Part shown: piece by piece, positions 1 through 64,000 of the stretch | How the letters are laid out: every line of letters begins with the position of its first letter | How positions within the stretch are numbered: the first letter of the stretch is position 1 | Assembly (NCBI RefSeq): GCF_010389155.1 | Contig: NC_057768.1 | Location: forward strand, 7,190,501 to 7,254,500 | Length of the DNA: 64,000 bases | Source of the DNA: Erigeron canadensis | Lineage: Eukaryota; Streptophyta; Magnoliopsida; Asterales; Asteraceae | Direction of reading: 5' to 3' | The notes under the pieces: generated by a model | The model's database searches: none | Told to the model about the DNA's origin: nothing | The model's input: the letters and a program-made list of their open reading frames with translations, nothing else | Position numbers and translations under genes: made by a program

Positions 1-70
1 TACTTCTTATAACAAGCCTGATGATAGCTACAAGTTAAAATACAAAAAGCTTAAGGCTCAAATTGCTCTC

Positions 71-660
71 ATGTCTGCAGAAAATGATAATAATCAATGC
101 ATGGTTGCTGAAGAGAAGTGGGTTCCCTCTGATGACTCATCAGTTGATGATGAAGAGGAAAGAGATTGTTGTTATATGGCTCTGGCTGATCAAGAGCATC
201 TTGTGAAAGAAGATGTCACATCTGGAAGATGGGTGGACATTGTCATTAAAAAGGTAATTGATTATGATAAGGAGGTTGATCTTGTACTAAAATTGGACAT
301 TGCTGAAGCTCTAAACTCTGATTTAATCTTTGTTGAAACTGTTCGATCCGAAATGACAAATAATTTTGAAACAGATTTCTCTTAAATGTCAAATTTATAA
401 TCAAAGTTAAAAGAACTTCAAGATATTGAATTGGCTTTTAAAGCACAAGTTTTGGTCACTGAAAAACTGGTACAAGAAAAACAAGACTTGTAAATAATCT
501 TAGAAAAAGAAAAACGGGTAATTAAATCATGGCTTGAAACAAGAAAGCCATATGATGTCGGAGTTAATCAATTTCCATCTCAAAAACGTGCTTATTTAGA
601 TGGAAATACCCATGTTGCAGCTTTAATTCCAGTTTTGACTGTTTACCAGAAGAGGTCAAA
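71..660 (+). pseudogene. gag C-terminal region remnant of the copia element
   Basis: An acidic stretch at 71-385 contains the sequence CYMALADQE, typical of the gag tail of Asteraceae copia polyproteins. The same frame continues past stops at 383-385 and 491-493 with heptad-like Leu/Glu/Lys residues, as expected for the coiled-coil stretch before the linker. Near 640-720 the coding signal moves to another frame, so at least one indel lies there. A CCHC zinc knuckle is not visible in what is left. Non-functional. Confidence 0.65.
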
Positions 661-720
661 CCCAGTACCATTTATGATGAACCCAAGACCCCCAAGACTA
701 GTCTTATTCCACCAGTTCAA

Positions 721-1790
721 TTGTCTGAGGTCAAAACTGGAGCACCCCAGATGATTGCTCCAGTTAAAAAGGTTAAGCAGAATAAACCTTTGCTTCAACC
801 TGCTTCTAATAAACCTCAGGTTCAGAAAAAGAAGAATATTGCCATACCTAAGCCTAAAGTCCAGTCATCTAGAAAGGCTCAGGTATCATCTGAAGAAACA
901 ATTTTGTTAAGGTTAGAGAGTCAGTTTCAACTACTGGCTCGTCAAGTCCAAAGCTGTAATGCAAGATTAAACAACTCTGAGGGTACTTCATCTGGCCCTA
1001 AACAAAATTCTAAACCTTTTTCAAAGAAAGATAAAAAGATAGCTTCTGTTGAGAAAAAGAAAAAGGTTTCAACACAATCAACTCCAATAGTCTTTTCAAC
1101 TAAGACTACTATTGAAGAAAGTGAACTCAACCAGATACCTCCAGGGATCCACATGGCAGGATCTAAGGAACCCATCTCCCAAATCTAACTAATTAATCTG
1201 GTGGATGTGCAGGGTGATCGAAAGAAATATATTTGGTATCTTGACAGTGCTGCTGGCAGGACAATGACTGGATGTAAGACCCTGCTGGAGGAGTTCACAG
1301 TTTTTGATGGAACCTCCATTACTTTTGGAAATGATGGTTGCAGAAAAACTGAGGGGTATGGTGTCCTGAACAATGGACAAGTCAAATTCAGACGGGTGGC
1401 TTATGTGAATGGTTTGAAATATAACCTGATCAGGGTGAGCCAACTGTGTGATGATGGCTACCAGGTTCTGTTTAATGTTTCTCGGGGCATTGAATTCAAT
1501 AAGGACTGGAAGGTAGTATTGATTGCTCCCAGAAAAGAGAATGTGTATGTGATAGATATGAAAATCACTCCCTCAGAGTAGTATTTCTATACAAAAGCTG
1601 ATGAAGACACAAATTGGTTATGGCATAAAAGGTTATCCCATTTAAATTTCAAAAATATTAACAAGTTGTCCAGAAAACAACTTGCAGATGGGATACCTTC
1701 AGTTTCCTTCAAAAAGGAAAGGCCATGTACAGGATGTGAGATGGGGAAGCAGAAACGTGCCAGTTTCAAGACCAAGTAGAATTTTAGCAT
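721..1790 (+). pseudogene. copia protease and GAG-pre-integrase region
   Basis: The segment 1201-1581 aligns with the copia aspartic protease: WYLDSAAGRTMTG stands where functional elements have W-x-L-D-S-G and H-M-T-G, so the catalytic DSG has become DSA. After an in-frame TAG (1579-1581) the frame continues with the GAG-pre-integrase zinc-binding domain: LWHKRLSHLN (two His) followed by CTGCEMGKQKR (C-x-x-C). Further stops lie at 1186-1188 (TAA) and 1777-1779 (TAG). All of these could arise from CAG or CAA by one C-to-T change. The reading starts at non-ATG codons, as expected inside a former polyprotein. Confidence 0.82.
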
Positions 1791-1806
1791 ATCTGAACCA
1801 TTTCAT

Positions 1807-2730
1807 ATGCTTCATATGGATCTCTTTCGTCCAGTGAGTGTTCAGACTCGTGCTGGCAAAAGATATACCCTGGTGATTGTTGATGAATACTCCAGATTCT
1901 GTTGGGTAATCTTTCTCAGGTCAAAAAGTGAAGCTGTTGCTGAAATCATCGCTCTTATTAAGCAGATTGAACTCAAGTATAAGCGAAAAGTGTGTCAGTT
2001 AAGAAGTGATAATGGAACAGAATTCCATAATGCAACTCTGGAGAAATTTTGTACTAACACTGGCATCTCTCAGAACTTCTCATCAGCACGAACTCCAGAG
2101 CAGAATGGAGTTGTAGAAAGAAAGAATGGAACGCTGATAGAAGCTGCTAGAAGTATGCTTGTTGAATCTGGTCTTCCTACGAGTTTCTGGGCTGAGGCAA
2201 TTGCAACTGCTTGCCATACTCAGAATCGATCAGTGTATGTGAAGCGACACAAGAAGACATCCTATGAAATATTAAGAAATAGAAAACCAAATATTGGTTA
2301 TTTTCACGTTTTTGGATGTCCAGTTTACATCCTTAACGACTTCAGTCAGTTAGGCAAATTTAATGCCAAAGCTGATGAGAGATATTTCTTAGGATATTCA
2401 GCCATTCACAAATCCTTCAGAGTCTATAACAAAAGACTGGAAAGGGTTCAGGAGTCAATCCACGTCACATTTGATGAATCAAACAATGCAATAAATAAAA
2501 AGCCAACCCTTAATTCTCCCCAAGAAAATCCAATTACCTTCTGTGAATCAGATCCTATCAACTACAATAAAGATTCATCTGAAAAAGTTTCCAGTCATCC
2601 TGATCTGGAACCCGTTTTATCTGCAAAACCCCCCAGTAGTATTCCTTTCTATCCTTCAATAAGTTTCAAACTACCCTCTGAACTTGTTATTGGATCAGAT
2701 GTCCGTACTACTCCCCAGTATCAGTTTTAG
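1807..2730 (+). pseudogene. copia integrase core and C-terminal region
   Basis: An open stretch of 307 codons carries the retroviral-type integrase core: LHMDL (first Asp), QLRSDNGTEF (second Asp) and QNGVVERKN (catalytic Glu), so the D,D-35-E triad is intact. It is followed by the post-core signature FGCPVYIL...FNAKADERYFLGYS...FRVYNKR that marks copia integrases. The remaining C-terminal linker is low complexity. The frame ends at TAG 2728-2730 and coding continues in another frame, so this is a fragment of a former gag-pol protein and not a free gene. Confidence 0.9.
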
Positions 2731-4488
2731 TTGATACTGAACCAGTACTTCAAGAAATACCCTCAACTGAAGAATTTCATGATGCAAATCGTGATCTTAC
2801 TAATTCAGATGAAGATGTTGAAATAGTCTGGCAAGACCCTCTTCCTGAAGCAAATCTAGAGGGAAATCAATTGAATACTTGCACTGATATTGTTGTTCGA
2901 AACAATTCTGGTCATTAGTCTAAATGGACAAAAGCTTATCCTAATGATCAGATCATAGGTGACTCCAGTAGAGGGGTTCGGACCAGAAAAGCCTCCAGTG
3001 AACAATGTTTATATGTCAGCTTCTTATCACTGGTAGAACCGAAGAAGATTCACGAGGCTATGGAAAATCCAAACTGGGTGATAGCTATGCAACAAGAGCT
3101 ACACCAATTTGAAAGGAATAAGGTATGGTATCTGGTCCCTTTCCCAGTTGGAAAGAAAGAACCAATTGGAACAAGATGGGTCTTCAGGAACAAGGTAGAT
3201 GAAGATGGCCACGTCATCAGAAATAAGGCCAGACTGGTAGCACAAGGGTACTGCTAGTCAGATGTTGATTTTGATGAATCATTTGCTCCAGTGGCTAGAC
3301 TTGAAGCAATCAGAATTTTCTTAGCATTCGTTGCTCATCATCAATTCAAGGTCTACCAGATGGACGTAAAGAGTGCATTTTTAAATGGAAAATTGGAAGA
3401 AGAAGTTTATGTCAAGCAACCACCAGGCTTTATCGATGAAAAGCATCCTCACTGGGTGTATCGTCTGGACAAAGCACTTTATGGTCTAAGACAAGCCCCA
3501 CGTGCCTGGTATGATACTTTGACTAAACATTTGTTGAAACATGGTTTCAAAAGAGGTGCAATTGACAATACCTTATTTATTCTTCGTGAAAAAGGTAATC
3601 TTCTACTGGTACAAATTTATGTTGATGATATTATTTTTGGGTCTACCGATGAAAACACATGGAAGAAATTTTCAAAAATGATGGCATTTTTATTAATCAA
3701 GAAAAATATGTCAGAGATCTTTTAAAGAAATATGATATGAACTCTTCACCATTTAAACCTACTCCAATTTCTGCACCACTCACTCTAGACTCAGATCCAG
3801 ATGGAAAACCAGTGAACTCCACTGTCTATAGAGGCATGGTAGGTTCACTGATGTATTTAACTGCCATTAGACCAGACATAATATTTGCAACATGTTTATG
3901 TGCCAGATACAGTCTAATACAAAAGAATCTCATATGCTTGCTGTAAAACACATACTGAAATACCTTAAGGGTGTCCCCAATTTGGGTCTTTGGTACTCCA
4001 AAGGCTCAGGCATAGATCTAATGGGTTATTCAGATTCAGATCATGCAGGTTGTAAGATAGACAGGAAATCCACTACTGGTGGATGTCATTTCCTTAGTGG
4101 CAAACTGGTCAGTTGGACCAATAAAAAGCAAACTTCAGTTTCATTGTCAATTGCTGAAGCTAAGTATGTGTCTGCAGCCAGTTGTTGTGCTTAGATACTC
4201 TGGATGAAGAACCAGTTGCTTGATTATGCTATTAAATATTTGAAAACTCCAATATTTTGTGATAATATCAGTGCCATTGCTATCTCCAACAATCCAGTCA
4301 TGCACTCCAAGACGAAACACATTGATTTCAGGTATCATTTTATTTGAGATCATGTTATGAACAATGACATAGAAATCCATTTTATTCTCTCTGACAAACA
4401 ACTCGCTGACATTTTTGCTAAACCTCTGGATGTAAAAACTTTTGAACATCTTGTTGGTGAGTTGGGAATATTGAACCCTTATATCTGG
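2712..4488 (+). pseudogene. copia reverse transcriptase and RNase H remnant
   Basis: Reverse transcriptase is recognisable from GTRWVFRNKVDEDG (about 3168-3210), [23 protein letters not shown] (catalytic Asp), [13 protein letters not shown] and the YVDD box near 3620. Just after YVDD a block of roughly 25 codons normally present before [14 protein letters not shown] is missing, and the frame changes at that junction; a second frame change lies near 3890. RNase H follows (LGLWYSKG, YSDSDHAGC, RKSTTGG, SWTNKKQ). Its usual AEAEY box reads AEAKY, and a TAG lies at 4192-4194. The tail LADIFAKPLD (about 4400) is the standard copia C-terminus. Confidence 0.88.
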
Positions 4489-5391
4489 AACCTTGTTATG
4501 AACACCTTTGTGACACTGGCATGGTTCTTTGATTTCCAGATTTGTAAATCTATACCAGTAAAGCTATCGAACGCCTTTGTGATACTATCTTTACACTGAT
4601 ATCTTTGTTTTGGTGTCTAAATGTCAGGGGGAATTTATTAATCTATTTTCTCACTGGACAAATTTTCTGGAAAATGTTTCTGGTACCTTGTAAATGTGTC
4701 CCTCTCACTGATACTGGATAGGTTGAAGCACATGTTTGAGGTGACTTCAGTCTCTTTGTAAATATGTCCCTCTCATTTGTCTATATTAGTTGATGTGCGT
4801 GTTTGAGGTTACCAGTATGGTCTAATCTGGGTACTTAATGGAGTGTCCCTCCAGTGTACTATCAATGCATATTTACTAGACTGATCCACTAGTGATACTG
4901 GAGTGTCCAGTCAACCTCCAGATGCATTGAAATGAGTCATGGTGTGTCAGTCATAATATTTTAATACTTGATGTTAGTGCGTGCCATACATACAAACTTT
5001 TTAAAATGGACAGTTACTGTTCATCTTACTTGGCATGACTTTTTCAACTTAAAATGATGGTTTTTGTTACCTTAGGAAGACAAAAAGTGTAAGTTGGTAA
5101 TTTTGTGGGTTGTCAACCGTCATACATTTATGTGTGATGGAAAACATTAAATGCGGATGTCAAAACCGATCAAAATTGTTTTGAATTTATTTTTATTAAC
5201 CGTTTTGAATTTCATTTTCTCTCTCCTCTATATAACTCCCATTTTTACCTTCATCTACATTTACTTCGGAAAATCATTTACTCCCAAATCCTCTAAATTC
5301 CTTCATTTACTCTTTTCTTCATTTATTTCCAATCATCACTCTCTTTCATCAATAAATCTCCATAAACCCTAATTTCTCAATCTCAGTTTCA
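4489..5391 (+). other. non-coding spacer between pol and the extra ORF of the copia element
   Basis: No convincing coding. Two tandem-like units begin at about 4687 and 4756, each with a TTGTAAATRTGTCCCTCTC core followed by a GTTTGAGGT motif. The segment 5150-5390 is pyrimidine-rich (TTCATTTACTC-type runs) with a TATATAACTC motif near 5229, about 160 bp upstream of the ATG at 5392. That looks like an internal promoter and leader for the downstream ORF, but this is inference. Confidence 0.5.
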
Positions 5392-8300
5392 ATGGCCCCC
5401 AGACAAACAAATTCTGACAAAAATCTCCTCACAAACAATTACACTCCTCCTGCTGGTGTTGAAAAACCCAATGACATCATCATTGATTCCGAGAAAATTC
5501 GAATCAACATGCATAACTGGATGGCAAAGCTTGCCGGAACTCATAGCTCCCAAACCATTATCGGACGACTCAACTCTTTCTTTCTCAGTTGTCCTTTATA
5601 TGGGGCTCTCACCATGAACCCAGGAAAGATGTATCATGGATATCTTTGTGAATTCTGGTACACTGCCCATTTCAAGGTTGGTGATGATAATACCATTCAT
5701 TATACTCTTAAAAAGGGATCTCGCCCTCTCAAATTAACTGTTGATACTCTTCGAGAGGCCCTTCGTTTGAATTATTTCTCTGAAAATGAGTTGCCTCTAC
5801 AACTTCCAACTAGCATTAATCATAGGGAAGTGTGTAGGGAAATGGGTCACACTAATATCGTTGATGAGCATGGTGTTTTGAAGAGAAAAGGTACAATTTA
5901 TAAGAGTAAACTCACTAATTCTTGGAGATTTTTCTTTACTCATCTGGTTGAGTGCCTTGGAAGTGGATCTGGAGGGCTGGACCAGATCAATTAAACACAA
6001 CTGTTGATAGCTTATTGTTTATGGTATGGTCTTAGAGTTGATTTTGATCAAATTTTATGGAATGATTTGGCTGAGAGGTTGAAAATTAGAAAAAGAAAAA
6101 CTCGTGTTCCGTTCATTCAATTCTTATCTTTAATTTTTAAAAGTGCTTTGGGAGACCAGTATGATTACAATACCAGTCATTATTCTATGGCTGAATATTT
6201 GAGGGATCTCACCAATTTGGTGTCCTGTGAGAATGAAGTTGAGATCCTAGAAGCCATGATCCATAATTTCATAAGAGAATTAACTAACACAATGGTACAA
6301 GTTGATTATGAAGAAACTCAAGTTAGGCCTCACCACAATGAGGGACTCCCTGGAGCTTTCATTACTGAAGGCTAGTCACCATAAACTGAGGTGATCTCTG
6401 ACCAACAGCAGGCTATTCAAACAAGACCTAGAAACACCAGACGTCTTCAAAGAGAAGGATTACTGGTCAATCCTATCAGTGTTGTACCTAGCCAACTGGA
6501 TAGTAGTGCAGAAACTGTAACTGCTGGTGACATTATGAATGAAGATGGATCTTTGATTTTTGAACAAGTTGTTGCTCAGGTACAAAATATTGAACAGGAA
6601 AATGTTGTGAAGGAGAATGTTGTAAATGTGCAGGAAAATGTTAGTTCTAAGCAGATGAGTGAGCAGATTGGGCAGGAGGCTCAGATTGATTTAAATGTTG
6701 AGGCTGGTCAGCAGTTGGTTGAAAATGTGCCAGTTTGGGATGTTGAATCTCCTATTTCAGAAGAATATTTCAATACCTCCATGGATTTTCTGAATGATGA
6801 TGTACAGATGAAAGAACAACCAACAAAAACTCTTGCTACATCTGTCATCCCTCCTCATGAAATTTCAGAAATGCCACCTCCACCACCACCAGTATCCTCA
6901 AATCTACCACCACCAGAATCCTCAAATCCACCTCCACCTTCATCTGATCAACCACCACCACTTGAAACAACAAGTTTTGAACACCGTGTACTGGACTCAA
7001 CTGTTGTCACATCTGAAGGGGTCCAGACACATATACCGTTGGTGGCCAGGATGACTTTAGATCTGGCACCTCCCAATGGTCTCTCCACTTCTTCTTCCAC
7101 CGAGGTCCAAGACCTTTTTAATAAGGTAGCGGACCTGGAGAGATCACTTCAGTCTTCTTCCCAGGTTGTTGCAGATTTTAAATCTTTGTTATCTAACAAC
7201 CTTGCTTCAGAGATGAATTTGTTTATTGGGAATGAGAAACTGGTGTTCAAAAAATTGAATGAACTGGTACTAGCCACAAATCAAAATACTGAAAATATCA
7301 AAGTGGCAGTCCAGGGATTGGAAGAGAAGTTGGTGACATCTGTTTAGACTGTAGTGAAGAATGAAATCTCTCAACCACTGGCAGGTCTGACAGAAGAGGT
7401 TCAGAGGCTTACAGCCAGGATTAGCAGTCTAGAGAGCAGGCTAACCCTAGACCAGAGTTCAGTTGAAAGCAACATCAGTGATATCGTTGTTTGCAAGTTC
7501 AGGGCATATATGTTGAAAGACATCACTGATGAAATCTCTGGGTCAGTTTTAAGAAGTATTCAAGATGGTTTGTTACAACAAATGGTGAAGTTGGTTGAAG
7601 ATGCTCTACCAAAGAATTTGCCTACTGAAGTTGGTTTGATCAGAGATGAAGTGGCCAACCTCAGCCAGATTGTTAATTTCTCGACCCCCATTAATGGAAG
7701 AACCTTTGGGACAAATGATCGTCTCATGCTTGGGCAGATTTGGAATGTCCACAGGTCTTCGACTGTTGAACCTTCCAAGGGGGAAGATCTGAAGAAAAAG
7801 GTGGAAGTATGGACAAAGTTGTTTGAAAAAAAGAAGCCTGGTACTGATGCCAGTGCTCAAGAAATAGAACAAGAAGTGACTGGTACAGATGCCAGTGCAC
7901 AACAAGCTCAAGAGGCATTTGGTACTGAAGCCATTGCCCAGGAACACGAAGAAGAGGCTGCTAGTACTGATGCCAGTGAGCCAGTTTTTGAAGCATTTCT
8001 AGATATGCCCACTGAACTACAACTGGTAAAGAGAAAGTAACATGTGGTATCTGAAGATGAGATAGAAGAACAGTTTCCATCTGCTGATGATGAAACTGCC
8101 AACAGACTAGGGCTACATGGCATTATCTTTGATGTTTTCAAAAAGAATTTAAGAGAAGAGATGGTTGCTCACAGATTAGATACGACAAAAATGAACACTC
8201 TTGATTCTTACAATGCTGGACGAGTGGAAGTGCAAATTGAAGTCTACAAGAAGATGAAGGAAGATCCCAGAGTCCGTCAATGCCTTGATGCTCTGGATGA

Positions 8301-9033
8301 TGTGAACTTGAGGTCCATATACTCTCAGAAAGAACAAATGTTTGATTCAGAAACATATGGAGTAAGTATATTGGACCTGATAGCTAAAAGAAGAGCAGTA
8401 CTGGAGGAACTTTAGACTAAAGTAAGGAAGAATGCTGCAGCCCTTGAAAATGAGTACATAAAGAAAATCAAGGGTCTGCCAAAGCCTCTAGCCAGGAAAA
8501 CAAAAGCTGCCAGAGATGCTGATCTCAGTACCTTCATTCCTCTGGACCTCTCTGAAAGAATAAACCAAGATGTACAAAAGGCTGCAGAGCAAAGGAGAGT
8601 GTCAAGGGAAACTGAAGAGATGATTCAGGCTGCTAAAACAAAGGACAGGTACAATGAATTGATGTCCTTCAGAGCCAATGCAAGGAAAATCATCAATGCT
8701 GAAATCAACCTTGCAGAAAACCATGAAAACTTCTCCAAGTTTCATATCAAGCTCTTCAGAGATGGGAACTTCACAGATGAAAGAAAGAACACATCAGTCA
8801 AAGCCTTTGGTTGGAGTGAACGGAAAGAAATTGGGTTGTCTTTTCGAGGTAGGACTGATGTGTCCCCAGATGCAAAGTATTTTCTGAAGAGAATAGAGAA
8901 GGAATAGGTTAGGAAGCAACAGATGGAGGTTGCTTTGGGATTAAGAACTCCAGATTCATCACCATCTTCTCCATCTACAAAGATAAAGGCCACGGAAGAA
9001 ACTTCTGGACATGCTGATAAGAAAAGGGCCTAA
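5392..9033 (+). pseudogene. extra 3' ORF of the copia element (envelope position, function unknown), six internal stops
   Basis: Starting at an ATG in good context, one frame of about 1214 codons runs to TAA 9031-9033, interrupted only by stops at 5992, 6373, 7345, 8038, 8413 and 8905; no frameshift is needed. The N-terminal third (about residues 1-330) looks globular (for example RLNSFFLSCPLYGAL, HFKVGDDNTIHYTLKKGS, RFFFTHLVECLG). The middle has a Pro-rich run near 6870-6960, and 7080-7560 is rich in Leu/Ser/Val heptads and probably coiled coil. Degenerate repeats of a GTDASAQ-type heptapeptide lie at 7840-7980, and the C-terminus is charged and helical. I see no signal peptide or clear membrane segment, so envelope describes its location, not its function. 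Confidence 0.7.
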
Positions 9034-9320
9034 CTCTTGTTATCATTTACTTGTATTTATAATTTCATTGTATAAAGTTGCAACTTTTCTTCAGTTGATG
9101 TCTGTATATATAAGTTGCAAGCTTTATTTTTCTCAAGTAATTGATCAGATTAAGTCTAGCAAAGTAAAATGTATAAACTGGAAACACCGATGATCTATAA
9201 AGTGTTTTCCAATAACTCTAATTTAGACTTAGTCAAAAGTTCAAGGATTTTTCAAGCACAAAGTTGTATAGATAGAAGCTTGAAAATCCTTGCATAATTT
9301 CTAAACAAATAGGGGGAATT
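9034..9320 (+). other. 3' untranslated region and polypurine tract of the copia element
   Basis: A short non-coding stretch between the extra ORF and the LTR. AGGGGGAAT at 9311-9319 lies directly before the TG of the LTR and is the expected polypurine tract for plus-strand priming. Nothing else is seen here. Confidence 0.7.
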
Positions 9321-10313
9321 TGTTAGGCCCAGATCTACTGGACTTGCTCCAGACTTGAAGACTGGAGCCCTCTGAAGATTTGTCCAGAAATTATGAGAAG
9401 GCCAGTGAACCTTTTACTTGTACAGGAATCTGGTTTCCACCAGATTGGTTCACTGGACTTCACTCCAGTCAAGATCTCTCAACTGAAGAACATTCTCACT
9501 AAAGTCGAAGACTGAAGTCTGAAGAAAGAAGACTGACAAATGGCGGAGCCCACTGGCAGTTTTACCAGATCTCCTAACTAGGGTCCTTGTCAGTGTTCTA
9601 GATACAAGTCTGAACACTGATTACGAGGAATTGACTTATTTGCCTTTGCACGCTTTTATCTGGACAATCCTTTGTTAAAAGTTCTTACACGCGTGTAAAG
9701 GTGGTTGGTTAAAGTATCACAAGTCACATCAAATTGACTTTATACTTAACCAATGCTTTCAAGGAATAAATATTATATTCCTTAAATGCATGAAACCTTA
9801 TTTGTATGGCAAAAAGAATTAAATACTAGTTCTATTTGCCTATAAATACCAAGTCATTTCCCTCGTCCAAATCACTTTTGCAATTTGGTGAACTTGTACA
9901 AATACTCTCGATCGCTACAAGGAATACTTCACAACTTTAAGTATTTCGATCTTAAGTTTATTTGGCAAGAATAGATCACTTGTAATTCATAGATTGTTAG
10001 GATATTTACATTATTTGTAATATCTTGGTTCCGCAATAATCTTGTATTTTATTTAACATAAATAAATAAAATACACTTGAAAATTACATTGGTGTTCCAC
10101 CATTTACATACTTGTTTACTTATTTATTGTTTAAGTCTTTATTGCTTTATTTATATTCTTGCATTTATATTATAAGCAATACTAGTCCAATCTAGTGCAT
10201 ACTTGACCTTGTTATTCTATACTTGTAGGTTAAACCATCGAGTGAGGGACTTCACAAGAGGGTATTGTTTCTTCTGAATTCAACCACCTCATCCCAAGTC
10301 ACAAAGTCCAACA
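9321..10313 (+). repeat. 3' LTR of the Sirevirus-like copia element
   Basis: It begins TGTTAGG right after a polypurine tract and ends GTCCAACA at 10313, giving short inverted ends (TGTT...AACA). The length is about 993 bp. A TATA box lies at 9841, and transcription would start near 9870. The interior contains many short CTGGA/TCCAG-type words. The flanking target-site duplication cannot be checked because the 5' end is outside the window (the five bases after the LTR are ATTTT). A related sequence on the opposite strand is at 63596-64000. Confidence 0.75.
9841..9848 (+). promoter_or_regulatory. TATA box of the copia LTR
   Basis: TATAAATA in the middle of the LTR, followed about 30 bp later by a C/T-rich stretch; this is the usual position for U3-R transcription start in copia LTRs. 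Confidence 0.5.
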
Positions 10314-10928
10314 ATTTTATTTATTTTTGTTCTTCTTGCCGCGAAAATTTTTTCTCTTTTTGTTACGTTACTGTGATCCATCAATCAGGTTTCTCTTTCT
10401 TTAGTCCATTGTCGTCGTATACTTTTAGGGTTTTAAAGTCATATAAAAATTTTATTTTTACTATTTGTATATAGTTAATTATTAGGTTTATTTTTATTTA
10501 TTATCTATTATTTTGTAGTTTTATTTTAATTATGGCTTATGAGTTCTTGTTTATTTTTAAATATTTAGTTGTGGTTCGTTATATTTGTTGGAAGTAGTTG
10601 TATCGTTGTTATTGTGTAATAATGTTTCCATCCCATTGCGTGATATAAGTGTGGGGGTTGAAATTTTAGAGTATAAACAATGATGGGTCATGAGTTGCTA
10701 TTTGTTACTAAGTCATGTCTTGACATAGTATTGGCTTAAATTTGATTACGTGAAATTAGGATTCATCTTTTCTTAGGATAATTTTAGTTTTATATTTTCT
10801 GCCAGGAATGTGTTAAAGTATATCTTTTTAAGCTAGTCCATGAGGATGTCATGTAAAGATTATGAATTATTAGTCTTTGCATATGCTGTGATTTTATGCT
10901 AGTAATGTGTTGGTTGTCTATTTTGTAG

Positions 10929-12187
10929 ATGGCAGACAAGGAACAATTAACAAGGCGCCAACGTGCATTGCTTGCAACCAAAAGAAGTCGTGAAACAGAT
11001 TCTAATGTGGCTCCCCCTTCATCAAAGCAACCTAATGTTTCACGACCAGTTGTTCGATCGCCTAATGATGTAGGAGCACAATACAAGACAAAAGCCGATT
11101 TGGAATCTCTTAGGGTTAAGAAGATTATTGGCCATCGAACACTTGATTTTGCTACTCTTAAGCAATTGGGGTATAAAGAGCAAGTAGAAAAACTATTGAC
11201 CAATGACTGGAAGAATTTTTTATGCCATAAGGACAGTCGTGTACAGACATTTATGTGCAGAATTTTTTAGTACCTTCCACTTGGCACCGCAGAAACTAAA
11301 GTTAAGGACAGTGATGACATTTGAATTAGGGGTCGAGTTCACACTATGTCCTATGCTGAATTTGGGGTGCATATGGGATTATACACGGAAGAACGACTGC
11401 TTTTAAGAATGGATTGGCAACTTGGCCGTCAACAATGAATGTTGCTACCTTCTGGAAAAAACATAATTTGGGCCGAGAGGATTATCATATCAACATTAAG
11501 CAGTATTCCATGACAAACCCAATGCATCGAATTCTTTTTCATGGTATAGCTGAATCGATTTCCAACCGCGGTAGTTGTCAGAATAATGCCACTTCTCAAG
11601 ATTTGTTTTATCTTTATTGCATGCTTGAGAAGGTACCATGTAATTTAGCCAAGTGTTTAGCATTGTATTTATATGACAGGGGGCATGGTAAAGAGAGAGG
11701 TGATATCGCGGGTGGATCATTTGTTTGTCATTTAGGTATTAGGATGGGTCTTGTAGTTTTTGATGATATGGGAAGGATTGGTGGTTATACGGCTAGTGTT
11801 GCCGTCCAATTAATTGATATAGCAGCTTTGCGTAGAATGAATATGCTTGTTAAGGACGGTAGTAGAAGTGGTTCAGATGGAGATGCGGATGGTTCAGATG
11901 AAGAAGAGTCTAGGGATGGTCGAACCCAGCCTGCGGGTGTCTCTCAGGATTGTCCTTCTTATGATTTAGCAGATTTGGGTCGTCAGGTGGGCGAGATTGT
12001 GACATCCCAAACACAAATTCTACAGCAGCAGACGACTGTACTACAACAGTTGAGGTATATCTCTAGACATTTGGGTATTACTTCTTTTCCAGGTGATGCT
12101 AGCAGTTCAGGAGCTGGAGGTCCAAGTAGTGGACATGCCACTGTTGATGGTACTGAGCCGGCTATTGGAGATCCTATGCAGCAGTGA
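10929..12187 (+). pseudogene. ATHILA ORF-1-like protein, frameshifted
   Basis: An ATG directly after a TTTTGTAG acceptor-like site opens MADKEQLTRRQRALLATKRSRE, a basic N-terminus. The frame is then broken several times between 11200 and 11415. Pieces of the family signature are visible in different frames: EFFSTFHL near 11270, HTMSYAEFGVHMGLYTEE near 11340-11395, and NVATFWKK near 11440. From 11414 the last frame stays open to 12187 and contains HGIAESISNRG, DLFYLYCMLEKVPCNLAKCL and GGSFVCHLGIRMGL, which match the ATHILA ORF-1 family pattern (known to me as a family, not searched). The C-terminus has a Q-rich coiled-coil stretch (SQTQILQQQTTVLQQL). Function of the family is unknown. Confidence 0.62.
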
Positions 12188-14166
12188 GTGTCGGAAGATG
12201 GAGTTGTTGCTGCCGTCTACCCGTTTATGATGGCTTTTATTTTTATTTATTTGAACTATTTCCATTTCAGTACTTTATTTTTCTCTGTTTGGTTTGTATT
12301 CACCCTACGTGGTGATGAGACTTAGTATTTTTCTATCCTTTCATTTACATTTCAAATAAGCAGGGATAGTGATTTGCATGCTTCTTTATATAATCTGTTG
12401 CCTGTTAATCGTGTGTTCATGTTGAATAGCAAGTTTGTCATATGCATATGCTGGCAGTAAGTTCAGCGCCCAAATTCTTGTTGGCATGATTCAAGCATGG
12501 AACACCCGTCATACCCGGCAAATTTTTCTTGTTCTTGATTTTATTTTTGTTTACTTTCCCCTATTTCCCATAGTTTGCCTTAGTTCATTGGATATTGAGG
12601 GTTGCCTTAGTTCATTGGATATTGAGGGCATTGTCCAACTCACGTGTGGGGGGTGGTAAATAGGAAAAAGTCGGGTATTTTTAGAGGAATTTTGAACTTT
12701 TGCATGCTTGTCCTTGTAGTTAATTGCTTTTGTCCCCTAATTATAGAACTTAATAAGCACTTTGACTATACCCTTGGTACAAAATTTTAATATGTGGATT
12801 GTGTTTTGACTGATTAATTAGGCAATCCCTTCTGGATTAATAACATTGCTAGCACGCTTATAGCACCAAAACACTCAAATTGTGAGATTATTGATTCTTT
12901 GCTAAATATGATAGGTGTACGGTTTTGGAATTATTAGCCTTGTAAATTTGTCCCTCTCTTAGGCTTTTGGATTTATCCGGAAGTAAGGGTCTCTTTTAGA
13001 GCTCTAAACTATGATGTGCAAGTTTGAGGTTGATTTTCCATTTCCGGATTATATGCATTTGCTATGAGTGTGCCGGTGATTGCTTTGATTCTAGAACTTG
13101 TCCTAGTTGATCGTTCCGTGGTATTCTAGATGAAGAAGAGGCAAATTTTGGATAAAACCTTTGTTCTTTGTTTGTTCACCCTTTGTTTCGTAAAATTTGT
13201 TATATGTACATGTTTTGTTAATGTGCTTAGTAGCTAACTACAATGGTTAGTGAACCACCTGTTAAAACCCTTATGTTGCACTCACTTTTAGTGCAAGAAA
13301 CAATAGAAAACATGTTGTTATTAGCATGTTCTTTGTTATTAAATCCACCTAAATATTCACCTTTCCTAGCCATACCGATAGTCGAAGTCCTGGTGGGTCA
13401 TTGGTTGCCTATGCTAGTGAATGATTTGGGTTATATATTGTTATGTCGGGTTGGGATACTCTCATTTAATAGGGGTAGTTTGATTCGTCATGATTTTAGA
13501 TTGAGTCTGGATGTTCATATTAGCATATTGTTAAATGATTTGTCACTGTTTCTACAATATTTAAGAGAATGCCAATTAGTCAGAGAAAAAGTAGCTCACA
13601 AAAAAAAATTGAATAAAAGAATAAAAGATTTGAAAAACAGAAAAAGAAAAAAAATGAAAAAAACGAGTTTGGGTTGTCAGTTGGTATTTCTCCTTTTTGA
13701 CAAATCATTTTTGTTAGTTGGTTCATCTAACACCAACAAAAGCTTCAATGTTTCTACAAATTATAAGAGTTGAGTTGGAACATTATTATGACCAACGGAA
13801 AGGATTTTGCAATACTATATCCTTTGAGTTGTTTTTCTTTAGTTGACATGTTTGTTTAAGCCAACATGGGTAGTTTGGTTGATAAGTTGTTGGATTGTCA
13901 TACACCACAATAGTGTCGGTTTCTATCGTTCTATTGGGGGGTATTGTCGGGAAGACTTCTTGGGATTTGGACCATTGGCAACTAATGAAATGGGTTTGTT
14001 TATGGACTTGACTATATGTGAAAACTTTGTTAAATGTTGTGTTATTTCTTTGTTAACACCAATTTGTTTACCCAAATTTTCATACCCTGTTGAGCCTCAG
14101 AATACATTACAAGCCTTAAAGTCCTCTTCTGATAGACGTTATAGGGTGCTTGCACCTTGGCGATGA
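12188..14166 (+). other. non-coding tail of the Athila-like remnant
   Basis: No reliable gene. A 26-bp unit TTGCCTTAGTTCATTGGATA... is duplicated at 12575-12600 and 12602-12627. A purine tract (GTGTGGGGGGTGG) follows near 12644. At 12942-13035 a block shares the words TTGTAAATTTGTCCCTCTC and GATGTGCAAGTTTGAGGTT with the copia spacer at 4756-4812. The open frame at 13243-13773 is Leu- and Lys-rich low complexity and I do not accept it as a gene. Confidence 0.45.
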
Positions 14167-14226
14167 ATGAATGGTTCTAGTACAAGCCTATGGTTAAAAG
14201 ATTATGCATCACGACTAGGCATTGAG

Positions 14227-14282
14227 TGATTATTCAAATATTCAACCCCAAAAGTAAGTAACTTGGATATTTGAATAATCAC
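14227..14282. repeat. inverted repeat (hairpin)
   Basis: TGATTATTCAAATAT and its exact reverse complement ATATTTGAATAATCA lie about 25 bp apart. No surrounding coding sequence. It may be the end of a degraded mobile element. Confidence 0.55.
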
Positions 14283-14446
14283 ACAATTCCAAGCTGAAAA
14301 ACAAATAGAACCTTGAGTGATTAAATACTTTATCATCCATCTTGATGGAGTGAGACAATATGTAGGATTGCACTATTTTATTAATTCAAAGTTGATTTTA
14401 GTTATTGTTGTGTCGAGATCTTGATGATTTAATTCCTTATTAATTA

Positions 14447-14701
14447 CTCCCTCCGTCCCAATTTAAATGTCCAAGTTTGACTGTCAAAGTCTTTCTTTCG
14501 CAACTTTGACCATTAATATTATTCTTTGTGTTTTATAATACTTGACAAAAGTTATATCATTATAAAATACATTAAAAACTTAATCGATTCATATATATTA
14601 CTTCAAGTATTACATAACACAAATAGAATTATAGATGGTCAAAGTTAACCAGAAAAAACCGAAAATGTCAAACTATGACATTTAGATTGGGACGGAGGGA
14701 G
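14447..14701. mobile_element. Stowaway-type MITE (Tc1/mariner)
   Basis: Terminal inverted repeats CTCCCTCCGTCCCA and TGGGACGGAGGGAG enclose 255 bp, flanked on both sides by the TA dinucleotide (14445-14446 and 14702-14703). These are the hallmark ends and target duplication of Stowaway MITEs. No coding capacity. Confidence 0.95.
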
Positions 14702-14703
14702 TA

Positions 14704-15196
14704 TTATTTGATGTTGGTGGCATATGTGTTGTTCGTTAGTGGTACTAGTTGAATACGTATGTGATTTTCTATTAATTGTTTGTCTATAAACAGTTAACAT
14801 TAGTTCATGGTATGATAGTGAATGTCATTTAATAAAAGGAGTTATTTTGTCAACGTGTTGTGTAACAGTTGGTGGTACCATGTTATCTTCACATAGGTAC
14901 AATTGTTAATTCGATAGTCAAACAAACAAGTTGGTTAGGGAAATTGTTTTAAGCGTTGGTGGTACCAGCTTTTACAAAGGAACTGATTAATTAGGTGATT
15001 TTAATGATTTTACAAACGTTGGTGGTACTAGTTTGTGTCTTTATTTTGTCACGATTATCTTTATCAACTTAATTTGAATTGAACTTCATTAATGTGCAAT
15101 CCAAACATGTTGTTGAGCGAGGTCAAGACGGATGACCTTTAAATCTCTTAAGTCATAAATTACAACCAAAATTATCTTTTCGATTAATCCTGAGAG
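14704..15196 (+). repeat. dispersed GTTGGTGGTAC motif block
   Basis: The word GTTGGTGGTACYA, or close variants, occurs at about 14714, 14737, 14868, 14954 and 15017, spaced irregularly. No ORF and no other feature. It could be decayed LTR or satellite-like DNA; origin unknown. Confidence 0.45.
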
Positions 15197-15595
15197 ATTA
15201 CTGACTTTTCTACTAACTTTTGTAACGTGGCAACGCGGCCATAAAAACCCCCTTTCTTTTGAATCATTTTACTTTAACAATTGCTTAACAAAGTCCTTGT
15301 GAACGATCTCGGATTTACCGGTTTACTATACTGCATACGAACGGGCACACTGCCCATAAGTGTGTTGTAGTCAGTTTTCCAGTGATTCGTGTTTATATTA
15401 CTGACTTTTCTACTAACTTTTGTAACGTGGCAACACGGCCATAAAAACCCCTTTCTTTTGAATCATTTTACTTTAACAATTGCTTAACAAAGTCCTTCTG
15501 AACGATCTTGGATTTACCAGTTTACTATACTGCATACGAACGGGTACACTGCCCATAAGTGTGTTGTAGTCAGTTTTTCAGTGATTCGTGTTTAT
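15197..15595 (+). repeat. two-copy 200-bp tandem duplication
   Basis: Copy 1 (15197-15396) and copy 2 (15397-15595) begin with ATTACTGACTTTTCTACTAA and end with GTGATTCGTGTTTAT. They differ by a handful of substitutions and a one-base indel in a C run. The head-to-tail arrangement and high identity indicate a recent local duplication. No coding. Confidence 0.92.
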
Positions 15596-16109
15596 AAATT
15601 ATATAATTAGATTTCACACATCAATACCAGATATACCCTTTTCAATCACATTTTAGCAAAATATTAAAATTCTCATTTATATGAATTATTTCACATGTAA
15701 AGCTTTTAAATAACTCCAAATTGTTAATTTAAACTGACGTAAATAACATTATGTCAACATTTTTTTACAAAGATTTTTTTTTAACATTCGATTGCAATAA
15801 TACAATAATACTTGCAACATACAAAATTTTTGTCATTAATGTATAGAAAATAATGTATTTTTTATATCAAAATTCAACTTTGAACTTTATAAGATAAAAA
15901 TAAAACTATTTATGCTATTAACAACAGTCTATCGGGCTATAATTAGCAGAACCTTTAAATATATCATGAAATTATATGTAACTTTTTCATCATTGATTTA
16001 ATATATTATGTTTTAATTAAAAATTTTAGATTAAAATAGTGATGTCATTGTTAACTTAAGTTTTGTTCGATTATAAAATTAGACAAACTATAACCTTATT
16101 TTTATAAAT

Positions 16110-16150
<41 letters not shown>

Positions 16151-16423
16151 CTAAAATTTAAATATGTAAGTCGTAAAGGCTAAAGACAAATATTAACGTA
16201 GGAAGTAATCAAGATATATTATTTACATTTATAACTTAAAGGGGTATTTTTTTTGTCTAATCATATAAAGTAAGAGTATTAATATTGTCATTTAACAAAG
16301 ATAAAATAATTAAATTTGATTTAATGGTTATAAATTAAAGATGGAATTCATATAAGGGTTTCTATTTGTTTATGAATGAATTTAGGACCTTGTTATATAT
16401 ATATTGGTAGATTATTATTGTAG

Positions 16424-16464
<41 letters not shown>

Positions 16465-17348
16465 GGTATACATTACTGTATATATGTATTTGAACCGGTG
16501 GTGGTCGTGGTTTTCAATTGTTGGAGGTATGAGTGAATGAGTAATTATATCCAAAAGGATATCTCTAATTGTATAAATATAGATAGATATAAATATAAAT
16601 ATTAAAGATTTATATATGATTTTAAGTTTTTTGGATTAAAGATAAAAATTGGATAGTAGTGGTGGTGGTAATGAATTTTGGGTTATTTTGGATTGAAGAT
16701 TAGTATTATATCAGGTTTGGTCCTTTAATTTTGATAAAGTGACTATATTACCCTCACGTGGAAGACACATCAAGGAGTTAACAGACTTGAGATGACGGCA
16801 GTTATTATAAAGGATCAAACGTAATCATTATCCTCCGATAAAGGATTGCCTCTGAGGTTTTGAAAGTTAAAGGATGAAACATAACTATTTGGACAAACCA
16901 CAAAGACGATTTGTGTCGATCACTCGCCTAATTATGAACAACAAAGTGTTAATCAACTTCAAGTGTCATGAATAATATGTTCACAAAAATTTTTTCTCAA
17001 AAAGATGATCAGATTATTACTTATCATTTATCAACTATTTATAATATTAAAAAAGATAACATATTTTTATAGTTATAGTGATGGACTTTTATAAGGTTAT
17101 AACTTTGTGGCCCTATAGTTTATGGAGAAATAAGAAAACAAAATTTTGGCCCAGCTCGACCAGCGAGAGAGGAACGAGCAGCTCGACCAACGAGAGGAAC
17201 GGAGTTGGTCTAGTGCTTCTAGGTGCTTGCAAATTCTGAATGACTACACTTAGTTTGCCATGTTCTTAAAAGAAAGAATCTCTTATCCGAATCGAATCTA
17301 TGTTCTTTCTATAGAGTGATAAACAGAGGGACCTTGCTTTCTAAAAAC
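15596..17348. other. AT-rich intergenic DNA with microsatellites
   Basis: No gene seen. An (AAT)n tract lies at 16111-16150 and an (ATT)n tract at 16424-16464. A repeat of the GCTCGACCARCGAGAG type occurs twice near 17155-17203. The sequence AGTGATGGACTTYTATAAGG at 17077 recurs at 18849. Confidence 0.6.
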
Positions 17349-18340
17349 TAGGGCTATAAACGGTTCAGTTCTATTCGGTTAGTTAGAAATTTCGAATGTT
17401 TATTCGGGTTCGGTTTGGCTAGCTAAAAACTTTGAATCGTTTTTCCGGTTACCCGAAAAAATCGGTTAATTTCGGTTCGATTATCAGTTAACCATTTATT
17501 AAAGTCATGCCGATATAAAGTTCAAATTTCTAATTATAATAGTCAATTTACATTGTAATTAATTAACTTTTCTATTTATAATAGTCATTTAACTAGTAAT
17601 TTGTTTTATAAATAAAATACACATTACAACTAATTTTGTTTTATAAATAAAATATACATTACATCTAATTTTGAAATACTTTATTTTTGATGTTATGTTT
17701 ATGCAATGCAATTTTAGATTTAAGAGTATCATTACTTACAATGTTCTTTATATGATATTACTAATATTTCTGATAAATATTTTACACAAAGTTAACAACT
17801 TTTCTTAGAAGATGTTGTACTTATAAAATATTTACTTAGAATATCTAAAACTAATCATAGATTGCGAAAGTTAGTAAATTTGTTATAATTTTAGGCAGCA
17901 AATATAAAAAGTTAGCTAAATAGTATGTAAATGATCTATTCATGTAATACATATATGCAGAGGCGGTACCACATGGGGGGCTAATGCCCCCTTCCAAATT
18001 TAGATTTTGTCATTTATTTTTAAAATTTTCATCGATATTTAAAATTTCTATATAGGTTTTTAATATTTTGCTCCCCTTTTAGGTTTATTTTTCATGAATA
18101 TTTTAATTTTGCCCCCTTGAAAAAAATTTTCTGGTACCACCTCTGTATATATGTGTAAATATACATATATATGATTATATGTAGGCATATGATTAAAAAC
18201 CATAACCGAACCATTATACGCCGGTTTATTGGTTTTCGATTTTTCCGAGTTTCGTGTTTTTTTTGTTTCGGTGTTTTTGGTTTCAGATCATGTGGTTCGC
18301 ACCGGTTTTTCAGTTTTCCGGTTTATTTTTTACACTCCTA
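17349..18340. mobile_element. hAT-like non-autonomous element with AACCG-rich ends, interrupted
   Basis: The ends read TAGGGCTATAAACGGTTC on the left and, on the reverse strand from the right, TAGGAGTGTAAAAAATAAAC. Both continue into GGTTCGGTT/AACCGAACC-rich subterminal DNA. The same architecture is complete at 40722-41414. No clean 8-bp duplication remains here, so the assignment is weaker. A second element (17958-18145) sits inside. Confidence 0.5.
17958..18145. mobile_element. nested 188-bp hAT-type MITE
   Basis: Inverted ends CAGAGGCGGTACCA and TGGTACCACCTCTG, with subterminal GCCCCCTT/AAGGGGGC-like sequence. The 8 bp outside are CATATATG on the left and TATATATG on the right (7 of 8 match), consistent with a hAT target-site duplication. 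No ORF. Confidence 0.78.
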
Positions 18341-18341
18341 G

Positions 18342-19930
18342 TCTCCTACTAAAGACCATAGTACTACATTTACTATCGAAAACTAAAAATAAAAAATGGG
18401 GTCATATCCCTTTTATTATGTATGGAATTTATGGTTTCTATTGGTGTAAAATCACTCACCTCAATTCAAGATGAGAAATAATTCTCCATTGGTAGCAAAT
18501 GGTTATCTATTAAGTGGAGGAAATCTTAAATAGACCTATCTGGTAAGAACGGACTAACAGGGTCAATTGCCCAGCCAACTTTCATAATTAAATACAGTTA
18601 CTGTATAGGTAGAGCTGGTTGTGAAAGACCTATTATTAGATATTTTATGGGTAGAGCCGAAAAATATGAACTATACAAGTTAACAATAACATTAATTAAA
18701 TGAAGTAAGAGCTTCCGGTGTATAGAAAAACGACGATGGAATCCACTATTTAGTTATCATTGCTATTTTAGTATAGTCCTCTATTTCAAATTTTCAATAG
18801 TATATTGTGGATGCGCCGATTTTTATTTATCATTTTAATTTAAAGTGAAGTGATGGACTTCTATAAGGTTATAACTTTGTGAGCCTATAGTTATGGGCTT
18901 TGTAATACAAAGAACAGGTCCACTAAGTTGAGGACTTTCCATGACTTAAAAATATGGTGCTCAGCCCAAAAAAAATAGCATAATGACCCATTTATCATCT
19001 ACATTTGATTATTTATTGAGCAAAAGTCAACAACTATATAAAGTTAGACTACAAATAAGTATTGGAAGTGTATACTAAAAGTTCTTAATTTGACTGTATT
19101 ATTCCTTTTCCTTAACGGTAAAGCTCAGGAGGGTACCCAAACAAAAGTTGGCATTGTGTACCTCTCATATACGTATCTTCAAATTTACAAGATGCACATA
19201 AGTTTCCCAAAGTAGAAATTTATAGTATTTTGCATGTATTATTTCTCGTTTTTTTCTTATTTGTAATAAAAATGATTTGAAATACATACACAAATTAATA
19301 AACTTGATACATCTTCTAATTAACAATTGACTGTAATAATTTGTTTGTATATGTATATATATACTTCTATACTCTTTTATAAAAATTATCACACCCCCCA
19401 TTTTTAGAAATAGTTACATAATAGTTACGTACAAAATTACTAAATTACCCTTAATAAACACCCACTATGGAAAGAGTTTTTTATAAAATACTAAATTTGT
19501 CCTTAATGAATTAACTTACACTCTAAATCTTTATTTTAATAATTAACATTTTAAACCTTTATCTTCCAAAAAATTTCCACTATCACAATTACATCAACTT
19601 ACACCACTTAACACTGCCACCACCACCAATAGTACCACCACCGACACAACTAGACCGCCTTCTCCACCATCGCCGCCGCATTACGCGGTCTCATGCTCAT
19701 CAGAAAATATATAAACCATAATCAATCTCCCACATACCTTGTAGTTATTGTTAACAACTTTTTGAAATGTAATTTTCACAACACAAACAATACTAAAACA
19801 TTATCTTTTGATTTAGTTATTTGATGAAGTAATTGCTTTTGAAGTCTTCAAGTCTCTTACTAGCTAGGTGCAAGTTTAACTTAAAAGCTTTGGTTGACAC
19901 CCTGCTTACTTCTCCATTCTACCTAATACA
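18342..19930. other. intergenic DNA upstream of the laccase, with a Helitron-like end
   Basis: No gene seen. Around 19600-19700 a CACCACCAC-rich stretch is followed by CCGCCGCATTACGCGG and TCTCATGCTCATC, resembling a decayed Helitron 3' hairpin. A similar hairpin-like word recurs at about 32876-32911. Low confidence. Confidence 0.4.
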
Positions 19931-19931
19931 T

Positions 19932-19941
19932 GTATATATAC
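19932..19941 (+). promoter_or_regulatory. possible TATA box of the laccase gene
   Basis: TGTATATATACA lies about 90 bp upstream of the laccase ATG at 20025, with a CTCTCTCTTTTGATC pyrimidine stretch in between as a likely leader. Assigned from position and sequence only. Confidence 0.35.
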
Positions 19942-20024
19942 ATACACATTCATGAAATTATATCAATATCTCTCTCTTTTGATCATTCATTGCAAAGAAC
20001 ATCGGTTAACGAGGGTCAGGGACA

Positions 20025-22665
20025 ATGTCAACTGATCGTACTCTCGTTTTGGGGAAATCCCTTTTGGCACTTTGTATTTTCATGCTTGTTCCGTTGCTTT
20101 CTCTTGAGGTTGACGCAGCTACCAAGAAATACCAATTCGACGTGAGTTTGTAGGTTAATATTTCGAGTACTAATTTTGTTTGGTGTCGAGTATTTTCAGC
20201 ATATTTCGGAAAATGACTGTGTTATATGTGTTTTTATGTAAAAAAGATTCAAGTGAAGAATGTTAGCAGATTGTGCCATTCAAAACCGATTGTCACCGTG
20301 AATGGTAGGTTTCCAGGTCCAACTGTCTATGCTCGAGAAGGCGATAGAGTTCTTATCAATGTCACGAATCATGCCCAATACAACATGTCCATTCACTGGT
20401 ACGATTTATTAGTAGTTGTCCATGTCTATTTTTACATTGTTATATACATAGATGCACGACAATAGGGCCCTGATGTTTAACAAGTTAGTACCATAAAATG
20501 TATTTCTTTGACATGTTTAGTTAATTAACTAATGTGTTAAACATAATCAAAAACTTATGTTTTATTAATATCCTAGTTAATTTCTGTATAGATAATTCAT
20601 GAGGTCACACAATATTGGGGCATTAGGCGACTTCTGACGCCGTTTCATATTTGTTTTAGTATCGTTTTTGTGAACATATTTATGGTTCTTGTGTTTTTTA
20701 GGCATGGGTTGAAACAGTATGCAAACGGGTGGGCTGATGGACCGGCTTATATCACACAATGCCCGATCATGCCTAAGAATAATTATGTTTATGACTTCAA
20801 TATCACGGGTCAAAGAGGGACGTTGTGGTGGCATGCTCATATCCTATGGCTCAGAGCAACTGTATACGGGGCTATCGTTATTTTACCCAAACCAGCAACT
20901 CCATTTCCCTTCCCACGGCCCGATGGAGAACAAGTTATTGTGTTTGGTAAGAAAACCATCCAAAACTTCCTAACTAAGTTTTTTTTTTTTTTAATAAAAG
21001 TTAACTTAAGTCGCGCTTATGAGATAAAACTATATGTTATATGCAGGTGAATGGTGGCATGCTGATGTTGAAGAGGTTGTGAAGCAAGGAAATGCTTTAG
21101 GCTTGCCTCCCAATATGTCTGATGCCCACACGATTAACGGGAAACCAGGCCCGTTGTTCCCATGTTCCGAGAAACGTATATCACTTGTTGTTTTGTTTTA
21201 CAAGTCATTCATATTTTCCAGATCAATCACTTGACCAAGTGACCTCATTTGTACATTTTTCACTCGTTACAGATACTTTTGCAATGGAAGTCGAGCAAGG
21301 AAAGAAATATCTTCTAAGGATCGTGAACGCTGCACTCAACGACGAGCTCTTTTTTGCTATTGCAGGGCATAACATGACAGTAGTAGAGATTGACGCGGTT
21401 TACACAAAACCTTTCACCACAAACGCGTTACTAATTGCCCCGGGACAAACAACTAATGTTATAGTTTCAGCTAACCAAGCTCCAGGGCGATACTTCATGG
21501 CGGTCCGGCCCTTCCAAGACGTTCCCATTCCTGTAGACAACAAAACCGCCACGGCTATTCTCCAATATAAATACATTCCAAACACTGTTGTCCCCAAACT
21601 CCCAAATCTTCCTTCACCAAATGATACTGAATTCGCGTTAAGCTATAACAAAAAACTTCTTAGCCTAAACACGGCGAACTTCCCTGCAAATGTACCATTA
21701 AAAGTTGACCGAAATTTGTTTTTCACAATCGGGTTAGGAAAGAGTGTTTGTCCAACATGTGTTAATGGTACTCGCCTTTCAGCATCCTTAAACAACATAA
21801 CATTTGTAATGCCACAAACCGCGCTTCTGCAGGCTCATTACAATGATGTGAAAGGAGTATTTAAAACCGATTTTCCTGATAAGCCTCCAAAGGCTTTTAA
21901 CTACACTGGTGCTCCATTAACTGCTAATCTTTTTACAGTTAAGGGAACACGATTGAGTAAAATAGCCTTCAATTCGACGGTTGAGTTGGTTATACAAGAT
22001 ACCAATTTGTTGAGCGTTGAATCGCACCCTTTTCATCTTCACGGGTTCAACTTTTTTGTTGTTGGAACAGGCATTGGTAACTTTGATCCTGCCAAGGATC
22101 CGGCCAAGTATAACTTGGTTGATCCTCCAGAGAGGAACACGGTTGGTGTTCCAACCGGTGGTTGGGCTGCCATTCGGTTTAGAGCAGATAATCCAGGTAA
22201 ATTTTACTACAAAACCAAATTGCGAAACCAAAAAAAAAAAAAAACAATTTCACCTGTGATATATATGGGTCAACCCAACCTACAGAACATGTTTTGTAAA
22301 ATTTTGTCACAGTATAACACATTAGTTATCTATGAAATTTTGAAAAACTAGACAAAATGTATATGGGCGAACCCAAGCTCCAGAACTTGTTTTGTCTCGT
22401 GACCGGCCAACCCATTTACGTGCGCAATGAGTGTCGTGGCTATGGATATGGGTTCCAAAGACTTGTATAGTAATTATATAGATGAAGATCATCATATGTT
22501 TTTAAGAACTTGCAACTAATTAATTCTCGTTTAGGTGTTTGGTTCTTTCATTGTCATTTGGAGTTGCATACCGGATGGGGATTAAAAACGGCATTTTTAG
22601 TTGAAGATGGGCCAGGAAAAGATCAAGTGGTTCGTCCTCCACCGAAAGATCTTCCGCGGTGCTGA
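20025..22665 (+). CDS. laccase (secreted multicopper oxidase), six exons
   Basis: Exons 20025-20141, 20247-20398, 20702-20946, 21047-21175, 21273-22196 and 22535-22665 all use GT-AG borders and join in frame to 1698 nt (565 aa), normal for plant laccases. Residues 1-31 form a signal peptide (hydrophobic [13 protein letters not shown]), so the protein is secreted to the cell wall. There it would oxidise monolignols or other phenols with O2. All four copper motifs are present: H89-W-H91-G, W-W-H134-A-H136, H466-P-F-H-L-H471-G and H528-C-H-L-E-L-H534. The residue ten after the T1 Cys is Leu, the usual axial position. Many N-x-S/T sites fit a glycoprotein. The first motif runs on as [19 protein letters not shown]. 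Which laccase subclass it belongs to would need a tree. Confidence 0.95.
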
Positions 22666-22947
22666 TGGGTTCTATGGAAACAAAGTGTGCAACACGCGAT
22701 GAAACCAATATAATTCTTTTATATCGATTATACCTCCATCAAAAATCGAGGAGGTTGCATTTCATTTGAGAGTTGAGAAGGAATGAAACCAAAAAACAAA
22801 TGTTGTGTTTCATACTTCATGGTGTGCAGTTTGGTTTGATTTGTAATTGAGTTTGTTATATATATTGGAATGTCACAATATACAGTTGATCTGAAGTTTG
22901 TACAGTTCATACCGTTTATATGAAACTAACATTTTATTCACATATCA
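22666..22947 (+). other. laccase 3' region
   Basis: Contains the 3' UTR of the laccase; no clear polyadenylation signal was chosen. The 14-bp word TTATTCACATATCA at 22934-22947 is the left target-site duplication of the adjacent SINE. Confidence 0.5.
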
Positions 22948-23192
22948 CAAAAGAAAGATGCCCCTCACTGTCGCTTTTTGTTGGTTCTGAGCCTCAATAC
23001 CTCGATGATATATGGGCCTATGGGGGAGGTTATAATGTAGGTAGACCGTACTTCTACCTAAGTAGAGAGGCTGCTTTCAGTATCTACCTAAATGGTCATT
23101 AAAAGACCTCCGACTTTTGCATGTAATAAGTATCGAACTCATGATCTCTGTTTCTACAAGCCAGAGATTACTGTTGATCCAAACCATGCTGC
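22948..23192 (-). mobile_element. tRNA-derived SINE, minus strand
   Basis: A perfect 14-bp duplication, TTATTCACATATCA, lies at 22934-22947 and 23193-23206. Read on the minus strand, the 245-bp body has an A-box-like start, a B-box GAGTTCGATAC-type word (around 23131-23146), the GCAGCCTCTCTACTTAGG and CTACCTACATTATAACCTCC words common in plant SINEs, and ends CTTTCTTTTG. These features identify a SINE mobilised by LINE machinery. Confidence 0.85.
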
Positions 23193-23206
23193 TTATTCAC
23201 ATATCA

Positions 23207-23673
23207 TAATCTTGGCCAATTGGCTTTCTGCCGCACAAAAGTTGAAAAAATCAATAAAAACTCTAAATTTGTGGTCTGGCTAGAAAAATTGGAGGATAAG
23301 AATTAAGAAAGTTTGGTTTCCGGAGTGACCTGGTCACGGAATGCCATGTCATTAAAAGTTCGTTGACCCTCATCAAAACACCCCGTTAGCTGACTTGATA
23401 CCGAATAATATGAAGTTAGTATTTAAACTTTTAATTTTATTTTATTTTTATAATTATTTTTGCCATTTTCCATAATAAAAAGTAAAATAAAATTGGGAGT
23501 TGTGTGGTGTTCATGTGTGTGTTTGGTTGGCTACGGAATATGCGAAATCGATTTACGGACATAACGACTAATAACGACACTTTACATAGAATTATAAATA
23601 TCACAAAAGTAAAAATATCACAAAGTCTCTCTCAGTGACAGTGTCGATATATATTAGTGGAGGTGTATCGACA
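23207..23673. other. intergenic region between SINE and epimerase gene
   Basis: No gene seen. The last about 130 bases should hold the promoter and 5' UTR of the epimerase gene; no clear TATA box was recognised. Confidence 0.4.
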
Positions 23674-23904
23674 ATGGTGGCGATATCAATGTCAATGACG
23701 TGGTCGCTTCCAACAACCTTACCATCTTCAAAACTTCCCCGATTCAACCGGTAAACTCAATCTCCTTTTCTTTTCTTTTTTTTTTTTTTTTTTTACTTCT
23801 ATCAATCAATAATCTAAATCTGAATATCAACATCTCAAAATATCACATTCCATCCATCCATCCGTCCGTCCATATCCTGATTGATTGCTTCTATCCAATT
23901 AAAT

Positions 23905-23955
<51 letters not shown>

Positions 23956-26900
23956 TACATACAGGTATAGAGGAGGTATGGCATTTGCAGCTTCTAATAG
24001 TACTACTACTTCTACTTTGGGAGTTAAAGTTACTAAAGGTTTGGGGGAATTGTCTAAGGTTGTGTTAACAACTTCCACTGGAAGGTACTATTTACACACA
24101 TTTTTTAATTTTACTAGCACGATATCCGCGCAATACAATGGGGTCGGTGTACATGTCGTGTTACACGACTAATCCTTGAAATTTAGTTAGCTTAAGTCAT
24201 TTATCTAACTTATTAACAACCAAATGTCAAGAATTAATTTTAATAACTTAGTAACAAACAAATGGTACAATGTAAATAATCGTATTATTTCTCTAACTAC
24301 TAAACTACATGTAACAATTACTAATTTTACTATCATAAATTGTCAAAGAAAAGAATTTATTTTAGCTACATTCTGCGGGTACTATGCTAGTGTGTGTGTG
24401 TGTTAAAAGAGTGGTTAAAGATTCCGTTTCAAATGGTTTGAGCTTGAAAGCCCGAGCCATAAGGGGTCATTCTTGAAACGGGGGCCAATGTGACATCAAA
24501 ATGATAAAATACTTTAGTATGTATCATGCTTTAACACATATTGTTGTATATATGTATCAAACTTTTATAATTCATAGCTATTGATGCATCTGGTGAATGG
24601 TGGTGACCCCTTCATGACGTAACCCCGTATGTATCTATCTGACGTGTTAGCCACAAATACATTGCCTGGTCATCAAAACTGGGTGGGTCCATGTCGCGTG
24701 TTTACAACCAATAAGAGGTCAAATACAGCAACAAGTTATAATTGAAAGTGGGTATATACAAAAGTAATTTTGATTTAAGTATGATGCGTATGTACTGTTT
24801 GGTTTAAATTTACATACATTTTGTGAACACTTGAGCAGTTGAGCGTACTATACAGAAGTTCTCTAACAAAGATAATCCATCATTGGGTATATGTATGCTG
24901 GAATTTGTTTACTTTTAATATTTCTGTGTAGATCACTCGATTAACATAAGGATGTTGAACGGTAATGTTATACACTATATGAGGCTGAATTACCATCTTC
25001 TTTTCCAGTGAAGCTGAGCTTTACTTGTATGGAGGGTGTGTTACATCTTGGAAAGTTGGGACCAAGGATCTCCTTTTTGTTCGGCCAGATGCAGTATTCA
25101 ATGGTCAGAAGCCAATAAGGTCATCTTTCTTTTACTTTAAATGCAAATCTTATAACTATAAAGCTTTGTATGAAATATAACGTGCCTACTGGAAGTAGTC
25201 TTAATAGCATTTCTGTAGTATAGATGTTTGTGCTTACTACCAAAGTAAATGGTCTGAACTTCAAATATTTATGCGAATAAATTTTGAATGTATAAATTTC
25301 TTGGTTTTTCTACCGTCATACCGACTGAATTACTCATTGATTTACTCACTTTATCTTTTCATTTTGGAACAGTGGAGGGATCCCGCATTGTTTCCCACAA
25401 TTTGGACCAGGCCCGATGCAACAGGTATGATTACTCTTCATCGTATTTAAAACTGCAGCAGTCTCTATATGGTTTTCCTTTTGTATATTTGTGGAAATTG
25501 ATGGTTCCATTTGGATCCATAGTATGTGCAAGTTATTTAATGCTTGCTTAGTGTCGAGTTTTAACTTTTGAAAATGCTTATATTGCTAAAAGCATGGATT
25601 TGCAAGGAATTCAGACTGGTCCATTGTTGATTCTGAAAATGTTGATGGATCTCCCGTTATCACTTTAGAACTTAAGGATAGCCCTTACAGTCGGGCTATG
25701 TGGGATTACAGTTTTCAAGCATTATACAAGGTTAGTGTATTCTTTTGTGACAAACATTCATGTTTTTTTTGAATTGTCTAACCACAAGGGGCATTGGCCT
25801 AGTGGTAAAGGCTTGGTCTCCAAGGGTGAAAACACTAAAGATCCCAAGTTTAAATCCTAGGAGCAGGAAAAAAAATACCCCCTTGTGGCCAATTGGCCAT
25901 GGAGGATTGGAGGTTCACCCGCAACGACTCCAAGCTACGCACAAAGTGGTTGGTCACCTAGGATTAGTAGGCTATCAAAGTGGTTGGATGCTTAGGTTAT
26001 CCAAAAAATATTAAAAATAATAACGATTTCATGTGTTTTTCTTTCCATATTGCATTTTGTCCATTATTGCGCCTCAGCTAAATTTTCTTCTGTTTGCAGA
26101 TCACCCTAGACGAGAAAAGCCTTTCTACTGAATTAAAAATCACAAATACCGACAAAAAACCATTTTCGTTTACCACTGCGCTTCATACGTATTTTAGTGT
26201 AAGTGTAGTTATTCCCAGTCTGCAAATGTTACATTCTGGTGCAATTATCTAAAAGATGTAGTTGTTTTTGTAATGCAGGCCTCTGTATCGGGTGCATCAG
26301 TTAGAGGTCTAAAAGGGTGCAAGACACTCAACAAGGATCCAGATCCGAAAAACCCAATAGAAGGCACGGAGGAAAGGTATCATAGACATTTCTCCTTATA
26401 ATAAATAAAATAGACATTTATGTGTTCTAGATTTCTACATTTAATTAATTAGATAATCATTTTATTTTATTTATTTTCTTTAGATAATTATTGGTTCTTA
26501 CTCTTGATTTAATGTGCATGAGTTCTCATCTTAACTTATAATTTTGCATGATCCAGAGACGTAGTGAGTTATCCTGGATTTGTTGACTGCGTTTATCTTG
26601 GTGCTGCTAATGAGTTATACCTGGATAACGGTCTGGGGGATACCATATCCATCAAGAATACAAAGTAAGTTAATGATCATGTATATCGGTATATGCTTTC
26701 TAGAGTTGGTAGAATGGACGAGCTGGTGGCCTGGTGGGTTGTATAGTTAATACTGGGTTCAAAATGGGACCGGCAGTTGATTCTATAGACTTTTTATCTT
26801 AAAATTTTGACTTTTCCTTGCAAATAGATTTTGACTTTAGATAGAATATAGTTATTATTTTTTCTTTTTTGAATAAAATTCTCATTTGATTCTGTATCCT

Positions 26901-27649
26901 TCTTTCTCTTGCAGTTGGCCAGATGCAGTTCTATGGAATCCACATCTGACTATGGAAGCATGCTACAAAGATTTTGTCTGTGTCGAGAACGCTCAGGTAC
27001 TGGAATATGTCACCTCGTCTGATGTAAAACAGATTCTGGTTATCAGAAGAAATTTCTTCATTTCGTATAACTTGCATACTTATAATGAAAATTTGACTAG
27101 TCACGGACATCACTATGATAGTTATAGAACTAGTATAAACTACTACCCATTGAACATACAGAGAATAACATGGGTGGGTCTGGTAATGGATGCTTCTCAA
27201 AGGCATAAATTTTGCTTGCCGATTGAAACTGGTCCGGTTGGGTTGAGTTGACCTGTCAATAGTCTTTTCTCCACCTTACTTAAAAGCTATATTTCTATAG
27301 ATAATCAATGATTAGGACATTGTAAGCATTTTAATAAAACACACTGCAACTTTTGACACGATACATTTTTAGCTTTTCTCTTTAACCTGTGTCACCTGCT
27401 CCAAAAAGAACAACCCAAATGCATCCATTCCCATGGGAATGGCCAAATGGGTTGGTATTAACGTTCCAGCCTTCTGTGTCTCATTTATTTGATATGCTAG
27501 CAATGAGTACCTAATTATAGTAAATTGCTTTTAGTTGGCGCAAAACAAATGAAGTGAAAGCTTATCTTTTTACATAATTTCAGATTGGAAATGTTGCTCT
27601 AGAGCCAGAGAAATCGTGGGTGGCTACTCAACAACTTAGTGTCAGCTGA
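23674..27649 (+). CDS. putative glucose-6-phosphate 1-epimerase (aldose 1-epimerase family), ten exons
   Basis: Exons 23674-23750, 23965-24084, 25009-25119, 25373-25424, 25593-25730, 26100-26198, 26279-26376, 26557-26664, 26915-26996 and 27584-27649 join in frame to 951 nt (316 aa). The enzyme interconverts alpha and beta anomers of glucose 6-phosphate. The Ser/Thr/Arg-rich N-terminus (about residues 1-40, SMTWSLPTTLPSSKLPRF) looks like a plastid transit peptide, but this is inference. Family marks: YLYGGCVTSWK, GGIPHCFPQFG, HGFARNSDW (from residue 121), TTALHTYF, and WNPHLTMEACYKDFVCVEN, whose Glu corresponds to the catalytic base of this family. The final VALEPEKSWVATQQLSV is typical. A SINE sits in intron 5 and an (AT)n tract in intron 1. 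No broken frame. Confidence 0.93.
23909..23950. repeat. (AT)n microsatellite in intron 1 of the epimerase gene
   Basis: Uninterrupted run of about 21 AT units shortly before the exon 2 acceptor at 23964. Confidence 0.95.
24366..24383 (+). other. possible Helitron 3' end in intron 2 of the epimerase gene
   Basis: CTGCGGGTACTATGCTAGTG resembles the GCGGGT...CTAGT terminus of plant Helitrons. The hairpin is decayed and no 5' end was found, so this is a weak call. Confidence 0.3.
25776..26028 (+). mobile_element. tRNA-derived SINE in intron 5 of the epimerase gene
   Basis: A pol III A box (TGGCCTAGTGGT, 25795-25806) and B box (CAAGTTTAAATCC, 25845-25857) are spaced about 40 bp apart, as in tRNA-derived SINEs. 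The body ends in an A-rich tail near 26005-26018. TTCATGTTTTTTT on the left and TTCATGTGTTTTT on the right may be an imperfect target duplication. Splice sites of the flanking exons are untouched. Confidence 0.8.
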
Positions 27650-28561
27650 ATAGGAGGAATTACCGACAGCAGGCGTATGTTATCTTAAAGAGATACTTGT
27701 GGCTAATGTACTATAGAAATACACTTTTGATCAGAATAAAAGCATATAAAACTGATGCATAGTTTGTCAATCATTTGTAATTTTTGTTATACGACATTCC
27801 AAAAATCATCATAAAAAGGGTTTACTTAGCAAATGTAACCTGCATTGCCTAATAAACAAGAACTGCTGGTTCCTTTTAAAACCTAAAAAGCCATTTTCAG
27901 TCTTACAGTGTCGTTACTACAGATGATATATTCATAATCTCAGCTCCATGAGCATTATATACTTGGACTATGACAACTATATTAGATAGTTATAAATTCA
28001 GCAGTAAATTGAATTATATCACCTTGGTCACACAAGCAAATAGAGTCTTACAAATCCAGATCATTCAATCCAAGTACCATGATTTTCATCCATCCAAAAA
28101 ACTTTTATTAACACTTGTTCCATATGAAAACTCAATCCAAAATTTAAACAAAAGAACGAAACATCCTAAAAAGACCTGAAAGACAAAGCATAACCTAACA
28201 CAACATTAGGACAGACAAAATCTAAAATCAAAGCCTGTTTCAAAAGATTTGGCACTCTATTTCAGAAAGAAGACAGCTTTGTATAACAAAGCATACCAAC
28301 GACATTATTATCACCAAAACCTGAAACCTTGACTTCTCAGCTAATACTTCATCTCTTCAACACATAATAGAGTATATGTTCCACTAGTAAAAAAACTCAC
28401 AGCTCTTGCCATCAGCTTCAATGTGTCTCCACCAAAAAAGAACGAAAGTATGAAACATCCTAAAGAACCTAACTAGTAGCCCATATCCTAACACAGAATT
28501 AGGTAATACCAATTTCAAAATCCATTCCCGTTTACGTATTCAAAAGATTTGATACTCTGTT
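27650..28561. other. intergenic and 3'-UTR DNA between two convergent genes
   Basis: The epimerase (plus) and syntaxin (minus) genes converge here. Two related blocks near 28138-28300 and 28437-28560 share AACGAAACATCCTAAAGA-type words and TTCAAAAGATTTGRYACTCT, suggesting a partial tandem duplication of the syntaxin 3' region. No gene seen. Confidence 0.5.
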
Positions 28562-29458
28562 TCAAGAAGACATCATAGCAATGAAGCATACCAACAATAT
28601 AATTATCACCAACGCCCAAATCAAACACATCCAACAATGACATCTCTGCTTATCCTTTAACTGCTTAGCATAAAACAAACTGTCTGTTCCACCACTTACA
28701 AAGCTTCCGGCTTTTGCCACATTATCTTCAATATCATCCAATTTCTCCCCTTGTGTTTCCACCAAAACAGCCATATCAAGAAACACTTGATGAAGTTTAT
28801 TCAAACTTCTCTTTATATCCAACACAGCTTGATGCCTTTCTTTATTCTCCATAACCACATCTGTCTTCCCATCAGACACTTCAAACATTTTTCCATCTCC
28901 CGAAGCCATTGTTTCCATCATTTCCTCACTCGGATATTCCCCTGTTTCATTGTAATACCTTCTTTTAAGATACTCTTTGTGATCTGAAACTATCTTATCT
29001 CTTAACTCTTGAAAATTATTCATCATTTCTTTGAGTTTAACTTTAAGCCCATTTGTGACTGAAACCTGAGTTCTCCCCACAGCAGTGTTTTGTTTGTGTG
29101 TTGCAGAAGATTCTAGATATTCAAGACGCACACGAACAAAACTTGCCTTTCTCAGTACTGCAACCATATCAGATTCCATTCTGTCTCTTAACCCACGAAT
29201 AACTTTGGCACTGTGAGCAGATTTCGTCTCTTCATTTAAAGTTTGCAAATCAGAAAACAGACTAGTAATCTCTTCCATGGTGGATTTGATCGATTCAACT
29301 TCTTGGAAGAATTTAGAAAGATGAGTTTCATCTGATGGATTAATCTCAGGTTCTTGAATCCCCATCTCGAGATCTCTTTCTTCTGATTTGATGTCGAGTT
29401 GGGTTTGTTTCTTCAAATCCACATAAGTTAGAAACGATTTTGTCATTAGATCATTCAT
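28562..29458 (-). CDS. SYP112: SYP112-like syntaxin (Qa-SNARE, SYP11 group)
   Basis: An intron-less coding exon of 298 aa starting MNDLMTKSFLTYVDLKKQ, the conserved N-terminus of KNOLLE/SYP11 proteins; an upstream TTG would add seven residues, but the ATG at 29458 is the expected start. The N-terminal Habc bundle spans about residues 45-160. The linker has GRTQVSVTNGLKVKLKEMM and YYNETGEYPSEEMM. The SNARE motif is about residues 213-262 (RSLNKLHQVFLDMAVLVETQ) with the zero-layer Gln at 236. A single C-terminal anchor covers about residues 276-295, so it is tail-anchored. Qa-SNAREs of this group drive fusion at the plasma membrane or cell plate. The spacing ERHQAVLDIKRSLN and AGSFVSGGTDSLFYA favour SYP112 over KNOLLE; a tree would settle it. 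Confidence 0.88.
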   Translation of the reverse strand: MNDLMTKSFLTYVDLKKQTQLDIKSEERDLEMGIQEPEINPSDETHLSKFFQEVESIKSTMEEITSLFSDLQTLNEETKSAHSAKVIRGLRDRMESDMVAVLRKASFVRVRLEYLESSATHKQNTAVGRTQVSVTNGLKVKLKEMMNNFQELRDKIVSDHKEYLKRRYYNETGEYPSEEMMETMASGDGKMFEVSDGKTDVVMENKERHQAVLDIKRSLNKLHQVFLDMAVLVETQGEKLDDIEDNVAKAGSFVSGGTDSLFYAKQLKDKQRCHCWMCLIWALVIIILLVCFIAMMSS

Positions 29459-29486
29459 TTTGTTTGTAGATTCTGACAAAACTCAC

Positions 29487-30729
29487 CTGCAAATCCGACA
29501 CACACAATATGTCACACAAATTATATATCATTCAAGTATAAAGATGCAGATACTAAACGAAATTAAAGATAAAGTAAAGCAGACCATTCATTCCTTGAAA
29601 TACTTCGAAAAACCACAAAGACATAACATATATACATATACATATTAATATTTGAATAACAAACATTAAAAAAAACTCAGAAGAAGATAAAAAGGTGTGT
29701 AAATTTTCGAAAAATCCACCTGCAAAACCCAAAACCCAAACTCATACCAATACATAACATATATAGATACAATACAAATATTAACTAAAGATCAGAGAAA
29801 AAGTAGTGTAACTTTTAAAAAACCCCAGCTGCCTGCAAAATGTGAAATAAGCTATCAAACAAAATTCAAAGAAATTACGCAATTCTTGAAAAACCTAGCT
29901 CTTGCAAAATCTTTAGCCACAAATGCGTAACACATGTACATATAATATTTGAATGTATAGATACAATTATCAAACAAAATTCAAAGAGAAAGTAGTGTAA
30001 TTCTTGAAAACCCACAAATATATAACACACATATATATATATACAATAATCAAACAAAATTCAAAGGAAGTATGTAAATTTTGAAAATCCAGTTGCAAAA
30101 TCTTTAGCTACTAACACAAAACACATATACATATAATATTTGAATGTATAGATACAATTATAAAAATAAAAAAAATCAGAGAAAAAGTAGTTCAATTCTT
30201 GAAAACCCACAAAAATATGACACGTATACATATAATCAAACAAAATTCAACCAAAATATGTAAATTTTTTTGAAAACTCACTTTCAAAATCTTTAGCCGC
30301 AAATATATAACACATATATAGATATGATATTTGAATGCATAGATACAATTATCAAAAACCCACATATATATATAACACATATATACAATAATCAAACATA
30401 ATTCAAAGTAAGTATGTAAAATTTTGAAAACCCACTTTCAAAATGTTTAGCCATAGATACATAACAGCTATACATGTAATCTTTATATATATATATATAT
30501 ATACAACTATAAAACAAAAATCAGAGAAAAAGTGGTGTAATTCTTGAAAACCCACATAATATATGACAAATATATACAAGAATCAAACAAAATTTACAGA
30601 AAGTACTTGAATTTTGAAAACCCACTTGCAAAATCTTTAATTACAAATACAGAACACATATAGATATATAAATGTATAGATACAATTATCAACAAAATTC
30701 AGAAAAAAGTAGGATAAAAAAGTTGATAC
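29487..30729 (-). repeat. 5'-UTR intron of the syntaxin gene filled with about 190-bp tandem repeats
   Basis: On the minus strand a donor (CACAAAG|GTATCAAC at 30730/30729) and an acceptor (GATTTGCAG| at 29487, 29 nt before the ATG) define a leader intron of 1243 nt. Inside, units share CAAAATCTTTAGCC, ATAACACATATACATATAA, GAATGTATAGATACAATTAT and CAAACAAAATTCAAAG. The CAAAAT landmark falls at 29903, 30096, 30285, 30439 and 30629, a period of 189-193 bp with one shorter unit of 154; decayed copies extend down to about 29700. Each unit carries a TTTGCAAGTGGGTTTT-like word resembling the true acceptor. Intron status is inferred from splice signals. Confidence 0.75.
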
Positions 30730-30927
30730 CTTTGTGTATGTAGGAATATGAGATGAAATCAGAGATTGATTTCTTTGATGAAATTCTTTAAAGAAAGAAA
30801 CAGAGTATGAAATCAAGAAAAATCTTGAAGAAAATTGGGGGTGTTTTTTTGCTTCAGTAAATAAGTTGGGAGTAATTTGTTGTTGGTGGAATTTTGAGTT
30901 TCTTTTGATTCAGGTGATTATTATTAT

Positions 30928-30936
30928 TATATAGAT
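30928..30936 (-). promoter_or_regulatory. TATA box of the syntaxin gene
   Basis: Minus-strand CTATATAATA sits about 200 bp upstream of the inferred leader-intron donor, so transcription would start near 30905 and give a first non-coding exon of about 175 nt (30730-30905). Confidence 0.5.
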
Positions 30937-30939
30937 ATT

Positions 30940-33464
30940 TGAAATTGAAATTGGAAGTATGTTAGCCGTTGGATTTAATTAAATTTATTTTTGCGCGGAG
31001 TCGGTTACGAAAAACCCCCAATTCAAAATAATGATATTCATAAATAAATGTTTGGCAAAACGCTGGGTTAATAACGGGGTAATTTGGGTAAAGTTTTCTT
31101 TTTGATGCATATATATTTGGTAGATAGCTGAAAGTAATATAAATAATAAGCTTAAAATGACATGAATGGATAAAAATTATACATGTAACAATTTAAGTTT
31201 TGCATAATTACAGTAGTTTTTTTGATATTTTTTATTTTAACCTATAACTTTTTAAATTTTTTACTTTTGTTACACTCATTTTAGGGGAAGTGATAATCAT
31301 ACCACATATTTTAATTCATTTACCACATTGTATATATTTTATAACATATTGTACAAGTATGCAATGCTCAACAATGGTAAATTTATCAAATTATGAGGTA
31401 CGAATATCACTTACCTTCATCATATTTGATATTTACTTTTACTTTTGACTTTTTAATTTTTAGTTTTTTACCATTTACCTTTCAATTTTTTAGCTTTACC
31501 ATACACTTTAATTTTCTTTAATTTTTGTCCGATACTACAATGATTACTTAACTCTATCACAAATGTTTTCAGGCTAAAAAAATCGATTGTCGCCGTCAAC
31601 AACACACATCCACCTTTTTCGAAATCCAAAACATATTATACAACGGCAGTCAACGACAAAGAGTTAGTTGTGGCGGATGATAATTCTGATTTGTTTATTT
31701 GCTATTTACACACCAAGTTTACTTATACGATGTTCATTATTTGCTAGCATGTGAAGACCCGCAGCAAAGTGCGGGCAAGATACTTATTGATAATTTATAA
31801 TGGAATTAGTTAGGAGTTTTCTGAACTAAATAGGAGTATTATGTAATTTTAGATTAAGATTTTTTATTTGAGTGTTTGCAAAAATGTGATTTTGAGGTTT
31901 ACTTTTTTTTGGAAGACTTTTCTTCCCTCAATTTTTAATTTTTCAAAAGTGAATATATGATATGTATTGATGATGAATTTGATGATAGTTATACCATACA
32001 CAATAAGCTATTAAAATTTAAAGGTTCACTTTAAACTGTGAGCATTTTTTTTTCTAATTAAACTAAATGTAAATAACCTTTAAAAAATTGTCGATCCAAA
32101 ATTTTTGTTTTTATTTTCCTTGTCTCCTTGGAACCAATTATTTTAATAAAATAATAATAGTGTGTTTAGTTGTAAAAAATATATTTTAATTTTTCATTTA
32201 AAATTTCAAGAAAATAAAAAGAGTTTTTCATTTAGAGGGAAACAAATAAAATTTTTTAAAACACATTCAAAAGTTAAAAATTATATTTTTATTTTTTATA
32301 AGTGGGTTGGGGCTAGGGATGAGGGTAGGAGGTAAAGGGGGCGGGGGCGAGGGTGACGGGAGGCAAGGTGGGATAAGACGTAGGAAAAAAGTTAATTTCT
32401 AAAATTCAAAATTTGAAAAATTAAAATTTTAAAAAACTGACTTCTAATTGATATTGAAAAATGAAAAAACAATATTTCATGTTATTTTCTTTTTTTAAAA
32501 AAAATTTAAAAACTAATTACGTTTTCTGCATTATTTTTTGTTTTCTTATAAATCAAAAATGAAAAAGAAAAAGAGTATTTTCTCCAACTAATCTCGTTTT
32601 GATATTGGATAGTATTCCTTTTCAAAATATGCATCACTAAGATGGCTACAAGTGATTTGAAGTACTACTTCTCACTAGTCTTTCGAGGGTGGGTAGGAAA
32701 GAATTCGGAAACGGCGACCGTTCTTATCTCAACTCCCTCCCTAATAAAGCAACCCCCCCCCCCTAAATATTTCTGTCTTTGAAATACCTTATTTGCCCTT
32801 AGACATTTTTGTTTTTTTTCTCTTTACGTAACTACCCAAAATCCCTAATAAAACAAACCATCTTCCCTATTACTGCTGTCGCATTACGTGGGTACCATGC
32901 TCGTAGTTAATTAATCGCATATGCCTAGGAAAAAGAACTTACTACTTCCGTAGCAATTCATGCAATTGAATGAATAGTCGTCCAAAACCACAATAACATC
33001 AAAACTATTTACTACGAGTATAAATCTACAATAATCCCTTTCACAAATCACAACAAGCCATTTTACTGCTTCCGTAGCAATTGATGCAATTGATATGTAG
33101 AGTATTTATAAAATTTGCCACCAGTTATTATATATAGTGGTTTTAAATAAAATAAGGGTTAACCACTATGCATCATAAAAATCATCGTACATCAAGTATT
33201 AATGTAAAACAAGTATTTATTTAAAACAAGTATTTATAAAAATCATCGTACACCGTGATATGTAAAGTATTTATAAAAACAAGTAATAATGTAAAACAAA
33301 TAAAATAATAGGTTTTTCTACATAGATCACCACCGTGCATCATAAAAATCATCGTACATCAATTGTTTTGTGAATCTCTGTGCATCAATTTAACCATTAT
33401 TTAAGGGTTAAGATGTTGTCTTATTTGTTTTGCTTTAATACTTGTTTTACAATATTCAACCCGT
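30940..33464. other. AT-rich intergenic DNA with Helitron-like ends and short repeats
   Basis: No gene seen. At 31744-31780 the minus strand reads GCCCGCACTTTGCTGCGGG followed by CATGCTAG, a good match to a Helitron 3' hairpin plus CTAG, although its start was not found. A 13-base C run lies near 32751-32763. CTTCCGTAGCAATT...GATGCAATTG occurs twice (about 32945 and 33068). CACCGTGCATCATAAAAATC (33330) has a related copy near 62231. GGGGCGGGGGCGAGGG-type G-rich DNA lies at 32336-32375. Confidence 0.5.
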
Positions 33465-33643
33465 AGTACATATATAATACTCATAATACATAATACATTA
33501 CATAAGAAATGGCAGAAATACAAAGGTTACAAGGAAGGAAGTTCACACACATATGTCTCATTGCGACATTTTATGCTGATAATACAAAGTTGACCAATTA
33601 AGTCATATATAATTAAAATCGCATTGTGAGGTCACTTGATCAA

Positions 33644-34780
33644 TCACATTTTATGGTACCAGTAGGTACCCTTGTGCTCGCTATCTTCATCTGGCTCGAT
33701 ATAGATACATTCCTTGGCCTCTCTATACATTGCTTTAAAGATTGGAGTCCTATCGATCTTATAAAACTCACCCAATATTGGCTTGATTGCATCTCTTGCC
33801 TCCTTTGCATGATAATGTGGAATGTACGAGATCAAATGATGCAATACGTGAGTGTGTGTAACGTCGTGAAACACCCTATTTAGGAACCCAAAGTCCCTAT
33901 CGATTGTTGACAAAGCCCCTCGGATCCAGTTCCATTCGGTTGAATCATAATGAGGTAATGAAAGATGGGTGTGGTGCAAATATGTAATCAAAACGAAAAA
34001 AATGTGCACCCCTAACACCGGAATTAAATACATAGACGTTACCCAAGCAACTCCTTTTGCCGCGACAAGAAGCTTGATCACGTAGAAAACACCAAGGAGA
34101 CCAATATCGGATAAAACAACCTGAATCCTTTCACGGTCTGTGAAAATGGGACTCAATGGATCAAAGTGGTTGGCAAACCTTCCGTATTTCTTGCCAGAAA
34201 TATTAGTTAAGAGGTATAAAGGAAATCCTAGGGTCAACCTAAAAACCAAAGTGAACACACGACCCGGTGGGTTGTTAAGAAGTTTTGAGTAAATTCTGAC
34301 TTTGGACTTGCGTTTAGGAATGTAAACTTCGTCGTTATCAAGTGAATTTGTGTTGGCATGGTGATTTCGATGGCTGTACTTCCAAGAGAAGTAAGGGGTG
34401 AAAAGGAAAGAATGGAGGACGAATCCAACAAGGTCATCAATCCATTGGTGTTCGCTAAAGGCATGGTGACCACATTCGTGACCAATGACCCATAACCCGG
34501 TTAGGATGCTAGCTTGGCAAAACCAGTAAACCGGCCATGCCAAGTAAGATAGAGGGGCATCTAGAAGAGGAATATAGGTGTTGGCAAGGTAGTAAAACAC
34601 ATAGGCAATAATGAGATCATGAACAACATAGTAAGATGATCGAATAACAGAACGCTCAAAGCAATGGGCCGGGATTGCTTTCTTTAGATCACTTAACGTG
34701 AAAGGCGGATCAATTGGCACACGTTCAAGGATGTTTTTGCCCTCATTCGATTGGTCCGACATTCGACCACCTGCACCCAT
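33644..34780 (-). CDS. FAD2-like delta-12 fatty acid acetylenase/desaturase, copy A
   Basis: A single-exon ORF of 378 aa starting MGAGGRM, an integral ER-membrane di-iron enzyme of the plant FAD2 family. The three histidine boxes are H101-ECGHH, H137-RNHH and H311-VLHH. Four or more hydrophobic segments (about 52-72, 80-100, 178-192, 225-265) fit the family fold. The second box, HRNHHANT instead of the HRRHHSNT of ordinary oleate desaturases, and the block DVTHTHVLHHLISYIPHYHA are the form I associate with divergent Asteraceae FAD2 enzymes (acetylenase/epoxygenase class), so it may form a triple bond or other modification at C12 of linoleate. The C-terminus YWYHKM is an aromatic ER-retention type. 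It is divergently oriented to copy B. Exact reaction cannot be read from sequence. Confidence 0.93.
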   Translation of the reverse strand: MGAGGRMSDQSNEGKNILERVPIDPPFTLSDLKKAIPAHCFERSVIRSSYYVVHDLIIAYVFYYLANTYIPLLDAPLSYLAWPVYWFCQASILTGLWVIGHECGHHAFSEHQWIDDLVGFVLHSFLFTPYFSWKYSHRNHHANTNSLDNDEVYIPKRKSKVRIYSKLLNNPPGRVFTLVFRLTLGFPLYLLTNISGKKYGRFANHFDPLSPIFTDRERIQVVLSDIGLLGVFYVIKLLVAAKGVAWVTSMYLIPVLGVHIFFVLITYLHHTHLSLPHYDSTEWNWIRGALSTIDRDFGFLNRVFHDVTHTHVLHHLISYIPHYHAKEARDAIKPILGEFYKIDRTPIFKAMYREAKECIYIEPDEDSEHKGTYWYHKM

Positions 34781-34960
34781 GGTGTTTGATATCTGATTAA
34801 CCTAGCTAGCTAGCTCCCTTCAAATATATATATATATTAATGTTAATTAAAGTATACAATTAAGAACTTAAAGCTCAAAGAAGCTACTAAAAAAGACTTC
34901 AGCTATAGAGAAGTAGTTTGAATTCTCTTGAGCTGGTGATTGTTTCTAAAGTTCCTTATG

Positions 34961-34972
34961 CTATATATATAC
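34961..34972 (-). promoter_or_regulatory. TATA box of FAD2-like copy A
   Basis: The minus strand reads GTATATATATAGCATAAGG about 185 bp upstream of the ATG; the same TATATATAGCATAAGGAAC block is kept in copy B, supporting it as the core promoter. Confidence 0.6.
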
Positions 34973-35255
34973 ATACACTTAATCATTGATCAGTTTTCAA
35001 CAAGCTTGACTAATTTAATCTCCAACTACTATTGTTCTGTTTTGTTACAAAGTTTATTTATTTATTTATTATACTAAGCTGTAAGCCTAAGTGGCTAAGA
35101 GAATTTCTAGCTTCCACATTAAAAGATATGAAGAAAAGAACAAAGGTGTAGATATATAAACTTGGGGATTTTAAATCTTTGGAGACTAAACTTTTTTGTC
35201 CACTTGTACTACTGATCAATGAGTTTTGGGGTGTAGTCTAGGATGAACAAGTTAT

Positions 35256-36359
35256 ATGGAGTAATATATACTCATAGATATATATGAATGAATGGTCTCT
35301 GATAATAGATATTCGTAAGCTAAAAAGATTGTAATTTTTTTCGAACATTCAGTCTAAATGTGACTTCGGGAAAACCTCACCGTATAATGGTGAAGCTTTG
35401 CACGTACCCAAGATAACGAGATGTTGACCATGGGCCGTTACAGGTATTCGGAGGAAAAAACCCCAAGATTTGCCATCCCTAAGGATCGAACTCAAGACTT
35501 TGGGTAAAACCTGAGATAACTCTGACCAGTTAGACTAATCATCATTGGCTAAAAAGATTGTATTAAAATAAATTATCACTAGTTTTAAAAACATAGAGTA
35601 AGTAACAAAAACTCGTTAGTTCTGTGTAAAGAAACAAAAAAATGGTAGTTCCTTCATTTTTGAATGTATTTGATATTATTGATAAATGAATAAATAATAA
35701 AAAGGTAAGGAGTTGATTATACATTATTTAATTTATCTAAAAAGGAAAAAAAAAAAAACAAACTCTTGTTGGTTAAGAAAAAAATTTGCATGCATTATGT
35801 ACGTTGGACCAGAATCTAGCTAGCCATCAAGATGGAATTTTTTAATCTGTTATTGCATTATTTCAATTTGTTATCAAGTATGTTCCTTCGATATATTACC
35901 CTGCATTATACATGTTTGTCACGTTTCTTTTTAATCTAAACTAAAAGCCTATACAACATATATATAATTATTGGTGAAAAGAGTTACACTATTAGTTTTG
36001 TTGATTTTGTTTTGTTGATGAAAATGAAGGTTTTCTGTAATAAATACACAAGGAAAAAGTCATAAAATCTATTATATGCTCCGTATTTTGTAATGGGGGA
36101 AGACCGGAGTCAACATGAGATGTCCTCCAAGTTAAAATGGGAAACAATAGGAAACACGTCACAGTTTTTTTTTAATTATAAAATTCATGAAGCTCATTTA
36201 AAATTAAAAAAATATTAAAATATATGAATATGAGGGGTTCTTCATATAAGTTTAGATAAAAAACAACCTCATATTCATCACTTTTCTTCCTTTTGTAATA
36301 TGTGAATCATAAACGTCACAAAAATAGAGAAACAAGGGTGGAAAGTTATAGGCCACCAT
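35256..36359. other. outer part of the spacer between the FAD2-like genes
   Basis: AT-rich DNA with the SINE at 35334-35547. No gene seen. Any shared regulatory region for the two divergent genes would lie in the inverted arms, not here. Confidence 0.5.
35334..35547 (-). mobile_element. tRNA-derived SINE, minus strand, with 15-bp target duplication
   Basis: GCTAAAAAGATTGTA occurs at 35319-35333 and 35548-35562. The minus-strand body starts near the right end with an A-box-like TCTAACTGGTCAGAGTT, has a B box GTCTTGAGTTCGATCC (35483-35498), and ends in an A-rich tail, seen as ATTTTTTTC at 35334. This is a complete SINE. Confidence 0.88.
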
Positions 36360-36827
36360 TAGAAATGACAATGGGTCAAGTTCGGGAAGAGTAGTGTCAA
36401 ACCTGAACATGTTAAGGAATATGCGACCCAATACCCATTGGGGAATCTTATCGGGATCCCATCAGGGATAAAACTATGCCCAAAACCTGAAACCCGACCC
36501 GATAAGGATTTTTATTTTTCAAGAATATAACCAACATTTGTATGATTTAATTAAGAATACTACTTGCTCTTGATCCTTTGAGGAATGGATGTGCGAGTTG
36601 TGGAATATAGATACAAAATTAGTTGATGTTATTGTGGAACTTTGAATATATAGAGATTAAATATATATACATTCAAAACTAATCACTTATAAGTATATAG
36701 ATATAGGTATTGATATCGGGTCGTGTCGGAGTAGACATACCCCAGTCCCTGTCACAAACGGATTCGGATATCGGGTATTCTCATCGAGTATCGTGTCCCG
36801 TCGGGTTGGGTTTTTTTTCCATCCCTA
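36360..36827. mobile_element. hAT-type non-autonomous element (468 bp)
   Basis: The left end is TAGAAATGACAATGGGTCAA. The right end read in reverse is TAGGGATGGAAAAAAAACCC. CCCGACCCGATA and TATCGGGTCGTG lie near the ends. The flanking 8 bp are GCCACCAT and GCCAACAT (7 of 8 match). The interior is AT-rich and non-coding. Confidence 0.75.
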
Positions 36828-36835
36828 GCCAACAT

Positions 36836-37717
36836 TTAACATACACAATGCTTCATTTTGAACAAGAAATTCCGTTATAGATAAGGTTTTTGACAGGTAA
36901 AACATATATTATTTGTCTAGAGCGAGCACTTTCTTCAAGTTTCAACAGAAAATGATCCGAACTAGCGGCGTTAAGATCTAGATATTCAATAGGATTGCGC
37001 CATTGCACATACATGCTCAAACTATTGTGCATTCCACATTCTTCAACTCGTGGTTGAACACTTGAACTTAACTTCAATAATTTATTTCTTCTCTCAAAGT
37101 AAATTATAAGCAAAGTAAATATCCGATGACAATACAGTCAGTTACAACATCAAGTGTGTTAATTGAGCTTAGGGTATCTTTTCCAATCCTAAAATTTACC
37201 CAAAAACTACATAAATCTAAAAGATTAAATCACCTACGAGGTGGACTCCTAGTGGTTAACATACTAACATACTAAGATAATAAGATTTTAACAAGAAGTT
37301 TAGCTCAAATTAATATGAACCCACTAGCCCGCTAGGTATTGTTATAGGGATAACGATGAAAGGGTTTGGAAACAGCCGGGAGATAGCCCTGTTAGACCGT
37401 TTACATTTTAATCAAAATTGTTTTCCCTAGATAACTTTGAATAGATAAAATCTGATCATTTGTTTATTGTTGACAAATATGTAAAGATTATGTTGAACTA
37501 CTTCCCTCTTTGACAGCTATAGTTTTTATTATTTAGAATAGCATTCATATATATCTATGCATATTATTCACAAAGTTGGAAATCTTGACCATTAGATTAA
37601 AATCAACAGTCAAAATTAAAATATAAGTTCTTAATCTTAACCTTTAATTTTAATCCAACGATAAAATGTCTACAATTTTACTAGTAAAGTTGGAACTAAG
37701 TTTAGATGATCTTATCA
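36836..37717. other. inner part of the spacer between the FAD2-like genes
   Basis: The minus-strand open frame 36853-37113 (86 codons) has non-random composition, with VQPRVEECGMHN and YLDLNAASSDHFL, but I cannot assign it and there is no start or splice context; it may be an exon remnant. The rest is AT-rich and featureless. Confidence 0.35.
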
Positions 37718-37991
37718 ACTTGTTCATCCTAGAGAACACCCCCACAACTCATTGATTAGTAGTACAAATGAAGCAAGCTAGACTTTAGTCTCCAAAACTT
37801 TAAAAGCCCCAAGTTTATATTTTTACACGTTTATTTTTTTCTTCATATCTTTTAAGGTGGAAGCTAGAAATTCTCTTAGCCACTTGGACTTACTATATGA
37901 AATAAATAAATAAACTTTGTAACAAAACAGAATAATGGTAGTTGGGGATTAAATTATTCAAGATTGTTGGAAACTCAATGATTAAATGCAT

Positions 37992-38003
37992 GTATATATA
38001 TAG
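37992..38003 (+). promoter_or_regulatory. TATA box of FAD2-like copy B
   Basis: TGTATATATATAGCATAAGG about 160 bp upstream of the ATG, followed by the shared leader words CAATCACCAGCTCAAGAGAA and CTTCTCTATAGCTGAAG that are also present in copy A. Confidence 0.6.
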
Positions 38004-38160
38004 CATAAGGAACTTTAGAAGCAATCACCAGCTCAAGAGAACTAAAACTACTTCTCTATAGCTGAAGTATTTCTTTCTTCTTTAAGTTCTTGTATACCTC
38101 AAATTTTATTTTGATATATATTTAGAGGGAGCTAGGTTAGTTAACTAGATATCAAACACC

Positions 38161-39297
38161 ATGGGTGCAGGTGGTCGAATGTCGGACCAATCGAATGAGG
38201 GCAAAAACATCCTTGAACGTGTGCCAGTTGATCCGCCTTTCACGTTAAGTGATCTAAAGAAAGCAATCCCGGCCCATTGCTTTGAGCGTTCTGTTATTCG
38301 ATCATCTTACTATGTTGTTCATGATCTCATTATTGCCTATGTGTTTTACTACCTTGCCAACACCTATATTCCTCTTCTAGATGCCCCTCTATCTTACTTG
38401 GCATGGCCGGTTTACTGGTTTTGCCAAGCTAGCATCCTAACCGGGTTATGGGTCATTGGTCACGAATGTGGTCACCATGCCTTTAGCGAACACCAATGGA
38501 TTGATGACCTTGTTGGATTCGTCCTCCATTCTTTCCTTTTTACCCCTTACTTCTCTTGGAAGTACAGCCATCGAAATCACCATGCCAACACAAATTCACT
38601 TGATAACGACGAAGTTTACATTCCTAAACGCAAGTCCAAAGTCAGAATTTACTCAAAACTTCTTAACAACCCACCGGGTCGTGTGTTCACTTTGGTTTTT
38701 AGGTTGACCCTAGGATTTCCTTTATACCTCTTAACTAATATTTCTGGCAAGAAATACGGAAGGTTTGCCAACCACTTTGATCCATTGAGTCCCATTTTCA
38801 CAGACCGTGAAAGGATTCAGGTTGTTTTATCCGATATTGGTCTCCTTGGTGTTTTCTACGTGATCAAGCTTCTTGTCGCGGCAAAAGGAGTTGCTTGGGT
38901 AACGTCTATGTATTTAATTCCGGTGTTAGGGGTGCACATTTTTTTCGTTTTGATTACATATTTGCACCACACCCATCTTTCATTACCTCATTATGATTCA
39001 ACCGAATGGAACTGGATCCGAGGGGCTTTGTCAACAATCGATAGGGACTTTGGGTTCCTAAATAGGGTGTTTCACGACGTTACACACACTCACGTATTGC
39101 ATCATTTGATCTCGTACATTCCACATTATCATGCAAAGGAGGCAAGAGATGCAATCAAGCCAATATTGGGCGAGTTTTATAAGATCGACAGGACTCCAAT
39201 CTTTAAAGCAATGTACAGAGAAGCCAAGGAATGCATCTATATCGAGCCAGATGAAGATAGCGAGCACAAGGGTACCTACTGGTATCATAAAATGTGA
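38161..39297 (+). CDS. FAD2-like delta-12 fatty acid acetylenase/desaturase, copy B
   Basis: A 378-aa single-exon ORF identical to copy A except Val for Ile at residue 23; all three histidine boxes (101-106, 137-141, 311-315) are the same. By hand alignment the two ORFs differ at CDS positions 67, 381, 1011, 1029, 1056, 1062, 1074 and 1125 only; seven of the eight are silent. The gene is transcribed away from copy A. The promoter and leader differ from copy A by indels, so expression could differ even though the enzymes should be equivalent. Function as discussed for copy A: membrane-bound acyl-lipid modification at C12, likely acetylenase-type in Asteraceae polyacetylene metabolism by inference. 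Confidence 0.93.
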   Translation: MGAGGRMSDQSNEGKNILERVPVDPPFTLSDLKKAIPAHCFERSVIRSSYYVVHDLIIAYVFYYLANTYIPLLDAPLSYLAWPVYWFCQASILTGLWVIGHECGHHAFSEHQWIDDLVGFVLHSFLFTPYFSWKYSHRNHHANTNSLDNDEVYIPKRKSKVRIYSKLLNNPPGRVFTLVFRLTLGFPLYLLTNISGKKYGRFANHFDPLSPIFTDRERIQVVLSDIGLLGVFYVIKLLVAAKGVAWVTSMYLIPVLGVHIFFVLITYLHHTHLSLPHYDSTEWNWIRGALSTIDRDFGFLNRVFHDVTHTHVLHHLISYIPHYHAKEARDAIKPILGEFYKIDRTPIFKAMYREAKECIYIEPDEDSEHKGTYWYHKM

Positions 39298-39460
39298 TCA
39301 AGCCAATGACCTCAATGTGATTCTATGGCTTAATTAATTAGTCAACTTTGTATCAATCAACATAAAATGTCGTAATGAGACATGTGTGAACTTCCTTACT
39401 TGTAATCTTAGTAGTCCTGCCATTTCTTATGTTATGTACTATGTACGGAGTAATATCTAT

Positions 39461-40721
39461 AATATGTGGTGGCAAATTATGAAGTACATCAACATGAAGT
39501 GTACTTCAGTTATTATGCTAGGAAACTTTTATTACAATAAAATGTAGTTATATTCTGGAAATAATTACGGCAACTTGAAAATTCTTGTAAGCCCCTTCAA
39601 AGATAACTGCATGCTTTTAGTCCTTTTGGGGATGGGTCTGCGCGGAGGTAGCGTTTTGTACGAAAAGTTGATAGTGAAATTCACCTTGGATTGGATGAGT
39701 ATGGGTATGGGATACATTAGATATATTTTTTTTTTCATTGTTCCCGGATATTTTTTGGGTAATCTGTGGTCCAGCCCAAGTTTTATCAGTTTATAGCGCG
39801 ATCGGGCTTTTTCCAGTCTGGTGTAGTGGGTTACACGGGTCGACTTGCATTTTGATCACCCCTAATTGGTAACATAACATGTAACCTTGCAACACGAACG
39901 GTAAACAAGGTGGGAAAAGTCTTGAACAATGCTATATTACACCATAGCTTGAGAGTCATATAGAGATGAAATGATCCATAAGTTCATTTATATATGATCA
40001 AAACAAAGTCAAGATCAAGGGTTGGAATATGATCAAGACAAAGTCAAGATCAAAGATCGAAAGAAGATATATTTCCATCGATCCAACAATTATCCCTATT
40101 TCATATAGGCTCGATCAAGAATTGCCACGCCTAAGACGTTTGCGAATTGGAAGAGTTGGGTTCAAAAACCCGATTCTGGAATATATAGCCAAGTCTTTCT
40201 ATTAGTAATGCAAGTTCCCCTTTTGAAAGTAACATAAAGGTTTCTCATTTTTTTTCTCTTTATATTTCTCCGCATGTTTACTTACAAGAAGAAAGAGCAA
40301 GAATTGAAGCAAGTGTCGCAAGAAATGATCAAGAAGCAAGACCAAATAATTACCGGTATCAATAGAAAGTTTAACAAGAGCATGTTAGAAGTGGGTGAAG
40401 ACGTACAGTGTGGTTGATTCAAGTGATGAACAAAGGGGAGCAGTTTTTACGCTGTGTTTGGATTGAAAGAGACTAACCATAGGTGCATGAAAAACGAGCG
40501 GAGTAGGAAACAAGGGAGGCGGTAGTGATCAAAGTTCCTTATGATCGCAAGATTGCTAACTTTGAAGGCCTCGGTATTAAAGGATCAAAAGGGTAGCAAG
40601 GACAAGCCATGGTTCTGGCCAAATGTGTGGGCTTGTTAACCCTATTGTTTTTCAAAGAACTTAGAAAGACGAGAGTATAAGTATAACAAATCAATGGGCT
40701 TGTTAACCCTATTGTTATACG
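39461..40721. other. intergenic DNA right of the FAD2-like pair
   Basis: No gene seen. CGACTTGCATTTTGATCACC followed by CCTA near 39841-39864 resembles one end of a hAT-type element whose other end was not found. GGGCTTGTTAACCCTATTGT occurs at about 40629 and again at 40696, just before the next hAT element. Confidence 0.45.
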
Positions 40722-41414
40722 TAGGGGTGAGTACGGTTCGGTTTGGGTCGGTTTTTGACTAAAACCGAAACCGAACTGTTATAATTCGGTTTTTAAAAAC
40801 TAAAACCATTGGTTTTTGGTTTTTTCGGTTTCGGTTTTTTCAGTTTGAGTTTATTTCGGTTCGGTTTTAGTCGGTTTTTAACCACTTGTGGTTTGGGTCA
40901 AATTGAGATTGAAAAGTTTATAAGTTTATACCCTATAATTACACCCTAATTAATTTCAACAAGTTTTCAAAACAATAATAGCAATAATAACACTACAACA
41001 ATGACAACAAATCCATAAAAGTTAGTTATACAAACTTCAAACGAATTATTATAAATATATATAACTATTTATATCTTTTACGCGTTGTTTAATTATACAT
41101 TTATCAAAGCAAATCAATCTTGTTGTGTATTTTCACTTAAACATATAAATGATAATATTATATGCACCTAAAAATGTAAATATATTAACATATTTACCAA
41201 AAATTAATAATAAAATGATATAAATATAAAATAAAGTAAACAATATATATTTTTGGTTCGGTTCGGTTTTTATAGTTCGGTTGTTCATTAGAAACCAAAA
41301 CCGAACCATAACTTTCGGTTTTTAGAAAACCAAAACCAATGATTTTCGGTTTTTAGAAAACCAAAACCAATGATTTTCGGTTTTTATGGTTTTTTCGGTT
41401 TTTGCTCACCCCTA
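40722..41414. mobile_element. hAT-type non-autonomous element with AACCG-rich ends (693 bp)
   Basis: Inverted ends TAGGGGTGAG and CTCACCCCTA are flanked by a perfect 8-bp target duplication GTTATACG (40714-40721 and 41415-41422). The subterminal regions are packed with GGTTCGGTTT on the left and its complement-like GGTTTTCGG words on the right. The AT-rich centre has no ORF. This complete copy is the model for the older one at 17349-18340. Confidence 0.93.
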
Positions 41415-41422
41415 GTTATACG

Positions 41423-42389
41423 TATACTAAACTGCCTCAAATATTAATATCATGCTAAGATTTAACCTTTGATCTCCTTAAGAGATATGGACGTGTTTGT
41501 TATTTTAACCATTAAGTGACTGAATTGATGAAATTACTGAATGAATAAATAATACGGAGTATATGTATAAATTAAGTCAATACAGTTATTTTTTGTCTAT
41601 TAAGTCAAAAAAACAAATATTTTTGATGACTTAATGAATTAAGTATTTTTGATTAAATGATGAGTTTTTTTATTAAGAGGTTAAATAAACACCACCATAG
41701 TCTATACCAAATGGGCTAATCCCAAATCAACATTAGTTTCTAATTATAAATCGTTTATGTGATTAGTCATTTTCTTACAAATTGTTGATCAATTGTCCCA
41801 TGAAAATTCTTGAGGCAGTTTTTGCTTCAAAGATCCTATATCTGCCTTAAAAGCTGTGTCAAATATTCTTAGATAATAAGATGTAGGATTTAAGAAGAAC
41901 TAATGAAAATGTGACGATGGTTCTCACCAGAGTATAAATATAACAAATTTGCTTCAAATTTTTTTAAAAGAAAAACCAATATGACAAACTAAAATGCTTT
42001 TATAGAGAAAATTTTTAATATAATATATACTGAATATAGAAGAAAAATATTAATAAAAAGCTGAAAAAAATATTTTTGTTAAAAAATCTACAAATCACAT
42101 AATTTACGATATTAGGGAACTAGTGAAAACGTGACGGATTTCACGGAGATAATTGGATAAGTAATGAAAAATAAACGAAATGATGAACTTTGATGCAAAA
42201 TGAGAGCTTATAGATATTTACCTACAATAAAAATGAGTAACGGTCCATTTCATTTTATATGTCCTAGTTTAACTTTTAAATTTTTATCTTCTGAACTTTG
42301 AACATAGTTATTTTTAGTTATGTTATATAATATTTGATATAAAATATATGAACGGATTAAGTTAATAATATATACTTTTTAATGATATA
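41423..42389. other. AT-rich intergenic DNA
   Basis: No gene or recognisable element seen. The bases TAATGATATA at 42380-42389 are the left flank of the foldback element. Confidence 0.5.
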
Positions 42390-43013
42390 GAGGAAAGTTA
42401 GTTTGAGAACCCTTAAAAAAAAAAGAACGCGAGAACCAATCCTGGCCATTGATTTTGATCTTGATGATATTTATTTTTCTCTCTCCTCATTTTCACCCAA
42501 TTCATTCAAATGGTTTTATCTCACAAACTGTACATCGTTAAACGAAAAAAAAAGCATGGGTAGTCTTAAAATTTCGTGCTCTTTCATTAGAGATGCGACT
42601 TGATATACTTTTGACAAACTTTTAAATTTTAATTTTTTTTTAATTTTTTTTTTAGCGATAATCCTACACATGTGCATGACATGTGTAGGGTATACATCAT
42701 ACATATCCTACACATGTGTAGGTATGGTATGTCCTACACATGTGCAGGTAAAAAGAAAATTCGAAAAAAAAAAAAAATTTCGAAATTTAAAAGTTTGTCA
42801 AAAGTATATCAAGTCGCATCTCTAATGAAAGAGGACGAAATTTTAAGACTACCCATGGTTTTTTTTTCGTCTAACGATGTACGGTTTGTGAGATAAAACG
42901 TTTTGAAAAATTTGGATGAAAGTGATGAGAGAGAAAAAAGGAGATGAGATGTATGGCCTAGATTGGTTCTCGCGTTCTTTTTTTTTTTGATGGTTCTCAA
43001 AATAGCCCACCCC
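42390..43013. mobile_element. foldback (long inverted repeat) element, probably Mutator-like
   Basis: Two arms of about 240 bp are inverted copies: the left arm has AAAGAACGCGAGAACC and the right arm GGTTCTCGCGTTCTTT, and both contain the AAGTCGCATCTCTAATGAAA/TTTCATTAGAGATGCGACTT block. Flanks TAATGATATA and TAATAATATA (9 of 10) could be a target duplication of Mutator size. The loop carries three short palindromes: CCTACACATGT...ACATGTGTAGG (42663-42689), CCTACACATGTGTAGG (42707-42722) and CCTACACATGTGCAGG (42733-42748). ORFs in the arms are shadows of the repeat. Confidence 0.75.
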
Positions 43014-43358
43014 TAATAATATAATATTAATCAACTATTATATAATAGATAAAAAAAATATTTATGGTAAAAAAAAATATTTATGGTCAAAATTAAAAAA
43101 GAAAAAACTTCCTTAGTTAAACTAAAAATTTAAATGGGGTCAGTATCATTTTTAAAACACATGGAAGATTTGTGATAACAACACAAAGAAAATAATTTAC
43201 TGGAAAGTTACACTAGCAAATCACAACTCGAGTCAACCAACTCAGTTTTCTTTTTACTTTCCCCTAAATTGTAGCTCCTCAAGACCGCCACAAGACTAGA
43301 AACCCTTTTTACCTCAATCAGCAAATCTAAGAAAAAACAAACAGGTGGGTTGTCGTAA

Positions 43359-45332
43359 ATGGGCACTTTAGGAAGAGCAATCTATCTAGTCGGATCTTGG
43401 ATCCGGGTCGCCGGCCAAACCGTTGATCGTGTCGGCTGTACTCTTCAAGGCAGTCATCTCTTTCAAGAACAAGGTTTTAAACCCCTTCAAACCCTCATTT
43501 TTGTATTGCCTTTTATGTGTTTGTTGAAATGCCTAAAAGAAGTTCAAAATAATTTTAGGGTTGGAAATGAATTTGAAATGATGGGTTTTGTAGATAGTCT
43601 TGAATTTGAAGTTTGTGGACTTGAATGGGGTCATTTTGTTGATAAATTTATGAGCTTTGTGTGTCTGTATGTGTAGGTACTGTGTGTGATTTGTATAAAG
43701 ATAAGGATGTGAAGTTTTAATTTTTTTTTCAATCTGTTAGTTGTGGTGCTCTTGGATAAGTAGGTGATTTTGGAGGTGTAGTTATGTGTGTTTATTATCG
43801 CTCGATTATTTGGAATTGTAGCAAGTTATGCTTAGCTTTTTACCATACGGAAAGGTTGGGTCTTGAATTATATCATCTGGTCGAACAGTTTTGTGTTTTT
43901 GAATCGTGGCCGATTATTTTATTGTAAACGAGACAATTGCAGTTTATAGCAAGCATTGTTTGCATACCATGTCATTGACTTTAAGAATAAATGGTGTTAT
44001 ACTGATTGCTATAATGGTGACTGAACTCTGAAGCTAATTATCTTGGATAAATATTTAGGGTAAGCTTTGTTAATTGGTTGTTGTAACGCATAAGTAATCT
44101 GGTTTCTTTTTCATCACTTATTTTGTTAAAGAAATTTTATGATCGTGACAATTTGAACGCAAATGGACCCATGCTATGTACTTCAGGGAAATATTACCAG
44201 TGAGCTTGTCAACTTGCTTATGGATAATATATGAACAAATAAAGTAATTTTGAGGCATTTGGATTAAAGGTTGAATTCCGTTTGCATTTAGAGTGTGTTT
44301 TATAATGCTCTAATACCTTGGAAGTACGTACATAATAGTTCAAAAATTATCTTCATTGTAACTTTTATTTATTTTATCCTATGTTTCCATGATTGATTTT
44401 TTTGATAGTGCATCTTCTGGCTGAAAATCTCAAATCAGTCACCTTGTCTTGTGACTTCTACCTTTTGCTACCTTTTGACATTCTTGACTGTTGGTGTATT
44501 TCGTTTATCGTTGTGGTGTAATTTATGTTTGTTCTTTATATCTCACATGTTATTCATACTATAGTGAAATCTTAAAATTGAACTGTATTAGCAACTTAAC
44601 CTTGTATCTTACTTCAGTGTCTAGGCACAGGACGCTGATGAATTTATTTGATAAAGACCCCGTGATTGACAAAGATGCGTTTGTGGCTCCCGGTGCTTCA
44701 GTCATTGGAGATGTTCAAGTGGGGTGTGGTTCCTCCATTTGGTATGGATGTGTTCTTAGAGGTAAGCAACAAATCTATCACCAAACCTGTGTGGCAACCT
44801 TAATGTTTTCTCAACTTTTTCTCTATCTTCCATGGTGTCAATACTGTCAATGCTCCTTAGCTTTTGTTGTCTGTTGTAATTCTTGATGTATAAGAAATAT
44901 AAATCTGTCAGAAAGTTGTAGATGAGTCCAGGTTCATGGAGTAAGGTGAAAAGCCAATTGTTATATCTTCCATTCTTTTTGGTCATCTAGTCGCAGTGTC
45001 ATACGTAGTATATACTCATTAGAAATTTCTGGATTGTGTTATATTCTATAGCTTTAGGTTTAAAGTTCTATGTTGAATTTAGAATGGAACTGAATTATTT
45101 ATAAATGAAGGCTACGTGGCTATTTATAGCACACAGCATGATAAATTTCAAAAAGAGTGTAGGATTGTCCTGACATGTAGCTTTGTTTGTATGTTGTTGC
45201 CAACTCACGTTCTTGCTTCTGATATCTTTGTTGGCTGCAAACTTGGGTTTGATGTGGTCTTCAAATTATGGGTTAATGATATTTTGATTAATTCTGCAAC
45301 ACTGATCTGATCATGTTAGGTGATTTGTGTGT

Positions 45333-45372
<40 letters not shown>

Positions 45373-47854
45373 AGGGAGCAGAAACATAGTTATATTGTAC
45401 AATGTGAACCATAGAGATAGGGCATTAGGGGCCTGCATATTTTAAACTCAGAAGCTCTCCGGCTGTCCACACTAAATGCACCAGTTTTTGTGTTGTATAC
45501 TTCTAAACTAAAGACAGCATTTCCCTCTCTAGGAAGACTATCTGAATGGCATCTTTGCATGTTTGTAAGCGTTACAAATAGATGTGTAACATAAATTTTG
45601 ACTGGAATTCTCTATTATCATTATTGAGGGGCATTTAAGTTTTCAATCCTATAAACACTTTATGTTAATTTAAGTGCGGTGTTGCGTTATTTTGTGGAGG
45701 GAATAAGAAACTAAAACCTTATCTGATTTTCAAGGAGATAAATTTTTCTTGTTGATGGTGATGTAATCGTTTGTCTGTAGATGGCCAATTTGTTTGAAAT
45801 CAATATCGCTCGCCCCATGCAACCTTTTTTAACTTTTCGATTTTGTCTCTGTAGTTATTAAACACATTATAGGAATGTGAGTAAATTAACAATCGTGAAT
45901 CCATTGCCATGTTTCAGATGTCTGGTTGTTTAGTTACGCAGCTTCATATAGAAAGAGGAAAAATTATAAATAGAACATTAACACATAGAAAAGATTAAAT
46001 TTTGAAAACATAGAAAGCAAGAATGTGGTTACATATTCCTCTTTTTCTCTCTATCCTCTGACATGTGCTCCATCTGTAGGCGATGTGAACAGTATCAGTG
46101 TTGGATCGGGAACAAACATCCAAGACAATGCTCTTGTTCATGTAGCCAAATCTAATATAAGCGGGAATGTTATGCCAACAACAATAGGCAACAATGTTAC
46201 CGTAGGTGAGTCTTGTTGGTCTGCAAAATGTGAACCATATGTGCCTCACTTCTTCCTCATATTCATCAATTAGTTTTCAGTTAGAGCCACAATTATGTAG
46301 TGAAAACTGTAAACAGGTCATGGTGCTGTCTTACATGGATGTACTGTTGAAGATGAGGCTTTTGTTGGCATGGGCGCTACCCTGCTTGATGGAGCTCATG
46401 TTGAGAAAAATGCAATGGTTGCTGCTGGAGCCCTTGTCAGGCAAAATACAAGGATTCCTTTTGGAGAGGTTTGTAGCTTCTTACTAACTTCTGTAATATT
46501 GTCAGGCACACATTTATTTCATAAATTTGTAATGTTCTAGAACTGCATCTCTTGAAAGACTTTGTTATGGTAGTGACATTTCCGATACTGCTTTGTATCA
46601 TTGAATAAGATAACTCTATGTTTCTAGATAGAATTACCTTTAAATAGAGGTGGGTAGATGGTCAGGCGGTGATAAGTCAAAGTGGCTTTAAGTCGAAATT
46701 GCCCCATATTTAAGTTAGTTTGACTGTTTGAGACGGGCCAAGTGGGTTTGCACATAGCCCCTTTTTGTCAAATTATTCATAGGATAATAAATGTTTTAGT
46801 TATTATTAGAAGAAGATAATTCTTAACGTAATAATGTTATCTTTGAATAAAATGATTTAAGTGCTTGCGTTAAAAATAGGCTTTGGTCATGTTTTTAACT
46901 CCATTTTATTCATTTGACCTTTTAGATTCTTTTAGGTGAATATTTAATTTGACACATTTTGGCTGTTTGAGATCAAAGTATCAGACAACGCAAGATGTAC
47001 TTATTAGTAAATAAATGATTTGAAATTCCACATAACTTACCTATACAAATTTAAAACCATCTCTCCTGTCCCAAGACAAGTTTAATGTTCTCTAGTTCCA
47101 TGGCAAAATTAGGTTCTCAGATGACGTCTGAGTTCAATATTTAACTCGGCTACTTTTCTAAATCTGAGTTTGAGTCTCTCAAACGCACCCATCACCCATC
47201 GCTTTATGAGAAATTGGCTCTTAGGATTAGCCGGCATACAAAAGTGTAAATAATTAAAAAAAAACAAAGAGCAATCTGCATGCAATATACTCTTAAATAA
47301 ACGTTAAAAGCCTACACTTTAAGTTTATTATCCGATTAAAGACCCTGTTGGTTGGTACTGGTATAACTCATCTGGTAACCTGGCACCTTATCTATCAATA
47401 AAGTAGGCCCTTAAACATGTATTTTTGAAAGACTTCCTTAAAACAAAAGTTGACAGAAACTATACTTGCATTTTTTTAGTTTTAAGTAGCTCAATCTCAT
47501 TTGCGGATTGAACCATAAGAGGCGCTTCCATGTAATTGTCATTATGGACAATAAATTTGCTTTGTTGAATAGGTATGGGGAGGCAATCCAGCCAAGTTCA
47601 TGAGGAAGCTCACAGAAGAAGAAATAGCCTTCATTTCTCAATCAGCAACCAACTACACCAACTTAGCCATGGTTCATGCTGCTGAAAATGCCAAGGGCTT
47701 CGAGGAGATCGAATTAGAGAAGGCACTGCGAAAGAAGTTTGCACGAAAAGACGAAGAGTATGATTCAATGATTGGTGTGGTTCGTGAAACACCTGTGGAG
47801 CTTACCTTACCTGATAATATCCTACCCGATAAAGCACAAAAAACCGCTGCTTAA
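43359..47854 (+). CDS. GAMMACA: gamma carbonic anhydrase subunit of mitochondrial complex I, five exons
   Basis: Exons 43359-43473, 44618-44761, 46080-46205, 46317-46468 and 47573-47854 join in frame to 819 nt (272 aa). The start MGTLGRAIYLVGSWIRVAGQ is the conserved N-terminus and probable mitochondrial signal of plant gamma-CAs. The body is a left-handed beta helix of hexapeptide repeats (for example APGASVIGDVQVG, VGSGTNIQDNALVHVA, NVTVGHGAVLHGCTV, VGMGATLLDGAHV). The three zinc-ligand positions are kept: H107, H130 and H135. The C-terminus (GGNPAKFMRKLTEEE, KALRKKFARKDEEYDSM) matches the family. Family members form a matrix-facing domain on the membrane arm of complex I. Conserved His suggest the CA1/CA2 class rather than the CA-like class. 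Confidence 0.95.
45337..45369. repeat. (GA)n microsatellite in intron 2 of the gamma carbonic anhydrase gene
   Basis: About 16 uninterrupted GA units, then a short G-rich run. Intronic, no effect on splice sites. Confidence 0.95.
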
Positions 47855-49426
47855 GTCGGTTAGTTTTCCTTTGTTTCGGGCTCATGAATATTTTATGTTG
47901 CTGCACCTTTCATCAATAATTTTTTGGGCCAGGCTCTTAGAGTGTTTAAAGATCCCTAATCACGGAGGGTATTGCTTCTCCACCATGTTTGTTGTCAGTG
48001 GTCATTGGTAATCATCATGTTTTAATTTACAAAGACTAAAAGAGAGAATTTAATGGAACATTAATCCATGTATTTCTGGAGTTCACCACCAGGTTTGTGT
48101 TTCTTTGACTAATATTGACTTTCTATGATATTACAAATACAGTAGGATTTCACTTTTGTCCCCATGATTGGACACAAGCAAATGATGCAAAAGATAGCAA
48201 ATAAAGAACTGAACAAAATATTGTCTACCATTTTTTTTTTTTTAAAAAAGAAGGAAAAAAAAAAGAACTGATGCAAAAGGAATCCGAGAAATCTTGCAGA
48301 TCTTTGTAGGGTTGTTAAAGATTATCATAACGACTATTAGACAAAATCTATAGTTATTTCGTGTAAATAGTAGTTTTGGCAAGTTTTCAATACGAAAGTT
48401 GGTTGCGTTTTTGATATTACGAAAAGAGCATCTGATACTGGTTTTTCTTTGCATACTATCCGTACATCGAACACATAATGTAGTTGAACTTGAACATCTT
48501 TATTACTACTTGAAAGTAATTTAGCATCAAGTATAGTGTTCTGTATATAAAAAAGAATCCATGTGGCTATGTTATATAAGAGAAAGACCGAGAAATATTG
48601 ACCACAAAAAGAACATTACAGCTTAACTCCATCGCCTGTAAGGTTTTTAACCTTTTATATCATTATCGGTTAAAAGTTAAAAGAATTTTTAAACAATTTA
48701 TAAGTTTGACAATTACTTGCTCAGTAGATTAAGAAAATCGAACTCTTATAATAATTTGAAGGATGAATTATTTGAGGAATATGGATGAGCCCAAGTTTTT
48801 AATAAGCGTAAGCTTAAACTACTAAAAGTTTTGTACGAACCACACCGATGTATTAAACTGTTAATTGATTTTGTGCCATGGAAATGACTGTCAACCACGT
48901 TTTATTACCCGGCTCAACAAGGGCAGTCATAATGTATTGTAATCTAGAATCAGCACAACTTCAAGAATTAAGCTTTTGACGACTACATGGAGATGATTAG
49001 GGATAGTGTTTGGTACATAACCGTACTGATACCGAAATACCCCGAAACCTAAACACCTAAAACCAAGAACCAGATACCAAACCGAATTTCAAGACTGGTA
49101 TTGGTTTGGTAGTGGTATCAGGATATTCAGTATTTTACCAACACATTTCCAAGACAAGTAATCCACAAGGAGACGTATTACACGATCAACCACTAGCATG
49201 AAGAGGGAGGGGGGGGGGGGGGGGGGGGGGGGGGGTGGTCATTAAGTTTTGTCAATTCAATAAACTAGTCATTGACGTATTAAAGTATCATACTATCATA
49301 AGAAGCTGAATTATTTTGATATTTTGTTATAGCTAATGATAACATGTTCACATCGAATTAAGTTCGGGTAAATATAGCAGCTGATTGCCTGGTCATAGGA
49401 TTCTTATTGGAGCAAATGTTTTAGTA
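47855..49426. other. 3' UTR and intergenic DNA with a 27-base G run
   Basis: No gene seen. A perfect G homopolymer occupies 49209-49235. Around 49010-49140 there is degenerate ACCGAAATACC/GGTATTGGTTTGG-type DNA that may be an old inverted-repeat element. Confidence 0.5.
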
Positions 49427-50199
49427 CTAGATTTTAGGCCCGTGTCAAATACACGAGTTTTATAAAATTATCAATATAAGAACTAATATATGGAACAAAC
49501 AAAATATTTATACATTAAATGTAAAAATATACTAAAAAAGGAAAATTGAGATATTCAAATGTTAATACTGAATGCTAAATCATATAAAGGCTAGATGATA
49601 TAATAGAATTTCTTCTATACAAACTTTTCAAGAGAAACAATACCTTAATTTTGATTACACAATTGATCGAGTTTTCATTGATGTCTTGCAAAAACATTAT
49701 ATTATTTTCGTTAACCATGGTTGTCAAGAACAATATAAGTAGCCTCTGGTTCGTGGGATTTTCAATTATTTCGTTTGTTATGAGTTTATTTGTAGGGTTC
49801 AGTTTATATATGAAGAATGTGTATCCTAAATATAGTTTGATTTCACTTAATATTAACAACAATGATTTTTCTAATTATAGTCTAATTACAATTATTGATA
49901 ACAACAATATTAAAATTAGTTTGATTACAATTAATAATATAAAATATAATATTTATATAAATATCAATTAGTATTAATCTAAATGTTGTAACATCTCCAA
50001 CTTTTAGCTATATTTTGTTATTAGATATACATTGCAATAAAATTATTAATTATTTTTAAATTGGGTTAAAGTGTAAATTGACGATGTAAAAACAAAAAGT
50101 GTAAATTAACTTAGACATGTGTTGATTTAATTTATGTTGAGAATTGAGGGTTGAGATTAGTCAATTGAGATAGGTCAGTTGTCTTATAATATATATAGA
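49427..50199 (-). mobile_element. non-autonomous Helitron, minus strand (773 bp)
   Basis: On the minus strand it begins TCTATATATATTATAAGACA (preceded by A) and ends CGTGTATTTGACACGGGCCT, a hairpin, followed by AAAATCTAG and a host T. A 5' TC, a GC-rich hairpin about 10 bp before the end, a CTAG terminus and insertion between A and T are the standard Helitron marks. The start shares TAAGACAACTGACCTA with the neighbouring element. AT-rich interior; the small ORFs are not credible. Confidence 0.72.
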
Positions 50200-51117
50200 T
50201 TTTTGACCCGTGTCAAATACACGCGGTTTACGCAACGTGGCAACACAAAAAAAACTTATTTTAAGTCAGTATGTAAAAGTATATTTAAAAAAATTTGAGA
50301 AATTAAAATGTAAATAATGTAAGTTAAATCATAGGGGAAAAAAAATCACATATCCTCGTTAATCTTTTGCTAGACTTCTTTATAGACAACATTTTTTTTT
50401 TTGGCTTACGAACTTTGTCGCATATCAACACCTTAAGATCCTTTTTCGATTTAACCCTTGAAGGTACAACTTTCCGTGTGTGAAAACTGGACATTAATAT
50501 AGATACAAATCAACCATATATAAAGATTACCCCTGACTTTTGTTTATTGTTATTGCAAATGAAACGACCTTTTGGGAACTTTAGTCTATTAAACTTGAAT
50601 GTGAATCTCTTATGTTACGGTATTCGGGATATAAGTTTTGTACCTAATGTTGTACCCCGATATCACTTCCGTTTTAATGACATCTTTTCCTAAACTTTTT
50701 ATATTCGGTCTCATTCCATTACAAAATGTGTTTGACAAACATACTTATTTATTCATCCATATATACGTAGTTAGTGGATATTAAGACAATCATATTAACT
50801 ATGAGGTGTGAATGTGTTAACTTAATTAAATGTTATTGGTTGTGTAGTTAGCATGAAGCTCTAATAATAATTATTCGTAAGAGTTGTAGCTAATCCCATA
50901 TATGTTTCCAATTTGGTCTCAAATTACTATTAATTAAACAATTCTATATGTATCTTGTCGATTAAGTTGTAATTTATAACATAAATTTGATCAATTTGTA
51001 TTTTTATTATTTAAATAATATAATTTAGTCACATGTTTAATAGCTTAATTTAAGAAAATTAAGAGTTTTGATTGGTCAATTGAAGTTAGGTCAGTTGTCT
51101 TTTAGTATATATAAAGA
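50200..51117 (-). mobile_element. second related Helitron, minus strand, abutting the first
   Basis: The minus strand starts TCTTTATATATACTAAAAGA followed by CAACTGACCTAACTTCAATT, parallel to the start of the 49427-50199 element. It ends with the hairpin GCGTGTATTTGACACGGGTC next to AAAAATCTA at the junction with the first element. The terminal CTRR is not clean at that joint, so the pair may be a tandem product or one may have landed in the end of the other. No coding. Confidence 0.6.
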
Positions 51118-51349
51118 TAAAGATCTTGCAAAATACCTAATTGTTTTTCATTTATAGCATGCTGAAGTTACCAACTATGTCAAGAAATATAAAACTTCTC
51201 ACGAATCGTTGTGGATTATGCTTTCACGGCTACACAAAATAAAATTTTCATTTTTCATACGATATATAAATCGGTACGCCATGTGGGTGTAGTTCCGAAA
51301 ATGAAAGTTATAGAAAGACGCATAGAAACATTTCAAAGTTAGATTTATA

Positions 51350-51530
51350 GCTATTGAGTTGTGGTCCAGTGGTCAAGGAATTTTTACAGAAGGGATTTTG
51401 CTTTGTGTCATTTGGTGGAGGCCCGGGTACGAGTCATGGAACGCATGACTAGGTGAATTTGACAGAGTATTTTGGTTTGACGGACATAACGTAAGGTTAA
51501 TCGGTAAAAAAATTTGTAGATTTGTTAGAT
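51350..51530 (+). mobile_element. tRNA-derived SINE-like sequence
   Basis: An A-box-like TTGTGGTCCAGTGGTC (51358-51373) and a B-box-like GGGTACGAGTC (51425-51435) are about 60 bp apart. The body then runs into A/T-rich DNA. A convincing target duplication was not found. Confidence 0.5.
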
Positions 51531-51589
51531 AATAAGTTTGTTAATCAATAGTGAGTAAAATCTTATAATAAATGAATCGAAGTTGACCC

Positions 51590-52543
51590 TTATACATATT
51601 AGGAGTGAAATCATAAAAATAAGGAAAAAATACATAAAAAGATAATTTACTTAAAATTCTTAAAAAGGGAAACCTATTTTGTTTTCGTCTATTAAAGGAT
51701 CCAGCTTTCATAAATTTCCTAAAAAGGGGAACATCGTTAGTTTTTGACGCCAAGAACCCGTTAAGTGCCATGTCACCCGTTAAAGGATATTTTTCCCCAT
51801 TCTTCTTCCCCCCAAAAAATTCCACCAAAATTAAACCCTAAAATTAAAATCAAAAAAATCTGAAAAACTATCTAAATATATAAACATTGAGGTCGACGAT
51901 GCAATGAGGTTTTGCGTGAATTAAAGCTCCATGATCAATCAAACACGTAAGATATTGAAGCCAATCAATTATATGTTCAATCTAAATACAATCTTAGATC
52001 ATCATCATCAAAATCGAATTCAATTGAGGAGAGTTTTCCCCCTTTGCAGCCGCCACAAAAAACACCCACCACCGTACTGTCGTCACCAATTCCGGCCTGT
52101 TCAACCAGATTCCGATCATTTGAAGGCAAGGGAGGGGCGATTAGGGCTGGGGAAGTTTTTGGTTTGATGGAAAAAGGTCAGATCGCGAGCCAAGGGATGT
52201 TTCAATTGAAAAGTTAGGTAAAAACCCTAAATCTCTCCCTGCCGAACCAACTCCAATTCCGGCCACTTCTGGGCCAAATTCCGATCGATTAATTGATGGG
52301 AAGGGAGGGATTTTGGGTGGGGATGGTTTTGGTTTGCTGAAAAAATCTTAGATTGTCACTTAATGGGTTCCTGGCGTCGAAAACTAACGATGTTTCTCTT
52401 TTTAAAAAATTTATGAAAACTGGATCTTTTAAATAGACGAAAACAAAATAGGTTCTTGTTTTTAGGAATTTTAGATACTTGTTTTTAGGAATTTTAGGTA
52501 AATAAGTTATTTTTTATGTATTTTTCCTTAAAAATAAAGGAAA
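51590..52543. mobile_element. second foldback element with about 200-bp inverted arms
   Basis: The left arm (about 51600-51790) and right arm (about 52340-52540) are inverted copies, sharing AAACATCGTTAGTTTTYGAC, CCTATTTTGTTTTCGTCTAT and AAAAATACATAAAAA. The 12-bp word CGAAGTTGACCC flanks both sides in direct orientation (51578-51589 and 52544-52555), a candidate target duplication. The loop holds two related GC-richer units with AATTCCGGCC...ATTCCGATC and GGGAGGG (about 52090 and 52255), possibly a captured host fragment. Confidence 0.65.
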
Positions 52544-52555
52544 CGAAGTTGACCC

Positions 52556-54206
52556 ACATTATTACAACCTCACGCTCATGAACATCAATGTATATAGAGG
52601 GACCTGCAAAATGAGCATAAATATGTAATTGTGATAGTGTGCCAAAACAAGGCCCACAATTTGACAACATTTAGCATATGAAATGTTCTTATGTTGTCGC
52701 ATTTATTTCGAAACCAACCAATGACAAAAATATCATTTGACTCCTTTTTGTGCTTTTTATCTTTATAAAAACAGTTTCGAACTATCATGAATTTATATTG
52801 TGATGGATATTCATTTTCCATATTAGAATCATTGTATCTAGAATGTTTTATAAAGCCTATAAATACAATACTATGTTGTAACTCTAATTGATCTTCAATA
52901 ATAGAATTATCTCTCGACTCATCTCTTCTTTCAATTCTTCTCCAATATAACCACATTATAATACGAACCTTTTTTTTTTACTATCCACATGAATAATGAT
53001 TTTACGGTTTAAAAACTATCATGCAACTTGATAAATTAAAGTCAATATGCATTATAGTGTTATACGTTATTAAAAAGAAAGCAATTATTAAATTTGTGGC
53101 TTTGTGTGTTGATAGCTGATTAGTTGATTTAAATATTTCAGTTATGATTACAAATTCTCATTATTAAGTCCAAGTAATCAACTAATATTCCGTATAAATA
53201 AATCAGTTTGGGAAGGAGCATAAAGTATTAAAAAGAAAACTAAGAGTAGTCTTTAGGTTTAGGTTGAGTTTAGTTTTTCAATATCTTCCCTAACAAGTAT
53301 TATGCAATTTACCTTTAAATGTTGCAGATCAACATAGGAGTCAATTAATGAAGGTTTGGATTAAGGAGATCCAAATTCAAATTTAAAGGTGCCTTAGGTT
53401 TTACCATTAATTTGTTGTCGTGCCTGCACGCAGACTAGTTAGTGGTTTTTCCCATAATGTGGAGTTTTTCCATTAGGCTTAAAAATTATACCTTTAAATG
53501 TTGAAGGATCGACATAGGAGTCAATTAATGAAGGTTTGGATTAAAGAGCTTCATCCATGAGAGAGGGCTACCAATACCAGTGGTGGGGGGGGGGGGGGGG
53601 GGGGCGCTTCCCTAATAGACTTTGAAACCTTTCGATGTCCGATCCCGACATTCAAGACTTGAAACCTTCACTTCAATCGTGCCTGCAGGCGGACTGATTA
53701 GTGGTTTTCCTAATGTGGAGTTTTACCATTAATTTGTTATATATATAGTTATTCTCCATTAGTTTTTTAAAAAATATATATTTTAGAAGATAAAATTCCA
53801 GACGTCCCCTAAGTTAAAAAACTTTATGTTATATCAAAATTACAATGAGGGCAACTGCTCACACTACTTCCATGCTAAAACAGTCTCTCATTTATCCTTT
53901 TCGGTCTTTTATATTTTTATTTTATGAACAGCCAATCGAGTTGTTACAATTAATTAAAAAAAAAAACTTAGATTTGTCACAGAGAGTCAAACTCAAAACT
54001 TGTGACAGGAGCCATAGATACATCTAGGAGTTGAACTGCTTCATTTGTCTTACTTAAATTATTATTATACATTAAACAAATGAGGAAAAAAATCTCATAT
54101 ATTTAGGCATGATATTCAATGACTTGTTTAGAAAATATTCGTAATAATAAATTATAGTTTCTTGTAGATAATGTATCATTATTATTCTAAATCTAATTCG
54201 GGAGAG
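52556..54206. other. intergenic DNA with partial direct repeats and a G run
   Basis: CATAGGAGTCAATTAATGAA plus GGTTTGGATTAA occurs at about 53334 and 53514, and the CGTGCCTGCASGCRGACT/GTGGTTTT block occurs at about 53420 and 53680, indicating an imperfect duplication of roughly 200 bp with an insert. A 20-base G run lies at 53585-53604. The stretch 52630-52955, with a CTATAAATAC box and a CTTCTTTCAATTC leader, could be a small solo LTR, but no target duplication was found. Confidence 0.4.
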
Positions 54207-54211
54207 ATTGA

Positions 54212-56754
54212 TGTAACACCCATGAGTTTTGACCTCGTTGACTTCTTTGACTTTTGTTAACTATATTAGTTATTTGTAATATCAACACTATGAGAAGTTA
54301 TGTGATTAATAAATGGCGAGTTGATTTTATGTTCCTTAGCGTAATTGGTGATACGTTACTTTTACGTGTTTAGTCGGGATACCCGTAACTCCGTAAGGTT
54401 GTAACTAGCTAGTGTGTGGTACGTGGTGAGTATGTTTGTGTGCCAAAACCCCCTCTGCACCCATTCATTTTCGCTCTTCCATCTCTCTTTACTTTATTCC
54501 TTCCTCTCCTTCTCTCTAGTGCAAGAAAACACACACACAAACACAGTCTTCATATTTCTTCATAGTTTTCGGATCCAAGGCTTGTATTAACTTCAAAAGT
54601 TTTTGAAAGTATTTAATAATAATTCTTATCTTCCAAACTTCAAGATCTTTGGGTATAATCAAGTGTTCATCCTTTTTGAAGCTCCAAAACCAGATTTAAA
54701 GTTGTGGGTCGGATTGGTAAATGTTTTTTAGCTCAAAATGTCCCTTTTACATAGTAGCTTACTTCCTTGTTGTAGATATAAATGATTGGTGGCCGATTTA
54801 GGTGTAAAATGTGTGTTTTAGCTTAATAACGGGTTTTGAATCAAAGATTGAGATATTGGTAGTAGGTTTGTGAAATGTATGTTTTTATGGCTTTGTTATA
54901 CTAGTTTTTGGTTGTGTCAAAGTTTGATAACCAGATTCAAAGAACCGCTGAAGGAACCTCTTTCCGTTGTTAAAGCAAGTACGCTTTTCAAGAAAGCTAT
55001 GGAAGCTGCTAGCTACCTTCTTCCCATTCTTTAGTCACTCCAGTCACTAGCCCTGCCTTCGGCATCCCCCTCGTTGCGGTTAAGGTGACGCCTTCTAATC
55101 GAAATGGTCGATTTGGTGATTTTGGGTTTAGTTTCTTGTGTTGTCTTCCTGATTATGCCGCTCTTGATTTTACTTTATGCCCAACGTTTCTGTTTTACTC
55201 CTCCATTTACAACAAAATGCCTTTTTCTAGACCACTTTAAAGTACACAGGGTCCGACGTAAGTTACGGCAGTCCAGCGTAACATACGCCAGGCCCGATGT
55301 ATGTTACGATCCTTTAGTTTTTCAGGTTTCTCTCCTTTTGTCGTTCGGTTGATTATCGATCGTGGGGTATCTTGGCTTAGCCTAGGGTGTCGTGTAACAT
55401 AATGTAGGATACTCCGTGATGATATTGTTATTATAGTAGGTTGTGATCGTCGTGCTCATCGCTCACTCACTTAAGTTTATTTGCTTAACGTTCTTCAAAG
55501 CTAATGTGAGTTTCGTAGCCCCCATCCTTGATGACTTTGGGGTGAAAAATGTACTTTTTAATAAAACTAGTGTCTATATTCCTTGTGGTACAATGATCAC
55601 TACAAACAATGTTGCATTTGTTCACACTTTTAGTTAGCGTGAATAAATTAAATTTTGTCACGTTTTTATATGTGTAAAAATATGTAGAAATAAAAGTGTG
55701 TAAAACTAAAAGTTCACACTTTTTAGTATGAACTTTCATAATTATTTTATAACACCTCATTTGTCCACGGTAACTAAAAAGTTAGCGTGGACAAATGAGG
55801 TGTTACAAAATAATTATGAAAGTTTCACACTAAAAAGCGTGTACTTTTAATTCTACACACTTTTTAGTGTGGAGAAATTTATACACACTTTTATTTCTAT
55901 ATATTTTTACACACAAAAAAATGTGACAAAATTTTTAATTTGTTCACACTCACTAAAAGTGTGGCTAAATGCAATATTTTTTGTAGTGGATATAAGAACT
56001 AATTAAATTACTTAAGTATGTGTCCATGACACTCCTTTTCGTTAGTTGGATATTTTGAAGATGCTTGATGATTCCGCACGATTTAGTGTCCTCTGGGGAC
56101 TTGTGAGCTTGATTGTGTACACGTCGCCAATCGTGTGTCCAACGAGACTTGTAAGCTTGATGAACATTCACTATGGTAATTATAAGTAGTGATCTTGGTG
56201 TTTAATATATTTGTGTGTTGTGTATGATCTTGTGAAGCTATTGTAGTGATTCCATGTGCCTTACTATAAGAGCTTAGGGTATGTGATTTGATCAGCTCTC
56301 TCTTGTTATCGTACGACTTGTTATCGGCACATTTGATACTTGATACTTGATTTTGATGCTTAAATCTACGAGCTCATTGGTTTAGTATACTTTTCAGGTG
56401 ACCAAGTAAATGCTAAGAATTAGGGTTGATTGGAGGCTAGCTTGGATGGAATCGAGGAAGCGGCGCATCTTTTGTTAGATTATATCAAGAATATGCGCTT
56501 TCTTAATTAAACTTGATTCTCGAGGTCGATGACCTGAATGCTCCCTATATTGAGGGATGAATAATTGTTTTTTTTGTTTAAACGATTGTACTAGATGCAT
56601 GGATAGTTTGATATGATTGTATGATATTTGGTTTATGTATGCGTATTTCTTGGTGCACTTGAGCTAAGATTTTCATTTAGATTGGTTGCTTTATGTAATT
56701 TTCATGTGGTGCTTCTTTTTGATACCCCTAATTCCGTTTTATTGTGGTGTTACA
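54212..56754 (+). mobile_element. probable Ty3/gypsy (Tekay-type) solo LTR
   Basis: Inverted ends TGTAACACC and GGTGTTACA bound 2543 bp. The flanking pentamers ATTGA and ATTAA match at 4 of 5 positions. The CT-rich leader around 54470-54530 resembles an R region, and the TGTAACACCC start is common in chromovirus Tekay/Del LTRs. No internal retroelement domain lies on either side, so this looks like a solo LTR. A CACTA MITE (55598-55988) is inserted in it. Strand is uncertain because the ends are symmetric; it is inferred from the leader. Confidence 0.6.
55598..55988. mobile_element. CACTA-type foldback MITE nested in the solo LTR
   Basis: The ends are CACTACAAACAATGTTGCAT and, in reverse from the right, CACTACAAAAAATATTGCAT. 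A 3-bp target duplication GAT lies on both sides (55595-55597, 55989-55991). These are CACTA (En/Spm) marks. Almost the whole 391 bp is one palindrome whose centre lies near 55783 in TTTGTCCACGGTAAC...GTTAGCGTGGACAAA, so a transcript would form a long hairpin. Confidence 0.92.
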
Positions 56755-57280
56755 ATTAATGATTAATTAAGAGGCAAATAGGTGCAGGATTATAACTGCA
56801 TGCGTGCTCCAAAATATGTCAAACTCCCATAGTTCCATGGACAATGATAGCCACGTTGGTGTATAGTCCACTACCAATGGTTGTGTTATTGTGATTTATA
56901 TAAACCATTATTACTATAGATTTTAACGATGATATAATCTAAATAACGTACTAAACATATATATATACTCATATATTGTATTACTAGACTACTAGATTTT
57001 AGATCTTGTAAATACATAAGTGTGTATACATATTTTGGTGTAAACAAAATTTGAATGGTTAACGACAGAACTTATGAAATATGAAGTAATATATGTTTGG
57101 TATATTTGAGTATGATAAATAATGTATTTACAAGATTTTATTGGATTAAACATATTTTAGTAATTATGATATTATATGTATGTTTATTTTGATAAAAAAA
57201 AATATTCATATATGTTTAGGTCGTGTTTGCTAGTGAATTTGATGAAATTGACATTGAATTCCATTTTGTATTATGTTTGG
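56755..57280. other. AT-rich intergenic DNA
   Basis: No gene or element recognised. The last nine bases, TATGTTTGG (57272-57280), form the left target duplication of the Mutator-like element. Confidence 0.5.
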
Positions 57281-57614
57281 GAAAAAAATTTTGAAACAGT
57301 GATTTGGAGAGGGTGTTTTGTCAAACAGGTTTTCGCAAAAAAAAATTATAGAAGCGGGTAAACCGGCTTTTGAAAAGCCGAGTTCAAAAAAGTTTGGTTG
57401 AAACCGGCTTTTCAAAAACCAGGTTCAAAAAAGAGACTTTGAAACCGGCTTTTCAAAATCCGGGTTCAAAGAAAGCAGGTGGAACAGTGGAAACTTGCAG
57501 AGCATCTTTGACTGGTACAGTGCGATGTGACTAAAGCCTGAAACCGGTTTTTGAAAAGCCGGTTTCGTCCAAAACCCTAACACGTGTCAGGAGATGGTGA
57601 AACCCTAATACCAC

Positions 57615-58166
57615 TGTTGGAGCATAGCCTTGTGACAACCGCATCCGAGAAATGTTGTCTTGATTATTTTTGTATATGTAATTAGTTAAACGTTTTATTT
57701 TATATGTAATAAGGTCATGAACGACCAAGTTTTTCATAATCGGTAACTAGAATGGTCTAGGATGATCTAGGATTGGTCTAGGTCGACCTTGGAGGTCTAG
57801 CTAGACCTCAATGGGCCAAAATATTCATGGATTCGTGTCTTGAGGTATAGGTTCGGTCCATATTAGATTAGTATAAATAGGAGATTAAACCTTATGCTTA
57901 AGGTTAATCTCTCTAGTTCGTGTTTCGGTATTTTGTGAGCTCGTGTGTTAATTGTAATCGTTATTACCGAATTAATACAAGGCTTCGTTATTTCATTCGT
58001 GTACTGTTCACTGTTCGTGTATTTGGTTTACCGAAAATTGTTGATTGCTAGTGTTCCTGTTCGTGTATTTGGTTTACCGAATATTGTTGATTGCTAGTGT
58101 TCGAGATATTCCGCACTCAAACATTAGTTATCTAATCTCGTAGATCCGGTGACTAAGGGACTAACA
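57615..58166 (+). repeat. 5' LTR of the non-autonomous copia element
   Basis: Starts TGTTGGAGCATAG, ends GGGACTAACA. A TATAAATAG box lies near 57871. It carries an internal 46-bp tandem unit (TTCGTGTATTTGGTTTACCG... twice near 58014-58105). By hand alignment it differs from the 3' LTR at six positions. Confidence 0.95.
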
Positions 58167-58167
58167 A

Positions 58168-58182
58168 TTGGTATCAAGAGCT
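58168..58182 (+). other. primer binding site (initiator Met tRNA type)
   Basis: TTGGTATCAAGAGCTT begins two bases after the LTR and matches the TGGTATCAGAGC sequence used by most plant LTR elements, with one extra A. Confidence 0.85.
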
Positions 58183-58375
58183 TTGGATCGTGTATTGGTT
58201 CGGGGTTAGAATTTCAACAATTGTGAGCCGCTCGTTCAAACTCAAGTTCGACCAAGGTCTAGCTCGACCAAGGGCTAGCTCGACCTTCTTGCCGATCAAG
58301 TAAGCTTCCTTTTGGTTCCTTGTCTTATAAAAACCAATCGACTCATTTGTAAGGATTTCGAAGGTTTGGTTTACA

Positions 58376-60265
58376 TTGTTGAAGACTAGAGATCAACCTA
58401 AGTTCGGTGAGAAAGTTGACGAGGGATACTTTATTGGTTATAAGTCTGATTCATCGATTAAGCGAGCCTGGAACAAAAGAGTTCGTGAGGTTCAATGGGT
58501 TTTCGATATTGTTGTTTCGAGTTATAAACCTGAAGGTCATGATGGACACGGGGCACTATTTGATTATGATGTTGTTTTTACCCTGTTTACTGTTTCTATG
58601 TCTGTGGATGCAGGTTCTTCAGGAATTGATCCAGAGTGTCTTTTGCAGAATGAAGATGATGGAGTTGTTCCAAGATCAAGCATACCAAGTTCAGTATCTA
58701 ATTCTTCGGGAACTGGATCTCCTCAGCCGGTACATGATGGTTCGTCCTCTAGTGGGACCTCTGGACCTTCTGATGATGATGGTTCTGAGTATCGACCGAC
58801 TTCTGCCGAACTTGCTGAACTTGATAAATCTTCTGGGAAAGTAATTGCAAAGTTGCGTGTCCGCAAACGGTCTAAAGCTACGGCTCGTCAGAATACTTTG
58901 GTGTATTTATCTCCTGTTACATCTGCTGTGGCTTCTACTGTGGTTTCTTCAATGTCGTTTTCTGATTCTGACACTACAACTTCTATGCATTCTCCGCTGA
59001 GGTCTTCTTTATTACCCAATGTTACTGAGATAACTAATGCTCAGCGTATTACTCAGCTTGAGACTAATGTTTCCGAGTTGTAGCTTGAAGTTACAGTCTT
59101 AAGGAATTTGGTCCAGAGATTGATCGCTGAGTTGTATACGAAAAAGGCATCTAGGGGGAGTGATGTGCCTACTCATTCTTGTAGAACTGATAATCCTCGT
59201 CGTGATGATGGAGACAATGATCCTAATGCACCTGGCAGTCGTGAGATGCCATTTTCTACAACATCTCAAGCTCAAGGTGTAGTAACATTTCAGGGGGAGT
59301 CTCATGCTTCTGAGAGTGCTCAAGATTCTAAAAATGGGCAGAATGCTGAAGCTGAAGAATTTGATAAGGTATCCACTTCTATGGATGATCTGTTAACGAT
59401 TTTCAATGATGAAAATCTTCCAAATGATCAAGAAGTTGATTTAGATCAAATCATTTCTAATGATGAGATCGTTGGTACTGAAGATGTTGAGACTGATGTT
59501 GTTGAAGTTGTCTATCAAAAAACTAAGCCTGTGAAGGCATATCAAGATTCTCTGATTAGAAAGGTACGAAAGAAAGTTTTTCGTGAAGGAATTTCTGATG
59601 AAGAAGAGTGTCATGAAAACAAAATTAAGAAAGCTTCTAAGATTCTCTACATAAGCAAAGTAAAAGATTCTTCTTTACCAAGCACAAATGGACGTATTTT
59701 GAGCTTGTTTTATGATCTAGAAATTCAAAAGTTTGCTATAAAGAGAACTTTAGGAGTCATGTATTTTCCTATAAGTAAGAAAGCATTGAGTACGTTGCCA
59801 AAAAGGGATTTTGTTGATATTACAAAAGTGCCTTTTTACAATTATGGCAATAGTCCACTTGCTAATCATTTTGTTGATTTGATGAAGAGGGAGGCAAGTG
59901 AAGGATATTATTGACATTTTCGTCCTCAGAAGGTTCAACTGTTGATTAAACCAAATGAAGTCGACCCGGTTACTAAGAAGCCGAAAGGACGAATGGTTTT
60001 TAATGAAATTGAATGTTTACAAGAAGTTCCGATGAAGAAATTTGAGCCGAATATTTTGATAAATATGAAGTTTTGGAGGATGGACGTCAAATCTTTTGAA
60101 GCTGTGGTTGAAGATGATAATTCAAATGAGCTTCTCAGAGTCTATGAGCCTCTTCATTTGGCTAATCTATGTAAGGAAGACCTTATGAAGTTAGATAATA
60201 CAAAGATGATGTCCATGGGATGTAGTCGAAGATTAGTTCAACAGTATCAACTAACGGTGAAATAG
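58376..60265 (+). pseudogene. unknown ORF of the non-autonomous copia element, two internal stops
   Basis: One frame runs about 630 codons from 58376 to TAG at 60263-60265 and is interrupted only by TAG 59081-59083 and TGA 59912-59914; no frameshift is needed. The first 35 residues are a copia integrase tail (PKFGEKVDEGYFIGYKSDSS, VREVQWVFD). Next comes a Ser/Asp/Gly-rich linker, a short heptad stretch around the first stop (ITQLETNVSEL), an acidic region, a basic patch (RKVRKKVFREG) and a globular-looking C-terminal part (IKRTLGVMYFPISKKALSTL, VPFYNYGNSPLANHFVDLM, LLRVYEPLHLANLCKEDLMK). The first codon is TTG, so the true start is uncertain. Function unknown. Confidence 0.6.
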
Positions 60266-60356
60266 TTGTTGAAAGATAAGATGTATGCTAAACATGTTTG
60301 AAGATTGTCGCTGCTGAAGATTCTAAAGACAACTGAAATTTCAAGATGCTGATGTC

Positions 60357-60371
60357 AAGGGGGGGGGGGGG
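60357..60371 (+). other. polypurine tract of the non-autonomous copia element
   Basis: AAGG followed by a G run up to 60371 lies three bases before the 3' LTR. The 13-base G run is longer than usual and may have expanded. Confidence 0.75.
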
Positions 60372-60373
60372 TT

Positions 60374-60925
60374 TGTTGGAGCATAGCCTTGTGACAACCG
60401 CATCCGAGAAATGTTGTCTTGATTATTTTTGTATATGTAATTAGTTAAACGTTTTATTTTATATGTAATAAGGTCATGAACGACCAAGTTTTTCATAATC
60501 GGTAACTAGAATGGTCTAGGATGATCTAGGATTGGTCTAGGTCGACCTTGGAGGTCTAGCTAGACCTAAATGGGCCGAAATATTCATGGATTCGTGTCTT
60601 GAGGTATAGGTTCGGTCCATATTAGATTAGTATAAATAGGAGATTAAACCTTATGCTTAAGGTTAATCTCTCTAGTTCGTGTTTCGGTATTTTGTGAGCT
60701 CGTGTGTTAATTGTAATCGTTATTACCGAATTAATACAAGGCTTCGTTATTTCATTCGTGTACTGTTCACTGTTCGTGTATTTGGTTTACCGAATATTGT
60801 TGATTGCTAGTGTTCCTGTTCGTGTATTCGGTTTACCGAATATTGTTGATTGCTAGTGTTCGAGATTTTCCGCACTCAAACATTAGTTATCTAATCTCGT
60901 AGATCCGGTGGCTAAGGGACTAACA
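60374..60925 (+). repeat. 3' LTR of the non-autonomous copia element
   Basis: Same length and ends as the 5' LTR. The six differences lie around ACCTMAATGGGCCRAAATA, in the TTTACCGAAWATTG and GTATTYGG repeats, in GAGATWTTCC and in CCGGTGRCTAAG. Confidence 0.95.
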
Positions 60926-61152
60926 ACCACATGTAAACCTAATTCATTATTCATCTATATATAGTATATGTGATGTATCTTGAATCATTATCAGTATTTC
61001 AACAAATATTTTCAGATAACATTTCAAACACTTTCATAGTTATATTTATAAAAAATGGCATCTTTATCATCATTCAACCCAATTGTAGTTCAGTTAATAT
61101 GGGATGACCGTGTATCATTCGTAATGGTTAGTTTCATCCATTCGACCTTAGA

Positions 61153-61383
61153 CTACAGATACATCAAATACCTTCTGTCTATTTTATTCGGATTGATCAC
61201 TGTGTTACGTTCTGCAAGTTCGGCCTCGAAGGCCGACTTTCTTTCTTTTAAACCATCAATTATGTCTTCCACGTCCTTTTGAACCTTGAAATCGGCAACC
61301 ATGTGAGACTGAATGGATTGCCAGGCTCCACTCCTAGTGATATTTGGGTATGCACCACTATCAGAAGATGTTTGACCTACCAT
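61153..61383 (-). CDS. small ORF inside the Mutator-like element, unknown
   Basis: An ATG-started frame of 76 codons on the minus strand (MVGQTSSDSG..., FKVQKDVEDIIDGLKERKSA, FEAELAERN). The second half looks like a charged helix or coiled coil. It follows a pyrimidine/A-rich leader in the right inverted arm. It could be a captured host-gene fragment (Pack-MULE) or part of the original element. I do not recognise the family. Confidence 0.4.
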   Translation of the reverse strand: MVGQTSSDSGAYPNITRSGAWQSIQSHMVADFKVQKDVEDIIDGLKERKSAFEAELAERNTVINPNKIDRRYLMYL

Positions 61384-61767
61384 TTTTTTTTTTTTGAATT
61401 TATTGACTTGTTCTTCTTCTACTCGTATATATACACATATATGGTTTGTAGAGGAAATATATTTATATACAAAGTTCGAAACCGGCTTTTCAAAAACCGG
61501 TTTCGAAGTTAGTGCCATCGTCGTCCACTGTTGCTTTCTGTTGCTCGTCACTGTACCACCTGCTTTATCTGAACCCGGGTTTTGAAAAGGCGGTTTCAAA
61601 GTCTCTTATTTGAACCCGACTTTTGAAAAGCCGGTTTCGACCCAACTTTTTTGAACCCGGCTTTTGAAAAGCCGGTTTACCCACTTCTATAAAAAAAATT
61701 TTGCGAAAACTTGTTTGACGAAACACCCTCCCCAAATCACTGTTTCAAAAAAATTTTCTATCTTTGG

Positions 61768-63595
61768 TTGTTCAACGATAAGGAATCTCATTTCGTTGGA
61801 ACGTAAAACTTTCATCATTTGATGTAATCTCCATTTCTTGGGAATGGAGGAAGGAATTTCATTCCTTCCGTCACTTTTATTTGAAAGGTGTGGATTATTC
61901 GGCAGCGGAGGGTCTAACATACGTTGTTTTAATCGGGCCTATTCATAAATTGTTTCTATATCAAGATTATTAGGTGTATCTACAATATTATATATACATA
62001 TATGAGAAAAGTGAAGGTGGTGCTGTTATGCACCCAACTTAGGTAAAAAACCCCTCACATACTAATTATGTTTTTTATGGTTTAAAAAATGATATATGAG
62101 TGGTTTTTTTACCCAACTTAGATGTCTAACAGCCTCATATTCCCTTCCCTATATATGTATATAGATTTTAGATAAAATGAAACAAACATTAAATTAAAAC
62201 AAATAATCAATTGGTCTCTGTTTACTGAAATCACCGTGCATAATGAAAAACATCGTGCATTAAATGTTTCGTGAATCTTCGTGCATCAATTTAACCATGA
62301 TCTAAACGTTAAGTTCTAAATTCTTTTATGAAAAAACAAAGATCGATAGATGCGTTTGGACTTTTAATTACAACCTCTAAATCAAAATAATTATATCAAT
62401 ACCAAATGTATTATTAAATTCACACAATATTAGTCCTTCTGTTTTATATAACTAATAAAATATATCAATATCTATTTAATAAAATAAATTTACATTTTAC
62501 TAGATACATATAAATTTGAAAATAGTTGATTCAAAAAGTATGTTAAATGAAGTTTAAATAAAATAATAACTTGCATACGTCCACAATTACAATAATTGGC
62601 CTTTTTAGTATGTCTATATTTACAATAAGATTTTACCCTATCGGTATCCTAAGTCTCCCGGTGAAGCATGGTCTAGAGAAACCTTGGTTCAAACTAAGAG
62701 GGTGAAGATTTTACCCCTAAATAGTTATCGTATCGTTTAGCGGACTATTATGGGGTTTTCAGTGTAATACCTACGGTGGCATTCATCCCAAAATGGACTC
62801 AAGGACCATTAGGGATGAACGATTCTGCCATTGAATTTTAAGAAACAAATCGCTGTAAAAAAATTGATTCACATGACATCATCAAATGATACAAGTCTTG
62901 GATAAGAATCTACAATACAATTTCAACGTAAGGATTCATATTTGTTCTATTCTGTTGGTAATAATGTAACAATTTTGTTGTTGCAATGTTGTTTTTCATG
63001 TCACTTCAAATTAACAAGCTGAAATTATATAAAAGCCTTACATGTAAAATAATTTATATAAATGAGCATTTTAATTTTTTGCTAAATTGTGATTTAAAAG
63101 GGTACATTTGGTATCATTATATTGTCATTAATTATATGTGAATTTTATATTTATAATTGTGTCTGATTTTATTATGAACAGAAAGTAGATAAGGTAATAT
63201 TTGATGACATTAGTCATGGTAATATTATGTTAATTTATTGAATAGATAATTATTGTAGTTTAAATTAATAATTTGATATCATTTTTTATAAAATAAGAAG
63301 ATAATGTTTCTTTGAAATTATATTATTACAATCCATAAACATGCTTTAAATAGATTTAATATTACATCGTTGTTATATAACAAATTAACGCAAACGGAAA
63401 GTGATCGTCAAAGGGTTGTCCATTACATTCGTCTTAGGCTTATCAGAAGCAATCATCCCTACCGTCGTAAAATAAGAGCACCTGGCTCTGCCCATATCTC
63501 TTACGAACCAAATACAATTAAAATGAATATTTCAAATAATAATAAAACCACTTTTCAATAAAAGTTATTCGTATTTTATTTTATATATAATATCA
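61768..63595. other. AT-rich intergenic DNA
   Basis: No reliable gene. 62229-62316 (CACCGTGCATAATGAAAAAC, CGTGAATCTTCGTGCATCAA) is related to 33330-33410, marking an uncharacterised dispersed repeat. Two GTAAAAAACCCC/ACCCAACTTAG-type words near 62040 and 62110 suggest a short inverted or direct repeat. Confidence 0.45.
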
Positions 63596-64000
63596 TTCTT
63601 GTGAGTCCCTGCACAAGATATTAGTCTAATACAACAATAAATAAGACAAGTACATCAAATAAACCCGACTGGAAAGTAATTTTGAACTAGAAGAATGACT
63701 AGTTCAGAATACGGTCCAGATATGGATATCAACAGAAAGTAAATGCAAGAAACAAAGTGCTGAAACTATATAAGTAATATGTATAATCAAGTATTTAGGC
63801 AATTGAGACACGGTGTATTTTTCAATGTATTTTATTCATTTATATAAACAAAATACAAAGGTTGTTGCGGAACAAAGATAATCACACTTGTGAAAATATC
63901 TAAACAACCTTGAAATACAAGTGATCTAATAACTTGGAAATACTCGTAGGAATTACTTAGAGTATATCTCACAAGTTGCAATGCCAAAGTTTCGAGCACT
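63596..64000 (-). repeat. partial copia LTR, minus strand, related to the LTR at 9321-10313
   Basis: Read against the reverse complement of the left-hand LTR, the blocks TGTATTTTATTYATTTAT, TTGTTGCGGAACAAAGAT, AATATCTAAACAA and ATACAAGTGATCTA line up in the same order with moderate divergence. It corresponds to the 3' half of an LTR running off the right edge of the window. The inner boundary near 63596 is approximate because a clean terminal CA was not found. Confidence 0.6.

Follow-up and report, generated by a model that had tools for sequence, protein, structure and literature searches.

A pair of FAD2-like desaturase genes, copies A and B, lies head-to-head in inverted arms, and the silent divergence between the two copies falls into three zones: a core with almost none, reaching from just before the ATG to codon 336; a tail of 42 codons within the same reading frame, where it is high; and the flanks, where it is also substantial. 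This pattern is very probably due to an older inverted duplication followed by at least one recent gene-conversion tract of approximately 1 kb.

The gene pair and its inverted arms

The window, i.e., the whole 64-kb stretch of DNA that was analysed, carries the two genes with their ATGs 3.4 kb apart, each with 378 codons (Table 1). The preliminary description of this DNA had reported two head-to-head 378-aa FAD2-like genes with eight coding differences, and this count is exact to the base (8 of 1,137 positions). The differences are at CDS positions 67, 381, 1011, 1029, 1056, 1062, 1074 and 1125. The one at position 67 (A/G, giving Ile/Val) is the sole amino-acid change, and the other seven are synonymous. 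The identical runs along the CDS are 66, 313, 629, 17, 26, 5, 11, 50 and 12 bases long, reproducing both the 629-base run (CDS 382-1010) and the clustering of six of the eight differences at 1011-1125 noted earlier.

The arms occupy positions 33470-35253 (A) and 37717-39460 (B) and are 92.6% identical over 1,789 alignment columns, of which 82 are mismatches and 50 are gaps. A permissive comparison gave no strong arm-to-arm match continuing the homology inward; the stronger matches of the inner region come from small inverted repeats within the spacer. Beyond the arm limits, a more permissive comparison gave weak arm-to-arm matches only. One of these pairs 39454-39478, at the edge of arm B, with 33112-33136 (25 bases, 88%), which on arm A lies about 330 bases beyond the place expected from the arm B edge. 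The approximately 330 bases at the outer end of arm A (about 33137-33469), AT-rich by eye and missing at the corresponding place of arm B, suggest a repeat, with uncertain edges, whose insertion came later than the duplication. There is also a 76% match between 33277-33412 and 62180-62313.

Both proteins exceed the cut-off of 29.7 bits for PF00487 (membrane fatty acid desaturase) and carry the histidine boxes HECGHH, HRNHH and HVLHH. A protein search gave 2,834 hits, and the nearest figures are taken from the 120 listed. Among these listed matches, Artemisia annua P0001 is 92% identical over 77% of the query, while A. annua P0002 (annotated as “plastid delta12-fatty acid acetylenase”) and Tanacetum cinerariifolium P0003 are both 91% identical over near full length. 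In alignment, identity is 77% to the Crepis alpina acetylenase, 76% to the Crepis palaestina epoxygenase, 74% to the Stokesia epoxygenase and 62% to tomato FAD2 (P0045). The named proteins in the first 26 listed matches belong to genera of the Asteraceae, for example Artemisia, Tanacetum, Ambrosia, Cichorium and Crepis, and the window thus probably comes from a plant of this family. Judged from its sequence, the predicted protein groups with the divergent FAD2 acetylenases and epoxygenases of the Asteraceae and not with housekeeping FAD2.

In divergent FAD2/acetylenase enzymes, the first His box is described as preceded by Gly, the second as having Asn at +3 and the third as preceded by (D/N)VX(H/N); in housekeeping or seed FAD2 oleate desaturases, Ala precedes the first box, the second reads HRRHH, and LFSTM follows the third (PMC3554562). 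Both proteins here have Gly, HRNHH and DVTH at the first three of these places and LISYI in place of LFSTM, whereas tomato FAD2 (P0045) has Ala, HRRHH and LFSTM. The Gly, HRNHH and DVTH are common to the predicted enzymes, the Crepis alpina acetylenase (A8CTT0, P0014) and the Crepis palaestina epoxygenase (O65771, P0017), while Tyr352 stands in the predicted enzymes instead of the Trp of the Crepis enzymes. Safflower CtFAD2-11 was likened to them by its published motifs (PMC3554562), not by alignment. As the C. palaestina epoxygenase shares all three acetylenase-type features, these are no proof of acetylenase activity, and the predicted enzymes may be acetylenases, which would make crepenynic acid from linoleate, or epoxygenases. 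The database label “plastid” appears doubtful because both proteins end in WYHKM, which is similar to the aromatic-rich motif at the C-terminus of FAD2 enzymes, although Trp replaces the Tyr of the form given for carrot (Y-X-X-K/R/D/E-L/F/M/I; PMC8889737).

Table 1. Positions of the two genes and of the zones compared between the arms (numbered along the window)
Feature	Positions	Strand	Basis or content
Copy A, acetylenase-type FAD2 desaturase ORF (predicted), 378 aa	33644..34780	-	PF00487, 101.4 bits
Copy B, acetylenase-type FAD2 desaturase ORF (predicted), 378 aa	38161..39297	+	PF00487, 101.4 bits
Spacer separating the arms, not shared by them, 2,463 bases	35254..37716	.	arm-to-arm comparison
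5' flank, arm A (promoter, leader, putative UTR intron)	34781..35253	-	440 aligned bases, 48 differences, 10 gap events
5' flank, arm B	37717..38160	+	A/B flank alignment
3' flank, arm A	33470..33643	-	162 aligned bases, 27 differences, 5 gap events
3' flank, arm B	39298..39460	+	A/B flank alignment
Putative 5' UTR intron, copy A, 105 bases, GT..AG	34793..34897	-	inferred from sequence
Putative 5' UTR intron, copy B, 82 bases, GT..AG	38067..38148	+	inferred from sequence
Low-divergence (presumably homogenised) tract, copy A, -14 from ATG to CDS 1010, 2 differences (CDS 67, 381)	33771..34794	-	best low-divergence segment of scan
Low-divergence (presumably homogenised) tract, copy B	38147..39170	+	same scan segment and CDS differences
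Diverged CDS tail A (CDS 1011-1137), six synonymous and zero amino-acid differences	33644..33770	-	CDS comparison
Diverged CDS tail B	39171..39297	+	CDS comparison

Silent divergence of core, tail and flanks

Only silent sites were compared in order to remove the effect of protein constraint. Codons 1-336 (the core) have one difference at 225.5 synonymous sites, codons 337-378 (the tail) have six at 20.3, and 75 of the 602 aligned bases of the flanks differ (12.5%), with 15 gap events in addition. Over the whole ORF there are seven silent differences at about 246 synonymous sites, compared to 30.6 expected if the ORF had diverged at the flank rate (P = 9e-8). This comparison of ORF with flanks had been proposed in the preliminary description, and its outcome is the one anticipated there for conversion; even divergence along the arms, which had been named as the observation that would speak against it, was not seen. 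Fisher tests gave P values of 4e-10 for core versus flank and 9e-7 for core versus tail, but the boundaries of core and tail were picked from the data for these tests, and the main test is therefore a scan with free boundaries, which corrects for their choice.

The scan maximises over segments, and its null, a uniform rate for all silent sites, was simulated 2,000 times. It returned one low segment, which starts 14 bases upstream of the ATG, ends at codon 336 and has a single difference at 239.5 sites versus 81 at 608.3 sites outside. The log-likelihood gain was 22.8, with a simulated maximum of 14.7, and none of the 2,000 simulations matched it. Within the CDS alone (200,000 draws), six of the seven silent differences fall in so short a span with P = 0.0003, and the longest gap between silent differences has P = 0.023. 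The limits of the tract are those of two sequences compared with no outgroup DNA, and they mark where differences start, not breakpoints.

The divergence of the flanks depends on the alignment, being 12.5%, or 7.3% when gaps are made cheap. With the gap-favouring alignment (42 of 575 flank bases differ), the core is still lower (P = 1.3e-5). At a substitution rate of 7e-9 per site per year, the ages would be about 10 My for the flanks, 0.3 My for the core and 27 My for the tail, to be read as relative only. Divergence is higher in the tail than in the flanks (6/20 versus 75/602, P = 0.035). The parts presumed not to be converted are thus not perfectly of one age, which could reflect chance, the class of site or a separate history.

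Many substitutions and indels in the promoters, leaders and 3' UTRs had also been described, and this is true of both the 5' and the 3' flanks (Table 1), but not uniformly of the leader. From a TATA-like box to CTATAGCTGAA, there are only 3 differences in 76 bases (3.9%) and no indel; this stretch is less diverged than the rest of the flank, which counts as evidence against our reading. It is followed in both copies by a GT..AG stretch with six gap events, which contains the indels nearest to the ATG and stops 12 bases before it. As the 5' UTR introns reported for safflower FAD2 genes are located 11-38 bp before the ATG (PMC3554562), this stretch is probably a 5' UTR intron. The low-divergence tract starts at the last two bases of the putative intron. 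This may be chance, or intron indels may have stopped the exchange.

Probable gene conversion and competing explanations

In the core, silent divergence is far below that of its homologous surroundings on both sides. Near-identity in one block of homologous arms, with diverged sequence to either side of it, is what marks interlocus gene conversion. The strongest evidence comes from the diverged tail because it belongs to the same reading frame as the core, so that its 42 codons serve as a control, within the gene itself, for the case of a simple recent duplication. The sequence itself shows that an acetylenase-type FAD2 gene, together with approximately 445-475 bases upstream and 160-175 bases downstream, was duplicated in inverted, head-to-head orientation. 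We infer the following order of later events: the copies would have diverged for a long time, to about 12.5% at flank sites; a single non-crossover gene conversion, or several that adjoin each other, would then have transferred about 1,024 bases (14 before the ATG, and the CDS up to position 1010) between the arms, the template in break repair probably being the opposite arm on the same or the sister chromatid; and the two point differences at CDS 67 and 381 would have arisen in the tract after conversion.

The preliminary description had preferred ongoing conversion across the ORF to a simple recent duplication. Conversion itself is supported by the comparisons of the core with the flanks and with its own last 42 codons. 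However, one recent tract is enough to account for the data, a single pair in a single genome gives no basis for claiming recurrence, and the tract stops at codon 336 rather than covering the ORF. In a palindrome kept by ongoing arm-to-arm conversion, the whole arms would be near-identical, while the arms here are about 12.5% diverged outside the core. It is improbable that the arrangement is maintained by recurrent conversion between the inverted arms, which would keep the enzyme identical while indels shield the promoters and 5' UTR introns and leave them free to diverge in expression. If it were so, the tract would end on its 5' side at a real barrier, and its closeness to the predicted intron-exon border (two bases or less) would not be chance.

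The template might also have been another one, a third paralogue elsewhere that overwrote both copies or supplied the core of one of them. The FAD2 families of Asteraceae are large, with 26 genes reported in Artemisia sphaerocephala and 11 in safflower (PMC6839233), but there is no third copy of the gene within the 64-kb window, the two neighbours are the nearest known templates, and a source elsewhere seems unlikely. As for the tails, those of A and B encode identical residues, including Tyr352 (TAT in A, TAC in B), and for this reason both most likely descend from the duplication of this pair. Import of one tail from a distant paralogue is not favoured on the same grounds, although import from a third copy likewise carrying Tyr352 is possible. 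Site 352 is Trp in 24 of the 25 readable sequences among the 26 nearest relatives, the exception being P0023 (Mikania micrantha) and the unreadable one P0021; tomato FAD2 also has Tyr at this site. As the change from TGG to TAT or TAC needs two base changes, a small patch from a housekeeping FAD2 at codon 352 is conceivable.

Inverted near-identical arms are hard to assemble, and the pair could in principle be an artefact, either a false duplication of haplotypes or the result of consensus or polishing errors that copied the letters of one arm into the other. We consider this very unlikely. The outer flanks and the spacer are not homologous between the arms, unlike those of haplotig duplicates; and a core at flank divergence would have about 31 synonymous differences, or approximately one base in 37, which should suffice to place ordinary reads and to keep polishing from wiping out the difference.

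A simple recent inverted duplication, with flanks that evolve much faster than a protein-constrained ORF, is extremely unlikely. The protein is indeed constrained, with one non-synonymous difference at about 888 sites, and the flanks are AT-rich and indel-prone by eye. However, divergence is still uneven when silent sites alone are compared: six differences fall on the roughly 20 synonymous sites of the last 42 codons, compared to one on the roughly 225 of codons 1-336. Fast flanks are unable to make a step inside the ORF, a recent duplication would leave low divergence everywhere, and purifying selection on the protein does not create such a step at synonymous sites. Selection at the nucleotide level, e.g., on an RNA element or a small-RNA target that keeps CDS 1-1010 identical, is scarcely credible, as it would have to constrain about 225 synonymous sites over 336 codons and end abruptly at codon 336.

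Gene conversion via cDNA was also considered and fits poorly, the inferred intron being retained in both copies and the leader upstream of it having three differences. A hairpin RNA from the palindrome was set aside because the genes point outward.

Relation to known conversion cases and other features of the window

A previous study of rice reported 377 conversions in 626 multigene families, with a mean length of 130 nt (range 4-1237), most common at separations below 5 kb and about equally frequent in reverse- and same-oriented pairs (150/1672 versus 227/2172, the second count being printed once as 277) (PMC2277409). As described for rice, the partners here are less than 5 kb apart, the paralogues are highly similar, and there is a stretch of reduced divergence; unlike the rice cases, the tract is, at about 1 kb, close to the upper end of the range, and detection was pairwise on silent sites here but by GENECONV on a family there (PMC2277409). 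The palindromes described on the willow W chromosome likewise have inverted arms around a short spacer, and high identity in limited stretches is ascribed there to arm-to-arm conversion, but their shared arms of about 20 kb lie in the sex-determining region, compared to about 1.8 kb here (PMC7023750). The RPP8 NLR family of Arabidopsis likewise shows intergenic exchange in a small set of paralogues, but the exchange was inferred from population data and involves a direct-repeat tandem and a distant locus (PMC6771003). The present pair fits the known plant conversion cases in kind, and its tract is long.

A search of titles and abstract starts for FAD2 or fatty acid desaturase together with gene conversion found no paper on conversion between Asteraceae FAD2 paralogues, which is not proof of absence. 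No new mechanism is added here, the process being an ordinary one. The pair is a clean two-sequence case, in which a homogenised core and an unconverted tail would share one ORF and so provide the internal control. If read as a clock, the silent divergence of the pair (7 at about 246 sites) would badly underestimate the age of the duplication. Such a bias in dating matters for the expansions of the Asteraceae FAD2/acetylenase families that have been linked to polyacetylenes.

Several other features were seen in the window. Laccase-like multicopper oxidase pieces are present at 20592-22351, with PF00394 and PF07731 in the ORF at 21101-22351 and a further piece at 20592-21050. AT-rich tandem repeats with periods of about 190 and 343 bases (29596-30710) adjoin a syntaxin-like ORF (28562-29482). 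Two self-complementary fold-backs, at 42265-43124 (about 860 bases, 74%) and 55598-55988 (about 390 bases, 75%), are perhaps MITE-like. A Copia-type retrotransposon integrase (rve and SH3_retrovirus) is found at 1780-2730. The direct repeats at 57615-58167 and 60374-60926 (553 bases, 98.9% alike) probably represent the two LTRs of a young, roughly 3.3-kb retrotransposon (57615-60926), and an ORF at 58331-59083 has a sub-threshold match to SH3_retrovirus.
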